Positions 1 to 64,000 of a stretch of 64,000 nucleotides of DNA are shown here, piece by piece. Under the pieces are notes generated by a model. That model saw nothing but the letters and a program-made list of their open reading frames with translations. It made no database searches and was not told the DNA's origin. The DNA is from Nesterenkonia sp. E16_10. Lineage in GTDB: Bacteria > Actinomycetota > Actinomycetes > Actinomycetales > Micrococcaceae. The first letter of the stretch is position 1, and the number at the start of each line of letters is the position of its first letter. The stretch lies in contig NZ_JADPSA010000013.1 in NCBI RefSeq assembly GCF_017347085.1, positions 49,795-113,794 of the forward strand. The letters run 5' to 3'. A program made the position numbers and the translations under genes.

Positions 1-103
1 ACGAGGTCTCCCGATCGCTGGTCCAGCCGAAGGTGTTGGTGCCCAGGCACAGGCCCGAGACGGCGAGCTCGGAGTCGCCCAGGGTGTTCCGGGGCCCGAT
101 CAT
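1..103 (-). CDS. Aldo/keto reductase, N-terminal part (runs off window)
   Basis: Reading the minus strand from an ATG at 103 gives MIGPRNTLGDSELAVSGL, followed by CLGTNTFGWTSD and on to the window edge. This is the usual N-terminus of the aldo/keto reductase TIM-barrel family, in which the TLGxSxLxVSxLxLGTxxFG stretch forms strand 1 and the start of the cofactor site. Members reduce carbonyls with NADPH in the cytoplasm. The purine-rich GGGGAGGGG lies well upstream of this ATG and could instead serve a CTG at 121, so the start is uncertain. Only about 34 residues are visible and the substrate cannot be inferred. Confidence 0.72.
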   Translation of the reverse strand, partial: MIGPRNTLGDSELAVSGLCLGTNTFGWTSDRETS

Positions 104-117
104 CGGGGGGACGGCGA

Positions 118-336
118 TCAGAATCCCCTCCCCAGCGGGCAGCCGAGGTCGTTCACGGGGTTCTGCTGCTTGCGCGTCCTGTCGTACTCGGTGGGCCGAC
201 GCCGCATGCGCGGTCTCGGTCGGGTGCGGAACCGACGCGGAGACGCCGAGGCGGGCAGCGCGGAGACGACGGTGACGCCCGCAGCCGCGGCACCGGTGGC
301 GACGGCGGTGATCATAGTGCGACGGGAAAGATGCAT
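118..336 (-). CDS. Small exported protein with Tat-like signal peptide
   Basis: This 72-residue frame starts with a convincing export signal: twin arginines (SRRT, residues 4-7), a hydrophobic Ala/Val-rich core and an ASA-type cleavage site near residue 32. The predicted mature part is only about 40 residues, very rich in arginine, and matches nothing I recognise. The reading frame stops where the aldo/keto reductase begins. It may be a genuine small secreted protein or the surviving signal peptide of a larger gene destroyed by frameshift. The signal is seen in the sequence; the function is unknown. Confidence 0.42.
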   Translation of the reverse strand: MHLSRRTMITAVATGAAAAGVTVVSALPASASPRRFRTRPRPRMRRRPTEYDRTRKQQNPVNDLGCPLGRGF

Positions 337-416
337 TCTCGCAACCTACCGGGAGCCCAGATCGTCGACAAACGCAACCTTCCAGGGCCTGTTCAGCCCG
401 ACAGACTCACCCCAGG

Positions 417-1202
417 TCAGAGCAGCAGGTTCACGGCTCCGAGGGCGGTGAGCCCCAGAACCAGACGCTCGAACACGGTCTGCGAGATCCGTCCCGCGAT
501 CCAACGGCCGAGGAACGCCGCGACCACGACCAGGGGCACCAGCACCAGGACCACGCCGAGGATCTCGGTGTTCAGCAGCCCGAGCCCGATCTGGAACGGG
601 ACCTTCACCAGGTTCACCGCGAAGAAGAAGAAGGCGGCGGTGCCCAGGAAGGTCTTGACGTCCAGCCGCTTCGCCAGAAGATACATGCTCATCACCGGTC
701 CCCCGGCGTTGGCCACCATGGTGGTGAATCCGCCCAGCCACCCGTAGCCGAAGCCCGCCGCGCGGGACCCGGCGCTGTGGCTCCTCACCTGTTCCCGCTG
801 CCCCTGCCGCCCCAGGCGCCCGCCCTGCCTCCGCTGGTCCCGGCGCCGTCGGAGCAACGTGAAGACCAGCAGTCCCAGCAGGATCGCGCCGATCACGCGA
901 CGCACCGCGGCGTCGGAGGCGAGGCCGAGGAACACCGTGCCCACGGCCACGCCGAGCAGCACCGGCCAGATGAGCCTGCGCAGGAGCACCCAGTCCACGG
1001 TCCTGCGGTACATCGAGATCGCGAAGAGGTCTCCGACGATCAGCAGCACCAGCAGCGCCGCGGTGGACTCGCGCGCCGGCAGGGCCATGGCGAACAGGAC
1101 GACGGCGAGCGTGCCACCGCCGGGCAGCGCCGTCTTGGACAGGCCCACCACCAGCGCACCAGCCCCGAGCAGCACCCAGCTCAGCGCGTCCAATTCGACC
1201 AT
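417..1202 (-). CDS. TauE/SafE family (sulfite exporter-like) membrane permease
   Basis: A 261-residue integral membrane protein with about eight hydrophobic segments in two halves. The first half begins with GAGALVVGLSKTALPGGG and the second with GYGWLGGFTTMVANAGGP, which are the duplicated signature loops of the TauE/SafE family. Between the halves lies a very basic, low-complexity cytoplasmic loop (about residues 118-146). Family members export sulfite, sulfoacetate or related organic anions, but the substrate cannot be read from sequence. It is divergent from the DinB-like gene at 1227, with about 24 bp between the two starts. A second family member lies at 56314-57078. Confidence 0.9.
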   Translation of the reverse strand: MVELDALSWVLLGAGALVVGLSKTALPGGGTLAVVLFAMALPARESTAALLVLLIVGDLFAISMYRRTVDWVLLRRLIWPVLLGVAVGTVFLGLASDAAVRRVIGAILLGLLVFTLLRRRRDQRRQGGRLGRQGQREQVRSHSAGSRAAGFGYGWLGGFTTMVANAGGPVMSMYLLAKRLDVKTFLGTAAFFFFAVNLVKVPFQIGLGLLNTEILGVVLVLVPLVVVAAFLGRWIAGRISQTVFERLVLGLTALGAVNLLL

Positions 1203-1226
1203 CGGGCCAGCCTATAGACTCCCGGC

Positions 1227-1964
1227 ATGGTCGACGACGAGCCCACCGCCTCACGGGAGATGCCATTGACGCAGCTTGCCGAGCTGCAGCGCGCCTTCGA
1301 GTCTGCGCTGGCGGAGGCTGACCCGGAGGCGCCGGTGCCCGGCTGCGGCGGATGGTCCGTCCGGGAGCTCGCGGAGCACCTGGGGTCGGTGCACGTCTGG
1401 GCTGCTGGCAAGGTGCTCGGTGAACGTCTGGAACGTCCTGGTTCTGCGGCTGAGCGCGGCGGTGCTCCGGAAGCCCGCTCGCTGGCCATCCGCTACCGGG
1501 CAGACGCTGAGCTGCTGCGCACGACGCTGTCCTCGGTGCCCACCGATCAGCCATGTCAGACGTTCACAGGCGTGGGTCCGGCGTCGTTCTGGCAGCGACG
1601 ACAGACTCACGAGACCCTGATCCACCTCTGGGACCTGTCTCAGGCGCTGGGATCTGCGATGCCCGATGTCCAGCCCGCAGTCTGGGCGGACTGTGTGGCG
1701 GAGGTGGTGGAGGTGCTGCATCCCCGGCAGCTCCGGCTGGGCCGCGCCAAGGATCCCCAGGAATGTCTGCTTCTGGTCTCGGAGAGGTCCGACCGGCAGT
1801 GGCAGGTCCCCGCCGAGTCTCTCGCTGACCCGGCGGCAGTGATCAGGGCCTCCGACCTCGAGCTCGCCCTGCTGCTCTGGGGTCGTCTGGACGAAGCCGG
1901 GCTGGCCGTCAGCGGTGATGCGCGGGCAGCCGCAGCCGTCCTCGCCGGCCCGCTGACGCCGTAG
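1227..1964 (+). CDS. Maleylpyruvate isomerase N-terminal (DinB-like, mycothiol-dependent) family protein
   Basis: A 245-residue protein of the actinobacterial family with an N-terminal DinB-like four-helix domain (TIGR03083-type). Recognisable features are VPGCGGWSVRELAEHLGSVH (residues 37-56), containing the W-x-V-R-E-L-x-x-H-L motif, and WQRRQTHETLIHLWDL further on, which supplies the conserved histidines of the metal site. Relatives include mycothiol-dependent maleylpyruvate isomerase, but most members have no assigned substrate. The C-terminal part is a poorly conserved SCP2-like domain. It is a single gene with no evident operon partner. Confidence 0.8.
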   Translation: MVDDEPTASREMPLTQLAELQRAFESALAEADPEAPVPGCGGWSVRELAEHLGSVHVWAAGKVLGERLERPGSAAERGGAPEARSLAIRYRADAELLRTTLSSVPTDQPCQTFTGVGPASFWQRRQTHETLIHLWDLSQALGSAMPDVQPAVWADCVAEVVEVLHPRQLRLGRAKDPQECLLLVSERSDRQWQVPAESLADPAAVIRASDLELALLLWGRLDEAGLAVSGDARAAAAVLAGPLTP

Positions 1965-1996
1965 AGGCGAGGCTCGAGGACCAAGACTTCGACGAC

Positions 1997-2041
1997 TGAT
2001 GACCAATGACGTCATGACCAACGACCTCATGACCAATGACC
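1997..2041 (+). repeat. Three tandem 15-bp repeats
   Basis: Three consecutive 15-bp units, TGATGACCAATGACG, TCATGACCAACGACC and TCATGACCAATGACC, fill the short gap between the DinB-like gene and the next CDS at 2063. Units 2 and 3 differ at one base. They lie directly upstream of the GTG start, so they could influence expression of that gene, or they may simply be slippage-generated. Confidence 0.85.
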
Positions 2042-2062
2042 GAGAACCGATGAAAGTGAAGC

Positions 2063-2725
2063 GTGAAGCCCATGGCCGCACCCTCGGTGAGTGACAGCGC
2101 GATCACCGCCAGCCTGCTCTTCGCGATCGGGCTCGGGCGGACCCCCACGCCCGAGTCCCGCGCGCTTGCTGAAGAACTCCGCGACACCGTCACCCAGATG
2201 CTTCAGGACCAGGGCGCATCCGGGAGCATCTCCCAGGCCCTCGACGCCGTGCGTGCTGGTCGCGATGCGGTGACCAGCGACCCCTCGCTGAGCCTCTCCG
2301 CGGCGAGGTACCAGACGCTGCGCAGCGAGTTCCTCGCCGCACAGCCTGCTGCGCCTGGCCGGGGCCGAAACGTCTGGCCCGTAGGTGCCAGCACGATCCT
2401 CAAACGCGCCTCCGGCTCCTGGAGCGCGGCCCTGCAGAACGTGGGTCTGTCCGCCTCGAGCCGTGCCAGGCCCTCCGGCTTCGGGAGCGCACGGTTCACC
2501 GAGGAGCAGTTTCGGGCGGCGCTGCGCGACTTCACCGCCAACGGCGGGCAGGCCGGTTTCACCACCAGCTACCAGAGCTACGTGGACTGGCGGAAGCTCC
2601 AGCAGCAGCAAGGACGCAGCGATCTGCCCTCGGGCCCGAGCATCCGCAACACCTATGGCAGCTGGAGCGTCGCCCTGGAGCGGGATGGCGTGCAACCCGG
2701 CGGGGCCGAAGCACCGGAGAGCTGA
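2063..2725 (+). CDS. Protein with two homing-endonuclease-associated (HNH_repeat-like) motifs
   Basis: A 220-residue soluble protein starting at a GTG. Two segments follow the pattern W/L-P-x-G-x-S/x-I-x-x-x-x-GSWSxAL-x-x-x-G: residues 105-129 (GSWSAALQNVGL) and 188-210 (GSWSVALERDGV). This is the helical DNA-binding repeat often attached to HNH homing endonucleases and phage regulators. A similar amphipathic stretch at 146-185 may be a third, degenerate unit. No HNH catalytic domain is present, so I expect a DNA-binding protein rather than a nuclease. The N-terminal 100 residues are helical and unrecognised. It converges on the photolyase gene (7 bp apart). Confidence 0.6.
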   Translation: MKPMAAPSVSDSAITASLLFAIGLGRTPTPESRALAEELRDTVTQMLQDQGASGSISQALDAVRAGRDAVTSDPSLSLSAARYQTLRSEFLAAQPAAPGRGRNVWPVGASTILKRASGSWSAALQNVGLSASSRARPSGFGSARFTEEQFRAALRDFTANGGQAGFTTSYQSYVDWRKLQQQQGRSDLPSGPSIRNTYGSWSVALERDGVQPGGAEAPES

Positions 2726-2732
2726 CCCGGAG

Positions 2733-4337
2733 TCATCTCGCAGTCACCAGCAGCCGGCTCTCCGGCCCCGGCTCCAGCAGTCGCTGCGCCCGATCGTGAT
2801 GGGCCTGCCGCTTCTCCTGGTCCATCTTCTCCAGCAGCGAGACCACCATCTTCGCGCGCGGGTTGGCCTCGAAGACCTCGCGATGATCCCGGATGAAGGT
2901 CCAGTAGAGCCCGTCCCACGCATCGGCCCAGTCGCCCGGCGGGAGATCGGACATCTTGCGCAGGTAGTTGCTGCCCGAGACGTAGGGCTTGGTGGTGATC
3001 GCCTCCCCGGCTGCGAACTGGCTCATCGCGTAGACGTTGGGGACCATCACCCAGTCGTAGGCGTCGATGAAGAGCTCCATGAACCACTCGTAGACCGCGT
3101 CGGGGTGGATCCGCAGCAGCGACATCGCGTTGCCCAGCACCATCAGGCGTTCAATGTGATGGGCATACCCGGTGGCCAGCACGCGGGAGATCACCAGGTC
3201 CACCGGGGCCAGGCCGGTGGACGCGTCCCACCAGCCCTCCCCCAGCGTGTTGCGGTGCTCGAGCCGATTGGCGCTGCGCAGCTGCCGGCCCCGGGTGCGG
3301 TAGGTCGCGCGCATGTACTCTCGCCAGCCGATGACCTGTCGGATGAATCCCTCCACCGAGGCCAGCGGCGTGGACTCCTCGGCAGCCTCCAGCACCGCAT
3401 CCACCACCTCACGGGGATCCAGCAATCCGATGTTCAGCGCCGGAGTCAGCAGCCCGTGGGCGATGAACGGGTGCTCGGCGGAGATCGCATCCTCGTAGGG
3501 GCCGAAGTCGTTCAGCCGCTGACTCACGAACTCGCGCAGATGTTCCCGGGCCTCCTGCGCGCTGGTGGGCCAGGCGAACAGTCCCGGATCTCCCGGGGCG
3601 TCCGGAAACTCCTCGCGCACCCAGGCGATGGCGCGCTCGACGTCGCCTCCGTCCTCCTCGACCGGGCTGTCCTGGGGTGCACCGTCCTCACCGGTGACCG
3701 CGTCCAGATCGAACATCGACTCACGCTGCAGGATCGGGTGCTGCGCGAAGCGCTCCACGCGGGGTGGGGTGTAGCCGCGCGGGAGCTTCTTGCGGTTCTC
3801 CGCGTCGAAGGACCACTTCCCGCCCACCGGTTCTCCCTCGGCGTCGAGCAGCAGCTTGAACCGGCGGCGCTGCCAGACGTAGAAGTCATGCATCCGGGCC
3901 GGGTGTGCGGCGAACCAGTCATCGACCTGCGCGCGACTGGTCAGGAAGTTCGGGGTCTCCAGCACGTCCTGGCTGCGCAGCCAGCAGCCGCCCTCCTCCA
4001 GGGCGGCGCGCAGATCCTGCTCCAGCCAGTCGTCGACCACGTCATAGACGCTCACCTGTTCCGGGGCCAGCTCCTGGATCAGTTCCACCAGCTGCGCGTG
4101 GGAGCTGCGCTCGGCATGGCTGCGCAGCACCTTCACCTGGTGACCACGGGCGCGCAGACGCCGCGCGAACCGGTCCATCGAGGCGCGGTGCAGCACCAGC
4201 TTCTGCGCGTGGAAACAGTACTGCCGGAACATCAGGTCATGTTCTATCAGCACGAACACCGTGTCAGGGTCGGCCTCGAGGTGTTCCTCGAAGAGCTGAT
4301 GCGGCAGCACCAGTCGCAGGGCCGGGGAGCTCGTCAT
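2733..4337 (-). CDS. PhrB/CryB-type cryptochrome/photolyase family protein lacking Fe-S cysteines
   Basis: This 534-residue protein is the bacterial (6-4) photolyase (FeS-BCP, PhrB) type. It has an N-terminal antenna domain (RLVLPHQLF at 8-16) and a C-terminal FAD domain with VEGFIRQVIGWREYMR (328-343), HHIERLMVLGN (393-403) and PNVYAMSQFAAG (433-444). Family members repair UV lesions or act as blue-light receptors and carry a [4Fe-4S] cluster held by four cysteines. Here the only cysteines are at 41 and 118. The ligand region is shortened to MSDLPPGDWADAWDGLYW (462-479), and the usual cysteine after PREV is Val312. It is the last gene of a minus-strand operon, four bases after the FAD oxidoreductase. 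Confidence 0.88.
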   Translation of the reverse strand: MTSSPALRLVLPHQLFEEHLEADPDTVFVLIEHDLMFRQYCFHAQKLVLHRASMDRFARRLRARGHQVKVLRSHAERSSHAQLVELIQELAPEQVSVYDVVDDWLEQDLRAALEEGGCWLRSQDVLETPNFLTSRAQVDDWFAAHPARMHDFYVWQRRRFKLLLDAEGEPVGGKWSFDAENRKKLPRGYTPPRVERFAQHPILQRESMFDLDAVTGEDGAPQDSPVEEDGGDVERAIAWVREEFPDAPGDPGLFAWPTSAQEAREHLREFVSQRLNDFGPYEDAISAEHPFIAHGLLTPALNIGLLDPREVVDAVLEAAEESTPLASVEGFIRQVIGWREYMRATYRTRGRQLRSANRLEHRNTLGEGWWDASTGLAPVDLVISRVLATGYAHHIERLMVLGNAMSLLRIHPDAVYEWFMELFIDAYDWVMVPNVYAMSQFAAGEAITTKPYVSGSNYLRKMSDLPPGDWADAWDGLYWTFIRDHREVFEANPRAKMVVSLLEKMDQEKRQAHHDRAQRLLEPGPESRLLVTAR

Positions 4338-4341
4338 GGGC

Positions 4342-5598
4342 TCAGCCGGCGAGCAGGCGGGTCACCGACTGCCCGGCCTGGTCCCCGGAGGTCAGCGCGC
4401 CCTGGATCGAGCCGTGGTCACGGTGGTCCCCGGCGATGAGCACCCGCTCGCCCACGCGCTGCGGGCTGGCCTCGTGAAGCGGCGGGTGTTGCACCGGGAG
4501 CGTGTGCTCCACGATGTGATGGGTCAGCAGCTCCCAGTCTGCGGTGGAGCTCTGATAGAGCCGTTCCAGTTCCCGGCGCACGGCGGCCTCCTCGGCGAGC
4601 CCGTCGGGCCGGTCGAGCAGGGTCGTGGCCTGGATCAGGTGCTGACCCTCCGGCGCGTAGGAGGGGGCGGCCTGGGAGATCACCGCGGTGTTCCAGATCG
4701 GACCGGCGGGGCCTCCGCCGCGCCGGGTGGCGTCGAGCATCAGGAACGGTCCGGCCTGGGGAAGCTCCGGGGCGCGGAACCACCAGGTGGTCAGGCCGTG
4801 GGTGGGCAGGGCCGGCTGATCGGTGAGCTCGGGAAGGTCCTGGGGGCCCACGGCCAGGACGGCGGCGCGTGCTCGCAGCGTCCCGGTATCGGTGCTGACC
4901 TGGACGCCGTCGGCGGTGTGCCGCAGGTCCCGGGCCGGCATGTTCAGCTGCACCGGCTCCAGCAGCCAGCTGGCCAGCTGTTCCGGAAGCGCCTGCATGC
5001 CCTCGCGCGGCAGGCCGGGGGCGCCGAGGGCGAACCAGCGGACCAGCAGCCGGACGTAGTTCGCCGAGCTCTGCCCGGTGCTGTCGGCCAGGACCCCGGC
5101 CAGAAACGTGTCGAGCACGTCCCGGCGCAGCCGTCCGGTGAGCCCGGCGGCCTCAAAGGACTCGTGCAGCGTCGCGTCCTGCGCCGGACGCGGACCGGTG
5201 GCAGGCTGTCGCAGGGTCGGGGCGAGCCAGCGGGCGAAGGCGAGCAGATCCGAGACCGGGGTGTGGCTGCTGCCCAGGGTGGCCAGGGCGTGCTGCGGGT
5301 GCCGCAGCGGATGCGCCAGCGTGGTGGTCTTCGTGGCGGTCCGGATCACCGCCCCCACACCGAACTGCTGCAGGCCGAGCGCGTCGACGTCGATCCAGTC
5401 CCGCACCGCCGGATAGGCCGGGTTCAGCACCTGGAATCCTCGGTCGCAGCGGAAGCCGTCGATCAGGTCGGTGCGCACCCGTCCGCCCACGGCGTCTGAG
5501 GCTTCGAGCACGGTCACTCGGTGTCCGTTGCGCTGCAGCCGCCGGGCGCACTGCAGTCCGGCGAGTCCTGCGCCGATGACTATGACGTCGGTGTCCAT
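4342..5598 (-). CDS. FAD-dependent oxidoreductase (amine oxidase/phytoene-desaturase-like)
   Basis: A 418-residue flavoprotein. VIVIGAGLAGLQCARRL (residues 5-21) is a clean dinucleotide-binding motif, followed by VLEASDAVGGRVRTD, the GGR motif of the monoamine-oxidase/protoporphyrinogen-oxidase group. The C-terminus has RVLIAGDHRDHGSIQGALTSG, the second FAD contact (GD...G-S-x-x-GA). Its start overlaps the end of the membrane gene upstream by 19 bp, and it lies four bases before the photolyase-like gene, so the genes are almost certainly co-transcribed. The substrate is unknown. The pairing suggests light-linked or pigment chemistry, which is inference only. Confidence 0.85.
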   Translation of the reverse strand: MDTDVIVIGAGLAGLQCARRLQRNGHRVTVLEASDAVGGRVRTDLIDGFRCDRGFQVLNPAYPAVRDWIDVDALGLQQFGVGAVIRTATKTTTLAHPLRHPQHALATLGSSHTPVSDLLAFARWLAPTLRQPATGPRPAQDATLHESFEAAGLTGRLRRDVLDTFLAGVLADSTGQSSANYVRLLVRWFALGAPGLPREGMQALPEQLASWLLEPVQLNMPARDLRHTADGVQVSTDTGTLRARAAVLAVGPQDLPELTDQPALPTHGLTTWWFRAPELPQAGPFLMLDATRRGGGPAGPIWNTAVISQAAPSYAPEGQHLIQATTLLDRPDGLAEEAAVRRELERLYQSSTADWELLTHHIVEHTLPVQHPPLHEASPQRVGERVLIAGDHRDHGSIQGALTSGDQAGQSVTRLLAG

Positions 5599-6239
5599 GA
5601 GTCTCCATCCTGTGGCCTGGAGGTCAGTCTAGGCGGAGCGTCTGACACGGACCGGCCGCGGCGGGCAGCCCGATCGGAGCGCAGGTGCAGCACCACGACG
5701 ACGCCGACCGCCACCGATCCGATCCCACCGGCGGCCATATCCCCGATGGTGTCGGTGTAGGTCACGGAGATGTCCGGGGTGATGAAGATGAAGCCGAGCC
5801 ACTCCACCATCTCCCACACCGCACTCAGCGCCAGGCCGAGCGTGGCGGTGAGCAGGACACCGACCGTGGCGGCGAGCGGGCTGGCCCGCGGGTCCGCCAC
5901 CACCTGAGAGCGCAGCAACACGACGTAGAGCCCGGCGGCCAGCACCGCGGTGCAGAAGAAGTGCACCAGCAGGTCCCAGTTCGGGATGCGCGTGTAGAGG
6001 TCGAAGACGTTGCTCCAGGCCGCGATCAGAAGGATCACCGAGACGGCGAGGTCTGCCGCCGCCGGGAAGCCCAGGAAGCGTGGCGCGAAGAGTCCCGGCA
6101 GAGCGAAGGCGAGGATCCCGGCGTCGGTCGGCTCGAAGAACACCGCGGCCAGCACCACGCCCAGGACGCCGAGGCCGCGCAGAATATCGGCGGCGTACTC
6201 GGCGGGGCTCCGCGGAGCACGCAGGAAGTTCTCGATCAT
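5580..6239 (-). CDS. DUF2238/YjdF-like integral membrane protein
   Basis: A 219-residue protein with about six transmembrane segments. The start is the ATG at 6239, which overlaps the stop of the upstream EEP gene as ATGA. The segments WDLLVHFFCTAVLAAG, ALSAVWEMVEWLGFIF and YTDTIGDMAAGGIGS resemble the conserved His, Trp-Glu-x-x-Glu and D-x-x-x-D-M motifs of the YjdF (DUF2238) membrane family. No enzymatic role is established for that family. The C-terminal 30 residues are polar and extend over the start of the FAD oxidoreductase. The family assignment is moderately secure; the role is unknown. Confidence 0.72.
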   Translation of the reverse strand: MIENFLRAPRSPAEYAADILRGLGVLGVVLAAVFFEPTDAGILAFALPGLFAPRFLGFPAAADLAVSVILLIAAWSNVFDLYTRIPNWDLLVHFFCTAVLAAGLYVVLLRSQVVADPRASPLAATVGVLLTATLGLALSAVWEMVEWLGFIFITPDISVTYTDTIGDMAAGGIGSVAVGVVVVLHLRSDRAARRGRSVSDAPPRLTSRPQDGDSWTPTS

Positions 6240-7147
6240 CCGGCGTCGCCCTCCTGCGGAAGGTGCAGCACGGCGTGGACCGGCAGGTGATCCGAGGGCC
6301 ATCCGCCGTGGTGCCGCGCGGGGTTGATCGCCGCGCGGGCCACGTCCACCTCGGGTGAGGCCATGATCCAGTCGATCCGGGGCCGGCCCACGCGCGGGGT
6401 CCGGTAGTCGGCGAAGGTCCCCCATTCCTGGCTGTCCCTCTGCGCGGCGGCCGCCCAGGTGTCGGCGAGGCCACCGTCCTGCAGCAGCCTCTTCACCGGC
6501 GCGCTGCCCGGGCGAGCGTTGAGATCGGCCAGGAACACCGCCGGCAGCGGGCTGTCGGTCACCAGGTCCCGGATGCTCTGGGCGGCACGCAGACGGGAGC
6601 GGTGCGAGAGGTGGTCCAGGTGGGTGTTCAGGGCGCGGAAGGTCCTGGAGGTCATCCGGTCGTGGAAGGTCGCTGCGACCAGGCTTCGCGGGATGAGGTT
6701 GCCCCAGGAGCGGGAGCCGGGGTGGTGTGGGGTGTCCGAGAGTGCGCGCTGTTCCCAGTCGATGAGCTCGAGGCGGTCTGCGTCGTAGTAGATCGGCGAG
6801 GCCTCACCCGTGGCGCGCCGACCTCGTCCGTGCCCGACATGCGCATAGGCGCCGCCCAGTGCCTCGGCGACGAATCTGGCCTGATCCGGCAGGGCTTCCT
6901 GGACGCCGAGCAACGTCGGGCGTTCGGCCTGCAGCAGGCTGCGCAGCCCGGGGGCGCGACGCTGCCAGCGGTCGGCCCGGCGCGGAGTCAGCGCGAAGGT
7001 CCGACGCCGGATGTTCCAGCTCATCACGTGGAGCCCGGGGGCCGGGACGGGGCCGATCAGCGCGGCACCCGCAGCGGCGGAGCGTTCGCCGGTGGAGGAC
7101 TCGGGCCCCACGGAGCGGGTCTCCGCGGGCCGGTCTGGGGTCATCAT
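6236..7147 (-). CDS. Endonuclease/exonuclease/phosphatase family protein
   Basis: A 303-residue protein with the EEP fold signatures in order: MSWNIRRRT (42-50), LGVQEA with the metal-binding Glu84, NTHLDHL (174-180), FLADLNARPGS with Asp208/Asn210, RIDWIMAS with Asp259, and SDHLPVHAVL with catalytic Asp286/His287. All catalytic residues are present, so it should be an active metal-dependent phosphodiesterase or phosphatase; DNA, lipid and sugar phosphates are all possible substrates. The first 40 residues are low-complexity. A strong ribosome-binding site (GGGAGGTGAG) lies six bases before the ATG. It overlaps both operon neighbours by four bases. Confidence 0.87.
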   Translation of the reverse strand: MMTPDRPAETRSVGPESSTGERSAAAGAALIGPVPAPGLHVMSWNIRRRTFALTPRRADRWQRRAPGLRSLLQAERPTLLGVQEALPDQARFVAEALGGAYAHVGHGRGRRATGEASPIYYDADRLELIDWEQRALSDTPHHPGSRSWGNLIPRSLVAATFHDRMTSRTFRALNTHLDHLSHRSRLRAAQSIRDLVTDSPLPAVFLADLNARPGSAPVKRLLQDGGLADTWAAAAQRDSQEWGTFADYRTPRVGRPRIDWIMASPEVDVARAAINPARHHGGWPSDHLPVHAVLHLPQEGDAG

Positions 7148-7929
7148 GGGCGCTCACCTCCCGGTGCTGTGAACTGACCGCGGCGGCGCAGCGAGGCTCG
7201 ACGCCACCGGAAGGGTGGGAACTCCTGGGGCCAGTGCACCGTCACGGACCGGAATCCGCGCTTGATCCGGCGTCGAAAGGCTCTGGCGTCCTTGAACGGG
7301 CGCATCGAGATGCCCATCGGTTCGCCGCCCATCTGACCGAGCCGGTGACGCTCCCCGAGGTGGAAGGACAGGTCCAGATCGTCGTGGATCTCGGGGTCGT
7401 CGCGGTGCACCTGGAGGCGCACCTGTTCCCAGGCTTCGCGGCGCATGGCCAGGTTGGACCCGAAGAGCGGGCGGTGCCCCAGCGCAGGGATGGAGAAGTT
7501 CATATAGGCGAAGAGGTAGGCGCGCACCAGGGGACGTCGCAGCGGCACCGGTCCGTCGATGAACACGGCCGGTCCGGTCAGCGCCGCAACATCGGGATGC
7601 TCCTCGAAGGCGGTGATCACGTCCTGGATCCATCGAGGTCCTGGAACGCAGTCCGCGTCCAGCCGCAGGATCAGGTCCCCGGTGGCGGCGTCGTAGCCGG
7701 TGGCGCTCGCCGCAGGGATGCCGGGCTGCAGGCAGCTCACCACGATGGCGCCGGCGGCTCTCCCGGCAGCGGCAGAGTCATCGGCGGAGGCGTTGTCGAC
7801 CACGATGATCTCCTCGGCGGTCCGGGTCTGCGCCGCCAGTGCCGCGAGGCAGACGGTGAGCTCCGCGCTGTCGTCCTTGACCGGGATGACCACCGAGACG
7901 GTCACCGGCCCGTCATGTTCTGCAGCCAT
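7144..7929 (-). CDS. Family 2 glycosyltransferase
   Basis: VTVSVVIPVKDDSAELTVCL near the start and LILRLDADCVPGPRWI (the DxD-like metal/nucleotide-sugar site) mark a GT-A fold family 2 glycosyltransferase of about 260 residues. A later Asp-Asp-Leu-Asp motif (IHDDLDLSFHLGE) fits the acceptor/base region. I take the ATG at 7929, preceded by AGGTGG; an in-frame ATG at 7944 and a longer frame reaching 8070 are alternatives. The C-terminus is very basic and there is no transmembrane segment. It is the first gene of the five-gene operon ending at 2733. Confidence 0.83.
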   Translation of the reverse strand: MAAEHDGPVTVSVVIPVKDDSAELTVCLAALAAQTRTAEEIIVVDNASADDSAAAGRAAGAIVVSCLQPGIPAASATGYDAATGDLILRLDADCVPGPRWIQDVITAFEEHPDVAALTGPAVFIDGPVPLRRPLVRAYLFAYMNFSIPALGHRPLFGSNLAMRREAWEQVRLQVHRDDPEIHDDLDLSFHLGERHRLGQMGGEPMGISMRPFKDARAFRRRIKRGFRSVTVHWPQEFPPFRWRRASLRRRGQFTAPGGERP

Positions 7930-8102
7930 CGCCACCTGTCTCATGAAGTCGGTCCATTGCACGCTTGCGCTGATGACCAAATCTACGCCGTCAGAGTTCA
8001 GGGTGCGCGACGCCGGGGGCGATCTGCGCTGGATAGGATGCTCTTGAACCGCCGCTGCTCCCCGGAGCATCGACCTCCCTGCGCTGATGACGAGGTTCCC
8101 TG

Positions 8103-8876
8103 ATGGCTTTCAACGCACTCTCCCCCGAGGCCCCGCCGTTGGGCGGCGCCGCCATCCTGCGGCAGCGCTGGAGTGAGGTGTCCTTCGTGCACTGGCGGGT
8201 CGACCCCGGCGTCGTCGAGCCCTATATGCCCCCGGGCTGTTCCCCGGACGTGTTGGATGGCAGCTCCTGGGTGGGGCTGATCGGTTTCCAGATGTCCAAG
8301 AGCTCCTTCCTGGGCGGGCCCGCCATTCCCTGGCTCGGGGACTTTCCGGAGGTCAACGTCCGGCTCTACTCCATCGACGAGCATGGTCGCCGCGGCGTGG
8401 TCTTCCGCAGCCTGGAGGCCTCCCATCTGATCCCGGTGCTGGTCGCGCGGGCCGCGTTCGGGCTGCGGTATCAGTGGGCGTCGATGAAGATTCGACAGCA
8501 CGAGGGCGAGGTGGAGTACAGCACTCGCCGGCACGGCCAGCGCGCGGCCGCCTCCACCCTGCGTGTGCGCCCAGGGCACCGGTCCGGAGCCGACCCGGAC
8601 CTGGCGCAGGACCCGGTGGCCAGCTTCCTGACCTCCCGCTGGGGCTTCCACGAACGGCACCTGGGGCGCACCCTCTACTGCCGCAACAGCCACGAACCCT
8701 GGCCGCTGCAGCCCGCCGAGCTGACCCACCTCGAGGACGGGCTGCTGGCCGCCGCGGGTTTCGACGGCCTCAGCGAGCGCGCTCCGGATTCGGTGCTCTA
8801 CGCCCCCGAGGTCACCACGGTCTTCGCCGCCCCGCAGCGGGCACCCCGGCCGGCCCCGCCCGAGCGGCGGAGCTGA
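8103..8876 (+). CDS. DUF2071 (YqjF-like) family protein
   Basis: A 257-residue protein typical of DUF2071. The N-terminal LRQRWSEVSFVHWRVDPGVV leads into PYMPPGCSPDVLDGSSWVGL, then NVRLYSIDEHGRRGVVFRSLE, the central conserved core (NVRxY...G..GV.F.SLEA). The fold is related to acetoacetate decarboxylase, but no reaction is established. It starts 33 bases from the longest possible start of the divergent glycosyltransferase gene. Codon use and GC match the neighbours. Confidence 0.88.
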   Translation: MAFNALSPEAPPLGGAAILRQRWSEVSFVHWRVDPGVVEPYMPPGCSPDVLDGSSWVGLIGFQMSKSSFLGGPAIPWLGDFPEVNVRLYSIDEHGRRGVVFRSLEASHLIPVLVARAAFGLRYQWASMKIRQHEGEVEYSTRRHGQRAAASTLRVRPGHRSGADPDLAQDPVASFLTSRWGFHERHLGRTLYCRNSHEPWPLQPAELTHLEDGLLAAAGFDGLSERAPDSVLYAPEVTTVFAAPQRAPRPAPPERRS

Positions 8877-8925
8877 ACCGTGAGCCCGGTGTGGATGAGG
8901 ATGCCGATGAAAGCAGGTGAGTGAG

Positions 8926-10113
8926 ATGCGGATGCTGCTCGCGACGGCCGGATCACGGGGCGACGTGGAACCGTTCGCCGCCCTGGCCAGGCGCGCGATG
9001 CGTGCCGGGCATCAGGTGCGCCTGGTGGTTCCCGACCGTTCGGGGGCGGATCTCTCCGGGCTGGACGTGGTCAGCATGGGCGTGGACTACACCGCGCTGA
9101 TCGAGCAGCAGGGGGTCTCGGTCACCGCCGCGATCCGCTCCTACCGCTCCACGGTGCAGCCGCTGATGCGGGCGGTGATCCTCGAATCCGCGCGGGCGGC
9201 ATGGGACTTCGAGCCCGAGGTGCTGGTGGCTCATCCGAAGATCCTCTCCGCCGGGCTGGTGGCCGACGCCCTCGGGATTCCTCACGCGCTGGTCGAGATC
9301 GTGCCGTCGATGACCCCGACGACCGCGTTTCCCGCCGCCGGCACCAGCAGCCGGGACCTGGGTCGGTTCAATCGGCACACCTACCGCGCCGCCAGCGCCG
9401 GTCGCGCGATGTTCCGTCGCGATCTGCGCGATGTCTCCCAGCTTCTCGGGCGCACTCCAGGTCCGGCGGCTCCGCCCGCGGCCACGCTGCTGCCGATCAG
9501 CGCGGCGCTCCTGGAGCGACCCAGCGACTGGCCCGAGACCGTGCATCTCACCGGCTCCTGGACCCTGGACCGGACAGATGCGCTTGCTGCCGAGACGGCC
9601 GACTTCATCGCCGGCGGCGATTTCGTCTATGCCGGTTTCGGATCGATGTCCTCCGGGGACCCCGCGGCGCGGGCCCGGGAAGTCCTCGGCGGGATTCGCG
9701 AGGCCGGTCTCCGCGCGCTGCTGGTGACCGGGCTCGGTGGGCTCGCGGTGCCGACTGCGCTGCGCGGAGCCGACGTCCACGTGACCAGCTCCGTGGCTCA
9801 CGACCCGGTGTTCGCGGCGGCCACGGCAGCGGTGCACCACGGCGGAATCGGCACCGTCCACGCGGCGACGGCGGCCGGGACGGTGTCGGTGCTGGCTCCC
9901 TTCATCGCCGATCAGCCGTTCTGGGGTGCCCGGCTGCGTGAGAAGGGCCTTGCTCCGGAACCGATCCCGCAGCGACGGCTGACCGCGGAACGGCTGAGTG
10001 CCGCGCTCTCCGGGGTCGAGCGCTTCCGCCCGGCGGTCCGCGCGGCCGCCCAGAGGATGGCGGAGGAAGACGGGACCGGCAGCGCGCTGCGGGTGCTCGA
10101 AGGGCTGCGCTGA
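8926..10113 (+). CDS. UGT-like (GT1, GT-B fold) glycosyltransferase
   Basis: About 395 residues. The N-terminal MRMLLATAGSRGDVEPF followed by ALARRAMRAGHQVRLV is the acceptor-domain start of the sterol/macrolide glucosyltransferase family. VHHGGIGTVHAATAAGTVSV with later DQPFWGARL is the nucleotide-sugar donor motif (HxGxGT...P...DQxxWA). These enzymes transfer sugars to lipids, macrolides or other small hydrophobic acceptors in the cytoplasm. I choose the ATG at 8926 behind AGGTGAG; a GTG at 8917 is also in frame. It is probably expressed with, or just after, the DUF2071 gene (49 bp apart). Confidence 0.85.
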   Translation: MRMLLATAGSRGDVEPFAALARRAMRAGHQVRLVVPDRSGADLSGLDVVSMGVDYTALIEQQGVSVTAAIRSYRSTVQPLMRAVILESARAAWDFEPEVLVAHPKILSAGLVADALGIPHALVEIVPSMTPTTAFPAAGTSSRDLGRFNRHTYRAASAGRAMFRRDLRDVSQLLGRTPGPAAPPAATLLPISAALLERPSDWPETVHLTGSWTLDRTDALAAETADFIAGGDFVYAGFGSMSSGDPAARAREVLGGIREAGLRALLVTGLGGLAVPTALRGADVHVTSSVAHDPVFAAATAAVHHGGIGTVHAATAAGTVSVLAPFIADQPFWGARLREKGLAPEPIPQRRLTAERLSAALSGVERFRPAVRAAAQRMAEEDGTGSALRVLEGLR

Positions 10114-10127
10114 GCGGAGCAGGGCCG

Positions 10128-10150
10128 GGCGGCGCACATGCCGCGCCGCC
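10128..10150 (+). terminator. Putative stem-loop terminator
   Basis: GGCGGCGC (10128-10135) pairs with GCGCCGCC (10143-10150) across a seven-base loop, just after the stop of the GT1 gene. There is no clear T-run, so it is either a GC-type hairpin terminator or only an mRNA structure. Confidence 0.4.
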
Positions 10151-10171
10151 GCGTGCGGCAGACTGGAAGGC

Positions 10172-10612
10172 GTGGAAAACCTGCGCGTACCCCCGGGACC
10201 CGGGGCACCCCATGGCCTGATCATCCCGGCCGGTGAGCTGCAGGAGCAGTTCTCGCATGCCTCGGGGCCCGGCGGCCAGGGCGTCAACACCACCGACTCC
10301 CGGGTCCAGCTCAGCCTGGACCTGGGGACGACGACGGCGCTCACCGAGGTCCAGCGCCGGCTGGCGCTGGAGCGGCTCGGCACCCGGGTGTCCGGCACGG
10401 TGCTCACGATCAGCGCGGCCGAGCACCGCTCGCAGCGCAGGAATCGTACCGCGGCCCGTGAGCGGCTCTGCGAGCTGCTGCGCGAGGCCATCGCTCCCCC
10501 GGTCATCCGGCGTCCCACGCGGCGGACCCGGGGTTCGCATCGACGGCGGCTCGCGGGCAAGCGGGAACGCTCGGAGATCAAGGCGAATCGGCGGCGACCT
10601 GGTCGCGACTGA
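10172..10612 (+). CDS. arfB: Alternative ribosome-rescue factor ArfB (YaeJ-type)
   Basis: A 146-residue class-I release-factor domain. The GGQ motif lies at residues 34-36 within FSHASGPGGQGVNTTDSRV, where the glutamine positions water for peptidyl-tRNA hydrolysis. The tail from about residue 105 is strongly basic (RRPTRRTRGSHRRRLAGKRE), as needed to sit in the empty mRNA channel of stalled ribosomes. It lacks the codon-recognition domains of RF1/RF2, matching stop-codon-independent ArfB. I set the start at a GTG preceded by GGAAGG; reading further upstream gives unlikely arginine-rich sequence. Confidence 0.9.
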   Translation: MENLRVPPGPGAPHGLIIPAGELQEQFSHASGPGGQGVNTTDSRVQLSLDLGTTTALTEVQRRLALERLGTRVSGTVLTISAAEHRSQRRNRTAARERLCELLREAIAPPVIRRPTRRTRGSHRRRLAGKRERSEIKANRRRPGRD

Positions 10613-10697
10613 GGTCAGCAACTCGTGATCGGCCGTGGAGGATCGGCGTACAGTCGGGACAGGAGCCGCCCCTGGCTCCCTCACGACGGGATTATCG

Positions 10698-11906
10698 ATG
10701 TCCAGCACCACTTCCGCTTCCGCCGCCTCTGCCGAGACTCCGGAGACCCCATCTTCGAGCAACGGCCTGCTGACTCTCGGGGTGCTTGCGAACTCTTCGA
10801 TGGAGAACGAGCGCCGCTTGCCGATCCACCCGCATCACCTGGACCAGATCGACCCCGACCTGCGCGCCCGGATGGTGGTCGAGCGCGGCTACGGCTCGGA
10901 CTTCCAACTGGCACCGGACTACGTCGAATCCCGCGTGGGCCGGGTCGCTGAACGCGCCGAGGTCATGGAATCCGCCGACGTGCTGCTCCTGCCCAAGCCG
11001 CAGGCGGCGGATGTGACGGCGCTTCCTGCGGGCGGCATCCTCTGGGGCTGGCCGCACTGCGTCCAGGACGCCGGGCTGACGCAGACCGCGATCGAGAATC
11101 GGCTGACGCTGATCGCCTTCGAGGCGATGAACCACTGGACCCCACGGGGTGACTTCAACCTGCATGTGTTCCACAAGAACAACGAGCTGGCCGGCTACTG
11201 CTCCGTGCTGCACGCGCTGAGCCTGATCGGCTCGACCGGGGACTACGGGCCCCGGCGCAGCGCGGTGGTGATCGGCTTCGGCGCCACCGCTCGAGGGGCG
11301 GTGACCGCGCTCAAGGCACAGGGGATCCATGACATCCAGGTCCTGACCCAGCGCGGCGCGACGGCGGTCGGCTCCCCGATCCATACCGCTCACATCACCC
11401 AGCTCAAGACCGAATCCGGCGCCTCACCCGAGAGCGAGGTCCTCACCTCGGCCGGGGACGTCCCGCTGCCGGAGTTCCTCGCATCCCACAACATCGTCGT
11501 GAACTGCACGCTCCAAGACGTCACCTCGCCGCTGACCTACCTGCGGACCAAGGATCTGGAGCGCTTCTCCGGGGGCAGCCTGATCATCGACGTCTCCTGC
11601 GATCCGGGGATGGGCTTCGAATGGGCGCAGACCACCACGTTCGACGACCCGATGTTCACCGTGGGCGAGGGAATCAACTACTACGCCGTGGACCACAGCC
11701 CGTCATACCTCTGGAACTCCGCGACCTGGGAGGTCAGCGCCGCGCTCCTGCCGTTCCTGCGCACCGTGATGGAGGGCCCCGCCACCTGGGCGAAGAGTCC
11801 GATCATCTCCCGCGCCATCGAGATCAGCCAGGGCGAGATCCAGAACCCGAACATCCTGAGCTTCCAGCACCGGGAGCCGGCATACCCGCACCCCCGGACC
11901 GCGTAG
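10698..11906 (+). CDS. N5-(carboxyethyl)ornithine synthase-like alanine dehydrogenase family protein
   Basis: About 402 residues of the alanine dehydrogenase/PNT superfamily. MENERRLPIHPHHLDQID begins the N-terminal substrate domain. GWPHCVQDAGLTQTAIENRL with FHKNNELAGYCSVLHAL are typical of the N5-(carboxyethyl)ornithine synthase subgroup, which reductively condenses pyruvate with ornithine using NADPH. AVVIGFGATARGAV is the Rossmann dinucleotide site. The ATG at 10698 gives a start with a short Ser/Ala-rich leader; an in-frame ATG at 10635 is less likely. Its metabolic role in this organism is unclear, and the exact substrate is inferred from family resemblance. Confidence 0.75.
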   Translation: MSSTTSASAASAETPETPSSSNGLLTLGVLANSSMENERRLPIHPHHLDQIDPDLRARMVVERGYGSDFQLAPDYVESRVGRVAERAEVMESADVLLLPKPQAADVTALPAGGILWGWPHCVQDAGLTQTAIENRLTLIAFEAMNHWTPRGDFNLHVFHKNNELAGYCSVLHALSLIGSTGDYGPRRSAVVIGFGATARGAVTALKAQGIHDIQVLTQRGATAVGSPIHTAHITQLKTESGASPESEVLTSAGDVPLPEFLASHNIVVNCTLQDVTSPLTYLRTKDLERFSGGSLIIDVSCDPGMGFEWAQTTTFDDPMFTVGEGINYYAVDHSPSYLWNSATWEVSAALLPFLRTVMEGPATWAKSPIISRAIEISQGEIQNPNILSFQHREPAYPHPRTA

Positions 11907-11937
11907 GGCCGGACCGTCTGGAGAAGGTGACCCACCG

Positions 11938-12441
11938 ATGAGCACAGCACCAGCAGCCACCGGGACGCTCGGCGTCGGACCTCACGGAAGGGAGCTGAGG
12001 CTGCTGCGCCGTTTCGCGACTCCGCTGGAGACCGTCTGGGCGGCGATGACGGACCCCGCCCAGCTGGTGAAGTGGATCGGGCGCTGGGAGGGAGACCCCG
12101 CCAGTGGGAAGGTCACCTTCTTGATGACTGCGGAGGGCCGGGACGCTCCGCCGGAGGACTGCGAGATCCTTCAGTGCAGCCCGCCCCACCGCCTCACGGT
12201 GCAGACCAGCGTCGGCCCGGCGCTCTGGCACCTGCGCTGCGAACTGGGTCACGAGGCCGGCACCACTACCCTGCTCTTCGCCCAGCGGGTCGACGACGAC
12301 CCGCTGGGCAGCATCGGGCCCGGCTGGGAGTACTATCTTGATCGGCTCAGCGCCGTGCTCGCGGGAGAGGATCCGGCGCACGTGGACTGGGACGACTACT
12401 ATCCCGCGCTGTCGGAGCACTACGAGCAGCTGGGTGACTGA
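11938..12441 (+). CDS. SRPBCC (AHSA1-like) domain protein
   Basis: A 167-residue protein with the START/Bet v1-like AHSA1 pattern: LRLLRRFATPLETVWAAMTD (N-terminal strand and helix), PAQLVKWIGRWEGDP, then a core of strands ending WHLRCELGHEAGTTTLLFAQ and a long C-terminal helix beginning GWEYYLDRLSAVLAG. Such proteins bind hydrophobic ligands, or act in regulator-coupled stress responses. It lies 31 bp after the carboxyethyl-ornithine-synthase-like gene and may be co-transcribed with it. No function can be stated. Confidence 0.85.
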   Translation: MSTAPAATGTLGVGPHGRELRLLRRFATPLETVWAAMTDPAQLVKWIGRWEGDPASGKVTFLMTAEGRDAPPEDCEILQCSPPHRLTVQTSVGPALWHLRCELGHEAGTTTLLFAQRVDDDPLGSIGPGWEYYLDRLSAVLAGEDPAHVDWDDYYPALSEHYEQLGD

Positions 12442-12479
12442 GCCGCGGTCGGCAGGGGCGCCGTCGCGCCATCCGCGGC
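12442..12479 (+). terminator. Weak inverted repeat between convergent genes
   Basis: GCCGCGG (12442-12448) and CCGCGGC (12473-12479) flank a 24-base spacer between the convergent SRPBCC and MerR genes. The placement suggests a terminator, but the stem is short and there is no T-run. Confidence 0.3.
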
Positions 12480-12498
12480 ACATCTGTGGGTGCGTCGC

Positions 12499-13314
12499 TC
12501 AGCTCCTCTCGGACTGCCGGACCGGCTGCTGCAGCTCGACGACGAACTCATCCGTCCGACCGGATTCGTCCGCTCGGAGATAGAGCTCCCGGCAGGGACC
12601 GGTCGGCTCGTAGCCGCGGGCAATGATCTCCTCGTGGAGCGCCTGCCAGCTGGCACGAATACCGTGGATCTCACCGAGATGCACGGTGGCGAAGGCCTGT
12701 CCCGCGGCGGGAAGGCTCACCAGTTCGATGCCTTCCCGCGGATCTCCGCCGTAGACGTAGCCGATGGTGGCCTCGATCCGGTCCTGCTCGGCGGCGTAGA
12801 CCGCGATCGGGGTTTCCAGGGCGCCGCTGACTCCCCCGATGATCTCTGCGACGGCGTCAAAGCTGGGCCCGACGAGGCCGGCGAGTTCTGGCTGCTCCTC
12901 CACGCTCACTTTGATCGCAGCGAGCCGGACTGCCGGCAGGGGTTTCTGGACGATCTCGACCGTGGACACGGTGTTCTTCCCTTCGATGAGCTGGAGCCTC
13001 CGCTCGACGTCGGCGAGCCGGGCGGCTGCGATCCGTCGTTCCTCCTCCACCTCGGCGCGACGTCGCCGCAGCATGTCCTTCAGCTGCTGCGCGTCGATGC
13101 CGTCGTCCAGCAGCGAGGAGGTCTCCTCAATGCTGAAACCCAGCTGCCGCAGGGCCACGATCCGATGCAGGCGTTCGAGCTGCTCTGGATCATAGGACCT
13201 GTAGCCGTTGAAGGGGTCGGTGTGTGCTGGCACCAGAAGACCGGTCCGGTCCCAGTGCCGCAGCATGCGGTGGGTCACCTGGCCGATCTGCGCGAAGCCT
13301 CCAATGGATAGCAC
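12499..13314 (-). CDS. MerR-family regulator with GyrI-like effector domain
   Basis: 271 residues: an N-terminal MerR winged helix (LSIGGFAQIGQVTHRMLRHW, then LLVPAHTDPFNGYRSYDPEQ), a long dimerisation coiled coil (about 75-112) and a C-terminal GyrI-like ligand-binding domain (about 118-262), which in BmrR-type proteins binds hydrophobic cations and drugs. The gene starts at a GTG. Its own promoter region contains a 15-bp palindrome directly next to a TTGACC-like box, the classic MerR operator layout. Autoregulation is therefore likely, although no transporter gene sits nearby. Confidence 0.88.
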   Translation of the reverse strand: MLSIGGFAQIGQVTHRMLRHWDRTGLLVPAHTDPFNGYRSYDPEQLERLHRIVALRQLGFSIEETSSLLDDGIDAQQLKDMLRRRRAEVEEERRIAAARLADVERRLQLIEGKNTVSTVEIVQKPLPAVRLAAIKVSVEEQPELAGLVGPSFDAVAEIIGGVSGALETPIAVYAAEQDRIEATIGYVYGGDPREGIELVSLPAAGQAFATVHLGEIHGIRASWQALHEEIIARGYEPTGPCRELYLRADESGRTDEFVVELQQPVRQSERS

Positions 13315-13330
13315 GTCTCCACCTCACGGT

Positions 13331-13351
13331 CTGACACTGTGTCAGGGTCAA
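13331..13351 (-). promoter_or_regulatory. MerR-type operator/promoter
   Basis: CTGACACTGTGTCAG (13331-13345) is a perfect 7+1+7 palindrome. On the minus strand it directly follows TTGACC (13346-13351), which would be the -35 box. MerR regulators bind such dyads inside overlong spacers. The site lies 17 bases upstream of the MerR start, so it probably autoregulates that gene. Confidence 0.65.
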
Positions 13352-13423
13352 GACTGCCACGGAGTTCCAGTGAGTCTTCGCAGGGATCGGTGGGCGAACT
13401 GGGACTGACCACAGTGTCGTGGA

Positions 13424-13966
13424 TCAAACACGTTCAAGGGCGCGATGAGGTTCAGCCGGAAACTCCACGCGGATTCCATCACCGACGCTCACCTCGCCGC
13501 CTGCGCATACGATGCCCATGACTCCTGCTTTTCGGACGACGTTTCCTTCACTGTCCCGGGGCAACACCGCTTTCAAGAGTCCCGACTGGAAGCGATCAAT
13601 TTGAAAGCAAGGGGTACGTAGACCGGTCACCTGTACGACAGCAGTTTCTCCAATGTGCAGAACGGTCCCTTCAGGGAGGCTCAACAAATCGACCCCTCGG
13701 GTGGTGATGTTTTCTCCGAGATCACCAGGTCGGACCGAAAAGCCCTCCGCACCGAGCTCATCGAACAGTTCGGCGTGGATTAGATGGACCTGGCGCAGGT
13801 TGGGCTGTGTCGGATCTGCCTGAACTCTCGAGAGATGTTGCACGGTCTCACCAGCATGCGCGTCACCTTGCACCCCCAGTCCTTCGACAAGAACACAAGA
13901 CCGAAGTGGTTTCTTACTGAAGCTATGCTCCGCACTCTGACTGACTGAAACTACATGGTTACCCAT
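13424..13966 (-). CDS. MOSC domain protein
   Basis: A 180-residue stand-alone MOSC domain. LGVQGDAHAGETVQHLSR is the N-terminal conserved G-x-x-GDxHxG segment. Later come NLRQVHLIHAELFDEL, VRPGDLGENITTRGVDL (the GDLGENI/T signature) and VTGLRTPCFQIDRF, which carries the conserved cysteine that binds sulfur or the molybdenum cofactor. Stand-alone members such as YiiM reduce N-hydroxylated compounds with Moco. The start follows a good site, AAGGAAAG. The gene is less GC-rich than the operons to its left and begins a region of gene remnants. Confidence 0.85.
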   Translation of the reverse strand: MGNHVVSVSQSAEHSFSKKPLRSCVLVEGLGVQGDAHAGETVQHLSRVQADPTQPNLRQVHLIHAELFDELGAEGFSVRPGDLGENITTRGVDLLSLPEGTVLHIGETAVVQVTGLRTPCFQIDRFQSGLLKAVLPRDSEGNVVRKAGVMGIVCAGGEVSVGDGIRVEFPAEPHRALERV

Positions 13967-13979
13967 TCTTTCCTTCCAC

Positions 13980-14681
13980 ATGCCAGAAATATCAGTTCCC
14001 ACTCGGAGCTGTCCAAGCCCACTTCCAACAGCTGAGGTGCACTTGGCTAGAACGACTGGTCGAGACATTCGCACTCTACCGGCGTGGCTCAGGGGCGTGG
14101 CAGGATCGCCGGACGGGCGGCTTGAATACCCCAAGGTCCACGTCGACGAAGACGTCTTGTACGTAGAGGACGGCAACATCATCACCAGTGCTGGGACAGC
14201 CGCAAGCATCAATGCTTGTCTCTATCTGATCCGTGAAGAGTTCGGAGCAAAAGCAGCCACCGCGATTGCTCGAACCATGGTCGTGTCGACACACCGCGAT
14301 GGTGGCCAGGCGCAATACATAGACCGGCCGGTAGCAATACGAACCGGCGACCCGATGGAAGAACTCCTCGTCTGGCTCACCGAGAACCTCGATCAGCAGT
14401 TCTCCGTCACAGAACTCGCCCAGCGCATGCACCTGTCCGACCGCACATTTGCGCGCCGCTTTCGCGCCGCGACTGGGACGACGCCAACGTCCTGGATCAA
14501 TTCGCAACGGATCCTCCGAGCGCAGACCCTGTTGGAAGACAGCCAGCTGAGCATCGATGAGATTGCTCGTGAGACCGGCTTCGGACACGCCGTCCTGCTT
14601 CGACACCACTTTCACCGGACCCTCGGCACCAGTCCCGCCTCCTACCGACAGGCTTTTCGCGGTCGAGTACTCAGCCCATAG
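13980..14681 (+). pseudogene. GlxA-type AraC regulator, 5'-truncated
   Basis: From about 14110 the frame matches the second half of GlxA-family regulators: YPKVHVDEDVLYVEDGNIIT (end of the DJ-1/PfpI-like sensor domain), TSAGTAASINACLYLIREEF, then a complete two-helix AraC DNA-binding domain (SVTELAQRMHLSDRTFARRF and SIDEIARETGFGHAVLLRHH). Full-length relatives are about 310-330 residues; here the first roughly 120 residues of the sensor domain are missing. The 5' part of the open frame (13980-14110) has no family resemblance. The DNA-binding domain is intact, so a short product may still be made, but the original gene is broken. Confidence 0.68.
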
Positions 14682-14697
14682 GCGCATCTCGTGCCGG

Positions 14698-15015
14698 TCA
14701 GGCTGCGGTCAGAGTCTCGATCGCATCCCAGAGTTCGGCTTCACGGCCAGCGTCATAGGACTCTTCCGGGGAACGGGCGACCATGGCTCTGTCGATATAA
14801 GGACCGCTCCGCGCCGTCGATCTTGCCAGGACGACATTCGCGAGATCCCGACCGGCAGTCCTTGAAGGTGTGGCCAGCCGCGTGCGGCTCATGAACGGCA
14901 TGACATGGACCATCATGAAGCGCGAGACGGGATCTGCGCTCCGGGCCGAAGCCGTACTTGGGACGAGTCCGGGATTGAAGGCGACGACGTCTCCAGAATC
15001 AACGTCTGCCCCCAC
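14698..15015 (-). pseudogene. Short-chain dehydrogenase C-terminal remnant
   Basis: The minus-strand frame encodes VVAFNPGLVPSTASARSADP and later SRTAGRDLANVVL, ending SPEESYDAGREAELWDAIETL. This is the typical C-terminal third of protochlorophyllide-reductase-like short-chain dehydrogenases (the NPGL segment after the catalytic YxxxK, and the final SYD..RA..LW helix). The Rossmann domain and the catalytic Tyr/Lys are absent upstream, so the gene is a 5'-truncated remnant. The bounds are those of the open frame; the recognisable part is about 14703-14990. Confidence 0.6.
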
Positions 15016-15071
15016 CCGACCGGAGGCACGATGGACCCCTCCTCTGCACCACGACTTGCCGGAAACTGGAA

Positions 15072-15396
15072 CTAGCCGTTCAGCGCGGCCGCCGCCTGCA
15101 CACCGAGCTCGGTGAAACCCAACCGTTGAGCGAGTCGGCGTGATGCCTCATCCTCCCCGCAGCGGGACTTCACGCCGGGTTCAGCGCCGCCCACCGGTGT
15201 TCTGTCTTTTCGATGCCGCTCTCATCCCACTTCGGTACGCTCACTCCCCCGCGCATCGAGGAGACGGCTGCGAGCCCGGCGGCGCTCACCTCGATCGGAC
15301 CCGGTCGAGGTCAGCGTTCAGCGAAGCGGAGGCGCCGAGCGCATTCACCCGCGCCGCGACGATGCGTCCCGGGGCCGTCTCAGTGAGAGGCGCGAA
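15072..15396 (-). pseudogene. Decayed paralogue of the GNAT gene at 28154-28855
   Basis: Three blocks align with the intact acetyltransferase gene in order: FAPLTETAPGRIVAARVNAL (intact SEPLTDITRRRIVTAWANAL), MRGGVSVPKWDESGIEKTEH (intact MRAGVSAAEWEESGLEETEC) and ASRRLAQRLGFTELGVQAAA (intact ASRVLAQRLGYTPLGVQAAV), ending in the same LNG and stop. The segments between the blocks, including the acetyl-CoA-binding core, are deleted and the blocks are in different frames. It cannot encode an active enzyme. Together with the phosphatase remnant at 16734 it marks an old duplication. Confidence 0.8.
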
Positions 15397-15416
15397 AAGC
15401 AGTCCCCTAGATCGAC

Positions 15417-15938
15417 CTAGTACTTGGCGGCCCTCGACTTTTCGCGGCGGGTCGCGAGAAGCATGCGTCCCAGGTACATCGGCGTGGGTGGGGTCCACCC
15501 GAGTTGCTGACCCATTCCGAGATCGTCACGGTTTGCCCAGTGCTCGGCGACCCTGCCGTCCCTCATGCGCAACCAATGCGTCTGAGTGACCGCGAAGGAC
15601 CGGCCGCGTGGCGGGAACGCAGCTGCTACCTTGGCATCCGGCCCGTAGCTGACGAACGGACCCGTCTGCCGCCCGGACATGGTGCTGTGGATGACCACAA
15701 GCTCGCCGTCGTGGACGACCTCGTGGACCTCCCAGGCCAGGTCGCTGAATGCGGCCCGCAGCCACGAAGCGGAGGCGAACAGGGCGGCTGGCCCCGTTCC
15801 ACGGGCCTCCGGTGGCTCCGCCAGAGCCTCTCGGTTGACTGCGTCCTCCGTATAGAGCGGCCGAAAGTCCGCCAGGGTGCCTGACCCCATGGCGTGCAGC
15901 GAGGCGACGGCGACATCTGCATCAGTGCTCGTGGTCAT
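15417..15938 (-). CDS. SnoaL-like (NTF2-fold) ester cyclase family protein
   Basis: A 173-residue protein with the SnoaL/NTF2 cone fold. DFRPLYTEDAVNREALAEPP (early helix and strand) leads into ASWLRAAFSDLAWEVHEVVH, then GELVVIHSTMSGRQTGPFVS, THWLRMRDGRVAEHWANRDD and GMGQQLGW. These are the motifs of polyketide-cyclase-like SnoaL proteins, including the FxDxxxxV..... and H.ANRDD patterns. Most have no known substrate. The start at 15938 has AGGGG nine bases upstream. It is divergent from the TetR gene at 16003 with an operator-like dyad between them, so the pair is probably a regulator and its target. Confidence 0.8.
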   Translation of the reverse strand: MTTSTDADVAVASLHAMGSGTLADFRPLYTEDAVNREALAEPPEARGTGPAALFASASWLRAAFSDLAWEVHEVVHDGELVVIHSTMSGRQTGPFVSYGPDAKVAAAFPPRGRSFAVTQTHWLRMRDGRVAEHWANRDDLGMGQQLGWTPPTPMYLGRMLLATRREKSRAAKY

Positions 15939-15972
15939 CTGAATCATCCCCTAGTATTGGCGACCAACAGAC

Positions 15973-15985
15973 TGTATCGAATACA
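15973..15985 (+). promoter_or_regulatory. Operator-like dyad between SnoaL-like and TetR genes
   Basis: TGTAT (15973-15977) and ATACA (15981-15985) form an inverted repeat around CGA in the 64-bp divergent promoter region. The hexamer ACTGTA also recurs 20 bp downstream (15971 and 15991). The position suits a TetR operator acting on both genes. Confidence 0.5.
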
Positions 15986-16002
15986 AGGAGACTGTAATCA
16001 AA

Positions 16003-16656
16003 GTGGCACCGAAGGTCAAGGAAAATGCTCGGTCCTACGACAATTCGAATCGAGCGGCGCAGGCGGCAGCCAATCGCAGAAGCGTGCTGGACGCCACCGC
16101 ACGGCTCCTGGTCGAGCAGGGATACAGTTCCATGACACTGGCTGAGGTGGCCAGGACGGCGGGCGTCTCCGTGGAGACGGTGTACAAGGCGTTCAAGAAC
16201 AAGCCCGAACTCGTCCGTCAGGCACTGGGCGCAGCGGTCTCAGGGGACGACGAGCAGGTGGCCCTGATCGAGCGCCCCGATATGCAGGCTGCCCTGCACG
16301 AAGGAGCGGGCGACCGGATCCTCAGTGCCTTCGTGGTGGCTTCCACCCGCATCCTGACGCGCATCGGACCGCTCCTGGCGAGCGTGCTGGTCGCCGGACG
16401 AGCCGGCGAGCCCGAGCTGCAGAAGATCGCCGATGTGGCTGGCCGAGAACGGCTGGCCGACTTCACCCGGATCATCGAGGCGGTGGCAGCTACTGGAGAC
16501 CTGGACCCACGCCTCGACGTAGCCCACGCGGCCGACGCGATGTGGAGCATTGGATCCCCGGAGGTCTATTTTCAACTCACCAGCGATCGCGGCTGGACCG
16601 ACGAGGAGTACCGCGACTGGCTCACCCGCACCCTGCAGAGCACGTTGCTGCGCTGA
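16003..16656 (+). CDS. TetR/AcrR-family regulator
   Basis: 217 residues starting at a GTG, with AAGGAG about 12 bases upstream. The N-terminal DNA-binding domain is clear: RRSVLDATARLLVEQGYSSM followed by TLAEVARTAGVSVETVYKAF and KNKPELVRQAL. The C-terminal domain (about 75-210) is all-helical and contains the TetR_C-like YFQLTSDRGWTDEEYRDWL ending. The effector is unknown. It probably represses itself and the divergent SnoaL-like gene through the dyad at 15973-15985. Confidence 0.88.
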   Translation: MAPKVKENARSYDNSNRAAQAAANRRSVLDATARLLVEQGYSSMTLAEVARTAGVSVETVYKAFKNKPELVRQALGAAVSGDDEQVALIERPDMQAALHEGAGDRILSAFVVASTRILTRIGPLLASVLVAGRAGEPELQKIADVAGRERLADFTRIIEAVAATGDLDPRLDVAHAADAMWSIGSPEVYFQLTSDRGWTDEEYRDWLTRTLQSTLLR

Positions 16657-16710
16657 GAGTGCGACGCTCGCACCTCGTGCTCCCTGAGAGCCCGCGCGCA
16701 CGCCATCCCC

Positions 16711-16868
16711 GCCCGGGTGGTCAGGCTGAACGGATGGCGACAGTCCTTCCTGCGCGGCACGGCCGCACCACAGCAAATGCCACCGGCCCGTTGGCCGGCA
16801 GACCCGCCGAGGTCGCCCTGAACCAGACCGGGCGTGACCAGGCAGCCCTCACGGGAGAACGGCTCGCG
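16711..16868 (+). pseudogene. Truncated paralogue of the histidine phosphatase gene at 29609
   Basis: These 158 bp match 29586-29743 without any gap, beginning 23 bp upstream of the start codon. The coding part (ATG at 16734) reads MATVLPARHGRTTANATGPL, against MATVLLVRHGRTTANATGLL in the intact gene, so the RHG catalytic motif is retained. Homology stops abruptly after about 45 codons and the rest of the enzyme is missing. Substitutions are scattered, so the duplication is not recent. Confidence 0.85.
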
Positions 16869-16879
16869 GCTGCACGCGA

Positions 16880-17041
16880 TGGGCACTGGAACCCGCCCAG
16901 GGTGATCTTCTCGCTGAGTTCTCGCTCGGACTGTTGTTTGAAGGCACGGGCACATACTTCGTGGGACTCAACGCGGAGACGGAGTTCCAACTGAGTCACG
17001 GGGACGACGCACGTCGCGTCATTCTGGATTTCGCCACCACC
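16880..17041 (+). pseudogene. C-terminal coding remnant of unknown protein
   Basis: Directly after the phosphatase remnant, one plus-strand frame reads through LLFEGTGTYFVGLNAETEFQ and LSHGDDARRVILDFATT to a stop at 17039-17041. The residue pattern looks like the end of a real folded protein rather than random sequence, but it has no start and I do not recognise the family. It may be the tail of a gene fused to the phosphatase fragment by deletion. Confidence 0.35.
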
Positions 17042-17123
17042 TAGTGCTCCACGCACGTTTCCTTGAGCTAGGGAGAACCATCCCTCACGCCTCTGCGCTC
17101 GTCTACACCTGAAATCTCACCTT

Positions 17124-17768
17124 TCAGCGAGCCCCCAATGCGAGCCAGTTTCTTCTGGCCAGAGCGGCAGTGCCTTCTGCGTCCCCCGAGCCAGCCGCAG
17201 CGATGATCTCCTCATGCTGGAGCACAGACGCCTCCGCCTGGGCGGAGTCGAAATGCAGATACTCGGCACGGCGCAGTACCGGCATCACCTGCTCCAGCTG
17301 GGCGGCGAGTACATTGTTGCCGCTGCGGTCGATGAAGACCTGGTGGAAGACGTCATCGGCAGCGACGCAGTCCTCGGAACTCCGCGTCCGCCCGCCACGG
17401 GACAGGGCCGAGTTGGCCTCACGCAAGGCCTCCAGGTCCGTGTCCAACAGGCGCGGCACCGCGAGCTTCACCGCCAGGGCATGCAGTTCAGCAGCGACGA
17501 CCCTCGCCTGCTCTACCGCTTCCGGCTCATAGGGCGTAGCCATGGTCGTCCTGCCCGGGACTGCGGTCACCAGACCGGTGCGCTCCAGGCGCAGCAGCGC
17601 CTCGCGAATGGGGGTCCGGGAGACGCCCAACCACTCCTGCAGGTCACCGTCCACCAGCTTCTCACCCGGCGCGATCTGACCGCGCACGATGGCGTCGCGG
17701 ATGGCCCTGTAGACGTCCTCACGCAAGAGGGAGCGGCGTCGCACAGGGCTGGTGTTGGGGACTGGCAT
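17124..17768 (-). CDS. GntR-family (FCD/FadR-type) regulator
   Basis: 214 residues. The N-terminal winged helix reads LLREDVYRAIRDAIVRGQIA, PGEKLVDGDLQEWLGVSRTP and IREALLRLERTGLV, a textbook GntR DNA-binding domain. The C-terminal FCD domain (about 85-205) contains the metal-binding pattern D...H (DDVFHQVF) and a late histidine (QHEEIIAA). FCD regulators bind small carboxylates. It is divergent from the ACC deaminase gene, and a perfect palindrome lies between them, so it probably regulates the acdS operon in response to ACC, 2-oxobutyrate or a related acid. Confidence 0.9.
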   Translation of the reverse strand: MPVPNTSPVRRRSLLREDVYRAIRDAIVRGQIAPGEKLVDGDLQEWLGVSRTPIREALLRLERTGLVTAVPGRTTMATPYEPEAVEQARVVAAELHALAVKLAVPRLLDTDLEALREANSALSRGGRTRSSEDCVAADDVFHQVFIDRSGNNVLAAQLEQVMPVLRRAEYLHFDSAQAEASVLQHEEIIAAAGSGDAEGTAALARRNWLALGAR

Positions 17769-17812
17769 AGAGAAATCCTATGCGACCCATTGACATCCCA
17801 CACTCGGCAATA

Positions 17813-17826
17813 TGCAATATATTGCA
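17813..17826 (+). promoter_or_regulatory. Perfect 14-bp palindrome, probable GntR operator
   Basis: TGCAATATATTGCA is fully self-complementary and lies 44 bases upstream of the GntR start and 60 bases upstream of acdS. It is an AT-rich island in GC-rich DNA. FCD-type GntR proteins bind short palindromes of this kind in their own divergent promoters. Confidence 0.65.
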
Positions 17827-17886
17827 ACTCGCGGAACGAGTGAGTAGACCGGCAGCCGCTGATACCAACAAGCTAAGGAGGCCGAC

Positions 17887-18891
17887 ATGGCCTTGTCCGA
17901 CTTCGAACGCTATCCGCTGACCTTCGGCCCCAGCCCCGTCCACCGCCTCGAGCGGCTGACGCAGCATCTGGGTGGAGCGCAGATCTGGGCTAAACGCGAG
18001 GACGTGAACTCGGGCCTTGCCTATGGGGGAAACAAGACCCGGAAGCTGGAGTACATCGCTCCGGACATCATTGCCTCGGGCGCGGACACTCTGGTCAGCA
18101 TCGGGGGCTACCAGTCCAACCACACCCGCCAAGTCGCCGCCCTGGCTGCGAAGCTCGGCCTGAAGGCGCGGCTCGTCCAGGAGAAGTGGGTGGACTGGCC
18201 CGACGCCGTCAATGACAAGGTCGGCAACATCCTGCTGTCCCGATTGATGGGTGCCGACGTGACGCTCAGCCCCGCGGGGTTCGACATCGGCATACGTTCG
18301 AGCTGGCAGGAAGCCATCGCCGAGGTCGAGGAGGCCGGAGGCACCCCCTATCCGATTCCGGCGGGCGCCTCCGAGCACAAATACGGCGGACTGGGATTCG
18401 CCAACTGGGCTTATGAGGTCGAAGAACAGGAACAAGAGCTGGGCGTCTTCTTCGACACCATTGTGGTCTGCACAGTGACCGGATCCACCCACGCGGGAAT
18501 GATCGCCGGGTTCGCTGGACAGGAGCGGCCTCGCCGAGTGCTCGGGATCGATGCCTCGGCCACCATCGAAAAGACAAGGGGCCAGGTGGCAAAGATCGCA
18601 CGACATACCGCGGAGCTCATCGGGCTGGGCCGGGATCTGGGCGATGATGAGATCACTGTGCTCGAGGGCTGGGCCGGAGATCTCTATGGGATTCCGGTGA
18701 AGTCCACACTGGAGGCCATGCGGACCACCGCCCAGCTGGAAGGGATGATCATCGACCCCGTCTATGAAGGCAAGTCCATGGCGGGGCTGATCGACTTGGT
18801 GCGCGAGGGCGAGATCGGCCCAGACTCCAACGTGCTCTACGCCCACCTGGGCGGGCAGCCTGCCCTGAATGCGTATTCCGGAATCATCTGA
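17887..18891 (+). CDS. acdS: 1-aminocyclopropane-1-carboxylate (ACC) deaminase
   Basis: A 334-residue PLP enzyme that opens the cyclopropane ring of the plant ethylene precursor ACC, giving 2-oxobutyrate and ammonia. [13 protein letters not shown] holds the PLP lysine (Lys50). [20 protein letters not shown] is the usual substrate-binding loop. [13 protein letters not shown] carries Glu294, and [16 protein letters not shown] carries Leu321. These correspond to the Glu295/Leu322 pair that separates true ACC deaminases from D-cysteine desulfhydrase-like paralogues. The length matches the family. AAGGAGG lies six bases before the ATG. The E1-like gene follows after 13 bp, so the two form an operon. 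Confidence 0.93.
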
Positions 18892-18904
18892 GGAGTGACC
18901 CACC

Positions 18905-21325
18905 ATGCAGAATCCCGACGAGCAGGGCCCTAGCGGCGTCGACGAGGATGACCGCCAGTTCGAGACCAGCGTTCAGCGCCATCCCGCGCCGAGCGTGAAT
19001 GAGCGTCCGCTCTCCGCGGCTTCTTCCTTCAGCGGGTCCACCCTCGACGCCGTGGCTCAGCGGGTGCTGTGGCTCTCCACCGCGATCATCGACGCCGCGA
19101 ACCGGGGTCGCGAGACTCCCGGTGGCATCAAGGTCGGGGGCCACCAGTCCTCCTCAGCGTCGATGGTGGGCATCATGACGGCCCTGTGGTTCGCCGAGCT
19201 GGGTTCGAAGGACCGAGTTTCGGTGAAGCCGCATGCCTCCCCGGTGCTGCATGCGATCAACTATCTGCTGGGAGACCTGGACGAGAAGTATCTGCCCACC
19301 CTGCGATCCAAGGGCGGGCTGCAGTCCTATCCGAGCCGCTCCAAGGACCCGGACACAGTGGACTTCTCCACCGGATCCGTTGGCATCGGCGCCACGGCAC
19401 CGGTGTGGGCGGCACTATCCCGGCGGTATCTGCAGGACCATTTCGAGCTCCCGGAGGGCGGCCGGTTCTACAGCCTGCTGGGCGACGCCGAGATGGACGA
19501 GGGGGCCGTGTGGGAGGCCATCATCGATCCCGAGGTCCGCCAGCTCGGAGACGTGGTCTGGATCGTGGATCTGAACCGGCAGTCACTGGACCGGGTGATC
19601 CCAGACGTGCAGATCCAACGCCTTCAGGGGATGTTCGCAGCCGCCGACTGGCAGGTGTTGACCTGCACCTGGGGCAGGCGTCTCCAACAGCTCTTCAGCC
19701 AGCCCGGCGGGGAGCTGCTGCGGCGTCGGCTCGAAGAGATGCCTAACCAGGAGTACCAGCGACTGCTGCGCTCTCACCCGGACGAGGCCGCAGCCAGGCT
19801 GCTCGGAGACGGACCGGACCCCCAGCTGGCCGAGCTGGTCTCAAGCCTGGAGCCCCGTGACCTGGCAGAGGCCCTGCGGGACCTCGGGGGTCACGACATC
19901 CAGGAGCTTCTGGCCACCTACCAGAAGATCGACGACACCCGGCCCACCGTCATCTTTGCCTACACCATCAAGGGGCGCGGCCTGGCCACCGAAGGCCACC
20001 CCAGCAACCACGCCGCCCAGCTGACCGAGGAACAGATGCGTGAGCTTGCCGCGCTCTCCGGGACGAACCTCGACTCCCCCTGGGGGCGATTCCCCGAGGG
20101 GACGGATGAGGCTGCGCTCTGCTCGGAGACCGCTCAACGGCTGAGCCGCCCTCCGGTGCCGCAGACCAGCGGCATTCCGGTGCCTCAGGAGCTGAAGTGG
20201 AAGCACAAGCAACAGACCTCCACCCAGGCCACGCTGGGCCGGCTGCTCTCCGACCTGAAGCGCGCCGACCCCGACAACGCCCGCCGCATCGTCACCGTCA
20301 GCCCGGATGTCGCCTCCTCGACCAACCTGGGCGGTTGGATCAATAAGACCGGGGTGTGGTCACTCAGCGAACGCCGAGACTGGTTCTCCGACGACGACGA
20401 GACCGTGCTGCACTGGCAGGAGAACCCGCACGGTCAGCACATCGAGCTGGGGATCTCCGAGGTCAACTTGGTCAGCCTCATCGGCGAGCTGGGCGCCACC
20501 TGGTCCCGTTGGGGCGAACCGCTCGCCCCCATCGGGGTCCTCTATGACCCCTTCGTCCCGCGGGCCCTGGAGCCATGGATGTTCGGCACCTATGCCGGTG
20601 GCCAGTCGATCCTCGTGGGAACCCCGTCTGGGGTCAGCCTGGCCCCAGAGGGCGGTGCCCACCAGTCGATGAACACGCCCTCCATCGGAATCTCTACGCC
20701 TGGGTTGGACTATTGGGAGCCGGCTTTCGCACAGGACCTGGAGTGGAGTCTGCTTGAGGCCATCTCCCACCTGGGACGGCCTGGTGGGCGGTCCTCCTAT
20801 TTCCGGCTCTCCACTCGACCGGTAGAACAATCCCTCGCCGCGCTCCCTGAAGATCCGGCCCTCTGGGAACGACGGCGACGCCAAGCCCTGGCCGGGGGCT
20901 ACCGGATCAGCACCCATCCAGCCGAGAAGGATGATGTGGTGCTCGTCGGCGCAGGGGCGGTGATTCCCAACCTCTGCGAGGCCGCAGAGACCCTGGACAC
21001 CCACGGAGTGAAGGCCGGTATCGTGAACGTCACCAGCCCGTCCCGGCTCTTCCAGGCGATGCGTGCCCGGGACTCCCTGGAACCCGGTCCAGGGACTGCG
21101 ATCCTGGAGCAGCTCTTTCCCACAGCACACCCCGCTCCACTGATCACGGTGCTAGACGGTCACCCGCATGCGCTGTCCTTCCTCGCCGGCGTGCGCGGAG
21201 ACCGCACCAGGACCCTGGGTGTGACCGAGTATGGGCAGTCCTCCTCCCTGCCGGAGGCCCATGCCCTTCACGGCATCGACGCCGGGACGATTACCTCAGC
21301 CGCACTGGATTCACTGGGCCGCTGA
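18905..21325 (+). CDS. AceE/MdeB-like thiamine-diphosphate 2-oxoacid dehydrogenase E1
   Basis: 806 residues of the homodimeric pyruvate-dehydrogenase E1/transketolase type. Seen in order: GGHQSSSASMVGIMTALWF (78-96), the conserved KPHASPVLHAINYLLG (108-123), GDAEMDEGAVWEAI through NRQSLD (193-228; ThDP/Mg site, with GDA in place of GDG), a pyrimidine-binding domain (about 455-640) and a transketolase C-terminal domain (to 806). It is shorter than AceE (about 890-920). Pseudomonas MdeB, a relative acting on 2-oxobutyrate, lies next to methionine gamma-lyase. Here the neighbour is ACC deaminase, which makes the same keto acid, so 2-oxobutyrate is the likely substrate. Confidence 0.85.
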   Translation: MQNPDEQGPSGVDEDDRQFETSVQRHPAPSVNERPLSAASSFSGSTLDAVAQRVLWLSTAIIDAANRGRETPGGIKVGGHQSSSASMVGIMTALWFAELGSKDRVSVKPHASPVLHAINYLLGDLDEKYLPTLRSKGGLQSYPSRSKDPDTVDFSTGSVGIGATAPVWAALSRRYLQDHFELPEGGRFYSLLGDAEMDEGAVWEAIIDPEVRQLGDVVWIVDLNRQSLDRVIPDVQIQRLQGMFAAADWQVLTCTWGRRLQQLFSQPGGELLRRRLEEMPNQEYQRLLRSHPDEAAARLLGDGPDPQLAELVSSLEPRDLAEALRDLGGHDIQELLATYQKIDDTRPTVIFAYTIKGRGLATEGHPSNHAAQLTEEQMRELAALSGTNLDSPWGRFPEGTDEAALCSETAQRLSRPPVPQTSGIPVPQELKWKHKQQTSTQATLGRLLSDLKRADPDNARRIVTVSPDVASSTNLGGWINKTGVWSLSERRDWFSDDDETVLHWQENPHGQHIELGISEVNLVSLIGELGATWSRWGEPLAPIGVLYDPFVPRALEPWMFGTYAGGQSILVGTPSGVSLAPEGGAHQSMNTPSIGISTPGLDYWEPAFAQDLEWSLLEAISHLGRPGGRSSYFRLSTRPVEQSLAALPEDPALWERRRRQALAGGYRISTHPAEKDDVVLVGAGAVIPNLCEAAETLDTHGVKAGIVNVTSPSRLFQAMRARDSLEPGPGTAILEQLFPTAHPAPLITVLDGHPHALSFLAGVRGDRTRTLGVTEYGQSSSLPEAHALHGIDAGTITSAALDSLGR

Positions 21326-21602
21326 GCTCCATCAGGGCGAGGCAGCACTCCCGGGCGGCTGCCTCTGAGGGCGTGGAGGTGAAAGCCACTCCCCCACCGG
21401 ACCATGGGAACTCCCCAAGACTTCCCCTTCGATCGGGTCGATCAGGCTATGGCAGCGGTCGTGGCGGGCACCGATGGTGTCGCCATACTCAGCCCTGCTG
21501 CTCGCGTATCGGGGTAAGCCGATGGGCACGTGCCGCGCTCTTCACCCAATCCCGAGGTCAACACCGGGGATGCGGTGATTTCACCGTGCAAGGATATTGA
21601 CC

Positions 21603-21830
21603 ATGACGAATGCTCCGAGTGGTTTCGAATATCGAATAGTCGGTGAGGGCGAGGTCATCATCACTCACTGGGGACGCCGCGCGACGACATTGCGGGGTGC
21701 GACCGCTAAGGATTTCCTTCTGGACGTCACGAAGCAGGACCCCCAGGAGCTGATGGCCCGAGCGACGGGCAACTACAAACGCGGAAATGAGCGTACGGCC
21801 AAGAACCACCCGCGCAATAGGACTCCCTGA
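21603..21830 (+). CDS. Conserved small hypothetical protein
   Basis: A 75-residue protein: FEYRIVGEGEVIITHWGRRA, TTLRGATAKDFLLDVTKQDP, then QELMARATGNYKRGNERTAK and a terminal HPRNR. The ELMARxTGNYKRGNERxAKNHPRNR ending is familiar from short conserved actinobacterial proteins of unknown function. A Shine-Dalgarno-like AAGGA lies nine bases before the ATG. The basic C-terminus hints at nucleic-acid binding, which is speculation. The 277 bp upstream (21326-21602) contain nothing I can identify. Confidence 0.7.
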   Translation: MTNAPSGFEYRIVGEGEVIITHWGRRATTLRGATAKDFLLDVTKQDPQELMARATGNYKRGNERTAKNHPRNRTP

Positions 21831-21960
21831 TCTCACGCGGAACGAGACTTCCCAGAGGATTCAACTGCACCGTGGTTACCGACGTCCCCGTGGCGAGGCT
21901 ACGAATCAAGAATCGCCGGGCAAGAAGTCATCCGGTGCCTGTAAGTGCCAGACTGAGCCT

Positions 21961-22518
21961 ATGAACATGTCCCGTCCTGTTCGCTCCTGGCCCGCTGAGC
22001 CGCCAACCAGCGGGAATGTGGAGCTACGACAGTTCCAGGCAGGCGATGCAGACATGGCCATGGAGCTCTCTCAGGACCCGTATGTACCCAAAACCGGGAC
22101 GCTCCCCGGACATGCCACCGCAGAACAAGCCGGGCAGTGGATCCAGCGGCAGCAGAATCGCCTCACCGACGGCGCAGGGTTCGCGTTCGCCGTCATTGCC
22201 CGAGATCAAGAACGCTGCGTTGGTTTCATGGGTTTATGGTTGCAAGACCTGGCCGCCGGCCGCGCGCAACTTGGGTATGGAATTGCTCCGCCATTCAGGG
22301 GACACGGGCTGGCCTCGGATGCTGTCCACGCGGTCACCGCCTTCGGGTGGACGATACCGGATCTACACCGTATCGAGCTCTACATTGAACCCTGGAACAC
22401 GGCCTCCTTCAAGGCTGCCGAGAACGCAGGATACCTTCGCGAAGGACTCCTCCGATCCCACCAAGAGCTCGGCGGAGAACGACGAGACATGTTGATCTAC
22501 GCGACCTTGCGCCCGTGA
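21961..22518 (+). CDS. GNAT-family N-acetyltransferase (RimJ/RimL-like)
   Basis: 185 residues: VELRQFQAGDADMAMELSQD (strand 1/helix 1), FAFAVIARDQERCVGFMGLW, then AQLGYGIAPPFRGHGLASDA, whose P-x-x-R-G-x-G-x-A is the acetyl-CoA pyrophosphate loop, and HRIELYIEPWNTASFKAAEN with AGYLREGLLR, the RimJ/RimL-type signature. It probably acetylates an amine on a protein N-terminus or a small molecule. I chose the ATG at 21961, where homology begins; a second ATG two codons later is possible. Confidence 0.85.
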   Translation: MNMSRPVRSWPAEPPTSGNVELRQFQAGDADMAMELSQDPYVPKTGTLPGHATAEQAGQWIQRQQNRLTDGAGFAFAVIARDQERCVGFMGLWLQDLAAGRAQLGYGIAPPFRGHGLASDAVHAVTAFGWTIPDLHRIELYIEPWNTASFKAAENAGYLREGLLRSHQELGGERRDMLIYATLRP

Positions 22519-22803
22519 ACGTATGCACATCATTGCCTCCTGATGCCCAGACACGGACCGATGCCCTCGTATCCGCACGCCTCTGACGGGTCATTGATGT
22601 GGATCGGCTCCGCTACTCCCCTACACGGAGCGACGCGACGTGGAACCGTCTTGCCGAGGCGGTCGACCCAGCGGATCTGCTGTTGAACGGGTCGCCGACG
22701 CCGGGCTCGGCCCAGCCCAGCCCAACGGCACCCCTGAGTCTCGAGGCCGAAGCGTTCTCCAGATAGCGCTTATTCCCGTATGCGCTGGCCCGGACGTGTT
22801 TTT
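22519..22803. other. Intergenic stretch, no gene recognised
   Basis: These 285 bp between convergent GNAT and DUF6176 genes hold no frame with recognisable protein sequence. Base composition is mixed, and the stretch may contain decayed coding sequence. Confidence 0.5.
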
Positions 22804-23157
22804 CTACGTAAGCGGGCGCATGGCGTCAAGGACTCGGGTCGGCATCATCGTCACCTGCGCCGTGAGGTCAACCGGGGCGAATTCGGGGTCGATGCATGAC
22901 TCCCAAAACTCGGAGTGCTTCTCGTCGAGCCAATGCGAGGACTCGTGAAGCTCTGCACCGCCCTCGCCTTGGACGCTGTACCAATAGAGATAATCTACGC
23001 CTTCAAGGGTTTCCGAGAAGATGGTCTCCACATACATCTTCTCCGGTTCGAGGGTCTCCCGGACTGCCTCCATGTGGGATCGCAAGAACTCCATCCATTC
23101 AGCGACTTTCTCCTCTCGTCCTCGTCGGACTCGGAATCTAGTCAGTTCAATATTCAT
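22804..23157 (-). CDS. DUF6176 family protein
   Basis: 117 residues beginning MNIELTRFRVRRGREEKVAE, then WMEFLRSHMEAVRETLEPEK and MYVETIFSETLEGVDYLYWY. The start, a ferredoxin-like alpha-beta pattern with a charged FRVxxGKxxxVxEWMxFL segment and a MYVETIF strand, matches the small DUF6176 family, whose function is unknown. It is a single gene divergent from the methyltransferase region. Confidence 0.75.
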   Translation of the reverse strand: MNIELTRFRVRRGREEKVAEWMEFLRSHMEAVRETLEPEKMYVETIFSETLEGVDYLYWYSVQGEGGAELHESSHWLDEKHSEFWESCIDPEFAPVDLTAQVTMMPTRVLDAMRPLT

Positions 23158-23338
23158 GCAGCGAGTCTTTCAGAGGCATGCATCCATTGCCTATGCCTCA
23201 AAGGGGCACAGCCTCCGTACGCTGGTCGAAGTATGCGCACGCCAGAGGGTCGTTCATGGAGAGTCCATACCTCACCGACCACTCGTATCGAATGGCGGAG
23301 AATATCGAGATCAGGCAGCGCAGTGCCAGACTCTCACC

Positions 23339-24172
23339 ATGGATCCTCAGGAGCAGCCCCAGATTCGGACACCCTACGAGGGTGGCAACGAGAGCCAGGG
23401 AGGATCCGAAGAGGACTTCCTCGGGCACCTGGAAGCCGCCCATGCCGAGGCACAAATGGTCGGCTGGGACTTCTCGAGGCTGGGCGACGATCTGATTGCC
23501 GACGACCCCTGGTGGGACTACGAAGCCGACTGCTTCCACGCTCTGCAGGACGCGTGCGTCGGTGCTCTCGATCTCGGCACCGGCGGCGGTGAACGACTCT
23601 CGACACTTTTGGAGTCGCTCTCAGAAGAATCCGTTCCGCTGCCTCGGGTGATCGCGACCGAGGGGTGGCCGGCGAATGTCCCCGTCGCGCGAGCACGCCT
23701 CGCAGCCCGAAACGTCGCCGTCCTGGAGTATGACTCCGATACCGGAGAGCCCCTGGACCTGCCCAGCCGGAGCCTGGACCTGGTAATGGCTCGTCACGAG
23801 AGCTACGACGCTGCCGAGGTTGCTCGCGTCCTCGCCCCCGGGGGCAAGCTCCTGAGTCAGCAGGTGCACGGCCTCGACGCTCCCGAGATTCACGAATGGT
23901 TCGGGGGTGAGTACCTCGCCCCCGACGTCAGAGCTGAGATTCACGCACAAGCGCTCCGTGACGCGGGACTGCGGATCGACCAGGTAGATGAGTGGGCAGG
24001 CACGATGCAGTTCTCGAATGCCGCCGCACTAGTCACCTACATCGGGTTGGTCCCATGGGATGCCCCTGACTTCGCCGTCCGAGCCCACGCCCCGCGACTT
24101 CGCGAACTGAGCGCATCGGCACCGATCGTTGTTACCCAGCGCAGGTTCCGCGTCTATGCCACCAGAGCGTAG
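23339..24172 (+). CDS. Class I SAM-dependent methyltransferase
   Basis: About 277 residues. ALDLGTGGGERLSTLLESL is the SAM-binding motif I (D-x-G-x-G-x-G), VIATEGWPANVPVARARLAA is motif post-I, and LPSRSLDLVMARHESYDAAE with VARVLAPGGKLLSQQVHG are motifs II and III. The C-terminal part has an AGTMQFSNAAALVTYIGLVP segment seen in small-molecule methyltransferases of this subgroup. The start is uncertain: the ATG at 23339 lacks a clear ribosome-binding site, and a later ATG near 23456 is possible. The substrate is unknown. Confidence 0.8.
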   Translation: MDPQEQPQIRTPYEGGNESQGGSEEDFLGHLEAAHAEAQMVGWDFSRLGDDLIADDPWWDYEADCFHALQDACVGALDLGTGGGERLSTLLESLSEESVPLPRVIATEGWPANVPVARARLAARNVAVLEYDSDTGEPLDLPSRSLDLVMARHESYDAAEVARVLAPGGKLLSQQVHGLDAPEIHEWFGGEYLAPDVRAEIHAQALRDAGLRIDQVDEWAGTMQFSNAAALVTYIGLVPWDAPDFAVRAHAPRLRELSASAPIVVTQRRFRVYATRA

Positions 24173-24350
24173 CGACTTTCGTTGAGTCTGGCACGCCAGC
24201 GCCGTCGTACTCAATCCTTGGTGTGGTCACTCACCCTTGGGCTTCGCTCAGCAACCAAGTGTCGACGAGGTCGGGGCAACAGGTATCTCTGCGAGAAATA
24301 CACCATACTCTTTGGCGAGTCGCACGGAGGTGGACGACAGAGAGCGTGCT

Positions 24351-24385
24351 CCGTGTCTCACAAAACTACGCTTACTGAGACACGG
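24351..24385. repeat. 10-bp perfect inverted repeat (stem-loop)
   Basis: CCGTGTCTCA (24351-24360) and TGAGACACGG (24376-24385) are exact reverse complements around a 15-base A/T-containing loop. It lies between the methyltransferase and the convergent PspC gene. It could terminate transcription from either side, although no T-run is present, or it could be a leftover recombination or transposon-end site, since an IS481 remnant lies 330 bp away. The rest of 24173-24437 holds nothing I can identify. Confidence 0.6.
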
Positions 24386-24437
24386 ATTAGACCAGACCGG
24401 ACACATTCTCAGTGTCGTGACGTGGTCGAGTTCATTT

Positions 24438-24683
24438 CTAGCGTCGGTTTTCTAGGGCCCGCTCCAACGGGATGCGACCGTCTTGCCAGGGCGTCAAAGC
24501 CCACACCAACAGATACGCTCCTAATCCCAGGACCGGAAGCAGGAAAGACAACAAGATCAGCAAGCGGACCAACCACACGTTGAGTCCGAACTTCTCGGCA
24601 AGGCTTCCCCCGATGCCTGCGACGACACGTCCAGGACCACGCCGGAAACCGAGGCTGCGAATGAAATCAAAGAATCGTCCCAT
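24438..24683 (-). CDS. PspC-domain membrane protein
   Basis: 81 residues. RRGPGRVVAGIGGSLAEKFG (about 14-33) followed by LNVWLVRLLILLSFLLPVLG and LGAYLLVWALTP is the complete PspC domain: a short cytoplasmic lead, the conserved GVxGGxA turn and a hydrophobic transmembrane hairpin ending in ALxP. Such proteins sense envelope stress. This single-domain form has no attached histidine kinase or phage-shock operon. It begins right where the IS481 remnant ends. Confidence 0.85.
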   Translation of the reverse strand: MGRFFDFIRSLGFRRGPGRVVAGIGGSLAEKFGLNVWLVRLLILLSFLLPVLGLGAYLLVWALTPWQDGRIPLERALENRR

Positions 24684-24714
24684 GCCTCACATAGTACGCG
24701 CGTTCCACCCGGAG

Positions 24715-24915
24715 ACCCCGGTGCCGCCGCCATGGGCCGGCCAACCGCCACCGGCGGGAATCCTGCTGAGTTTCTTCTCCTCGAGGTGGACCATGTGCGC
24801 GGGCCGGTAGGCCTGGAACCGCGGCGACCGGCGCCGCTGGTCCCTCACCTCAGAGGGCGAGATCCCGCGGCCGGGAAGATCCCCAGGTGGTGCAGCCCTC
24901 GGGTCACGCTGAGCC
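24715..24915 (-). mobile_element. IS481-family transposase remnant
   Basis: On the minus strand one frame reads RSPRFQAYRPAHMVHLEEKK, then LSRIPAGGGWPAHGGGTG. This matches the stretch just before the DDE catalytic core of IS481 transposases (RPGxLVHxDVKKLGRIPxGGGWRxHGRG). Slightly upstream, in another frame, LGLSVTRGLHHLGI resembles the preceding helix-turn-helix end. The catalytic Asp of HxD is replaced by Glu, the frames are broken and neither inverted end is visible, so the element is dead. Confidence 0.6.
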
Positions 24916-24971
24916 CCAAGGGCTCCACCCAAGGCCTCAGTAGGCACAACGGGTGCCGACAATCGAATCAA

Positions 24972-25575
24972 ACACTGTTGCGCGTCCTGGGGATCTCACT
25001 TGAGGCCCAACCCTCCTGCGAGTTGCCTCGCTCTGGAACGAATGGACTCTGCCCTCGTGCCCGAGAAACTATGTTGGATCGAGACGCTCAAAGGAAGCTA
25101 CCCGCCCCACGGACCTGTCCGGAGTCCCTAACCATTGGCCTCTGGGGGATCACTGAGTCCAGGACGGATCATCGGCCCAAGACCATAAGCCGGTCCACGA
25201 TCAGTGCGCCCGCCGAACCACCAGAAGCAATGCGCTTCGCGAAAAAAAGCGCTTAGTAAGTAGAGAGCATCACCGCGATTGAATTCGACTCGCCGCAGGG
25301 ATATTAATCTCTGAATTCTTACTCCCACGATAAACTCATGCGTGGATCGGTCAACATAATCTGACTAAATTTATTGACTGCAGCCTCTAAAGGCAACAAA
25401 GAAGCATGGACGTTACGAACCAAATATTAGGCTGTACTCCACCGCGTGTAGGTGACTAGAGTCTGTCGGTCGTCGAGATCGCTGATCAACTATTCTACGC
25501 CGTTTCGAGTTGGGTACACCGTCAGATAGATAGGGTCTCAAGACAGTGAGAGAAAAAGAAACTTCCCTGAAGGAC
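24972..25575. other. Non-coding, AT-richer stretch
   Basis: No recognisable gene. From about 25230 to 25480 the sequence is markedly richer in A and T than the rest of the window (runs such as GAATTC twice, AAATTTATTG, AACCAAATATTA), ending upstream of the lipoprotein gene. This looks like acquired DNA and probably contains the lipoprotein promoter, but I cannot place one exactly. Confidence 0.55.
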
Positions 25576-26508
25576 ATGACACTGAAGACCACTGGTCTTC
25601 TTGGAATCGCCCTGCTGGCACTGACGGCGTGTGGCGAAGACGAAGGAACCAACACTTCGACACCCGACACTGAGCAGGCTGAGGACGACAGCGACGCTCA
25701 GGACGGTACAGGCAGTGAGCCTGCTGAGACCGACGAAGAAGCAACCTCAGACGAGAACGACGACGATGACTCAGAAGAGGCCCCAGGGATCGAAGAGATC
25801 CACGAGGATCTTTGGGAATCGTCCCTGAACCAGGAGTCCGTGTCCATCAGCGCGGATGTACTTCTCAGCGCCATAGGTGAAGGTTCTGAGGCGCTGGAAC
25901 AGGGATCCGATGGAGAAGGCGACGACGACGAGGTTATTCAGGTAGAGATCTCCGGAGACATGGACGGCGACGGCTACACCTACACGATGGCAGATGGCGT
26001 GATCGATCTCCTCGTGTTCAGTGATGTAGCCCTTCAGAGCGCGGACTCCGTGGTCGCTGAATACGAGGGATATCAAGACGCGGAACAGGGCGCATCGCCC
26101 GAGGAGCTGCGGGAGGCGGTGGAAGCTGAAGGTGATTGGGTTGATATCACCAGCCTGGCTGCCCAGTTCGAGACTCCGCGTGGGTTCATCGAGAACTTCC
26201 GTGCCAGCATGATGGCATCCTCCGACGGGGAGGACCTTTCCGACTGGGATGCACAGGGCGAAGTCGATACCCACGACGGCGAGGATGTCTGGGTGTACAG
26301 CGAGGAAGGCAACGAGGAATCGCTGGAGATCATTGTGCGCGCTGATTTCAGCGAGCCGGTCTTGATGGAGATCCGCGCCAATAACGCAGGCCAGGAGACA
26401 TCGGTGACGTTCACCAGTTGGAACGAATCCGACGCGCCAGACCGCCCCGCAGACGAGACAATCATCAGCGAGGAAGAGTTCCAGGGAATCGAGGACTCTA
26501 TGTTCTAA
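25576..26508 (+). CDS. Acidic lipoprotein, possibly LppX/LprG-like fold
   Basis: About 310 residues. MTLKTTGLLGIALLALTAC is a lipoprotein signal with lipobox LTAC, so lipid attachment at Cys19 is expected. Residues 20-75 are a very acidic Asp/Glu/Thr linker. The remaining domain contains EISGDMDGDGYTYTMADGVI, GDWVDITSLAAQFETPRGFI and EDVWVYSEEGNEESLEIIV, a pattern common in actinobacterial LppX/LprAFG-like surface lipoproteins that carry lipids. That similarity is from memory and moderate. An in-frame GTG at 25546 is an alternative start. The acidity suits a salt-tolerant host. Confidence 0.75.
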   Translation: MTLKTTGLLGIALLALTACGEDEGTNTSTPDTEQAEDDSDAQDGTGSEPAETDEEATSDENDDDDSEEAPGIEEIHEDLWESSLNQESVSISADVLLSAIGEGSEALEQGSDGEGDDDEVIQVEISGDMDGDGYTYTMADGVIDLLVFSDVALQSADSVVAEYEGYQDAEQGASPEELREAVEAEGDWVDITSLAAQFETPRGFIENFRASMMASSDGEDLSDWDAQGEVDTHDGEDVWVYSEEGNEESLEIIVRADFSEPVLMEIRANNAGQETSVTFTSWNESDAPDRPADETIISEEEFQGIEDSMF

Positions 26509-26878
26509 ACGTCAACACGGGTTCGAACGACCGCGAGGAATGGTGACCTTCACGCATCTGACCCTGCGCGGGAGCTAGACACACTTGAGCGCGGCCCGCT
26601 TGAGACTTAGAAGACCAGAAACTCGAGTGGACCGTGCCCAAGAGGCGAAACAGGGGGCAGCGAACGCCCATCGGTGCGTTCTCCGAGCTTCTCGTTGCGT
26701 TGGGAAACCATATTTTTACCTGGTGAATCGCTGGGGATTGGCCTGGTCTGGTCGGATTGTGATTCCTTAAGTGCTTGAGATTAGATAGATCTTCTGCAGG
26801 ACCGTTCCCCTGCAATAAGAGATCCGATGGACCAGGCATCGGCCTAGAGTCCTCGGCGAGATAGCGAGGTGTTTTGAG
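26509..26878. other. Intergenic stretch before lsr2
   Basis: 370 bp with no recognisable gene. Near the centre the sequence becomes AT-richer (CCATATTTTTACC at about 26707), consistent with an Lsr2-bound or promoter region. No terminator is obvious after the lipoprotein gene. Confidence 0.45.
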
Positions 26879-27181
26879 ATGGCTCAGAAGGTAGAACTAG
26901 TTCTAGTGGATGATCTCGACGGAAGCGAAGCCAGGGAGACCGTCACATTCGGACTCGATTCCCGGTTCTATGAGATCGACCTCAGCGATGACCATGCCAA
27001 AGAGCTGCGCGAGACGCTGAAGAAGTACATCCGCAAAGGACGCGCGATCGCACCGCCTTCCCCGCAGAATGAGGCTCGCGAGATCCGTGAGTGGGCGGTG
27101 AAGAACGGCCACGAGGTCTCCTCGCGAGGTCGGCTTCACCGGGACATCGTCGAGGCCTATCGCAACGCGAAGAAGCGGTAA
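26879..27181 (+). CDS. lsr2: Lsr2 nucleoid-associated protein
   Basis: 100 residues with both Lsr2 halves. The N-terminal dimerisation strands read MAQKVELVLVDDLDGSEARE and TVTFGLDSRFYEIDLSD. The C-terminal AT-hook-like DNA-binding domain ends IREWAVKNGHEVSSRGRLHR and DIVEAYRNAKK, with the conserved RGR that inserts into the minor groove. Lsr2 is the actinobacterial xenogeneic silencer, binding AT-rich DNA and bridging filaments. It sits beside an AT-richer, IS-scarred stretch that it could silence. It may be an accessory paralogue, since actinobacteria commonly carry more than one. Confidence 0.93.
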   Translation: MAQKVELVLVDDLDGSEARETVTFGLDSRFYEIDLSDDHAKELRETLKKYIRKGRAIAPPSPQNEAREIREWAVKNGHEVSSRGRLHRDIVEAYRNAKKR

Positions 27182-27204
27182 TCATCCGAACAGCACGCTA
27201 GAGA

Positions 27205-27251
27205 CGAGTGTGGCCCGGCCGGAGCAGTCAGCTCGGGTCGGGCCACACTCG
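27205..27251 (+). terminator. Strong stem-loop after lsr2
   Basis: CGAGTGTGGCCCG (27205-27217) pairs perfectly with CGGGCCACACTCG (27239-27251) around a 21-base loop, 24 bases after the lsr2 stop. It has the position and strength of a terminator, although no T-tract follows. Confidence 0.7.
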
Positions 27252-27399
27252 CCTCAACTCACACAAAGTCCGTGCCGCGCGGCGCAGCCGAACCTGGCAG
27301 CGAGCCTGCGAGGACGGTGCACCGAGATCGGAAGTCTTTGCTCTGCTGAGGAATAGCACGCCCTTCCATGGGGGTCCATAGAACTGGGACGGTGGATCG

Positions 27400-27651
27400 A
27401 TGGAGAACAATGATCTCGACGTACTGATTCAGGCCACGGAACTCGTGGTGACCACCCAGTTCGGTTCGACCTCGATGCTCCGGCAAGAGCTTGGCATCCC
27501 CCATTCCAAAGCCGAGGGAATCATGAACCTCATGGAATCTCATGGCCTAGTCGGTCCCGACCAGGAATCCGAGACTCGTGAAGTGAAGATCCCCCCTGGC
27601 AGCCTGGCGAGCACCATCGACCATCTCAAACGAGAAGGTGGCGCAGCATGA
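27400..27651 (+). CDS. Stand-alone FtsK gamma (winged-helix) domain protein
   Basis: 83 residues that are almost entirely an FtsK gamma domain: LIQATELVVTTQFGSTSMLR, then QELGIPHSKAEGIMNLMESH and GLVGPDQESETREVKI. In FtsK/SpoIIIE this C-terminal winged helix reads the KOPS/SRS polarity sequences and contacts XerD. Here there is no motor domain, no membrane segment and no neighbouring motor gene. GGTGG precedes the ATG by six bases, so it looks translated. It may be an excised fragment turned regulator, or a plasmid/phage-derived DNA-binding protein. Confidence 0.8.
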   Translation: MENNDLDVLIQATELVVTTQFGSTSMLRQELGIPHSKAEGIMNLMESHGLVGPDQESETREVKIPPGSLASTIDHLKREGGAA

Positions 27652-27693
27652 CCGACGGACGTCCCCTGGGACAGGGTCGGTAGCATCGGACAG

Positions 27694-28017
27694 ATGCACC
27701 TCAACGACATCGCCCACCGCATCGAGAACCTCTCGGCCCAGTACGCAGAGATCTACGGGATCCATCGCTCTGCTGAGTGGGCTCTCCTGAAACTCACCGA
27801 GGAACTTGGGGAACTCACCCAAGCCCACCTCACCGCGACGGGACAAAGCCGAGACCGCGGCCTGACCCACGACGAACAGCAGCAGGTCCTCGCCGCTGAA
27901 CTCGGAGACGTCCTTGGGATGTGTCTGGTCTACGCCGAACAGCTCGGGATCAACCCAGAGACGGCGATCGCCGACAAATGGTTCCAATACGAAGAGATCT
28001 CCTCCACGGCCGAGTGA
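27694..28017 (+). CDS. MazG-like nucleotide pyrophosphohydrolase
   Basis: 107 residues. LLKLTEELGELTQAHLTATG carries the ExxE helix (EELGE) and LAAELGDVLGMCLVYAEQLG carries the matching ExxD pair, together the four-acidic Mg site of all-alpha NTP pyrophosphatases. KWFQYEEI follows at the C-terminus. Such small MazG-like proteins hydrolyse NTPs or damaged nucleotides to monophosphates. It lies 42 bp after the FtsK-gamma gene and could share its transcript. Confidence 0.83.
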   Translation: MHLNDIAHRIENLSAQYAEIYGIHRSAEWALLKLTEELGELTQAHLTATGQSRDRGLTHDEQQQVLAAELGDVLGMCLVYAEQLGINPETAIADKWFQYEEISSTAE

Positions 28018-28153
28018 CGTCGTCGCACTCCGGTATCAGCTCAGCAGCCCGACGGAGCGCCACTCCTCGGCCCGGCCTTCCGCGTCACGGAACCGGAGGC
28101 TTCGCATCCCGACCAACGCAGCTCCCTGAACCGTGCACGGTGATCAACAGCCG

Positions 28154-28855
28154 CTAGCCGTTCAGTGCGACGGCCGCTTGAACACCGAGCGGGGTGTATC
28201 CCAAGCGTTGCGCAAGCACGCGGGATGCCTGATTTCCCTGACGGCTTCGCCACTGCGCGATCAGTCCGGCCCCCAGAGCCGCATCTGTCGCCGCCGCTGC
28301 GGCGGCGTAGGCGAAGCCTGCTCCTCGGTGCTCCGGATGAGCGAGGACCCCCATCTGGGCGAGTTCGGAACGCCAACGAGAGAAACCCGCGATCGCAGCA
28401 GGATCTCCCGCCGGATTCAGCGCGGCCCATTGGCACTCAGTCTCCTCGAGGCCACTCTCCTCCCACTCCGCTGCACTGACGCCGGCCCGCATGGTGGCCA
28501 GGTCCAGCGGCCGTGCGGGAATGACGCTAGATGGGCTGGATCGAGGACTGCGCTCGGCGAAGAGCAGATCGGCGCTACCGATGGGGTCAGCGGAGGCAAG
28601 CATGCCGGCGAGTGCGTCCGCATCGAGGAGTGACTCCCGAGAGACATCGCCCAGCCGGTCCAGAATCTTTGCAGGCGCAGCGACGAGACCGAAACCGTCG
28701 ACCCGCACGACGACGACGGCTGTCAGGTCCGCCCGCTCGACGAAGACCCACTCGTCTCGGCGGATGTCCGCGGGAGGCACCCCGAGCGCATTCGCCCAGG
28801 CCGTGACGATGCGTCTCCGCGTGATGTCGGTAAGGGGCTCGGACAAGGACTCCAT
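28154..28855 (-). CDS. GNAT-family N-acetyltransferase
   Basis: 233 residues. The C-terminal half holds the acetyl-CoA fold: ELAQMGVLAHPEHRGAGFAY, whose V-x-x-x-x-x-R-G-x-G is the pyrophosphate loop, and ASRVLAQRLGYTPLGVQAAV, the terminal N-x-x-S-x-x-x-x-x-x-x-G-F/Y-like helix and strand. The N-terminal half (about 1-110) is a less conserved extension that includes DADALAGMLASADPIGSADL. The substrate is unknown. A decayed copy of the same gene lies at 15072-15396. Confidence 0.83.
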   Translation of the reverse strand: MESLSEPLTDITRRRIVTAWANALGVPPADIRRDEWVFVERADLTAVVVVRVDGFGLVAAPAKILDRLGDVSRESLLDADALAGMLASADPIGSADLLFAERSPRSSPSSVIPARPLDLATMRAGVSAAEWEESGLEETECQWAALNPAGDPAAIAGFSRWRSELAQMGVLAHPEHRGAGFAYAAAAAATDAALGAGLIAQWRSRQGNQASRVLAQRLGYTPLGVQAAVALNG

Positions 28856-29001
28856 CTCCCGACTCTAGGGCGTGACCTGTCGCTGAGATAGCCACAGGGT
28901 GGCTAGGCGACAGGTGCGATGAGCATGCGCCAGTACTTGGTGGTGGGCCGGGCTCCAGCGTCTCCGGAACCCGGCCCACATCTCACCTAGGGCCCCTTGG
29001 C

Positions 29002-29355
29002 TCAGTCGACTACCGAATGGACGATCTCGGCGATCCGTCTCGCGGTGTTCTCGTCCAAGGACTCGAAGTACCACGCGGCCGGCATCAGGGCGCCGTCCAC
29101 CCCACCTGCCGGTCGAAAAGCCGGCTTCTCGGTGATGGCAAGGTTCAAGCGCTCATCGTTGCGCAGCGTCACCAGCGCCGGGGAGCTGGCCGCCTTCGCA
29201 TAGGCGGGCATCCCGTACCAGATCCGAGGCTTCAGAGTGGGTTCCGCGGTCATGATGATGTCATGCACCTGCTGCATCACCGACCGTCGCGGCTCGTCCA
29301 TCTTGGAGATTTTCTCGATCACCTGAGAGAGATTCTTCTCGTCTTTGGAAGACAT
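29002..29355 (-). CDS. DUF1801 (YdhG-like) family protein
   Basis: 117 residues. LSQVIEKISKMDEPRRSVMQ, then TLKPRIWYGMPAYAKAASSP and ALVTLRNDERLNLAITEKPA match the DUF1801 pattern: P...P.I.YGMPAY, followed by a central strand. The fold resembles the iron-chaperone frataxin-like YdhG, and no enzymatic function is established. I set the start at the ATG at 29355, preceded by AAAGGA. It lies between the intact GNAT and phosphatase genes. Confidence 0.78.
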   Translation of the reverse strand: MSSKDEKNLSQVIEKISKMDEPRRSVMQQVHDIIMTAEPTLKPRIWYGMPAYAKAASSPALVTLRNDERLNLAITEKPAFRPAGGVDGALMPAAWYFESLDENTARRIAEIVHSVVD

Positions 29356-29608
29356 TTCGCGTCCTTTCGCCAGCCGATGCCAGGCATCGGCGGAATGAAG
29401 TTGGCGCATCGGTGCGCCGCACCCCATCTGGACATGTCCTGAAACGCTCAGGCCTCTCCGCGATGATTCACGTGGTCGTCACGTGGAAGCGCTATGGGTG
29501 GCGCGGGCCACCACTATAAGCGTACCCAACCTGTGAGACAGACACACCGCTGGAGGGGCGGTACACACGACTCCCCCGCTCCACAGCCCGGGTGGATAGG
29601 CTGAACGG

Positions 29609-30301
29609 ATGGCGACAGTTCTTCTTGTGCGGCACGGCCGCACCACAGCAAACGCGACCGGCCTGCTGGCCGGCAGGGCCGAAGGCGTCGGCCTGGACCA
29701 GATCGGGCGCGATCAGGCCGGGCTCACCGCAGATCGGCTCGCGTCCATTCCCCTGGCTGCGGTGGTCTCAAGCCCGCTCGAGCGTTGTCAGCAGACGGCG
29801 CAGCACATCCTCGACCGGCAAGCGGGCACGCCCTCCGCGCCGCTGGATCACGATCTCATCGAAGCCGACTACGGCACGTGGCAGGGCCGGCTGCTCACCG
29901 ACCTTGCCACCGAGGAGCTGTGGCCGCTCGTGCAGTCCCAACCCTCCGCCGTCGTCTTTCCCGAGGGTGAAGCCATGGCCGCGATGCAGGCTCGATCGGT
30001 GGCGGCGATTCGCCGCCATGATGCAGCCATCGAGGCCGAGCATGGGCCCGAGGCCGTGTGGGCTGCGGTCAGCCATGGCGACATCATCAAGTCGATACTC
30101 GCCGACGCGCTCGGCATGCACCTCGATCTGTTTCAGCGCATCAACGTGGGCCCCGCCTCCGTGTCGATCGTGCGCTACGGCGCCAGCCGGCCGAGCGTCC
30201 ACGCGACCAACACCGATGCGGGCGATCTCTCATGGCTCTCGAAGGGCATTCAAGCAGGTGACGCGCCGGTGGGTGGCGGCGCAGGGCATCAGACACCCTG
30301 A
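29609..30301 (+). CDS. Histidine phosphatase, MSMEG_4193 family
   Basis: 230 residues. MATVLLVRHGRTTANATGLL carries the phosphohistidine RHG motif (His9), AAVVSSPLERCQQTAQHIL the SSPLxRxxxTA helix, LIEADYGTWQGRLLTDLA the acidic Glu segment, and AVSHGDIIKSILADALG the second catalytic histidine. The actinobacterial branch (Rv2135c/MSMEG_4193) is recognised by its place in front of a DUF3090 gene and an SCO1664-type gene, as here. Its substrate is unknown. A 158-bp copy of its 5' end lies at 16711-16868. Confidence 0.9.
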   Translation: MATVLLVRHGRTTANATGLLAGRAEGVGLDQIGRDQAGLTADRLASIPLAAVVSSPLERCQQTAQHILDRQAGTPSAPLDHDLIEADYGTWQGRLLTDLATEELWPLVQSQPSAVVFPEGEAMAAMQARSVAAIRRHDAAIEAEHGPEAVWAAVSHGDIIKSILADALGMHLDLFQRINVGPASVSIVRYGASRPSVHATNTDAGDLSWLSKGIQAGDAPVGGGAGHQTP

Positions 30302-30325
30302 ACCACATGCGCCTAGAATACTGAT

Positions 30326-30886
30326 ATGCCTACACGTGTTCACGAGTTTGACTGGCCCGATCGGGCCGTCGTCGGCACCATCGGCCTTCCCGGGGCGCGC
30401 ACGTTCTACCTGCAAGTGCGCTCGGGGGCGCAGCTGGTGAGCGTCGCGCTCGAGAAGCAGCAGTCGGCCCTCCTCGCGGAGAAGATCGACGAGATCCTCG
30501 ACCAGCTCATCACCGTGGAGGGCAACCCCTTCAGCGTTCCCAGAAGCACTCCGCCTGAACTTGTCGACAACGACCAGCTGGAGACCGTCCAGGAGAACTT
30601 CCGCACCGGCGCGATGAGCCTGGGCTGGGATCCCGCCACGGCCCAGGTCATCATCGAGGCCTACCCGATCACTGACCTCGAAGAGGACGACGACGACGAC
30701 GCCGGACCGCCCTACGAGGACGAGGCTCAGGACACTGAGATGCTGCTGGTGCGGATGCCGGTGGGCTCCGCCCGCGCATTCGCCAAGCGCACCCGTGAGG
30801 TCGTGGGTGCCGGACGCCCGGCGTGCCCGCTCTGCGGCTACCCCATCGACGCCGACGGGCATACCTGCACCGCTGCCGAGGGCTGA
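30326..30886 (+). CDS. DUF3090 family protein (Rv2134c-like)
   Basis: 186 residues: MPTRVHEFDWPDRAVVGTIG and LPGARTFYLQVRSGAQLVSV at the start, an acidic centre (EEDDDDDAGPPYEDEAQ) and RACPLCGYPIDADGHTC-like zinc-binding cysteines at the end (CPLCGYPIDADGHTC). This is the typical DUF3090 layout, with a C-terminal CxxC...C motif. It is the middle member of the conserved actinobacterial trio and overlaps the next gene by one base. Function unknown. Confidence 0.9.
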   Translation: MPTRVHEFDWPDRAVVGTIGLPGARTFYLQVRSGAQLVSVALEKQQSALLAEKIDEILDQLITVEGNPFSVPRSTPPELVDNDQLETVQENFRTGAMSLGWDPATAQVIIEAYPITDLEEDDDDDAGPPYEDEAQDTEMLLVRMPVGSARAFAKRTREVVGAGRPACPLCGYPIDADGHTCTAAEG

Positions 30887-31653
30887 TGTCGGCGACGGAC
30901 CTGGTGACCGCGGAACTGACGCTCACCGGACGTATCAGGACGGCGTCGAACGCCACGTTCCTCGGCAGCATCGGCGAGGTGAACGTCGTCTACAAGCCGG
31001 TGGCCGGGGAAAGCCCGCTGTGGGACTTCCCCGACGGCACTCTGGCACAACGGGAGGTGGCCGCCTACCTGGTCTCGGAGGCCCTCGGCTGGGGCGTGGT
31101 CCCGCAGACCTGGCTGCGCGATGGTCCCCTCGGTGAAGGGATGGTCCAGCTCTGGCAGGAGCAGGACCCCGACCAGGGCGCCGTCGACCTGATCGCCACC
31201 GAGGACGTGCCGGAGTCGGGCTGGAAGCATGTGCTCGAGGGACAGGACCAGAAGGGCCGGATGGTCACCCTGATTCACGAAGACTCTTCCGCGCTGCGAC
31301 GGATGGCCCTGTTCGACGTCGTCGTCAACAATGCCGACCGCAAGGGCGACCACATCCTCGCCATGTCTGACGGCCACCGGCACGGGGTGGACCATGGACT
31401 CACCTTCCACAGTGACCACAAGCTGCGCACGGTCCTCTGGGGATGGGTGGGAGACGCCCTCACCGAGGAGGAACGCGACGGCATCGACCGGGTCAGCAAC
31501 GGGCTCGACGGAGACCTGGGTGAAGACCTGGCCGAGCTGCTCAGCGCCGAGGAGGTCGCGGCACTTGCTGATCGCTGTGCCGGGTTGCGCTCGGCGCGAG
31601 TGTTTCCGGCTCCGGCCGGTGAGATGTCACCGGTTCCCTGGCCGCTGTTCTAA
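30886..31653 (+). CDS. SCO1664 family (phosphatidylinositol-kinase-like fold) protein
   Basis: 255 residues starting at an ATG that shares its A with the DUF3090 stop. IGEVNVVYKPVAGESPLWDF (with the conserved Lys), AAYLVSEALGWGVVPQTWLR, DVVVNNADRKGDHILAMSDG and HGVDHGLTFHSDHKLRTVLW place it in the SCO1664/Rv2133c family. NNADRKxxH and DHGLTF echo the catalytic and metal-binding loops of the PI3/4-kinase-like fold. Substrate unknown. In mycobacteria and Streptomyces this trio adjoins the mycothiol gene mshC; here the next gene is an unrelated, oppositely oriented SDR. Confidence 0.9.
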   Translation: MSATDLVTAELTLTGRIRTASNATFLGSIGEVNVVYKPVAGESPLWDFPDGTLAQREVAAYLVSEALGWGVVPQTWLRDGPLGEGMVQLWQEQDPDQGAVDLIATEDVPESGWKHVLEGQDQKGRMVTLIHEDSSALRRMALFDVVVNNADRKGDHILAMSDGHRHGVDHGLTFHSDHKLRTVLWGWVGDALTEEERDGIDRVSNGLDGDLGEDLAELLSAEEVAALADRCAGLRSARVFPAPAGEMSPVPWPLF

Positions 31654-31695
31654 AGACGTTCGCGCGCACGCCCAGTCTCAACGTCTCGGCCGCGC

Positions 31696-32349
31696 CTAGA
31701 ACGCGGTGCTGGGCAGATCCTTCTCGCCGTCGACGATCGCGGTGATGATCCGCGCAGCAACCTGGTCTGGATCCAACGGCGCTCCGAATCGCGGGGCTGA
31801 CCCGGCGATCGGGTGCTCGGACAGCGAAGTGCCGGTGTGGCCTGGGCGGGCATCCAGGAGGCGGACGCCTGCGCGACGATACTCACGCCCCGCTGCGAGG
31901 ACGAAGGCCGCGAGCCCAGCCTTCGACGCCGAATACGCTGCCAGCCCGGCGACCGGGGTCTCTGCGACGACGCCGCTCAGAGTCACCACGAAGGGCTCCC
32001 GTCCCTCACGTGCCGAGGCCACGAGGTCGGACTGGCTCTGAGTGATGAGCTGGATCGCACTGGTCGTGTTCACCGCGAACAGTTCATCCACCGTGGCGGG
32101 TTCAAGCTCGGAAGCCGCCCCGAAGGCGACGACCCCGGACGCGACCACCAGCCCGTCGAGCCGTCCGTGCTGCGCCTTCGTGGCATCGAGCACCTCTCGA
32201 ATCACAGAGGGTTCACGGAGATCGTGCCCAGCAGACTTCGAAGACCGGGCCACGATCGCGCCCTGACTCTCCAACTGGTCGGCGATCCGCGAGCCCAGCC
32301 CGCCGGTAGCGCCGACGACAAGAACAACCGCACCCTGAAGATCAGTCAT
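31696..32349 (-). CDS. Short-chain dehydrogenase/reductase (SDR)
   Basis: 217 residues. VLVVGATGGLGSRIADQLES is the NAD(P)-binding TGxxxGxG-type motif, and DGLVVASGVVAFG the NNAG-equivalent. The catalytic pair appears in GLAAYSASKAGLAAFVLAAG as Y-S-A-S-K. The later RPGHTGTSLS matches the post-catalytic PG segment. It is a complete classical SDR, though shorter than the common 250 residues. The substrate is unknown. It converges on the SCO1664-family gene. Confidence 0.88.
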   Translation of the reverse strand: MTDLQGAVVLVVGATGGLGSRIADQLESQGAIVARSSKSAGHDLREPSVIREVLDATKAQHGRLDGLVVASGVVAFGAASELEPATVDELFAVNTTSAIQLITQSQSDLVASAREGREPFVVTLSGVVAETPVAGLAAYSASKAGLAAFVLAAGREYRRAGVRLLDARPGHTGTSLSEHPIAGSAPRFGAPLDPDQVAARIITAIVDGEKDLPSTAF

Positions 32350-32643
32350 GGGTAGACCTTAGGTCACCTGCGGCCGGTAGCGCCGAATAAGTCGATTCGC
32401 CAAACTCGCACGGCGGCACGCGCTGGTCAGGGTGATCACAGCTCAGAGTTCACACTCGAGTTCACAGCCGGTACCTGACGTAGCATCGTGATGACGGTCC
32501 TCGCCGCCGTCGGCGACTAGACACCACAGAGCCAGGCCACCGGCGAAAACAGGCCTGTAGTTCATTCAGGCACCACTACGTGCCGAGGCAGAAGGGGCTC
32601 CACCGTTAAAACTCATTCCGGAGCTGAATCCGTCTTCCAACGA
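32350..32643. other. Intergenic region upstream of carotenoid genes
   Basis: 294 bp between divergent genes with no recognisable coding sequence. It must hold the promoters for the SDR and for the UbiA/CrtI pair, but I cannot assign boxes with confidence. Confidence 0.45.
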
Positions 32644-33474
32644 ATGGTTCATATCTCCCGGCCCGTGCTGTGGATCAACACCCTGGGTCCCGCCGTCCTG
32701 GGAATGTGGCTGACCGGTGACTTGTGGAATTGGGATGCCCTGGCCTTGCTCCTCTGGCTGACGCTGCCGTTCAACCTGCTCATCTACGGCGTCAATGACA
32801 TCTTCGATCAGGACACCGATGCGCTCAATCCGCGTAAGGGGTCTCTAGAAGGCGCCCGAATTCGAGCTGCTGAGGTTTCCTCGATATGGGTCGCAGTTCT
32901 TGTCACCAATCTTCCGTTCTTGGCTTACTTTGTGTGGGCGCTGCCGATTGATGCACTCCTATGGATAGGGCTCTACCTGTTCGTGTTCATCTTCTATTCG
33001 GCACCACCGTTACGATTCAAGGCCCGCCCCTATCTGGATTCGCTCAGCAATGCCGCCTATGCACTGCCGATGGTCTTTGTCCCGTTCGCTCTGGGAACGG
33101 GTCCGGTCTGGGCCGCGGCGGTGGCGCTGATGGCATGGAGCGCGGCGAAGCACACGTTCGACGCAGTCCAAGACATCGACGAAGACAAGGCGGCCGGAAT
33201 CACGACCACAGCAGTGCGCCTGGGTGTCCGCGGGGTGGTGCTCTGGAGCGGACTCTGGTGGATGGCAGCCACCATCGGGTTCGCAATGGTCAATGTTCCG
33301 GTCGCGCTGGTCAACGCGCTCATCAGCGGAGGTCTGCTCTACGTGCTGTTCCGCTCCCCCCTCGTCTCCACCGCCCATGGTCTGTACCGCTACTCCATCG
33401 CCTTTCCCTACGTCGCCGGAACTGTGGCCGGCATTCAACTGGCCGCGGCGCTGCTGCTGGGGTGGTACCCATGA
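32644..33474 (+). CDS. UbiA-family prenyltransferase (lycopene-elongase-like)
   Basis: 276 residues with about eight transmembrane helices. LLIYGVNDIFDQDTDALNPR is the first aspartate-rich motif (NDxxDxxxD) that binds prenyl diphosphate through Mg. KHTFDAVQDIDEDKAAGITT is the second (DxxxD). In actinobacteria and haloarchaea, UbiA proteins beside phytoene-desaturase-like genes are lycopene elongases that build C45/C50 carotenoids. The next gene is a CrtI-type enzyme overlapping as ATGA, which supports that role. No ribosome-binding site is evident; there is no better start upstream. Confidence 0.82.
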   Translation: MVHISRPVLWINTLGPAVLGMWLTGDLWNWDALALLLWLTLPFNLLIYGVNDIFDQDTDALNPRKGSLEGARIRAAEVSSIWVAVLVTNLPFLAYFVWALPIDALLWIGLYLFVFIFYSAPPLRFKARPYLDSLSNAAYALPMVFVPFALGTGPVWAAAVALMAWSAAKHTFDAVQDIDEDKAAGITTTAVRLGVRGVVLWSGLWWMAATIGFAMVNVPVALVNALISGGLLYVLFRSPLVSTAHGLYRYSIAFPYVAGTVAGIQLAAALLLGWYP

Positions 33475-34922
33475 GCCGCGTCGTGGTGATCGGCGGTGGA
33501 GTGGCGGGCTTGACGGCGTCGGTGCTCTCAGCCTGGGCAGGACACACTGTCACGCTTCTGGACGCGAACTCGACGCTGGGCGGCAAGAGCAGCCGCATCG
33601 AGGTCGGCGGTCAGACCATCGACACCGGCCCTTCGCTGTTCACATTCCCGACCGTGTGGCAGGAGCTGCTGCGCCGACTAGACCGCTCCAATCAGGATCC
33701 ATCCCTAGTGGCCGAGGAGACGGCAGGCCTGGACCTGGAACGGCTTCCGGAAGTAGGCAACTACTACTTCCGCGGGGAGGTCTGTTCGCTGCCGGTTCCC
33801 CCGGGACACCCGTGGCACGCTGCGTGGGAGCGTTTTGCTGCGCTGCACGCACCCATCGGCCCGGATGTGACCCAGCTTCTGACCACGGCCGTGATGGCCC
33901 GCGAGGCACGCCCCTCCCTGGCTCGTCTGGGGCGACTCTACGGCCGCCGACTCACGACCCGCAGCTATCTCGACAGTCTGACCTGGCTGCCCGACGGTCT
34001 GCGCGAAGTGATCGCCATCCACACACTCAATGCCGGGGTGGGCCCGTCCCGCACCCCGGCACTGTATGCCAGCATGCCTGCGGTGATGGCCCAAGACGGG
34101 GTGTGGGTGCCGCGGGGCGGGGTCCACGAACTGGTGCGGGCCCTCGAGCGGCTGGCGCGGGCTGCCGGGGTCGATGTTCGCACCGAGGAGCCCGTCCTTG
34201 CCCTGGAGCGGGGACAGGTCACGACTGCCCAGAAGGTATATCGGGCAGACGCCGTGGTCAGCGGCCTGGACGCCGACCGCCTCGAGGGTCTGTTGCCTGG
34301 ACGCACACCCCGTCCACCGCGGAAGCTCTCCTGTTCAGCGGTCGCCATCTACGCCACGCTCAAGCGTCCCTTTCCGGCGGATACGCCGCGGCACAGCGTG
34401 GTTCTGCCCGAGGATCCGCAGGCGCTCTACGCGAGTCTGGAGGCTCAACGCGAGCCGGACCAGACGATGGCGTTCCTCAACTACTACCCTGCATCTGACT
34501 CAGGCCCCAATACAGCCGATACCCTCGCGGTGCTGCTGACGGCGCCCTCCAATGGACAGCGCTATGGCCTCGAGAACGAGTTTGTCGACCGAGAACTTCG
34601 CCGGGTGTGGAACGCGGCGGGACTGCCCGGAAGTTTCGACACGTCTGTCGAGGAAAGCACCATCCTGGATCCGAACTATTTCAGTCTCGCAGGCTCTTCC
34701 GGGGGTGCCCTATATGGACCGGTTCGCCCTCTGATCAAGAGCGGGCCCCTGCACCGTCCAGCTCACCACAGCCGCAAGCATCCTTGGCTGTGGCGGGTAG
34801 GCGCCTCGGTCCATCCGGGCGGCGGATTGCCCGCAGTGATGGGCGGGGCCATGATCGCGATGGACGGGATGCTTCGCGCACTGGGCCCCGGGGCTGGGGG
34901 TGACGGGGCGCTTCAGCGATAG
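33471..34922 (+). CDS. CrtI-type carotenoid desaturase/dehydrogenase
   Basis: 483 residues. VVVIGGGVAGLTASVLSAWA is the N-terminal FAD loop, followed by LLDANSTLGGKSSRIEVGGQ and IDTGPSLFTFPTVW, the hallmark of phytoene-desaturase-like enzymes. WRVGASVHPGGGLPAVMGGA is the C-terminal CrtI signature (G.S.HPG.G.P...G). These FAD enzymes add double bonds to, or rearrange, carotenoid backbones at the membrane. Its start overlaps the UbiA stop by four bases. By analogy with bacterioruberin loci (elongase plus CrtD) it may desaturate the elongated carotenoid. No crtE or crtB is visible here. Confidence 0.85.
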   Translation: MSRVVVIGGGVAGLTASVLSAWAGHTVTLLDANSTLGGKSSRIEVGGQTIDTGPSLFTFPTVWQELLRRLDRSNQDPSLVAEETAGLDLERLPEVGNYYFRGEVCSLPVPPGHPWHAAWERFAALHAPIGPDVTQLLTTAVMAREARPSLARLGRLYGRRLTTRSYLDSLTWLPDGLREVIAIHTLNAGVGPSRTPALYASMPAVMAQDGVWVPRGGVHELVRALERLARAAGVDVRTEEPVLALERGQVTTAQKVYRADAVVSGLDADRLEGLLPGRTPRPPRKLSCSAVAIYATLKRPFPADTPRHSVVLPEDPQALYASLEAQREPDQTMAFLNYYPASDSGPNTADTLAVLLTAPSNGQRYGLENEFVDRELRRVWNAAGLPGSFDTSVEESTILDPNYFSLAGSSGGALYGPVRPLIKSGPLHRPAHHSRKHPWLWRVGASVHPGGGLPAVMGGAMIAMDGMLRALGPGAGGDGALQR

Positions 34923-34974
34923 AGGAATGCACTCCCGGGTGCCGGTCCGGCCTCTGCTGTGGAAGACTGCCGGC

Positions 34975-36207
34975 ATGGAGGATCCCACGCGCAACCACGA
35001 CCTCGTTCTCTTTGGTGCGACCGGCTTCGTCGGGGAACTCATCGCTGGATACCTTGCGCAGCACGCTCCACCGGACCTGCGAGTGGGACTCGCGGGGAGG
35101 TCGAGGGTGAAGCTCGAAGCCCTACGGTCCAGACTGCCCGTCGCCGCTCATGACTGGGCCATCATTGAGGCCGATACGGGGCGCCCTGACTCGCTCGCGG
35201 CAATGGCCACGGGCACCAGAGTTCTCTTCACCACGGTGGGCCCCTACGCGAAATATGGGCTGTCGGTTGTCGAGGCGTGTGCCCGCGCCGGCACCCACTA
35301 CGGGGACCTGACGGGAGAGGTGTCCTTCGTCCGTGAAGCCATCGACCGTTGGGATGCCCTTGCGAGGACGACAGGTGCACGGATCGTCCATGCGTGCGGC
35401 TACGATTCCGTCCCGTCGGACCTCGCGGTGCTCCTCCTGCACCAGGCCGCGCAGGCTGATGGCGCGGGCGGGCTGACCGAGGTGCAGCTCGTTGCCACGG
35501 CGAAGGGCGGTGTCAGCGGCGGCACCATCGAGTCCATGCGTGGGCAGCTCGACGGTATCCGGACGGACCCTGTGCTGCGATCGCTTGCGGGCGATCCCTA
35601 CTCCCTCAGTCCAGACCGGACGGCGGAGCCCGCGACCCGGCAGCCTCCGGATCTGGGGTGGGTCGGCCGTTCGGATGACGGCCGCTGGGCCGCGCCCTTC
35701 ATCATGGCGTCGGCGAATACGCGGATCGTACGTCGCAGCAATGCCCTGCAGGGTTGGGCCTACGGTAGGTCCCTGCGGTACGGCGAAGTGATGGGTATGG
35801 GGCGAGGGCCTGTCGGCGCCGTCACCGCCGGGGCGACGGCGCTTGGCCTGCGGCTCTTCGGAGCCGCACTGGCTCTACCCGTCACGAGGAGATTACTGGA
35901 CCGTGTCCTTCCCTCGCCCGGAGCGGGCCCGAGCGAGGCCGCGCGGCGCTCAGGCTGGTTCCATTCCCAGGTGACGGCTTCCACGGAGAGCGGCCAGCGC
36001 TATCGTGCCATCGCAGCCGGGCCCGGCGATCCGGGGTACGCCGCCACCGCCGTGATGGCCGGGGAGACAGCGCTCTCACTTGCCCTCGACGGCGACCGTC
36101 TGCCGCCCGCCACAGGATCGCTGACCCCGGCGACCGCCCTCGGCCACGTTCTGGTGGAGCGGCTGCGCGAGGCAGGCCATACCTATGAGGCCACGTCCCT
36201 CGCCTGA
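34975..36207 (+). CDS. Saccharopine-dehydrogenase-like (trans-acting enoyl-reductase-type) protein
   Basis: 410 residues. DLVLFGATGFVGELIAGYLA is an N-terminal Rossmann motif (GATGxxG), followed by VGLAGRSRVKLEALRSRL and VLFTTVGPYAKYGLSVVEAC, then ACARAGTHYGDLTGEVSFVR and ACGYDSVPSDLAVLLL. This set is typical of the actinobacterial saccharopine-dehydrogenase-like family, which includes the mycobacterial trans-acting enoyl reductase Rv2953. The physiological substrate is unknown. It lies 52 bp after the CrtI gene. Its 3' end is the last chromosomal gene before the cassette array that begins at 36251. Confidence 0.85.
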   Translation: MEDPTRNHDLVLFGATGFVGELIAGYLAQHAPPDLRVGLAGRSRVKLEALRSRLPVAAHDWAIIEADTGRPDSLAAMATGTRVLFTTVGPYAKYGLSVVEACARAGTHYGDLTGEVSFVREAIDRWDALARTTGARIVHACGYDSVPSDLAVLLLHQAAQADGAGGLTEVQLVATAKGGVSGGTIESMRGQLDGIRTDPVLRSLAGDPYSLSPDRTAEPATRQPPDLGWVGRSDDGRWAAPFIMASANTRIVRRSNALQGWAYGRSLRYGEVMGMGRGPVGAVTAGATALGLRLFGAALALPVTRRLLDRVLPSPGAGPSEAARRSGWFHSQVTASTESGQRYRAIAAGPGDPGYAATAVMAGETALSLALDGDRLPPATGSLTPATALGHVLVERLREAGHTYEATSLA

Positions 36208-36250
36208 CGCCGGAGGTGAGCATTGGTCGTGCTGTGCTCAGGGGCTCGTA

Positions 36251-36290
36251 CTAGACGTTGAACCTAAACTCCACCACGTTCCGTAGCCGA
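36251..36290 (-). other. Attachment-site-like copy 1 of the ychF 3' end
   Basis: On the minus strand, 36251-36280 encode [18 protein letters not shown] sequence ending VVEFRFNV and TAG, the same C-terminal peptide as YchF (44453), with several synonymous codon differences. Thirteen bases (AACTCCACCACGT) are identical to ychF. The adjoining inner sequence CCGTAGCCGATTATC resembles the one beside copy 3. I interpret this as the outer boundary of an integrated array. Confidence 0.7.
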
Positions 36291-36373
36291 TTATCGTGTC
36301 TCGGGATTCTCAGCACGTGCCAAATCGACCCAAGAAGCTTGGAATGTATCTCCCAGAACGATACACTTAAAGC

Positions 36374-37435
36374 ATGAAGTCGAACGATGCTCTCCGCATC
36401 CTCTCGGAGCTCACTGCGTACCAATGGGGCATGGTGACATCGGCCCAAGCCAGCATGCACGGCATCACCCGACTTAACCTCTCCCGACTGACCGAAGCTG
36501 AACATCTCAATCGTCTTGCACATGGCGTCTACAAGGATTCGGGCGCACCGAGCAATCAGTTTGAGGACCTGCGTGCAGTTTGGCTTAGCACTGACCCCAA
36601 GGTCATGGGCGAGCAACGGATCCAGAATTACGCTCACGGGGTCGTTGTCGCTGGAACTTCCGCGGCCCACCTCCACGAGGTCGGGGATCTGTGGGCCGAC
36701 CACCACGAGTTCGTATCTCCAAAGCGCCGCCAAAGTCAGCGGCGCGAGATTCGCTACCGTCAACGAACCCTGAGCCCCCGTGATGTCACGCTTGCGCACG
36801 GCCTCCCAACCATGACAGTTGAGCGCACCCTCGCTGATCTTGTCGAAGAAGTAGGCGACCTTAGTCTCGTTGCCGACACACTTCGCGACGCGGCATTCAA
36901 GCGCACCCTGGACCTCGAACGACTGCGCGAGCTGCTCTCCCCTTTGGCTGAGCGCAATGGATTCAAGAGGCGCGACGGAAACGCCCTGCTCAACCGGCTG
37001 CTCGAGACCGCAGGGCTCGACGCGGACGCTGTCGCGCGACGAGTAGCGGCGGACTCCTCACTCGGATCCCGTGTTGCAGCGAGCTACCTGGGCAATCTCA
37101 GTAAGGCAGATCTTGATCACCTTGTCACGACGCCAGAGATGCAAAAGTCGATGCGCTCGTTCCAAGAATCAATGGCCAAGATGCTTCAAGGTGCGCTGTG
37201 GCGTGAAACACCCGCGCTGAGCGCGAGCGTGCATGCGTCGATGACAAACCTGATGAACAGTGGGGCCTTCGACACCATCACGAAGAGCCTCACGGCTGAG
37301 CTGGCTAGGAGCGATGCGATCAGACGTCTAACCGACGACTGGGGCAAATCACTCAGTGATCGCATTGCTTCCAGTCCGGAAATACTCAGGGAAATTCGTT
37401 CGCCTCAGAATGTGGACCACGATGACCCAGCATGA
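36374..37435 (+). CDS. abiEi: AbiEi-family antitoxin of type IV TA/abortive-infection system
   Basis: 353 residues. The N-terminal winged helix reads ILSELTAYQWGMVTSAQASM and GITRLNLSRLTEAEHLNRLA, then HGVYKDSGAPSNQFEDLRAV, the AbiEi_4-type promoter-binding domain (Q.G..T..QA...G......L...G.l.rv..GvY). SLSPRDVTLAHGLPTMTVER is the second conserved block (d....GlpvT...RTl.Dl). The helical C-terminus (about 215-353) is longer than in compact AbiEi proteins. It represses its own operon and counteracts the downstream AbiEii nucleotidyltransferase. It overlaps that gene by 14 bp. The sequence is visibly less GC-rich than the core genes. Confidence 0.88.
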   Translation: MKSNDALRILSELTAYQWGMVTSAQASMHGITRLNLSRLTEAEHLNRLAHGVYKDSGAPSNQFEDLRAVWLSTDPKVMGEQRIQNYAHGVVVAGTSAAHLHEVGDLWADHHEFVSPKRRQSQRREIRYRQRTLSPRDVTLAHGLPTMTVERTLADLVEEVGDLSLVADTLRDAAFKRTLDLERLRELLSPLAERNGFKRRDGNALLNRLLETAGLDADAVARRVAADSSLGSRVAASYLGNLSKADLDHLVTTPEMQKSMRSFQESMAKMLQGALWRETPALSASVHASMTNLMNSGAFDTITKSLTAELARSDAIRRLTDDWGKSLSDRIASSPEILREIRSPQNVDHDDPA

Positions 37436-38333
37436 GCCCTACTCGACTTCTCGCGGCGTCGAGAGCGCAATCAAGGAGGCTGCTAAGCGGCAGGCGGCAG
37501 GTCAGCCATCTCTCAGCGTCAACAAGCGGATCCAGTTGGAGTATTTCAATCGCTTTCTGAGTCGAGTGTTCTCAGAGCGCGACGGCTCCGAGTGGGTCCT
37601 TAAGGGAGGCACCGGCATCCTCGCACGGGTACCCTCAACGCGATCGACCCAAGACATCGATCTCTACCGCAAAGGCTTCACTCTTAAACAATCTCTCGAT
37701 GACTTGAACCGACTTGCCGCGCTCGACCTCGGCGACCACTTCCGCTTCGAGTACGCGGGGCACACTGACTCGATCGGTAATGACGCCCAGCCTTACACCG
37801 AGGGTTACCGAGTGAAGTTCAACATCTTCATCGGGCTCGCCCCGAGGGGCACTCTCCATGTCGATCTCGCCGTGGGCGCTGGCGTGACCGGAGTCGTTGT
37901 GACAAAGCGACCTGCAACCGCGCTGGACCTACCCCGTTTAGCCAGCAACCCGTACCACCTATATCCGGTCGTCGATCAGATCGCTGACAAAGTCTGCGCG
38001 ACCATGGCCAACTACAGAGAGAGGACCTCGAGCCGCGAGAAAGACCTCGTCGACCTAGTGGTCCTTGCCGCCACGCACGACATCGATGGGACCAAACTCC
38101 GTATTGCGATCACCACGGAGACTCGTCGCCGGACCATGAAGGAACTCACTCGCTTCGCTGTGCCCGCAACGTGGGGAGCGGGATATGCCAACCTCAGCAG
38201 TTCCGTACCGCACTGTACCGACTACGCCACGGTAGACCGCGCGAGCGCACTCGCGGGTAACCTCGTCGACCCGGCCCTCTCAGGTGAGGCCGATGGCAAG
38301 ACGTGGTCTCACACCTTGCTCGACTGGGCCTGA
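37422..38333 (+). CDS. abiEii: AbiEii-family nucleotidyltransferase toxin
   Basis: 303 residues. WVLKGGTGILARVPSTRSTQ (58-77) followed by DIDLY (78-82) is the nucleotidyltransferase core: Gly-Gly-Thr then Asp78-x-Asp80, the Mg-binding pair, all intact. DQIADKVCATMANYRERTSS with REKDLVDLVVLA is the second AbiEii motif (DK..A.......R.KD..DL). Homologues modify tRNA 3' ends with nucleotides and halt growth, aborting phage infection. The ATG at 37422 lies inside the antitoxin gene, giving translational coupling. With AbiEi it fills the first cassette of the array. Confidence 0.9.
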   Translation: MTQHEPYSTSRGVESAIKEAAKRQAAGQPSLSVNKRIQLEYFNRFLSRVFSERDGSEWVLKGGTGILARVPSTRSTQDIDLYRKGFTLKQSLDDLNRLAALDLGDHFRFEYAGHTDSIGNDAQPYTEGYRVKFNIFIGLAPRGTLHVDLAVGAGVTGVVVTKRPATALDLPRLASNPYHLYPVVDQIADKVCATMANYRERTSSREKDLVDLVVLAATHDIDGTKLRIAITTETRRRTMKELTRFAVPATWGAGYANLSSSVPHCTDYATVDRASALAGNLVDPALSGEADGKTWSHTLLDWA

Positions 38334-38381
38334 AAGTTGGTCCCGCAACTCAACTTGCGCTCATACTCAGCGCCCCAATGA

Positions 38382-38417
38382 TTAAACATTGAATCTAAAT
38401 TCCACCGAGCTCCGGTA
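38382..38417 (-). other. Attachment-site-like copy 2 of the ychF 3' end
   Basis: On the minus strand the end of this stretch encodes VEFRFNV followed by TAA (38382-38405), identical in peptide to the YchF C-terminus but with codons GTG GAA TTT AGA TTC AAT GTT, differing synonymously from both ychF and copy 1. It separates the AbiE cassette from the kinase cassette. Confidence 0.68.
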
Positions 38418-38561
38418 CGGACCAACCTCTGCTCGAGCAATACCACGGAGCTCCCGCGCGCGAATGCCACCGCGGGTATAGGGATCCACCCGTACACGCC
38501 AGAGGCTTTAGTGCTTGCTTGCGCAACTTGTACCCCACCGTGCAGCTGGCACTCCTGTTGA

Positions 38562-39746
38562 CTAAGCAGGTACACCCTTCGCATCGACTTGAAGGGCTTC
38601 CACGTCCGCAATCAGATCGATGACCCGCTGATATCGCTTGTCCGGTTGAGAATCGATGCATTTCTGGACAATGTGCTCGACCGAAGTGGTTGCGGTCCTC
38701 CCCACGTTCTTCCGTCCAGTGAATATGTAGAGCAGGACGAATCCGGCAGCGAAAATGTCATGGACACTTTCGAATTCCTTGAAGGATCCAAGAGCTGGGT
38801 CAAGCTTGGTGCCTTTCAGTTCCGTCTCCGTCACTGTGAACTCTGAGCCCTGTCGCTTGGCCAACCCAAAGTCGGATAACTTGACGATCACCGCAGAACC
38901 GCCGAAGGTTCGCAGGAGAACGTTCCTTATGCTCAGATCACGATGAAAGTGACCTTTTGAGTGAATATAATTCAGGCCGTAGAGGAACTGGAGAGCGATG
39001 CGTTTACGAGTCATCAGGCCGAAGCCTGGCTGGTTGTTGCGCTTGGCCACATGCTCTTCCAACGTCGTATCGCAGTGCTCCATGGTGTAGGACCAGTCCG
39101 ACGCCTTGAAACGGTAGACCTCCAACACATACGGGAACTGTAGTTCCTTCATCAGTTCGAACTCCCTGCGGAACCGTTCCTTCTCCCGGTCATCAGCACC
39201 GGGCTTGAGCTTCTTACGTGCGAGCTTCATGCCGTAGTTGGGGTCGGTGAAGCGATGCACCACTGCGAAGGCCCCTTCACCGATGGGGGTCAGCTTCACC
39301 GTGTGTGAGTCTGTCAGCTTGACCGTCCGGTCCCCGAGGCTGAAGACGGGGGCATAGCTTTCCACTTGAATCGGAGTGAACCCTTCCGGGATGGCACTAC
39401 CGCCGCTGGACGTCAACCACGATGGAGCGTTCTCAATGACACGCTGATACTCCGGACTCACCACGAGTTCATGACCAGCCTTACTCAGAACCTTGCGGGC
39501 CTCAGTCACCTGGTCAATCAGGTCCCGAAGGCTTCTGGAGTTATCGGCGTTGAAGTGGCCGCCACGTCCATCCCGAGATTTGTAGTTCATCCACTTGAAC
39601 TCTGCATCCAGACCAGCGTGTATCGCGGCAAAAGCCCGAGGCGCCGTTTGCTCACGCCGGTACAACTCTAAATAGGTGCGGTCAATGTCCTGGTCGTAGA
39701 ACGTTCGCTCGAAGCGCTCCACCCGCTCCTGTTCCATAGTGTTCAT
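38562..39746 (-). CDS. Serine/threonine protein kinase in putative defence cassette
   Basis: 394 residues. The kinase domain spans about 150-390 with every catalytic element: glycine loop GEGAFAVV (156-163), ATP lysine Lys174, HRDLSIRNVLL (268-278; catalytic Asp270, Asn275), DFG (292-294) and the GTKLDP activation segment. The N-terminal 130 residues are helical, polar and unrelated to PASTA or other Pkn-type domains. No transmembrane helix is present, so it is cytosolic. It is the only intact gene between two attachment-like sites. Stand-alone kinases with unknown N-terminal domains occur in phage-defence islands, and I infer that role here. Confidence 0.85.
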   Translation of the reverse strand: MNTMEQERVERFERTFYDQDIDRTYLELYRREQTAPRAFAAIHAGLDAEFKWMNYKSRDGRGGHFNADNSRSLRDLIDQVTEARKVLSKAGHELVVSPEYQRVIENAPSWLTSSGGSAIPEGFTPIQVESYAPVFSLGDRTVKLTDSHTVKLTPIGEGAFAVVHRFTDPNYGMKLARKKLKPGADDREKERFRREFELMKELQFPYVLEVYRFKASDWSYTMEHCDTTLEEHVAKRNNQPGFGLMTRKRIALQFLYGLNYIHSKGHFHRDLSIRNVLLRTFGGSAVIVKLSDFGLAKRQGSEFTVTETELKGTKLDPALGSFKEFESVHDIFAAGFVLLYIFTGRKNVGRTATTSVEHIVQKCIDSQPDKRYQRVIDLIADVEALQVDAKGVPA

Positions 39747-39874
39747 GGGGTAAGGCTAACGAAACCGGCATCCTCGACCGGGGAAGCCACACGGCCCCGC
39801 AACTTGGAGCGAAGGCCCGGCACCACCAGGTCCTACCGTGCCCGAGGAAAGGTGTCGTGGCGCGGGCGCTCTCG

Positions 39875-40043
39875 CAGGTTGCACGACTAGTGCAGCGCGT
39901 TCGCGCTCCGCGACCGTACGCAAGTCGCCAATTCGCGAAGCGACTGCTGCGGAGAACGGAAGACCGCGCATCACTGACTCCAAATAGTCCCAGTCAGGAT
40001 CACCCACTAGAGGCACTGGAAGCAAGATCTCGGTCCGTTTCAT
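39875..40043 (-). pseudogene. Possible restriction specificity-subunit remnant
   Basis: The minus-strand frame reads MKRTEILLPVPLVGDPDWDY, then LESVMRGLPFSAAVASRIGD. This resembles the C-terminal portion of restriction specificity-type proteins (I.LPV...G.PDW.YME.YMR.LPYS). There is no full gene around it. The remainder of 39747-40188 has no recognisable frame. The family call is tentative. Confidence 0.3.
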
Positions 40044-40188
40044 CCGGGTCAGGTTCCACTTGTAGCCATTACTTGAGACGCAAACGTCCAAATCGGATTA
40101 TCGCAGCGACGAACAGCAGTACCCAGCGGCTTACTTCGCGCTCGGGAATGAGGACCTGAAAGCCGTCCGACGAGAAGAAGGGTTCGTC

Positions 40189-40228
40189 CTAGTAGAACGC
40201 GATCCCCACCACATCCCGGAGCCGAGTA
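40189..40228 (-). other. Degenerate attachment-site-like copy 3
   Basis: The minus strand encodes TRLRDVVGIAFY and TAG, aligning with [13 protein letters not shown] and TAG of copy 1. At DNA level CCACCAC, CCG, AGCCGA and TATC are shared in order with 36271-36294. The coding match to YchF is mostly lost, but the flanking arm is retained. It separates the kinase cassette from the DUF262 cassette. Confidence 0.5.
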
Positions 40229-40604
40229 TCCCCTGTCTGGCCCCACGTACCGCACCACCGTCGCCAGCGGGCGTCCTGGGCCGACGACCACAACCGAATA
40301 CAAGACCATCGACTAGCGACGTCCACTGGACACCAAGCCGTAGGACAGGTCGGGCTGAAACCTACTCGCGCATCTGACCCACGGACGATAGAGGTTGCTA
40401 GTGCTAGATGGCCGCGCTGAACACAGGTTCCTCAACCGAGTTCATCCGGTTCCCCACCTTCGGTTTGACGGAACCGCCGACTGTTCGCGGTGGCAAACTG
40501 GAACGGGGACTCTCCCGGGTCTGCATCAACACGAGGAGCTTACCGAAGCCTTGAGTTCGCAATTTCGCTCTTCTAAGGTACGTACTCCATGCGGGCGGCG
40601 GCGA
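40229..40604. other. Non-coding stretch left of DUF262 genes
   Basis: 376 bp of mixed composition with no recognisable gene or clear terminator. It presumably contains the 3' untranslated region of the DUF262 operon and the left arm of that cassette. Confidence 0.4.
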
Positions 40605-42647
40605 TCAGATACCGGAAACTGATCGAGTCCGCTCTCTTGCCAATGCCCCGCGCAACAACTCCACCATCTCCTCGTGATGAGCGCGCACATCCGCATCGTT
40701 CCAACTCCCTGTCTCCGCACGCCGTGCCATCAGCTCAAGCTTCAGGCTCTGCCGGCGAGCATCGTGGTTGTTCGCCTTCTGCGCGGGGAGGTAGTTGCTG
40801 AATTTCGAGTTTGTCCTCACAGTAACCAGCGCCAAGTTTCCAAACCAATCGAGAAGGTGCGGATCCTCTAAGCGGTATGCGAATGAGGAGTGCTCGATGT
40901 CCTCGGTGCCCGGAGAGAAGTGCTCCACGGAGGTGCGATAGCTGAAGGTGAAGCCCCATTGGTTCATCTCCTCCACCAGCAGGTAGTCCAGGTAAGTGAA
41001 CACGATGCGCGGGATGGCGAAACCGAGCGCCATCCCATCCGGGCCGGTCCCTTCCTTGTCCAGGTCCGGAGTCATCGCTTCGCGCAGGCGCTCGCAAGCA
41101 AGGGACTCAAGATGATCGAGGAATCCCTGAGCTGTGATTGGTTCACCGTGATCGGCGAGCTCGGTGACGTAGCGCAGCGCTTCGGTCATCCAGTGCATGG
41201 TGCGCGGGGAGGTATAGGTGATGCGCAGCGCCGACTGCAACAGCAGGATCCGTCGGTTCAGGTTGCGGGAGCCGGCACCCGATTCGTCCGCAGCGAATGT
41301 AGAGGGGTATCGGGGGGTGTCCTGAAATTTGTTGCCACGACGGGACGATCCTTGCGCGAGCCGGCACAACGACCAGTTTCCGGGTTCTTCGTCCGTGGTG
41401 GATTCGTGCCCGGTGGTCAGCGTCGCATCACGCTTAAGGATGAACTGGTCGAATAGGTAGCGGATGCGTAGCAGGTCCGTGGTGAACTCGCGCACCCAGT
41501 CCATACGCTCCGACGGCGGCAGTGAATCGACGCGGGCAGAGAAGCGCTGGACTAACAGTTTGTCATCGAGCTGACGGTCATCCTCCTGCGCAGAGTCGCC
41601 CCCTGTTCCCTTCACCGCGAGAACCTGCAGAAGCAGAGTTGAGAACGTGATCTGCGATGTGAATCGCTCACCTGCGTCGACATCTTCTGACTTAGCCGTG
41701 TCGGTGATCTGAGAGTAGGCAGCCACTGCAGCGTCTAGCGTTAGCGCCGTGGTTTCGAGCGTGTGCGAAGTATCGTCGGCGACGCGCGAGGCTCCGCCTG
41801 AGGGGGTATCGATGAGCTGTGCACGCAAGCGGGAGAAGTCTGCTGTCGGAATTTGGTCCCAGCCGGGGCCAAGGACTTCTGCGCGTTGAGAGGTGCTGCC
41901 GGTGGTGACGCTCATCCCGACGTAGTGCTCCATGTCGGAGCATGCGGTCCAGACGCGGTTCAACAAGGCGCGATCGAGGGGGTCAGGAAGGCAGCGGAGG
42001 AGTCGCGCCTTGACGATGTCCACGGGACTGAGCTGCGTACCGCGGGTATTCATGATCTCGAAGTACCGGTTCAGATCGGTGCTGCTGTCAATAGGCATGC
42101 GGACGATGAGAACCCTGGTGAGCAGATAGTCGATCACCCGAGACGTCTGTAAACGGTCCCCGCTGGTCCCGCCGTCCAGTAGCTGTTCGATGATCGTCGA
42201 AGCACGGCGGATACCAGAGTCCTCTCGATCCTTCTCACCCTCCACCGGCTTCTTGTTCGTATCGGCAACGCCGCGAAGAGCGCGGGTGGCCTTCTCCCGT
42301 GCCTCGTAGGTGAGTGGTTGAAGCGGACCGATGGACTCCTTCAGTCCTGGCCGGGAGGAGAGCTTGACCAGCAGGATGTACAAGGTGGTCAAACGCTGCT
42401 GTCCGTCGATCACGTCGAGCGGCTTATCAGTCCGTTGCGGACGGGCAACGACGAGATTGCCGAGGAAATAGTCCTTGGGCTCCTCCTGCTCGGCTTCGTC
42501 TAAGACGTCGTGGATCAGCCGGTGTATTTGCTCCTCGCCCCAGGTGTAATTGCGCTGGTAGAGAGGGACCGAATAGCTGGGCGCATCAGGACTGAAGAGC
42601 TGCCCGACGGGGACGGCCTGGACGTCATGATCAATGGTCTGTGTCAT
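40605..42647 (-). CDS. DUF262/DUF1524 (GmrSD-type) protein
   Basis: 680 residues. The N-terminal DUF262 domain has YSVPLYQRNYTWGEEQIHRL (25-44) and DVIDGQQRLTTLYILLVKLS with DGQQR at 81-85, the ParB-like nucleotide-binding motif. The last roughly 110 residues form a DUF1524-type region with EHFSPG (the H-x-x-P of the HNH-like nuclease) and FGNLALVTVRTNSKFSNYLP (the GNL...N...SN.. pattern). GmrSD proteins are NTP-dependent restriction enzymes that target modified phage DNA. It starts one base after the second DUF262 gene ends, so the two are an operon. Confidence 0.85.
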   Translation of the reverse strand: MTQTIDHDVQAVPVGQLFSPDAPSYSVPLYQRNYTWGEEQIHRLIHDVLDEAEQEEPKDYFLGNLVVARPQRTDKPLDVIDGQQRLTTLYILLVKLSSRPGLKESIGPLQPLTYEAREKATRALRGVADTNKKPVEGEKDREDSGIRRASTIIEQLLDGGTSGDRLQTSRVIDYLLTRVLIVRMPIDSSTDLNRYFEIMNTRGTQLSPVDIVKARLLRCLPDPLDRALLNRVWTACSDMEHYVGMSVTTGSTSQRAEVLGPGWDQIPTADFSRLRAQLIDTPSGGASRVADDTSHTLETTALTLDAAVAAYSQITDTAKSEDVDAGERFTSQITFSTLLLQVLAVKGTGGDSAQEDDRQLDDKLLVQRFSARVDSLPPSERMDWVREFTTDLLRIRYLFDQFILKRDATLTTGHESTTDEEPGNWSLCRLAQGSSRRGNKFQDTPRYPSTFAADESGAGSRNLNRRILLLQSALRITYTSPRTMHWMTEALRYVTELADHGEPITAQGFLDHLESLACERLREAMTPDLDKEGTGPDGMALGFAIPRIVFTYLDYLLVEEMNQWGFTFSYRTSVEHFSPGTEDIEHSSFAYRLEDPHLLDWFGNLALVTVRTNSKFSNYLPAQKANNHDARRQSLKLELMARRAETGSWNDADVRAHHEEMVELLRGALARERTRSVSGI

Positions 42648-42648
42648 C

Positions 42649-43989
42649 TCAGCGGGACTCCCTTAGCAGGGTGAGTAGCCGAGCGTCCTCGGGGTTGTCA
42701 GTCCGGGGCGTGTTCGGGGCGTTCATGTTCTCCAGCTCGATCTCCCGCGGATCGAGACTGTCGCGGATGGCGGAGAACAGGTTCACGTTGTTCAGACCTT
42801 CCAGATTGGCGCTAAGCCCTCGCGCGTAGTTGTCCGTGGTTCTCCAGCCCAAACGCTCGTATGCCAACCGGAGGGCGAATGCCCAGCGGAAGAGGTGGCG
42901 TCGTACCTGCGGCATATCAGCCTCTGAGTACTTGTTGGTGTAGTAGAGGGCCGCAGCGACGTATAGCTCCCGGCAGTACCTAAATCGCGCCCCGTCGTGG
43001 AAGACCGTGAGATCCGCACTCGTAAGACCAGCTGTGTTGGCATCCGAAAAGAGTTCCTCGTCCAACCGCTGATACTCCCCGAGCATGAACGCGGCGTAGT
43101 CGAAGAAGGACTTGCCCGCAGCGACCGGAGCATCAAGCTGGTGCTGGGCACGCTTGAGATCTCTGCGGGTCACTGGGTCGGCATCAGGATGGGACCACTC
43201 TTGTAAACCGGGGAGCACCACTTTGGCAGCGCGATGGTATTCAGCCCCCGGCAGGCGACGGGTCGACCTGCCGACTCCTTTGAATAGATTCAGGTCATCA
43301 GTAGTAAATGCATGCGCTGACATGTTGCGGCTCCACCAGTGAATGCGGGCCAGGTAGGTGCCGAAGAGTCGGTCCAGGTCGTTCTCATCCGCCTTCTCCC
43401 ATTGCTCGACCACGGCGCGCTGCTCGGCGATGCTCGCATCCGCCATTTCTCGCAGGTGGAAGGCCTTGAGCAGGTCATGCGGACGCAGTGACTTACCCCG
43501 GAAGTTCTGTGAGTCGAAGAACTGGAATGCCTCATCCTCGTCATCGGTGACGATTCTCAAAACCTTAGCGTCGGCGTCGAGGAAATCCCGGTACCTTGCG
43601 AAGCGCCTGGAAGAACGTTCGAGGTCAGAGACTCGACGTGAGAGTTCCTGGTGGACGTGGTGGATCGGGGTGTCCCCTGATTGGAGATGGGGGATCCTCT
43701 GACCGCGCAAAAGCGCCCGCAGCATGTGGAGGGTCAGGATTCGTTGCTGCCCATCAACCACCTCGAAATGCGACTCCTGCGGACGGCTCAGGAGGATCAC
43801 GGTTCCCATGATGTAAGGGTGCTCCGGCCTGGTATCGAGAGCCTCCGCGACATCCGTGAACAGCTGTGCCGCGACGCGTGGGGACCAGGAGTACGGGCGT
43901 TGAAAATCGGGTATGCGCAGATCTGGAGCGTAAGTGCCAAGCAACTCGTCGACAGAGACGAACTGCAGCATTTCTTTGTTGATCGCCAT
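42649..43989 (-). CDS. DUF262 (GmrS-like) protein, first gene of pair
   Basis: 446 residues. LRIPDFQRPYSWSPRVAAQL (24-43) and FEVVDGQQRILTLHMLRALL, with DGQQR at 79-83, define a DUF262 domain. DEDEAFQFFDSQNFRGKSLR (F..N..G..L...D.lK) is the next conserved block. The C-terminal half is helical and has no HxxP nuclease motif, so this protein probably senses or hydrolyses nucleotide while the partner at 40605-42647 supplies nuclease activity. This division of labour is inference. The gene begins about 460 bp from the ychF stop. Confidence 0.83.
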   Translation of the reverse strand: MAINKEMLQFVSVDELLGTYAPDLRIPDFQRPYSWSPRVAAQLFTDVAEALDTRPEHPYIMGTVILLSRPQESHFEVVDGQQRILTLHMLRALLRGQRIPHLQSGDTPIHHVHQELSRRVSDLERSSRRFARYRDFLDADAKVLRIVTDDEDEAFQFFDSQNFRGKSLRPHDLLKAFHLREMADASIAEQRAVVEQWEKADENDLDRLFGTYLARIHWWSRNMSAHAFTTDDLNLFKGVGRSTRRLPGAEYHRAAKVVLPGLQEWSHPDADPVTRRDLKRAQHQLDAPVAAGKSFFDYAAFMLGEYQRLDEELFSDANTAGLTSADLTVFHDGARFRYCRELYVAAALYYTNKYSEADMPQVRRHLFRWAFALRLAYERLGWRTTDNYARGLSANLEGLNNVNLFSAIRDSLDPREIELENMNAPNTPRTDNPEDARLLTLLRESR

Positions 43990-44452
43990 GATGTCGACCG
44001 TAGTGGATAGATGGGACCGGGGTCGGGCGTGACACCGGAACGTGCAGTTGGCGCTTGTGTGGACGCAAGAGCGTCTCGTGCGGGTTCCAATGTACTGGGC
44101 CAGGGCTTAGGCGAGCCTGGTAACAATCCACACTTGACCGCGCTCCTTTGTGAGCCGATCCCTCGTCGAATTGCCGAGGTCTGTTTCAGAGGAGGCATTG
44201 AATCAGAAGCCTTGGGAGGTGCGCATCTCCCGAGAAGCTGGAACCGAGCAGAAAGTGGTCCCTTGTGCCCTAACGGCGGCCGATTTTTGACGGCGAGACA
44301 TAGGCTGAATTGACTTCCGCTCCTGCGCGGATCCCGCTGGCGAAGAAGCCAATTCAGCACAAGTAATTCCGATTAACTAAAAGTGGATCAGAACTCGAAT
44401 TTTTATCTCAAATTGAGGACAGAAGCCAAAACTCCTGGTCGGGAACGTATTT
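43990..44452. other. Non-coding stretch between DUF262 operon and ychF
   Basis: 463 bp with no recognisable gene. The last 90 bp before the ychF stop are AT-rich (AAATTCCGATTAACTAAAAG-like, then TTTTTATCTCAAATTG). It should contain the DUF262 promoter and the right arm of the cassette. Confidence 0.45.
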
Positions 44453-45538
44453 TTACACGTTAAACCGGAACTCCACCACGTCGCCGTCCTTCATGATGTA
44501 TTCCTTGCCCTCGATCCGGACCTTGCCGGCAGACTTCGCATCGGCCATAGACCCAGCGGCCACCAGGTCCTCGAAGTTGACGATCTCGGCCTTGATGAAG
44601 CCGCGCTGGAAGTCGGTGTGGATCACGCCGGCGGCCTCGGGCGCCGTCGCTCCCTTGTTGACCGTCCAGGCGCGGGTCTCTTTGGGCCCGGCGGTGAGGT
44701 AGGTCTGCAGCCCGAGCGTGGCGAAGCCGACGCGGGCCAGCTGGTCCATGCCGGACTCTTCCTGGCCGTTGAGCTCCAGCATCTCGCGGGCCTCCTCCTC
44801 GGAGAGCTCCACGAGGTCGGCCTCAAGCTTCGCGTCGAGGAACACGGCGTCAGCCGGGGCGACCAGCGCCGCCAGCTCGGCCTGCTTCTCGGCGGAGTTC
44901 AGCACGCCTTCGTCGGCGTTGAACACGTAGATGAAGGGCTTGGCGGTGAGCAGGTTCAGCTGGGAAAGGTGCTCCATCTCCAGCTTGTCCTTGGTGATGG
45001 AGCTGAAGATGGTGTCACCGCGCTCCAGGGTCTTCTGCGCGACCAGGTAGGCGTCCAGGGTGGCCTGCTCGGCCTTGCGCCCCTTGACCTGCTTCTCCAG
45101 CTTCGGGATCGCGTTCTCCATGGTCTGGAGGTCAGCCAGGATCAGCTCGGTGTTGATGGTCTCCATGTCCGAGGTGGGATCCACCTTGCCGTCCACGTGG
45201 ATGACGTTCTCGTCCTCGAAGACCCGGACCACCTGGGCGATCGCGTGGGCCTCACGGATCGTGGCCAGGAACTGGTTGCCCAGCCCCTCCCCCTCGGAGG
45301 CGCCCTTGACGATCCCGGCGATGTCGACGAAGGACACCGTGGCGGGAAGGATCTTCTGCGAGCCGAAGATCTTCGCCAGCTCATCAAGCCGCTCATCAGG
45401 CAGATTCACGATGCCCACATTGGGCTCGATGGTCGCGAACGGGTAGTTCGCCGCCAAGATCGACTGACGAGTCAGCGCGTTGAACAGGGTCGACTTGCCC
45501 ACATTGGGTAGTCCTACGATTCCGATAGTCAAAGCCAC
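44453..45538 (-). CDS. ychF: Redox-responsive ATPase/GTPase YchF (Obg family)
   Basis: About 361 residues. The G domain begins [20 protein letters not shown] (P-loop, with Leu in the position that favours ATP), followed by [20 protein letters not shown] and [20 protein letters not shown] (switch II). The C-terminal TGS domain ends [12 protein letters not shown]. YchF is a universally conserved ribosome-associated ATPase affecting stress and translation. I take the GTG at 45538 (MALTIG..., AGGTGA upstream) rather than the GTG two codons earlier. Its 3' codons recur at 36251 and 38382, so the gene end appears to be an integration target that leaves the protein intact. Confidence 0.95.
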
Positions 45539-45792
45539 GGTCACCTAACCTACCGTCCCTTGGCCCCCGCGGCGACTTCCAGGGCCTTTCCGCCTCTGAC
45601 CAGCGCACCTTAGAATGAGACTCCGTTCAGCATGTGGACCAGGTCCCCGGAGTTTCTGGAGATTCGGATCACATCTACCGCCCTCTGGTGCCGCGGACGC
45701 GGCCATCCCGTGTCTAAGATGCCTGAGGCTCCATCACTCGAACCTATTGATACACAAGCGCACTCACTCAGCACCGGAAGGAACACAATTTC

Positions 45793-47937
45793 ATGGCATC
45801 GGCCACGCAAGACGTCCCCAGCGACGTCCCGAGCGATGTCCAGGGGGACGGCTCGTCAGGTACTCCTGCACGCTCGAAAGTGAATCTGCCGGTCTTCATC
45901 GGCTCCGCGGCGATCATCATCGCCTTCACCCTGTGGGCCTGGTTGGCGCCAGACACCGCCTACACCACGCTGGAATCCGTCTTCCTCTGGATCGGCGCGA
46001 ACCTCGGCTGGTATTACATCCTCACCGCCGGCATCGTGGTGGTCTTCGTCCTGATCGTCGCCTTCTCCCGGGTCGGCCGGACCAAGATGGGACCGGATCA
46101 CTCCACCCCGAAGTACAACCTCTTCACCTGGACGGCAATGCTCTTCGCCGCCGGCATCGGCGTGGACCTGATGTTCTTCGCGATCTCCGGACCTGCCACG
46201 AACCTCACCACCGCCCCCGGCGTGGAGGCCGGCTCCTCCGCGGCCACCGAGATGGCCGTGCTCTGGACGTTGTTCCACTACGGCATCCCCGGCTGGGCGA
46301 TGTACGCGCTGATGGGCATGGCCTTCGGCCTGTTCGCCTACCGCTACCACCTGCCGCTGAGCATCCGCAGCGCGCTGTATCCGATCATCGGCAAACGCGC
46401 CCAGGGCGCCACCGGCGACGGCATCGAGATCGCGGCCGTCATCGGCACCATCTTCGGCATCGCCACCAGCCTCGGTATCGGCGTGGTCTTCCTCAACTAC
46501 GGCCTGGAATGGCTCTTCGGGATAGAACAGGGCACCGGCGCGCAGATTGGGCTGATCGTGCTCGCGGTGATCGTCGTGATCGCCTCCTCCGTCTCCGGTG
46601 TGGACAAGGGCATCCGACGCCTCGCCGAGCTCAACGTGGTCTTCGCCGTCGTGCTGCTGCTCTACGTGCTGATCGCCGGGGAGACCACCTACCTGCTCAA
46701 TGCGCTGGTCAAGAACGTCGGCGACTTTGCCGCATTCTTCCCCTCGATGCTGCTGAACACCTTCGCCTACGATCCGCCCGAGGGTGAGTGGCTGGAATGG
46801 TGGACGCTGTTCTTCTGGGCCTGGTGGATCGCCTGGGCCCCCTTCGTGGGCCTCTTCCTGGCCCGGATCTCTCGCGGCCGCACGCTGCGCCAGTTCGTCA
46901 TCGGTACCCTGATCATCCCGTTCGGCTTCATCCTGCTGTGGATCTCGATCTTCGGCAACGGCGCCATCTGGGAGTTCCTGCAGGGCAACACCGAGTTCAT
47001 CACCGCCGCGGTGGAGAGCCCGGAGGCCAGCTACTACCTGCTGCTCGAGCAGTACCCCGGTGCGACCTTCACCATCGGGCTCTCGGTGATCACCGGTCTG
47101 CTGTTCTACATCACCTCCGCCGACTCCGGCGCCCTGGTGATGGCGAACTTCACCTCCAAGCCGCTGAGCCATTCCGACGACGGCGCCCCCTGGCTCCGCG
47201 TGTTCTGGGCGCTGGCCACCGGTGCGCTCACCCTGGCGGTGCTGATGCTCGACGGGGTCTACACCCTGCAGATGGCCACGGTGATCATCGGACTGCCGTT
47301 CTCGGTCGTGATGTACCTGCTGATGGTGGGCATCTGGCGGGCGCTGCAGATGGAGCGCTATAACCGGGAATCTCGCGAGGCCACCCTGCCCTGGATGGTC
47401 TCCGAGCGCAGCCAGGACTCCGGCGAGCGCGGCGGGCTGAGCTGGCGCCGTCGTCTGGCCCGGGGCATGCACTTCCCTTCCGCGAAGCAGGCCACCGAGT
47501 TCGTCGAGACCGTGGCAGCTCCTGCCGTGGAGGATGTGGCCGCAGAGCTGCGCGAACAAGGAGCAGAGGTCAGCTGCGAACGCGGCCTGGTGCCGGACAC
47601 CCAGATCCCGCACATCGATCTGCACGTCTACTTCGGCGAGCAGACCGAGTTCAAGTACCAGGTCTACCCGATCGCGTACTCGGTGCCGAGCTTCGCACGC
47701 AGCATGCGCCCCACCGAGGAGACCTACTACCGTGTGGAGACGTTCTCCGCCACCGGCTCGGAAGGTCATGACCTCATGGGCTACACCCGGGAGCAGGTCA
47801 TCGCCGATGTCCTGGACTCCTACGAACGGCACCTGACCTTCCTCACCATGAGTGAGGAAGGCGGGCAGTCCTCCTCGCTGCACACCGGCAGCAACATCCC
47901 AGACGACTGGGACCACGACCGCACCAACGGAAGCTGA
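45793..47937 (+). CDS. betT: BCCT-family choline/betaine transporter (BetT-like)
   Basis: 714 residues with 12 transmembrane helices. MLFAAGIGVDLMFFAISGPA is the BCCT signature around the G-x-G-x-x substrate loop, and FFWAWWIAWAPFVGLFLARI with SRGRTLRQF is the second signature (W..W..F..RISRGRT). FYITSADSGALVMA is the unwound helix-9/10 region. A cytoplasmic C-terminal extension of about 170 residues (from 545), as in BetT, probably senses osmotic state. It moves choline or betaine with Na+ or H+. AAGGAA lies 10-11 bases upstream. It leads an operon with the two choline-oxidation enzymes; no betI-type regulator is adjacent. Confidence 0.92.
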   Translation: MASATQDVPSDVPSDVQGDGSSGTPARSKVNLPVFIGSAAIIIAFTLWAWLAPDTAYTTLESVFLWIGANLGWYYILTAGIVVVFVLIVAFSRVGRTKMGPDHSTPKYNLFTWTAMLFAAGIGVDLMFFAISGPATNLTTAPGVEAGSSAATEMAVLWTLFHYGIPGWAMYALMGMAFGLFAYRYHLPLSIRSALYPIIGKRAQGATGDGIEIAAVIGTIFGIATSLGIGVVFLNYGLEWLFGIEQGTGAQIGLIVLAVIVVIASSVSGVDKGIRRLAELNVVFAVVLLLYVLIAGETTYLLNALVKNVGDFAAFFPSMLLNTFAYDPPEGEWLEWWTLFFWAWWIAWAPFVGLFLARISRGRTLRQFVIGTLIIPFGFILLWISIFGNGAIWEFLQGNTEFITAAVESPEASYYLLLEQYPGATFTIGLSVITGLLFYITSADSGALVMANFTSKPLSHSDDGAPWLRVFWALATGALTLAVLMLDGVYTLQMATVIIGLPFSVVMYLLMVGIWRALQMERYNRESREATLPWMVSERSQDSGERGGLSWRRRLARGMHFPSAKQATEFVETVAAPAVEDVAAELREQGAEVSCERGLVPDTQIPHIDLHVYFGEQTEFKYQVYPIAYSVPSFARSMRPTEETYYRVETFSATGSEGHDLMGYTREQVIADVLDSYERHLTFLTMSEEGGQSSSLHTGSNIPDDWDHDRTNGS

Positions 47938-47946
47938 GGATCACAC

Positions 47947-49440
47947 ATGAGCACAGCAGAACAGGTCGCCACGCTGTTCATCGACGGGAAATGGGTCGCA
48001 GCCCAGTCCGGCGAGACGCGCACCATCCACTGCCCCGCAGACGGCTCCGAAGTGGGTGTGGTCTCCGAGGCCGGTGAGGCCGACACCCTCGCCGCGATCG
48101 CCGCCGCACGCAAGGCCTTCGACTCCCACGTCTGGGCCGACACCCCCGCCGCTGAGCGCGGAGCCTTCGTGCTGGCCGTGGCCGACGCCATCGAGGCGCG
48201 CAAGGACGAGTTCGCCCGCGCCGAGGCGCTGGACACCGGCAAGCGCTTCGTCGAGGCGCAGATCGACATGGACGACATCATCGGCTGCTACCGGCACTTC
48301 GGGAAGCTCGCCGACGCCGAGGCCGGCCGCCTGGTCGACGCCGGGGACCCCACCGTGATCTCCCGGGTCGTCTACGAGCCGGTCGGGGTCTGCGGAATGA
48401 TCACCCCGTGGAACTACCCGCTGCTGCAGGCGGCCTGGAAGATGGCCCCCGCCCTGGCCGCGGGCAACAGCTTCATCCTCAAGCCCGCGGAGCTGACCCC
48501 GCACACCGGCATGCTGATCATGGACGTCTATGACTCCCTGGGCCTGCCCGCCGGTGTGGCGAACCTGATCACCGGCGCCGGCGCCACCGCAGGTGCGCCG
48601 CTGTCCTCCCACCCGGATGTGGACATGGTGTCCTTCACCGGAGGCGTGGTCACCGGTCGCAAGATCGCCGCCACCGCCGCAGAGACCGTGAAGAAGGTCG
48701 CCCTGGAGCTCGGCGGCAAGAACCCCAACGTGGTCTTCGCCGATGCCGACTTCGACGCCGCGGTGGACAACGCACTCAACGCCGGCTTCGTGGACTCCGG
48801 GCTGGTCTGCTCCGCAGGCACCCGGCTGATCATCGAGGAGTCGATCAAGGAAAAGTTCGTCGCCGAGCTGGTCCGTCGCGCGGAGCACATCCGGATGGGC
48901 GGGCCCTTCGAGGAGACCGCCGAGACCGGGCCGCTGATCTCCGCCGAGCACCGCCAGAAGGTGTATGACTATACCCAGCGCGGCATCGAGGAGGGCGCCA
49001 CGCTGCGCACCGGGCACCACTTCGGCGGCGAGGAGCACCGCAACGGCTACTTCTACGCCCCCACCGTGCTCGACGACGTCAAGCGCGGCATGTACGTGGT
49101 GAAGGAGGAGGGCTTCGGCCCGGTGATCACCGTGGAGACCTTCACCACCGAGGCCGAGGCCATCGAGACCGCGAACGACACCATCTACGGCCTGGCCGGA
49201 GCGGTCTGGACCTCGGACAGCGGCACCGCCCACCGGGTGTCCTCCCGGCTGCGCCACGGCACCATCTGGATCAACGACTACCACCCCTACCTGCCGCAGG
49301 CGGAATGGGGCGGATTCAAGCAGTCCGGTGTCGGCCGCGAGCTGGGCCACATGGGGCTGGACGAGTACCGCGAGGCCAAGCACATCTACGAGAACACCGA
49401 ACCCGCCGTCACCGGCTGGTTCAGCATGCCGGAGAAATAA
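47947..49440 (+). CDS. betB: Betaine-aldehyde dehydrogenase (ALDH family)
   Basis: 497 residues of the NAD(P)-dependent aldehyde dehydrogenase family. GMITPWNYPLLQAAWKMAPA (cofactor and oxyanion Asn), ALELGGKNPNVVFADADFDA (catalytic Glu) and FVDSGLVCSAGTRLIIEESI (nucleophilic Cys) are intact, as is EEGFGPVITVETF. Its place between a BCCT transporter (9 bp upstream) and a GMC choline dehydrogenase (9 bp downstream) points to betaine aldehyde as substrate, giving the osmoprotectant glycine betaine. Confidence 0.9.
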   Translation: MSTAEQVATLFIDGKWVAAQSGETRTIHCPADGSEVGVVSEAGEADTLAAIAAARKAFDSHVWADTPAAERGAFVLAVADAIEARKDEFARAEALDTGKRFVEAQIDMDDIIGCYRHFGKLADAEAGRLVDAGDPTVISRVVYEPVGVCGMITPWNYPLLQAAWKMAPALAAGNSFILKPAELTPHTGMLIMDVYDSLGLPAGVANLITGAGATAGAPLSSHPDVDMVSFTGGVVTGRKIAATAAETVKKVALELGGKNPNVVFADADFDAAVDNALNAGFVDSGLVCSAGTRLIIEESIKEKFVAELVRRAEHIRMGGPFEETAETGPLISAEHRQKVYDYTQRGIEEGATLRTGHHFGGEEHRNGYFYAPTVLDDVKRGMYVVKEEGFGPVITVETFTTEAEAIETANDTIYGLAGAVWTSDSGTAHRVSSRLRHGTIWINDYHPYLPQAEWGGFKQSGVGRELGHMGLDEYREAKHIYENTEPAVTGWFSMPEK

Positions 49441-49449
49441 GGAGACCCC

Positions 49450-50970
49450 GTGGAGAACACTTACGACTACGTCGTGATCGGCGGCGCCGAAGACCCTAAC
49501 GTCACGGTGGCCCTGCTGGAAGCAGGTCCCACCGATGCGGACAAGCCCGAGGTGCTGCAGCTCAACCGCTGGATGGAGCTGCTGGAATCCGGCTACGACT
49601 GGGACTACCTCATCGAGCCCCAGGAGAACGGCAACTCCTTCATGCGTCACGCCCGCGCCAAGGTGCTCGGCGGCTGCTCCTCGCACAACTCCTGCATCGC
49701 CTTCTGGGCGCTGCGCGAGGACATGGACGAATGGGAGGCGAAGGGCGCCACCGGCTGGAACGCGGAGTCCACCTACCCGCTGTTCAAGCGTCTGGAGACC
49801 AACGACGCCCCCGGGGACCACCATGGCCGCAGCGGCCCGGTGAACCTGATGACCATCCCCCCGGAGGACCCCTGCGGGGTGGCGCTGCTGGACGCCTGTG
49901 AGGAGAACGGTATCCCCCGGGTGGCGTTCAACACCGGAGAGACCGTGCTCAAGGGCGCGAACTTCTTCCAGATCAACCGCAAGGAAGACGGCACGCGATC
50001 CTCCTCCTCGGTGTCCTACCTGCACCCGATCCTGGACCGCCCCAACCTGAGCATCCTCACCGATAACTGGGTGCGCGAGATCATCTTCGATGGTGATCGC
50101 GCCGTGGGCGTGGACACGGTGGACAACGCCTTCGGCCGGGCCCGGCGGATCAGTGCGAACAAGGAGATCGTGCTCTCCGCGGGCGCCATCGATTCCCCGA
50201 AGCTGCTGATGCTCTCCGGGATCGGACCCGCAGAGCACCTGGCGGAGTTCGGGATCCAGGCACGCGTGGACTCCCCCGGTGTGGGCGAGCACCTGCAGGA
50301 CCACCCCGAGGCGGTCATCGCATGGGAGGCCAAGCAGCCCATGACCGAGGACTCCTACCAGTGGTGGGAGATCGGGATCTTCGCCTCCACCCGGGAGGGA
50401 CTGGACCGACCGGACCTGATGATGCACTACGGTTCGGTGCCCTTCGACATGCACACGCTGCGTCAGGGCTACCCCAGCGCGGACAACACCTTCTGCCTGA
50501 CCCCGAACGTCACTCACGCGAAGTCCCGCGGAACGGTGCGGCTGCGCTCGAAGGACTACCGGGACAAGCCCAAGGTCGATCCGCGCTACTTCACCGATGC
50601 CGAGGGCCACGACATGCGCGTGGCCGTGGAGGGCATCAAGCTGGCCCGCCAGATCGCGGCGCAGCCTGCCCTGGCGGAGTGGGCCGGTCGCGAGCTCTTC
50701 CCCGGGCAGGAGACCCAGACTGATGAGGAGCTGGCCGACTATGTGACCCGTACGCACAACACGGTCTACCACCCGGCCGGGTCCGTGCGGATGGGCGCCG
50801 ACGACGATGCGATGTCACCGGTGGACTCCCAGCTGCGGGTCAAGGGCGTTCAGGGCCTGCGGGTCGCCGACGCCTCGGTGATGCCGGAGCTGACCACGGT
50901 GAACCCGAACATCACCACCATGATGATCGGTGAGCGCTGCGCGGACCTGATCAAGGCGGCCCACGCCTAG
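49450..50970 (+). CDS. betA: Choline dehydrogenase (GMC oxidoreductase) missing the FAD-binding loop
   Basis: 506 residues. Most GMC landmarks are present: VTVALLEAGPTDADKPEVLQ, ARAKVLGGCSSHNSCIAFWA (signature 1), EIVLSAGAIDSPKLLMLSGI (signature 2), and YHPAGSVRMGADDDAMSPVD with TTVNPNITTMMIGER, carrying the catalytic His/Asn pair. The start YDYVVIGGAEDPNVTVALLE is abnormal: relatives read VIGGGxAGxxxAxRLSEDPxV, so about 12-14 residues including the G-x-G-x-x-G loop are gone, with the frame kept. AAGGAG precedes the GTG start, so expression looks intact, but FAD binding should be impaired. A sequencing or assembly error is possible. Confidence 0.85.
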   Translation: MENTYDYVVIGGAEDPNVTVALLEAGPTDADKPEVLQLNRWMELLESGYDWDYLIEPQENGNSFMRHARAKVLGGCSSHNSCIAFWALREDMDEWEAKGATGWNAESTYPLFKRLETNDAPGDHHGRSGPVNLMTIPPEDPCGVALLDACEENGIPRVAFNTGETVLKGANFFQINRKEDGTRSSSSVSYLHPILDRPNLSILTDNWVREIIFDGDRAVGVDTVDNAFGRARRISANKEIVLSAGAIDSPKLLMLSGIGPAEHLAEFGIQARVDSPGVGEHLQDHPEAVIAWEAKQPMTEDSYQWWEIGIFASTREGLDRPDLMMHYGSVPFDMHTLRQGYPSADNTFCLTPNVTHAKSRGTVRLRSKDYRDKPKVDPRYFTDAEGHDMRVAVEGIKLARQIAAQPALAEWAGRELFPGQETQTDEELADYVTRTHNTVYHPAGSVRMGADDDAMSPVDSQLRVKGVQGLRVADASVMPELTTVNPNITTMMIGERCADLIKAAHA

Positions 50971-50981
50971 ATCTCGTGCTC

Positions 50982-51001
50982 TGCCCGGTTTTCGCCGGGC
51001 A
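50982..51001 (+). terminator. Short stem-loop after betA
   Basis: TGCCCGG (50982-50988) pairs with CCGGGCA (50995-51001) around TTTTCG, 11 bases after the betA stop. It is a plausible terminator for the choline operon. Confidence 0.5.
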
Positions 51002-51005
51002 CTCC

Positions 51006-51082
51006 CACATCGAGTGGGCGATCTGAGGGAAATATTCGGCCCCCACGGGCTGAAAGTTCCCGAAGATCGCCCACTCGATGTG
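51006..51082. repeat. Large hairpin with 19-bp perfect arms
   Basis: CACATCGAGTGGGCGATCT (51006-51024) and AGATCGCCCACTCGATGTG (51064-51082) are exact reverse complements, separated by 39 bases. Inside, GGGAA (51028-51032) and TTCCC (51057-51061) can extend the pairing. It lies between the convergent betA and histidine phosphatase genes. The form suggests a dispersed palindromic (REP/MITE-like) element or a bidirectional terminator. Confidence 0.75.
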
Positions 51083-51137
51083 TTTGAGGGCTCTTTGCAG
51101 AGGAGGCTCGGTCCTCCGGTGGTTCGCCGGCTGGCCC

Positions 51138-51911
51138 TCAGATCGCGGTGGACGGCCCCGGATGGGACAGCTCGGGGTTCAGCAGCTCCGGGGAGAGGTT
51201 GATCAGCCGCAGCCTGGCGTGATCGGCGATCTGCTCATCGCTCAGCGCCCGGATCGCGCGGGCCTCGGCGTCGTCGTCGTGGTCCTCGTCCAGCCCGGAG
51301 TTCGGCAGCGAGGAGGACACCGGGCCCTTGCTGAGCGGGATGTCGAGCACCGTGACCGAGGCCGGGGTCAGCGGGATGAACTGGCTGCGATCGATCAGCC
51401 CGAGCCCCTCGAAGAGCACCCGCAGCGCCGCTCCGTGGGAGACGGCGACGGCGGTGCGCACTTCGAAGCCGAGGTCCGCCGAGGCCGTGGGGGCGATCTC
51501 CGCGGTGGCTCGCACGATGTCGGCGAAGGCGCCGGTCATCCGGGCCTGCAGCGCCTGGTGGGTCTCCCCGCCGGCCGGGGTGTAGCTGCCCGCGCGCCAG
51601 CCCTCGAAGTTCTCCGGCTCGGCGTCACGGATCTGCGCGGCGTAGGCGCCCTCCCACTCCCCCAGGTTCTGCTCGCGCAGCTCGTCCCAGATGCGCGGGG
51701 TCAGGTCCAGGCCGAACTCGGCGAAGGTCTGCTGGGTGCGGACCAGGCTGGAGACGTGGGCCTGTGCGGGCTGCTGGGCGCGGATGAAGGCGCCGGTGGT
51801 GCGCGCCTGCAGCGCCCCGGAGTCGGACAGCTCGATGTCCGAGTGGCCCTGCAGCCGGTGTGCCTTGTTCCACTCGGTCTCGCCATGGCGGACCAGCAGG
51901 ATGCGAATCAT
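51138..51911 (-). CDS. Histidine phosphatase family protein
   Basis: 257 residues. MIRILLVRHGETEWNKAHRL carries the phosphohistidine RHG motif and QGHSDIELSDSGALQARTTG the usual Q-G-x-x-D-x-x-L-x-x-x-G segment. ELREQNLGEWEGAYAAQIRD supplies the acid, and AVAVSHGAALRVLFEGLGLI the second catalytic histidine. The C-terminal 60 residues are an acidic, strain-specific tail. It may be a phosphoglycerate-mutase-like phosphatase of unknown substrate. The ATG at 51911 follows GAGGAG by six bases; homology starts there. Confidence 0.88.
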   Translation of the reverse strand: MIRILLVRHGETEWNKAHRLQGHSDIELSDSGALQARTTGAFIRAQQPAQAHVSSLVRTQQTFAEFGLDLTPRIWDELREQNLGEWEGAYAAQIRDAEPENFEGWRAGSYTPAGGETHQALQARMTGAFADIVRATAEIAPTASADLGFEVRTAVAVSHGAALRVLFEGLGLIDRSQFIPLTPASVTVLDIPLSKGPVSSSLPNSGLDEDHDDDAEARAIRALSDEQIADHARLRLINLSPELLNPELSHPGPSTAI

Positions 51912-52014
51912 GGATCTCCTCGGGATTTCTTGGGATCGGGTGCTCACCTGGGGAGGTTCACCCTCAGGTTCTCTCGCGCCAGACTATGTCAGTGCCCGGT
52001 GACATGCTGGTGCC

Positions 52015-53232
52015 ATGACCTTTCCGTACTTCATCTCCGTCCTCCTGCTCGGTGTGCTGCTCGGCGTCCTGGGGACCATGCTGGTGCTCTACCTGCTGCG
52101 CCGCGGCATCGAGGACGCGGCTCAGCTGCGCACCCAGCTCCACGGCGCGCAGGCAGAGCTGGCTGATTCCCAGCAGCGGCTCGTGGGGGTGCAGCAGGAG
52201 CTGGCCACCGCGGAGGGCCGGCTCTGGGAGCTCGAGCGCCGGCGCGAGGAGGATTCCGAGGCTGAGCGGGAGCGCGAGACGCTGGTGGAGATGCTGCACC
52301 CGGTGCGCCAGGGCGTCACCGAGATGCACCGCCGGGTCCAGGAGCTGGAGACCGAGCGGGCCGCGCAGCATTCCCGGCTCTCCCAGCAGCTGACCTCCGC
52401 AGCGGAGACCGATGCGCGGATCATCGAATCCACCCAGGCGCTGCTGGGCAGCCTGCACTCCACCTCGGCGCGCGGACACTGGGGTGAGGTCCAGCTGCGC
52501 CGCGTCGTGGAGTCCGCCGGGATGCTCCCGCATGTGGACTTCACCGAACAGTTCAGCGGACGCGGCGCCGACGGGCAGCTGCTGGTCCCCGACATGGTGG
52601 TGCACCTGCCCGGTGGGCGCCAGCTGGTGCTCGATGCGAAGGCCCCGCTGAACGCCACAGATCCCAAGGCGCAGGCCAAGGCGCTGCGCTCCCGGGTCGA
52701 TGAGCTGGCGAAGAAGCGCTACTGGGAGGCCGTGGACCTCTCCCCCGATGTGGTGTTCTGCTTCGTCCCGGCCGAGTCGCTGCTCTCGGCGGCGATGGAG
52801 GCGGATCCGATGCTGCTTGATGACGCGCTCTCCAAGGGCGTCACCCTGGTCTCTCCCGCCTCGCTGCTGGCCTCGCTGAAGGCCGTCTCCGCGGCCTGGC
52901 GGCAGGAGCGGCTGGCGCAGAACATCCGCGAGGTCGTGGATCACTCCCGCGACCTCTACCGCCGGCTGGCGAAGATGAGCGAACACCTGTCCCGCACCGG
53001 GGACCGGCTGCGCCAGGCCGTGACAGCGTACAACTCGCTGATCGGCAACATCGAACGCCAGGTGCTGCCCAAGGTGGAGGCGATGAGCCGGCTGGAGGTC
53101 GGTGAGCCCACCGCGACCTCCGCCGAGGGGCTGCTGGAGGACCTCGGCGAGACCCTGAGCGCCACCACCGTGACCACCGAGGTCAATCCGCTGGGTCCCC
53201 GGCTGGAGGCCGAACGGACGCAGGAGTCATAG
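52015..53232 (+). CDS. rmuC: DNA recombination protein RmuC
   Basis: 405 residues. An N-terminal transmembrane helix (FPYFISVLLLGVLLGVLGTM) is followed by a long coiled coil (about 35-135) rich in Gln/Glu/Arg and then the RmuC domain: RGHWGEVQLRRVVESAGMLP, then GRQLVLDAKAPLNA with the nuclease-like V-x-D-A-K motif. Next are VVFCFVPAESLLSAAMEADP and LVSPASLLASLKAVSAAWRQ. RmuC limits inversion rearrangements at short inverted repeats in E. coli. It is divergent from the phosphatase gene and ends at a strong bidirectional terminator. Confidence 0.92.
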   Translation: MTFPYFISVLLLGVLLGVLGTMLVLYLLRRGIEDAAQLRTQLHGAQAELADSQQRLVGVQQELATAEGRLWELERRREEDSEAERERETLVEMLHPVRQGVTEMHRRVQELETERAAQHSRLSQQLTSAAETDARIIESTQALLGSLHSTSARGHWGEVQLRRVVESAGMLPHVDFTEQFSGRGADGQLLVPDMVVHLPGGRQLVLDAKAPLNATDPKAQAKALRSRVDELAKKRYWEAVDLSPDVVFCFVPAESLLSAAMEADPMLLDDALSKGVTLVSPASLLASLKAVSAAWRQERLAQNIREVVDHSRDLYRRLAKMSEHLSRTGDRLRQAVTAYNSLIGNIERQVLPKVEAMSRLEVGEPTATSAEGLLEDLGETLSATTVTTEVNPLGPRLEAERTQES

Positions 53233-53274
53233 CACCCGGACTGTCACACCGGGGCGAGAGATCTCCCCACTTCA

Positions 53275-53319
53275 CGAAAGGGGGCAGCAGCCGCGATGTG
53301 CGGCTGCTGCCCCCTTTCG
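53275..53319. terminator. Strong bidirectional terminator
   Basis: CGAAAGGGGGCAGCAGCCGC (53275-53294) pairs perfectly over 20 bp with 53300-53319 around a five-base loop, with A-rich and T-rich ends in the stem. It sits between the convergent rmuC and SLC13 genes and should stop transcription from both sides. Confidence 0.88.
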
Positions 53320-53332
53320 TTGCTGACCAGGC

Positions 53333-54994
53333 CTACAGAGTCAGTCCGAAGACCCAGACCAGGATGGTCATGCACACCGCGGTGATGATCACGACGCCGG
53401 CCACGTTGAGCCAGACGCCGCCCTTGATCATCTGGCCGATCGTCACATAGCCGGAGCCGTAGGCGATCGCGTTCGGCGGCGTGGCCACCGGCAGCATGAA
53501 GGCGCAGGTCGCGGCCAGCGCCACGGGTGCCGCGAGGATCAGCGGGTCCACTCCGGTGCCCATCGCCACCCCGGAGGCCACCGGAAGGAAGGTGGCCGCC
53601 GTCGCGGTGTTCGAGGTCATCTCGGTGAGCACCAGGATGCCCAGCGCGGCGACCAGCACCAGGACCCAGACCGGGATCCCGGCGAGGCCCTCGACCTGGC
53701 TGCCGAGCCAGACGGAGAGCCCGGAGTTGCCGAACTGCGCGGAGAGCGCCAGGCCGCCGCCGAAGAGCAGCAGCACGCCCCAGGGGAGCTTGGCGGCGTA
53801 CTCCCAGTCCAGCAGGCGCACGCCTTTGGCGGCGCCGCCGGGCAGCAGGAAGAGCAGCAGTCCCACGACCATGGCGATGCCGGCATCGGAGATGAACGGG
53901 TCTTCCATGTCGAGCAGGTTCGTGGAGATCAGCGGAATGAAGACCCAGGAGAGCGCGGCAAGCACAAAGATGATCAGCACCCGGACCTCTGCGGCGGACA
54001 TCGGGCCCAGCTTGCGCAGCTCCTCGCGGATCAGGTCGCTGCCGCCGGGGATGTCGTCGATCTCGGGGCGGAAGAGCACCCGGGTGAGCAGGACCCAGGC
54101 GATGACCAGCATGATGATCGAGATCGGCACGCCCACGAGCATCCACTGGCCGAAGCCGATGGTGAGGTCGTGGTTGGCCGCCATGTGACCGGCGAGCAGC
54201 GCATTGGGCGGGGTGCCGATGATGGTGCCCAGGGAGCCGATCGAGGCCGCGTAGGCGATGCCGAGCATCAGGGCGGTGCCGAAGTTGGACTTCAGCGCGT
54301 TGTTGGTCTCCTCGTCGTCCGCCTGCTTGGCCGTGGCCGGGTCCTCGCCCTTCATGATCTTGCTGACCAGCATCAGCACCGAGACGCCGATGGGCAGCAT
54401 CATCACCGCGGTGGCCGTGTTGGAGACCCACATGGAGAGGAAGCCGGTGGCGATCATGAATCCGGCGATCAGGTTCACCGGCTTGGAGCCCATGGCGCGC
54501 AGGGTCATCAGCGCGATCCTGCGGTGCAGATTCCAGCGCTGCATCGCCAGGGCGAGCATGAAGCCGCCCATGAACAGGAAGATGATGTTGTTGCCGTAGC
54601 TGGCGCCGACGTCGTCCACCGAGACCCCGCCCACGGCCTCCTCGGCGCCGCCGAAGTCCCCGGCGGGCACCAGCAGCGGGAAGATGATCAGCGGCAGCAG
54701 CGCGGTGGCCGGGATCGGGATCGCTTCGGTCATCCACCACACGGCCATCAGCACGGCGGTGGCGGCGGTCAGCCGGGGCCAGACCTCCATGTCCCCGGGC
54801 ATCACGGTGTAGACCAGCAGCGCCAGGGCGACGCCGCCGATGAGCCCGATCATCCGGCGCAGCAGAGCCGGGCGATCCAGGCCCTCGGCGCGGGCACCGA
54901 CCGAGAGCTCCTGGGATTCGGCCTCGGACTGCGTGCGGGGGTCGTATTTCTTCAGGTGGTCACCTGAGACGCGGGAACGCGGAGGCGTCGTCAT
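53333..54994 (-). CDS. SLC13/DASS-family anion symporter
   Basis: 553 residues, about 11-12 transmembrane segments. AVWWMTEAIPIPATALLPLI is the opening signature. FLSMWVSNTATAVMMLPIGV holds the first SNT substrate/Na motif, and TEMTSNTATAATFLPVASGV the second (SNT). AFMLPVATPPNAIAYGSGYV and GTIIGTPPNALLAGHMA are the paired hairpin prolines. Such carriers take up di- and tricarboxylates with Na+. The N-terminus has a polar extension of about 45 residues. A paralogue lies at 61862-63364. Confidence 0.9.
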   Translation of the reverse strand: MTTPPRSRVSGDHLKKYDPRTQSEAESQELSVGARAEGLDRPALLRRMIGLIGGVALALLVYTVMPGDMEVWPRLTAATAVLMAVWWMTEAIPIPATALLPLIIFPLLVPAGDFGGAEEAVGGVSVDDVGASYGNNIIFLFMGGFMLALAMQRWNLHRRIALMTLRAMGSKPVNLIAGFMIATGFLSMWVSNTATAVMMLPIGVSVLMLVSKIMKGEDPATAKQADDEETNNALKSNFGTALMLGIAYAASIGSLGTIIGTPPNALLAGHMAANHDLTIGFGQWMLVGVPISIIMLVIAWVLLTRVLFRPEIDDIPGGSDLIREELRKLGPMSAAEVRVLIIFVLAALSWVFIPLISTNLLDMEDPFISDAGIAMVVGLLLFLLPGGAAKGVRLLDWEYAAKLPWGVLLLFGGGLALSAQFGNSGLSVWLGSQVEGLAGIPVWVLVLVAALGILVLTEMTSNTATAATFLPVASGVAMGTGVDPLILAAPVALAATCAFMLPVATPPNAIAYGSGYVTIGQMIKGGVWLNVAGVVIITAVCMTILVWVFGLTL

Positions 54995-55129
54995 TGCCGG
55001 TACTCCTGCTGGTGCGGTATGGGATTCTGCGCTACCGGGTGATAGGGCTCACAGAGTCTACGGGGGCTCCGGGTAAGTTGCCACTTTGAACCGATGAGAG
55101 GCCGCCCCAGCTCAGCTTGGTGAGCGCGC

Positions 55130-56317
55130 TCAGTCCTTGGGAAGGACGACGGCGGCCAGCACGGTCGCGATACCGGCGAGCCCGAGCACCATCAGCACCG
55201 TCCCGAACCAGCCCGCGGCGTTCAGCGCGGTGCCGCCGAGGTAGCCGAAGAGCGAGGAGCCGCCGTAGTAGCCGAGGTTGTACAGCGAGGCCGACTGGGC
55301 GCGGCCCGCCGTGGCCGCCGCGCCGACCCAGCCCGAGGCCACCGCGTGGGCGGCGAAGAATCCCGCGGTGAGCACCACCGTGCCCAGGATGATCACCCAC
55401 AGCTGCGGCACCAGGGTCAGGGTGACGCCGGCGATCATGATCAGGTTCCCCGCGAGCAGCACCGGTTTGCGCGAATACCGGGCCGCCAGTCGCCCGGCGC
55501 GCGGTGAGGACCAGGTTCCGGCCAGGTAGGCGAGGAAGACGAAGGAGGCGATCCACAGCGGGATCGAATACGGCGGCGCGGAGAGGTGGAAGCCCAGGAA
55601 GTTATACATCGCCACGAACCCGCCCATGGTGAGGAACCCCTGCAGGTAGAGGGTCCACAGGGTGGGTGAGCGCAGGTTCCCGGTCAGGGCCGGCAGGATC
55701 TCCCGCAGCCGGGCCCGACGCGGAGTGAAGTTCAGCGCGGTGGGCGCCAGCCGGAGAAACACCAGCACGCAGGCCACGGCGATGACCGTGACGGTGAGCA
55801 TCCCGACCTTCCACCCGAGCTGCTCCCCCACCGGAGCCGCCACGATCCGCCCAGTCAGTCCGCCCAGGGAGGTTCCCGAGATGTAGGTGCCGGCCGCGGC
55901 CACCGCGATCTTGGGACTGACCTCCTCGTTGAGATATGCCACGGCCAGTGCCGGGACACCGCCGAGCATGAACCCTTCGATGAAGCGCATCACCAGGGCC
56001 AGCTCGAAACCCTGGCTGACGAACAGCACGGGCATCAGCACCGCCAGGAGCCCGAAGAAGCAGGCGAGGCTGATCGCCCAGATCATCGCCTTCTTCCGCC
56101 CGTGGGCGTCGCCGATATAGGACCAGGGGATCACCCCGAGGGCGAGCCCGAGGGTCGCGGCGGAGATCATCAGCGCGGCGCGGTCGGCCGAGACCTCCTG
56201 CTCCGCCGCGATCAGCGGCAGCAGCCCCTGCGGGGAGTAGAGCTGGGCGAAGGTGGCCACCCCGATGAAGAACAGTGCGATCAGCAGCCGACGGCTGTGC
56301 GCGCTCTGCGCCGTCAA
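55130..56317 (-). CDS. MFS transporter (YnfM-like)
   Basis: 395 residues with 12 transmembrane helices. ALFFIGVATFAQLYSPQGLL and PLIAAEQEVSADRAALMISA begin helix 1. WSYIGDAHGRKKAMIWAISL is the MFS loop 2-3 signature (G...D..GR+). MRFIEGFMLGGVPALAVAYL is the helix 4-5 region. The LYSPQGLLPLIAAE start is typical of the YnfM group, which exports arabinose or drugs in relatives; the substrate is not known here. It overlaps the upstream TauE-like gene by four bases, so the two are co-translated. Confidence 0.87.
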   Translation of the reverse strand: MTAQSAHSRRLLIALFFIGVATFAQLYSPQGLLPLIAAEQEVSADRAALMISAATLGLALGVIPWSYIGDAHGRKKAMIWAISLACFFGLLAVLMPVLFVSQGFELALVMRFIEGFMLGGVPALAVAYLNEEVSPKIAVAAAGTYISGTSLGGLTGRIVAAPVGEQLGWKVGMLTVTVIAVACVLVFLRLAPTALNFTPRRARLREILPALTGNLRSPTLWTLYLQGFLTMGGFVAMYNFLGFHLSAPPYSIPLWIASFVFLAYLAGTWSSPRAGRLAARYSRKPVLLAGNLIMIAGVTLTLVPQLWVIILGTVVLTAGFFAAHAVASGWVGAAATAGRAQSASLYNLGYYGGSSLFGYLGGTALNAAGWFGTVLMVLGLAGIATVLAAVVLPKD

Positions 56318-57078
56318 CCCAACACGTCCATGGTGCCGCGGATGATCGCCCCTGCTCCGCCGAGTCCGGCCAGGGTCATCGCCAGCGTCCTGGCGGTGGG
56401 GATGGACACGCGTTTGGCCAGCTGGGTGCCGAGCAGGATGCCAGCGATGACGGTCACCACGATCACCGGGAACAGCCAGCCCAGCGGCGGCCCGGCCTGT
56501 CCGTTGACCTGCACCGAGCCCATCAGCAGCTTGGTGATCACCGAGACCGCGCCCATGGTCATGAAGATCGGCTGCAGGGTGGCGGCGAAGCTGCGATGCT
56601 CCCAGCGCGAGACGCGGGAGTAGATGACCATCACCGGCCCGGCGACGCCGGAGGTGGTGTTGAAGAACCCGCCGAGCAGCCCGGCGACCAGTCCTGCCCC
56701 GCGGCCGGGCAGATGCGGCAGCCTGGGCAGCGCGAAGGTCACCAGCAGGGCGAAGACCACGATCGCGCCGACGATGATCGAGAGCCAGCCGGCGCTGAGC
56801 TGCCCGACCACCCAGGCGCCTGGGATCGCGCCGAGCACCGCCGCGGGCATGATCAGCCAGAAGCGTCGCCAGTCGACGTGGGACCAGACCGCGATCATGA
56901 TCAGGCCGCCGGAGACGAAGGTGGTCATGTTGGTGACCAGCACGCCGAAGGCGGGACCGAGCAGTATCGAGAGCACCGGGGCGACCACCAGGCCCACCCC
57001 GGTCCCGGAGACCCGTTGCAGGATGGTGCCGATCAACACCGCGGCCGCGATCACCGCAGTCATGCCCAGCACCGTCAT
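56314..57078 (-). CDS. TauE/SafE family permease
   Basis: 254 residues, about eight transmembrane segments. GTGVGLVVAPVLSILLGPAF replaces the usual first-half GGGGG-type loop, and GLVAGLLGGFFNTTSGVAGP is the second-half signature. It transports small anions such as sulfite or organosulfonates; the substrate is unassigned. ATGA links it to the MFS gene that follows. Sequence differs clearly from the family member at 417-1202, so the two are not recent duplicates. Confidence 0.88.
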   Translation of the reverse strand: MTVLGMTAVIAAAVLIGTILQRVSGTGVGLVVAPVLSILLGPAFGVLVTNMTTFVSGGLIMIAVWSHVDWRRFWLIMPAAVLGAIPGAWVVGQLSAGWLSIIVGAIVVFALLVTFALPRLPHLPGRGAGLVAGLLGGFFNTTSGVAGPVMVIYSRVSRWEHRSFAATLQPIFMTMGAVSVITKLLMGSVQVNGQAGPPLGWLFPVIVVTVIAGILLGTQLAKRVSIPTARTLAMTLAGLGGAGAIIRGTMDVLG

Positions 57079-57212
57079 GGACTCATCGTATGTCAGCCCA
57101 GGTCATGCCCACGTCGCATGGCCTGTCGCCTCGCCGGCACGCTTCACCGACACCGGCACACGGCACAGCTGCTCGATCGTCGTGGGCGGGGCGCTCTGGG
57201 GTCCCGTGGAGC

Positions 57213-58337
57213 TCAGGAGGTGGAGCAGGCGCTGCGCTTGCGGCCGCCGACGCCGACGTCGTCGTGCCCGGCCTGGGTGAGCGCCTTGCGGATCTCCTTG
57301 GGCAGCGAGAACACGATGTCCTCCTCGGCGGTGACGACCTCTTCGACCTGGCCGTAGCCGTAGTCGGCGAGCAGCCGCAGCACGTCGTCGACCAGCACCT
57401 CGGGGACCGAGGCTCCTGAGGTGACCCCGATCGTCGCGGCCTCCTGGAACCAGGTCTCATCGACCTGGTTGGCGTAGTCCACGCGCTCGGCCCGGGCGGC
57501 GCCATACTCCTTGGCCACCTCTTTGAGGCGCACCGAGTTCGAGGAGTTCTCCGAGCCCACCACGATCACCAGGTCCGACTGCGGGGCGACCTTCTTGATC
57601 GCCGCCTGCCGGTTGGAGGTGGCGTAGCAGATGTCATCCGAGGGCGGATCCTGCAGCTTCGGGAAGCGCTCGCGCAGCTTCTGCACGGTCTCCATGGTCT
57701 CGTCCACCGAGAGCGTGGTCTGGGAGAGCCAGATCAGCTGCTCGGGGTTGCGCACCTGGAGGTCATCGACCTCCCAGGGACCGTTGACGATCGTCATGTT
57801 GTCCGGGGCCTCGCCGTAGGTGCCCTCGACCTCTTCGTGGCCTTCGTGGCCGATCAGCAGGATCTCGTAGTCGTCCCGGGCGAAGCGCACAGCCTCGCGG
57901 TGGACCTTGGTGACCAGTGGGCAGGTCGCGTCGATGGTCTGCAGGCTCCGGCTCTCGGCCAGGTCCTTGACCGCCGGGGAGACGCCGTGGGCCGAGAAGA
58001 CGAGCAGCGCGCCCTCGGGCACCTCATCGGCCTCCTCGACGAAGATCACGCCCTTCTCCTGCAGGGTCTCCACCACGTGGCGGTTGTGCACGATCTCCTT
58101 GCGCACATAGACCGGGGCTCCGTAGGTCTCCAGGGCCTTCTCCACGGCGATGACCGCCCGGTCCACGCCGGCGCAATAGCCGCGCGGTGCCGCGAGCAGC
58201 ACCTTGCGCGGGCCGGTGAACGTGGACTCTGCGGCCACCTCCTCGGGGCTGCGGCGCCTGCGGGGCACCATCGGCATGGGGACCGCGATGTGCTGTCGCC
58301 GGGCCGGAGCGTCGGGGGCGGTGGCAGTGGAAGTCAT
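57213..58337 (-). CDS. ispH: 4-hydroxy-3-methylbut-2-enyl diphosphate reductase
   Basis: 374 residues, last step of the MEP isoprenoid pathway (HMBPP to IPP and DMAPP). The three [4Fe-4S] cysteines are in place: [40 protein letters not shown] and [44 protein letters not shown] and [20 protein letters not shown] supply the substrate histidines and the TSGAS loop. The first 35 residues are a nonconserved extension. It would feed the carotenoid genes at 32.6 kb. The 134 bp between the ispH stop and the TauE gene show nothing notable. Confidence 0.96.
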
Positions 58338-58346
58338 GCCCCGAGT

Positions 58347-59315
58347 CTACCGGCGGGGGCCTGGGGCCGTCACACCGTGTCCCTGGTTGACGCCGGGATC
58401 CCGGCGATGGCGTGAGGCGCCGCTGCCGGCCGCCGCGCTGCCCAGCAGCCCGAGGACGACGGCGGCGCCCGCCGCGCCGCTGAAGATCCACCAGGCCGGC
58501 TGGGCCCAGCCGGTGATCTGGCTCTCGAGATGATCCACCAGAGATTGGGTGGCAGCATCGGAGACCGTGCCGAACTCCGGCGCGGCGACGGTGAGTCCGA
58601 CCCACAGTCCCAGCCCCAGGCCGAGCAGACCGCCGAGGGTCAGCGCGACCCATCGGCTGCGACCCGGCCCCAGCAGCAGTCCGACCGCGACCATGATCCC
58701 GGAGAACACCGCCAGCACCAGCCAGTGCTTGCTGAGCTCGGCCAGCAGCGCCCAGGTGTAGGGATCGGCGTTCTCTCCAATGCTGGCCTCGATGTCGACC
58801 ACCAGCTCGGGGGCGAGGAACTCGAAGCTGGAGGTGTCCAGGAACGGCAGCCAGCCCAGCGCGGAGTCCAGGCCCTCGCGCAGCGGCCCGGTCATGGCCT
58901 CTGCCATCGGGCTCAGGTCCACGGCGAGGTCGAGGTCGCTGGCATCTCCGGTGGTGCCCCGATCGAACATGGTCTCCAGCTGCGCGGTGTAGTCCGCCCG
59001 GGTGCCCTGCAGGGTCTCGTTCCAGGCTGCGTCGACCTCCTCGTTCTCCAGCATCGAGGCCACGAGGGAATCCACCGCGGAGTCGGCTCGGTCACCGAGC
59101 AGATTCGACACCCCTCCGGGCAGCTCGGACTCCAGGCGATCCAGCAGCGTCTCGGAGACCAGCTCACTGAACCCCTGCTGCTGAGGCAGCTCACCGGCGA
59201 TCTGCTCGATCGGCGCCTCCTCGCGCAGCAGCTGGTTGATCTGGAAACCGGCCAGGGACGCTGCCGCCAGCACCGCGGCCAGCAGCAGCGAGAGGACACT
59301 GAGCGCCTGGCGCAT
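58347..59315 (-). CDS. Hypothetical membrane-anchored protein
   Basis: About 322 residues. A signal-anchor (LSVLSLLLAAVLAAASLAGF) is followed by a large acidic extracytoplasmic domain (about 25-200), then three transmembrane segments (HWLVLAVFSGIMVAVGLLLG; WVALTLGGLLGLGLGLWVGL; WWIFSGAAGAAVVLGLLGSA) and a short basic tail. The extracytoplasmic part contains repeated LLDRLESELPGGVS-like helices. Similar architectures occur in uncharacterised actinobacterial membrane proteins. The ATG at 59315 follows AAGGAG by eight bases. It is divergent from xseA and lies nine bases before ispH, so ispH may be co-transcribed. Confidence 0.75.
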   Translation of the reverse strand: MRQALSVLSLLLAAVLAAASLAGFQINQLLREEAPIEQIAGELPQQQGFSELVSETLLDRLESELPGGVSNLLGDRADSAVDSLVASMLENEEVDAAWNETLQGTRADYTAQLETMFDRGTTGDASDLDLAVDLSPMAEAMTGPLREGLDSALGWLPFLDTSSFEFLAPELVVDIEASIGENADPYTWALLAELSKHWLVLAVFSGIMVAVGLLLGPGRSRWVALTLGGLLGLGLGLWVGLTVAAPEFGTVSDAATQSLVDHLESQITGWAQPAWWIFSGAAGAAVVLGLLGSAAAGSGASRHRRDPGVNQGHGVTAPGPRR

Positions 59316-59409
59316 GTGGATAACTCCTTCAGCCATGTCAAGGGGGTGGCATAGGCTGTAAGCACCATAGCGAACCTTCCGTGAGACCGTCGAAGATCAA
59401 GGGCAGAAC

Positions 59410-60750
59410 ATGAGCGAGCCGGCACAGGCGCAGGACACCTCGGCAGAGACCCCCTGGGCGCTGAGCACCTACTCCGGGAAGCTCAAGGCCCATATCGAAG
59501 CGGCACCGCCGACCTGGGTCGAGGGCCAGCTGGTGGAGTTCAACCTGCGCAACGGCAACGCCTGGATGACCCTGCGGGACCTCGAGCAGGAGGTCTCCTT
59601 CTCCACGGTGGCCTGGCGCGGCGTGGCCGGGAGCCTCAACGGCACCGTGCAGCCGGGATCCAGGGTGGTGGCTCTGGTCAAGCCGAACCTGTATGAGAAG
59701 TCCGGTCGGCTCTCGCTGGTGGCCCAGCAGATGAAGCCGGTCGGGCTCGGTGACCTGCTGGCGAGGATCGAGCAGCTCAAACAGCGCCTCGCCGCCGAGG
59801 GCCTCTTCCGGGTGGACCGGAAACAGCCGCTGCCGGTGCTGCCGCTGCGGATCGGACTGATCACCGGCCGGAACTCCGACGCCAAGAAGGACATCCTGCG
59901 CAACACCCACGCCCGCTGGGCCGCCGCGCAGTTCGAGATCCGGGAGGTCGCGACCCAGGGGCCCAGCGCACCTGCGGAGGTCGCCGCGGCCCTGACCGAG
60001 CTCGACGCCGACCCGGCCGTGGAGGTGATCGTGATCGCCCGCGGCGGCGGCGCCCTGGAGGAGGTGGTGCTGCCCTTCTCCGACGAGCGACTGATCCGCG
60101 CCGTGGCCGCCGCCCATACCCCGGTCGTCTCGGCCATCGGGCACGAGGCGGACCGCCCGCTGCTCGACGAGGTCGCCGACATGCGCGTCTCCACCCCGAC
60201 CGGCGCCGCGAAGCTGCTGGTGCCCGATGAGGCCCAGGAGCGCGAGGCGCTCACCCACGCCCGGGCACGCATGTCGGCCGGGGTCGAACGGCTCATCGGA
60301 CGCGAGACCGAATGGCTGACCACGCTGCGCTCCCGGCCTGTGCTGGCCCAGCCGCAGGACATGATCACCGGTCGCGCCCAGGAGCTGGTGATGCTGCGTC
60401 GTCGGGCGCTCTTCGGCATGGAGACCGCGGTGCGCCGCGACACCGACTGGGTCGCGCAGACCCGGGCGAGGGTCCGCTCGCTCTCCCCGCAGTCCACCCT
60501 GGACCGTGGCTATGCCGTGGTCCAGACTCGCGGCGAGGCCGGCTGGGACGTGCTGCGCGACGCCGGCACCGTGGCGGTCGGGGATCAGCTGAGCATCATG
60601 GTCGCCTCCGGGGAGCTCACCGCCCGTGCCGAGGAGATCTACCCCGAGGACCGCCGAGCAGCCTCGGCCGAGCCGGGAACCCAGACCGAACAGTCCGCAC
60701 GGACTCAGAAGACCGCACAGACCACACAGACCACACAGACTCAAAACTGA
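59410..60750 (+). CDS. xseA: Exodeoxyribonuclease VII large subunit
   Basis: 446 residues. The N-terminal OB fold is WVEGQLVEFNLRNGNAWMTL with RDLEQEVSFSTVAWRG. The catalytic core reads LPLRIGLITGRNSDAKKDIL, AVEVIVIARGGGALEEVVLP, FSDERLIRAVAAAHTPVVSA and IGHEADRPLLDEVADMRVST, the last two with the conserved Asp/His/Glu residues. Coiled coil and a DRGYAVVQ segment close the protein. It degrades single-stranded DNA with XseB, which follows 11 bp later. The last residues are a Thr/Gln-rich tail from a 9-bp tandem repeat. Confidence 0.95.
   Translation: MSEPAQAQDTSAETPWALSTYSGKLKAHIEAAPPTWVEGQLVEFNLRNGNAWMTLRDLEQEVSFSTVAWRGVAGSLNGTVQPGSRVVALVKPNLYEKSGRLSLVAQQMKPVGLGDLLARIEQLKQRLAAEGLFRVDRKQPLPVLPLRIGLITGRNSDAKKDILRNTHARWAAAQFEIREVATQGPSAPAEVAAALTELDADPAVEVIVIARGGGALEEVVLPFSDERLIRAVAAAHTPVVSAIGHEADRPLLDEVADMRVSTPTGAAKLLVPDEAQEREALTHARARMSAGVERLIGRETEWLTTLRSRPVLAQPQDMITGRAQELVMLRRRALFGMETAVRRDTDWVAQTRARVRSLSPQSTLDRGYAVVQTRGEAGWDVLRDAGTVAVGDQLSIMVASGELTARAEEIYPEDRRAASAEPGTQTEQSARTQKTAQTTQTTQTQN
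60712..60747 (+). repeat. 9-bp tandem repeat at the xseA 3' end
   Basis: GACCGCACA, GACCACACA, GACCACACA and GACTCAAAA run head to tail in frame, coding for a Thr/Ala-Gln-Thr repeat (TAQTTQTTQTQ). Unit number could vary by slippage without breaking the frame. Confidence 0.8.
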
Positions 60751-60761
60751 GAGGCAGCGCC

Positions 60762-61037
60762 ATGACCGAGAACCACAGCAGCACCGAGGCCCCGGCCGCG
60801 AGGTCCACCGAGTTCAGCACCGCGCAGACCGAGGACATCGAGACGATGAGCTATGAGCGCGCCCGGGAGGAGCTGATCTCCGTGGTGACCAAGCTCGAGA
60901 CCGGCGGCGCCCCGCTGGAGGAGTCACTGGCCCTGTGGCAGCGCGGCGAGGCCCTGGCCGACCGGTGCGAGCGTTGGCTCGACGGCGCCAGGACCCGCCT
61001 GGAGGAAGTCCGCGCAGAGCTGACCGAGGACCGCTAG
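60762..61037 (+). CDS. xseB: Exodeoxyribonuclease VII small subunit
   Basis: 91 residues. After a 28-residue Ser/Thr-rich leader the XseB domain reads MSYERAREELISVVTKLETG, then GAPLEESLALWQRGEALADR and CERWLDGARTRLEEVRAELT. The helical hairpin with LE.GxxPLEESLxLxxxGxxL is the family signature. Several copies wrap XseA to form the active nuclease. GAGAGG lies nine bases upstream of the ATG. Confidence 0.93.
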   Translation: MTENHSSTEAPAARSTEFSTAQTEDIETMSYERAREELISVVTKLETGGAPLEESLALWQRGEALADRCERWLDGARTRLEEVRAELTEDR

Positions 61038-61063
61038 GCCCGGCCTGGACTCCGCGCGGGAGA

Positions 61064-61438
61064 TCACAGGTACGGCCGCGTGATGAGCTCCAAGAGGTGA
61101 CCCGAGGGGTCAAGCAGGTACACCCCGCGTCCCCCATGTTCGGTGTTGGTCTGACCCGGGCGGGTCCGCTGGGGGTCCGCCCAATGCTCGACACCTCTCG
61201 ACTGGATCTTGGTACAGGCGCGGTCGAAGTGATCGTCGTCGACCAGGAAGGCATAGTGCTGGGGCGGAAAATCCATCGGTGGCGCTGCAAACTGCGGCAT
61301 GACACCGTCGGTGACGGTGAGGTTGGTGAAGAAGCCCCAGGACGGGGCATCCTCGGCTTCGAGCAGATCGCGATAGAAGTCGGCCATCGTGGCCGAGTCC
61401 AGGGACGCGATGATCGTGTGGTTGAAACGCGCTGTCAT
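61064..61438 (-). CDS. VOC-family (glyoxalase/bleomycin-resistance fold) protein
   Basis: 124 residues. FNHTIIASLDSATMADFYRD with LLEAEDAPSWGFFTNLTV form the first beta-alpha-beta-beta-beta unit. QHYAFLVDDDHFDRACTKIQ, GGRGVYLLDPSGHLLELITR is the second, with His, His and a terminal Glu (LLELIT) as likely metal ligands. The G.G.YLLDP.GHLLELIT ending is typical of ring-cleavage-dioxygenase-like VOC proteins. Substrate unknown. It converges on xseB (26 bp). Confidence 0.85.
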   Translation of the reverse strand: MTARFNHTIIASLDSATMADFYRDLLEAEDAPSWGFFTNLTVTDGVMPQFAAPPMDFPPQHYAFLVDDDHFDRACTKIQSRGVEHWADPQRTRPGQTNTEHGGRGVYLLDPSGHLLELITRPYL

Positions 61439-61651
61439 GATTCTCCTGGGTCTGTGTGGATGAGGCTGGGTCCCACAGATTCAAGGAGGTGCGCGGATCA
61501 GGGCACGACCAGGTTGCCGTTCCGGGAGCGGCCGATGAGGGCCTGGCTGGTCATCATGGACGGCATTCTAGCCAGGGGAGCTGCACCCTGACACCCACTC
61601 CCAGCCGACAAGAACCGGGCGGTGAGAGCGGCGGCCGGGACCAATGGGCCC

Positions 61652-61819
61652 GAACCGCTCAGGCGCGGAGTGCCGCGTCGCGGTAGTCCGCGAGGAACTC
61701 GGCGATCCCGGCGATCGCGTGTTCGAGGTTTTCCACCCCGGGCAGGGTGACCAGCCGGAAGTGGTTGTCGTCGATCCAGTTGAACGCCCGTCCGTGGGAG
61801 ACCAGGATCTTCTGCTGAC
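61652..61819 (-). repeat. 168-bp direct repeat A: orphan copy of aminotransferase 3' end
   Basis: This stretch matches 63448-63615 with about four mismatches and no gap. It encodes the last roughly 53 codons of the aminotransferase, including the stop (61659-61661), but joins unrelated sequence where the gene should continue. With repeat B it brackets the SLC13 gene at 61862-63364. Confidence 0.92.
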
Positions 61820-61861
61820 CGCCCCGGTGAGGTTGTGTAGTCCAGCGCTCGAAGTTCCCGA

Positions 61862-63364
61862 TCAGATGCCGCTGGCAAGGACGATCGGCTGCCAGACCAG
61901 GATGAAGACCGAGATCAGGCTCAGCGCGATGATGTTCATCCAGAAGCCGGCCTTGACCATGTCGTCCATGTCCAGGTATTCCGAGGAGAACACGGCGGCG
62001 TTAGGAGGTGTGGAGATCGGAAGCATGAACGCGCAGCTGGAGGTCAGCGCGACCAGCGCCATGATCGCGAAGGGATCCACCCCCATGCCCAGGGCGAGCC
62101 CCACGCTGACCGGAATCAGCATGTTCGAGACGGCGGTATTGGACATGACCTCGGTCATGAAGAGCACGATCGCTCCCAGCACGACCACGATGAGGACGTA
62201 GGGCAGCACGTCGAGCCCACCGAGGATCTCACCGAACCACGGGGTGAGGTCGGAATCGTCGAAGGCCGCCGCGAGGGAGAGTCCACCTCCGAACAGCAGC
62301 AGGATGCCCCAGGGCAGGGCCTGCATGTCCTTCCACACCAGGATCCCGCCGCGCTTTCCATCCTCGTCGGTAGCCCGGGCGCGCAGCAGGAACATCGCGG
62401 TGGCACCGATCATGGAGATCGTGGTGTCTGTGAGCGGGATCCCCCATTCCTCGGGGATGAATCCGACGGTCATCCACATCGCGCCGACGAACCCGAAGAT
62501 GGCCAGCACCGTCTTCTCCTCATAAGACATCGGACCCAGCTCCCGCAGCTGGTCCCGAGCGAAGTCTGGTGAGATCTCGGCCTGGGAGACGAGCCGGAAC
62601 TGGACCTTGGAGAGGTAGAAGTAGAGCACCACCAGGAGCACCAGGGTCAGCGGAGCCGCGAAGACGAACCACTGCGCGAAGCTGACCGTGATGTCGAAGT
62701 GCAGCGAGGCCTGGGCGGCGAAGACCGCATTGGGGACCGAACCGATCAGGGTCGCCAGGCCGCCGATCGAGGCGGCGTAGGCGATGGACAGCAGCAGCCC
62801 CTTGGCGAACTTTTTCAGTCCTTCGTCATCGAAGAATCGCTTTTCCTTGACCTCTTCGATCAGCGCCAGGCCGATGGGCAGCATCATCAGGGCTGTGGCG
62901 GCGTTAGAGATCCACATCGACAATCCGGCGGTCGCGAGGATCACGCCGAGCATCAGGCGGTTGCCCTTCGTGCCGACCATCCGGATGATGGTCATCGCGA
63001 TCCGCTTGTGCAGGTTCCACTTCTGGATCGCCAGGGCGATGGTGAAGCCGCCCATGTACATGAAGACGATCGGGTTCGCATAGGCCATAGCGGCCGTCTC
63101 TTCGTCGGTCCCGCCGGTCATCGGCAGCAGGAAGAGCGGCAGCAGCGAGGTCGCCGGGATCGGCAGCGCCTCGGTGATCCACCAGGAGGCGACCCACAGC
63201 GTCACCGCGAGCACGGCCCTGGGAGCGTCGTCGAGACCGGTGATCGCCGGGACGAAGTAGATCAGCGCGAAGAGCGCCGGGCCCAGCACCAGGCCTACTC
63301 GCCGTCGGCTCAGCAGCCGCGTCCGTTCCGCTGGCCTCACATCGGTCTTCGCGTTGGTCTCCAT
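61862..63364 (-). CDS. SLC13/DASS-family anion symporter
   Basis: 500 residues with about 11 transmembrane segments. ASWWITEALPIPATSLLPLF, LSMWISNAATALMMLPIGLA (first SN motif; Asn-Ala in place of Asn-Thr), TEVMSNTAVSNMLIPVSVGL (second SNT) and AFMLPISTPPNAAVFSSEYL (hairpin) define the family. It should import di- or tricarboxylates with Na+. It is related to the protein at 53333-54994 but diverged. The gene lies exactly between 168-bp copies of the neighbouring aminotransferase 3' end, indicating insertion or duplication at that site. Confidence 0.9.
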   Translation of the reverse strand: METNAKTDVRPAERTRLLSRRRVGLVLGPALFALIYFVPAITGLDDAPRAVLAVTLWVASWWITEALPIPATSLLPLFLLPMTGGTDEETAAMAYANPIVFMYMGGFTIALAIQKWNLHKRIAMTIIRMVGTKGNRLMLGVILATAGLSMWISNAATALMMLPIGLALIEEVKEKRFFDDEGLKKFAKGLLLSIAYAASIGGLATLIGSVPNAVFAAQASLHFDITVSFAQWFVFAAPLTLVLLVVLYFYLSKVQFRLVSQAEISPDFARDQLRELGPMSYEEKTVLAIFGFVGAMWMTVGFIPEEWGIPLTDTTISMIGATAMFLLRARATDEDGKRGGILVWKDMQALPWGILLLFGGGLSLAAAFDDSDLTPWFGEILGGLDVLPYVLIVVVLGAIVLFMTEVMSNTAVSNMLIPVSVGLALGMGVDPFAIMALVALTSSCAFMLPISTPPNAAVFSSEYLDMDDMVKAGFWMNIIALSLISVFILVWQPIVLASGI

Positions 63365-63447
63365 GAGGGCAGAGTGTTCCAGACCACAGAGCCCGACTCC
63401 AATTCAGGCCCCGGAGTCCAGCGCCAGCGAGCGGGCCAGCGCCCGCG

Positions 63448-63615
63448 GAACCGCTCAGGCGCGCAGTGCGGCGTCGCGGTAGTCCGCGAGGAACTCGGCG
63501 ATCCCGGCGATCGCGTGTTCGAGGTCTTCCACCCCGGGCAGGGTGACCAGCCGGAAGTGGTTGTCGTCGATCCAGTTGAACGCCCGTCCGTGAGAGACCA
63601 GGATCTTCTGCTGAC
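63448..63615 (-). repeat. 168-bp direct repeat B: 3' end of intact aminotransferase
   Basis: Partner of the repeat at 61652-61819, in the same orientation. Here the repeat continues into the full aminotransferase reading frame, so this is the original copy in coding terms. Confidence 0.92.
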
Positions 63616-64000
63616 GCAGCAGCTCGATGACGAACTTCTCGTCGTTCTCGATCGGATAGATCTCTGGATCCAGCCGCGGGAAGAGATACAGCGCGCCGTC
63701 GGCCTGGTGGACCTTCACTCCCTCGATCTCGCGCAGCAGCCGGTAGGCCGTCTCCCGCTGCTCGAAGAGCCGCCCACCCGGGTCGATCAGGTCCTGGATG
63801 GACTGATGCCCGCCCAGGGCGGCCTGGATGGCGTGCTGGGCCGGGACGTTCGCGCACATGCGCATGTTCATCAGGAGGGTCAGGCCCTCCATGTAGTTCT
63901 TCGCCCGATGGGTGGGTCCGGAGACGTAGATCCAGCCCGAGCGGAAGCCGGCCACCCGCCAGGTCTTGGAGAGCCCGGAGAAGGTGATCGTGAAGACGTC
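63455..64000 (-). CDS. Class I/II aminotransferase (AlaA-like), C-terminal part
   Basis: The minus-strand frame runs off the window; about 181 C-terminal residues are seen. FSGLSKTWRVAGFRSGW holds the PLP lysine (SKT-x-RVAGFR.GW), as in the alanine transaminase AlaA. LTLLMNMRMCANVPAQHAIQ, ALGGHQSIQDLIDPGGRLFE, KVHQADGALYLFPRLDPEIY and ILVSHGRAFNWIDDNHFRLV (substrate-binding Arg in FRLV) complete the fold. It probably interconverts alanine/pyruvate and glutamate/2-oxoglutarate. Its last 168 bp recur at 61652. Confidence 0.9.
   Translation of the reverse strand, partial: DVFTITFSGLSKTWRVAGFRSGWIYVSGPTHRAKNYMEGLTLLMNMRMCANVPAQHAIQAALGGHQSIQDLIDPGGRLFEQRETAYRLLREIEGVKVHQADGALYLFPRLDPEIYPIENDEKFVIELLRQQKILVSHGRAFNWIDDNHFRLVTLPGVEDLEHAIAGIAEFLADYRDAALRA

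Follow-up and report, generated by a model that had tools for sequence, protein, structure and literature searches.

Tandem arrays of integrase-less cassettes behind ychF, likely inserted in trans by a large serine integrase

The window analysed here, a stretch of 64,000 nucleotides from Nesterenkonia sp. E16_10, carries integrase-less cassettes lined up in tandem where ychF ends; they probably got there through site-specific recombination, catalysed in trans by a large serine integrase. The array is genuine, and arrays of this type extend well beyond the window. Three extra copies of a 52-bp site follow ychF, all in its orientation and one of them decayed, and these delimit cassettes carrying AbiEi/AbiEii, a kinase on its own and a GmrSD-like (DUF262) pair. 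A full site consists of a 27-bp left arm and a 25-bp right half, the right half of the host site being the last codons of ychF (VEFRFNV-stop). The features are as follows:

44453..45544, minus strand: ychF (GTPase, 363 aa; Pfam YchF-GTPase_C, 1.1e-38)
44452..44503, minus strand: ychF-borne site, host-type left arm GACGGCGACGTG plus right half; GT centre 44476-44475
40210..44476, minus strand: cassette 1, 4.3 kb, DUF262/GmrSD_N pair, delimited by sites 44476 and 40209
42649..43989, minus strand: GmrSD_N/DUF7834 protein of cassette 1, 446 aa (Pfam 2.4e-25 and 7.4e-52)
40605..42647, minus strand: GmrSD_N/GmrSD_C protein of cassette 1, 680 aa (Pfam 2e-31 and 1.3e-08)
40185..40236, minus strand: degenerate cassette site, left arm kept (17.4 bits), right half decayed (-33.5 bits)
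38406..40209, minus strand: cassette 2, 1.8 kb, lone protein kinase, between sites 40209 and 38405
38562..39746, minus strand: protein kinase of cassette 2, 394 aa, matched best by the PADLOC model mad6 (Pfam 1.5e-27; PADLOC 6e-32)
38381..38432, minus strand: cassette site, right half VEFRFNV-stop, left arm 24.4 bits
36275..38405, no strand assigned: cassette 3, 2.1 kb, AbiEi/AbiEii type IV toxin-antitoxin, between sites 38405 and 36274
36374..37435, plus strand: AbiEi antitoxin, 353 aa (PADLOC 3.4e-90)
37356..38333, plus strand: AbiEii toxin, 325 aa (PADLOC 1.1e-113)
36250..36301, minus strand: cassette site, right half VEFRFNV-stop, left arm 22.7 bits
34900..36207, plus strand: saccharopine-dehydrogenase-like gene

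The VEFRFNV repeats that a sequence-only reading had noticed in one orientation are real: 36252-36279, 38383-38410 and 44454-44481 form a single direct-repeat family, and full-site centres, read on the minus strand, fall at 44476 (ychF), 40209, 38405 and 36274. The degenerate copy reported near 40189 is likewise genuine, as its left arm stands far above the background (99.9th percentile, -0.4 bits). Profile matches (PADLOC and Pfam) agree with the contents which that reading gave for the three intervals, and the array indeed lacks an integrase: the window contig (C13) carries neither PF00239, all seven of the genome's seven matches lying elsewhere, nor PF00589 among the seven of eight own-genome matches listed.

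The proposal that the repeats are attachment sites is supported by relatives with an empty site. The right half of the site at 36250..36301 continues into sequence that directly adjoins ychF in four other genomes, three of which (G016, G007 and G021) match window positions 36209-36279 at 88, 83 and 82% identity and the fourth (G022) positions 36232-36279 at 94%. Each match ends inside the site, and what follows ychF in these relatives is what lies past the third cassette in the window. Invariance downstream of ychF had been named as an outcome that would speak against attachment sites; the content there differs among Nesterenkonia genomes, and cassettes common to several genera, with their ends at sites, also support the proposal. 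The empty site had been pictured as ychF followed by the saccharopine-dehydrogenase-like gene, and here empty sites do exist but the gene is no fixed flank: it lies between two sites in six relatives (in G007 one site appears only at a looser threshold), and no second site was found around it in the window. Recent movement of the window AbiE cassette is without support, because its relatives, in eight other genomes of 396, share 66-77% identity and none was found to have a site in the flanks examined.

The site is present behind ychF in 18 of 29 Nesterenkonia loci, and the pattern matches in 22 of 30 Nesterenkonia genomes, some with the ychF end as sole match, with 0 matches for a reversed control pattern in the same 30. 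A wider scan recovered it in at least 118 slices from at least 40 named genera, in a single orientation within each slice (L128 and L180 were excluded as duplicates; L211 and L155, from the same genomes as G018 and G009, were retained in some tables). Altogether, 366 sites (69 at ychF) were found in 151 sequences with none on the reverse strand, and ychF, present in 44 of the 118 slices, is always upstream and on the same strand. In 35 ychF-downstream regions there were 95 forward matches (ychF's own copies included), none in reverse and none in shuffled sequence, the best reverse score being -0.25 against a threshold of 14. Among 297 non-ychF sites, 206 have a right half that reads VEF[RK]FNV-stop and 273 have a stop at the corresponding codon; the left half is the 27-bp non-coding arm. 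The dyad on GT is modest (9/24 positions with a run of six; 8/24 at the next best centre), and exact matches of the strict site pattern in viral contigs numbered zero. Counting against an array bound to ychF, 4 of 30 Nesterenkonia genomes have sites off the known ychF contig. These copies (in G007, G009, G004 and G005) comprise a two-site array, a lone site with transposase-like genes next to it, and sites for which the end of the contig is 1.5-2.6 kb away; a tyrosine integrase lies 5 kb from the off-ychF array of G007.

The median distance between sites is 1.4 kb, and arrays hold up to 10 internal sites in view. Of 510 cassette open reading frames (ORFs), 289 lie on one strand and 221 on the other (424 were selected and 423 scanned, L173:4300-4632 being left out), and the 25 commonest families of each batch include toxin-antitoxin pairs, acetyltransferases, SMR efflux proteins, glyoxalases and nucleotidyltransferases. 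The earlier description of the modules as defence-type thus holds in the window but not across the wider arrays, where the cargo is integron-like and not mainly defence. A newest-next-to-ychF order has no clear support: rank and score correlate in the pooled data (rho -0.30, p = 8e-4), but comparing the first site with the last in 31 arrays gives p = 0.30. Decay of sites with distance from ychF is likewise weak, the paired test being not significant.

Cassettes are shared between genera at up to 99% identity. At ≥88% identity over ≥400 bp we obtained 41 cross-genus rows, a few of which repeat a single match because their 300-bp flanks overlap and one of which has a partner labelled as a Bacillota MAG; 10 of the 41 run exactly from site to site (for example, Thermocrispum and Brachybacterium share a cassette at 98.9% over 1.9 kb), and 4 run beyond a site, which counts against site-delimited exchange. 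The shared unit starts with its own VEFRFNV-stop codons and ends with the 27-bp non-coding arm; breakpoints fall on the GT where arm and codons meet, and the cassette adjoining ychF provides the last codons of that gene. Synonymous differences between copies had been taken as a sign that each came from a different species' ychF, but this does not follow, since the synonymous codons travel with the cassette.

The breakpoints were resolved in 11 pairs from six cassette families, one pair lying within Nesterenkonia. At the upstream site, mismatches numbered 132/297 to the left of GT versus 9/264 to the right, and at the downstream site 8/297 to the left versus 62/264 to the right. Neither the G nor the T was mismatched in any of the 11 pairs, while heterology occurred at -1 of the upstream site in 2/11, both from a single 90-96% family, and at +2 of the downstream site in 5/11; when only the pairs at ≥97% are considered, the switch falls between -2 and +2. 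With no mismatch at G or T and heterology at -1 and +2, the pattern fits a 2-bp overlap, as would be expected of large serine integrases.

Such enzymes adjoin the site in other actinobacteria. Seventeen large serine integrases or remnants (11 + 6) have an arm-plus-codons site 24-45 bp upstream of the gene, a position consistent with that of attP next to int in elements of this kind. Eleven distinct integrases, six found through protein similarity alone, have the site at this distance from their start among 63 distinct loci examined (L383 and L386 repeat L308 and L312 and were counted once); loci were taken for 30 and 12 of the similarity-search matches, so site-bearing integrases number at least 11. 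The six others came from the 118 slices and comprise two intact genes (Nonomuraea L190 and Brevibacterium L231) and four remnants. Five of these proteins (L297, L307, L344, L190 and L231) combine the Resolvase catalytic and Recombinase domains (PF00239 and PF07508) at lengths of at least about 450 aa, all in partner elements and none in the window. The distal arms of the 11 integrase sites are closer to cassette arms than background (p = 8e-9) or ychF arms (p = 9e-8) are, although two of them (L306 and L382) fall only in the top 4% of background, and the arms at the six additional sites are of full cassette type (22.6-34.0 bits).

L231 and L207 have further sites besides the integrase-linked one, and an integrase or remnant is followed by further sites in G260, G140, L231 and L207, with no such case in Nesterenkonia. 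In five of six genomes checked, ychF lies on the integrase contig, correctly oriented, with the integrase 8-12.5 kb behind it. The integrase-bearing stretches give ychF a different YchF tail from that of most cassettes, with the VEFRFNV end at the far site, so the right halves may not be equivalent. Among 59 integrases, the 11 fall in a clade of 18 with seven relatives, four of which lie directly behind ychF, and the G246 integrase stretch also codes for D5-like primase and capsid domains. The sequence-only reading had suggested looking elsewhere for an integrase using the same site; one class was found in other genera, but 30 Nesterenkonia genomes yielded no cognate serine integrase (15 matches in 12 genomes, no site within about 1.5 kb). 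SuMoo, Percival and LastHope, phages whose serine integrases share 37-41% identity, showed no such site in the stretches examined around these genes, and a search of viral contigs for relatives of the L297 integrase returned only L297 itself. From these positions and breakpoints we infer strand exchange by a serine integrase at ychF sites, and the enzyme behind cassette movement is likely a large serine integrase lent by phage-like elements at the same place.

Movement by a tyrosine recombinase, either XerCD or an enzyme resembling the integrase of the satellite phage MulchRoom, appears very unlikely. PF00589 does occur in 30/30 Nesterenkonia genomes, many of the matches listed falling in two clusters that resemble XerC and XerD, and two observations count against a serine enzyme: across the L297 site from its integrase, a PF00589 tyrosine recombinase ends just 25 bp away, and the L306 site is adjoined by a 122-aa piece of a tyrosine recombinase. 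The MulchRoom integrase gene also lies about 70 bp from a stretch reading as a 17-residue peptide like the ychF 3′ end, and four IMG/VR contigs, two with equal scores, have its relatives adjoining the same kind of sequence. However, the left arm at MulchRoom is ychF-type (-9.1 bits versus a cassette-arm mean of 23.5), and the breakpoints leave about 2 bp of obligatory identity where tyrosine enzymes require a 6-8 bp overlap. No tyrosine recombinase was detected in the 35 ychF-downstream regions or the 118 slices with a profile recovering 51/51 control loci, 21 of them its training set; the negative result of a first profile, XerC/XerD-like dominated and contaminated with antisense frames, was not used because it missed 14/51 PF00589 loci. 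A dedicated enzyme common to array-bearing genomes was sought among 21 recombinases and not found, the closest being G010/G011 at 96% (G011 has no array) and G000/G020 at 95% over 128 aa (a fragment in G020).

Two further explanations were considered. Under one, no dedicated recombinase acts at present, the sites are fossils and blocks are now swapped by homologous recombination anchored in ychF and shared cassettes, as the window genome, with no integrase beside a site, and the two adjoining cassettes common as a block to Kocuria and Ornithinimicrobium might suggest; we regard this as distinctly improbable, given breakpoints on GT in six cassette families common to genera with differing flanks, the use of the same site by integrase-bearing elements, and a 24-bp shared core, which is a poor substrate for homologous recombination. 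It is also unlikely, if a little less so, that the cassettes are not independently moving units but what was left when integrase-bearing satellites decayed on the spot. The 8-12.5 kb integrase stretches, the satellite-like genes of G246 and integrase remnants inside the arrays of G140, L154, L207, L223 and L224 are compatible with such decay, but the same 1.2-1.9 kb integrase-less unit, with the same ends each time, recurs at 97-99% identity in different genera, an outcome that repeated decay would not produce.

Placement by a serine integrase in trans would involve recombination at GT between the ychF site, with left arm B, and the site of a cassette or phage, with left arm P. Since the right half of the cassette codes for the same peptide, ychF would stay whole and open to more insertions in one orientation. 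Cassettes that lack an integrase may be mobilised when the cell contains such an element, either in circular form or by being excised along with it.

In its way of working the array resembles integron cassettes, CIMEs (cis-mobilizable elements) and SCC, yet it belongs to none of these classes. Integron attC sites recombine as folded single strands. As in integrons, small one-orientation cassettes with similar cargo stand behind a fixed site; unlike in integrons, no IntI linked to attI lies alongside (no tyrosine recombinase being detected in the regions and slices above), a serine enzyme is implicated, the fixed site is a housekeeping-gene end with codons restored by each cassette, and ORFs occupy both strands. 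Window and shared cassettes resemble CIMEs and ICE-IME accretion in being att-flanked modules without recombination or transfer genes, stacked at a gene 3′ end and, in some genomes but not in Nesterenkonia, beside an integrase or its remnant, but they are far smaller and more numerous, and their partners use a serine integrase and look phage-satellite-like (G246), not conjugative. SCC and pseudo-SCC at rlmH share large serine recombinases, a conserved gene's 3′ end and composite tandem islands that include recombinase-less ones, whereas the target here is ychF in another phylum, cassettes hold one to few genes, most examined arrays lack an integrase, and no serine recombinase such as ccr lies on the window contig. 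The pdif modules of Acinetobacter plasmids are also integrase-less, lie between short sites and move in trans, but at XerCD dif-like sites and in a plasmid setting.

MulchRoom (PMC10690885) has, beside its integrase gene, a core equal to the ychF 3′ end in our comparison; with a tyrosine integrase and host-type left arm it differs from the ychF cassettes, which are not satellites of that type. The account of PAISt, at the bacA 3′ end of an actinobacterium, describes modules excised at repeated att sites, but with an 8-bp palindrome and one large island (PMC4057263), and a pneumococcal review places a prophage site beside ychF (PPH005). Titles and abstract openings among the best literature matches revealed no ychF cassette arrays of this kind.

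We consider it reasonably probable that the arrays are an actinobacterial counterpart of integrons: a standing ychF 3′-end array filled by satellite-phage large serine integrases, in which incoming cassettes rewrite the last codons of the GTPase, leaving the gene whole and the port open, and are shared across orders of the class. If so, a whole bacterial class would have a common and predictable address, minable by a 52-bp motif, at which genes for defence, toxin-antitoxin and resistance-type functions pass between genera in cassettes of one to a few genes, and integrons would have a counterpart built on a serine integrase. Variable YchF C-termini would be explained as cassette- or phage-supplied, cassette exchange by phage satellites would be directly testable, and the integrases and their sites are candidate genome-engineering tools.

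The repeats that the sequence-only reading had noticed behind ychF, a degenerate copy included, are confirmed as three sites in the orientation of the gene, and each interval does hold a different module:

G000:C13:49795-113794, within a 3.3-Mb genome: the window
44453-45544, minus strand: ychF
centre 40209, ychF orientation, downstream of ychF: site with a decayed right half
centre 38405, ychF orientation, downstream of ychF: site
centre 36274, ychF orientation, downstream of ychF: site
4.3 kb, delimited by sites: cassette with a DUF262/GmrSD_N pair
1.8 kb, delimited by sites: cassette with a lone kinase
2.1 kb, delimited by sites: cassette with an AbiEi/AbiEii pair

The site is about 52 bp long and is composed of a left arm of 27 bp, roughly CCAGAGGTTNTTCGGTNACGGAACGTG, which is conserved and is not ychF sequence, and a right half of 25 bp that matches the last codons of ychF (in its basic form VEFRFNV and a stop). 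VEF[RK]FNV plus stop is encoded by 206 of the 297 non-ychF sites and TAG, TGA or TAA stands at the stop codon in 273 of the 297, while variation in the right half is concentrated at synonymous positions. The best dyad, an inverted repeat CGGAAC/GTTCCG (9/24 positions, with a run of six), is centred on the GT joining the two halves, and the next best centre reaches 8/24. YchF tails such as VEFRSGLTSGGKK were also observed at the oriented ychF ends of four genomes (G001, G004, G005 and G013, the G005 end being blurred by N in the sequence), with no serine integrase detected near them; two internal copies of this type of tail in G004 point to a second cassette class. In the genome G006, 32 kb downstream of ychF (G006:C1:278069-278200), a short stretch again matches YchF residues 301-344, at 50% identity.

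Trained on cassette copies, a position-weight model gave 95 forward matches over 35 regions downstream of ychF, a count that includes the copies at ychF itself, and none on the reverse strand or in shuffled sequence. Retrained on 239 sites (threshold 12), the model identified 366 sites in 151 sequences, in which the best reverse-strand score was -12. The site pattern matches 22 of 30 whole Nesterenkonia genomes, part of them solely at ychF itself, and a reversed control pattern matches none. With both half-sites scored, at least one further site was found at 18 of 29 Nesterenkonia ychF loci with no reverse call, a count in which G019 is a weak call, a site in G007 escapes the rule and five regions span merely 3-6 kb to a contig end. 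A scan of GTDB contigs extended the sites to at least 118 slices from at least 40 named genera, including Demequina, Brevibacterium, Microbacterium, Arthrobacter, Kocuria, Brachybacterium, Cellulomonas, Rhodococcus, Nocardia, Gordonia, Thermocrispum and Amycolatopsis. All detected sites within each of the 118 slices point in one direction; ychF is present in 44, always upstream and on the same strand as the sites, and was not found in the other 74 (slices of up to 8 kb). Site-to-site intervals have a median of 1.4 kb (5th-95th percentile 0.53-5.1 kb; n = 220), and up to 10 internal sites are in view behind a single ychF. Four cassette sites within 3.3 kb were also seen in Nocardia farcinica NCTC11134 (L304), on a 2.66-Mb replicon labelled plasmid 2 and typed as plasmid. 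One phage-labelled record (L302; MT836021.1, 'Bacteriophage sp.') holds a ychF end with a cassette-like site and is therefore likely a bacterial contig.

Mobility, previously inferred, is borne out by cassettes that are common to different genera, end at sites and break at the GT. Cross-genus comparisons yielded 41 rows of 88% identity or more across 400 bp or more (a few being one match counted twice via overlapping flanks): 10 run exactly site to site, one end or both fall at a site in 33, and 4 extend past a site. Examples of shared cassettes are:

1.9 kb, 98.9%: Thermocrispum and Brachybacterium
1,313 bp, 98-99%: Microbacterium, Brachybacterium and Brevibacterium
1,392 bp, 97-99%: Kocuria, Gulosibacter and Ornithinimicrobium
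1,167 bp, 99.3%: Nesterenkonia G015 and Brachybacterium paraconglomeratum

Across 11 pairs representing six cassette families, mismatches in the upstream site number 132/297 left of the GT versus 9/264 right of it, and in the downstream site 8/297 left versus 62/264 right. The G and the T are free of mismatches at either end, as are other strongly conserved positions; position -1 of the upstream site is mismatched in two of the 11 pairs, in one family with 90-96% identity, and position +2 of the downstream site in five. This switch at the GT at both ends indicates that the travelling unit consists of its own tail codons, its cargo and its own left arm. Microbacterium barkeri carries a 1,176-bp cassette directly at ychF, and the 24 bases that close this gene match, without a difference, those found in front of the cassette in a Timonella array, so that the cassette supplies the ychF end. 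A contig labelled as a Bacillota MAG (L195; JAJYSJ010000081.1) holds a cassette that matches one of Nesterenkonia G002 at 94% identity; the label is probably a binning error, and would otherwise imply cross-phylum transfer.

The strict cassette pattern had no exact match in viral contigs. A right-half-only pattern identified 13 viral stretches, in five of which (L289, L290, L292, L295 and L297) the gene of a large serine integrase (~450 aa) lies on the other strand, 30-45 bp from the site, and a genome search with the integrase protein alone gave six more loci of like arrangement (L306, L307, L308, L380, L381 and L382). An integrase elsewhere that probably has the same target, which the sequence-only reading had proposed to look for, was found in part: 11 of 63 distinct serine-integrase loci carry the site, but none of the 15 in Nesterenkonia. 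The distal parts of the left arms of the integrase-side sites resemble cassette arms (Mann-Whitney p 8e-9 versus background and 9e-8 versus ychF), L306 and L382 being weak cases. Eight of the 118 slices proved to hold sequence of a serine integrase when searched with a profile of the site-adjacent integrases; the gene starts 24-42 bp from a site with a fully cassette-like arm (22.6-34.0 bits) in six, and the sequence lies further off in L141 and L197. Of these six, the integrases of Nonomuraea lactucae (L190) and Brevibacterium sp. S111 (L231) are intact, with PF00239 and PF07508, and those in L154, L207, L223 and L224 are broken or truncated, the last three pieces being without a Pfam match at 1e-3 and assigned by profile and YLRIS motif. 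Two additional sites occur in L231 and three in L207. The same profile, run over the 35 ychF-downstream regions, found just one small resolvase, which lies in G020 at 9 kb past the last site there.

In a midpoint-rooted FastTree phylogeny that covers 59 integrases and predates the finding of those in the 118 slices, the 11 and seven relatives group together in a clade of 18 that takes in no outsider (support 0.91 for an inner ten and 1.0 for the seven). Four of the seven lie directly behind ychF (L311, L314, L319 and L388), those of Helcobacillus and G361 have ychF about 9 and 3 kb upstream, and for G132 no ychF was found within the 20 kb fetched. Next to a ychF-adjacent serine integrase in G174 (L344:7529-8874) are a caspase-domain protein (PF00656) and a small protein that by eye looks like a TIR protein; the two may form a defence pair. 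We located ychF separately in six genomes with a site-adjacent integrase: in G246, G289, G483, G499 and G684 it is on the integrase contig in the correct orientation, 8-12.5 kb from the site, and in G260 on a different contig. YchF ends in VEFRFSPTSK (twice), VEFRHGATTKPSK, VEFRHGGTSGTGKK and VEFRHSATTK in those five, and the far site of each stretch has the VEFRFNV-stop end, as expected if an element brings a new tail and displaces the native one. Annotation, which covered the G246 stretch of the five, gave D5-type primase/helicase and phage capsid domains, so that this stretch resembles a phage satellite or a small prophage. In G260 and G140 additional sites come after the integrase, which is broken in G140.

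A tyrosine-recombinase profile that recovers 51/51 control loci found none in the 35 ychF-downstream regions and 118 slices. On the far side of two serine-integrase-side sites, a tyrosine recombinase ends 25 bp away (L297:1335-2549) and a 122-aa piece of one abuts the site (L306:1088-1453); both may belong to neighbouring elements. In the Streptomyces satellite phage MulchRoom (OQ784832.1), a tyrosine integrase adjoins a ychF-end copy with a host-type arm (L301:7340-7380, intergenic, ~70 bp from the integrase gene start); the attachment core is likely the ychF 3' end, served by an integrase of a different family, and relatives of this integrase adjoin similar sequence in four IMG/VR contigs (L288, L291, L293 and L300). 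It appears that this one gene end was chosen by two enzyme classes unrelated to each other. The attB of pneumococcal prophage PPH005 is placed between DUF951 and ychF in Table 4 of a review on S. pneumoniae (PMC8637289), so that prophages are drawn to ychF neighbourhoods in Firmicutes too.

Empty sites were found as anticipated: sequence from beyond the third cassette is joined directly to ychF in G016 (88%), G007 (83%) and G021 (82%) for window positions 36209-36279, and in G022 (94%) for 36232-36279. The saccharopine-dehydrogenase-like gene, earlier taken as the original flank, lies between two sites in six relatives (G007, G010, G016, G018, G020 and G022) and is therefore better seen as an older cassette; a second site beside it was not found in the window. 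Among 510 cassette ORFs (289 and 221 on the two strands), 423 were scanned with Pfam, and the commonest cargo comprises helix-turn-helix antitoxin-type domains, GNAT acetyltransferases, alpha/beta hydrolases, PIN and HigB-like toxins, GmrSD_N, glyoxalases and short-chain dehydrogenases; Abi_2, ANT(2'')-like nucleotidyltransferase and small multidrug resistance families are also present. Integron cassettes have a similar cargo, and the profile is theirs and not that of a pure defence island, so that the description as defence-type modules holds for the window's three cassettes but not for cassettes at large. In three genera, sites flank a block with DUF3090 and histidine phosphatase genes that is 82-90% identical among them (G022 2566-5386, G033 10806-16631 and L162, oriented coordinates); these genes are usually chromosomal in actinobacteria, and may here be turning into cassettes.

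The comparisons show how the site is built, that cassettes are exchanged, where they break, that integrases are associated with the site and that ychF sites are occupied. For the enzyme's action, direction and route, we infer that a large serine integrase would join the cassette or phage site to the ychF site across the GT. With its right half the cassette would restore the end of YchF, and the left arm of the host would remain with ychF, so that the ychF site would still be usable and arrays would grow in one orientation; a newest-first cassette order was not demonstrated. Cassettes that lack an integrase would be moved when one from the clade is available, travelling either as circles or as passengers enclosed by the two ends of an element that carries it, and the passenger route is favoured because internal sites look like far junctions of such elements (cassette-type left arm, native tail). 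Our literature search, which went without most subscription journals and all preprints, found no description of ychF cassette arrays and is thus weak evidence of novelty. In their working the arrays resemble integron arrays, CIME accretion and SCC, yet as a whole they fit the defining tests of none of these. As searches of the window's genome found no cognate integrase, its array would presently be immobile unless one arrives.
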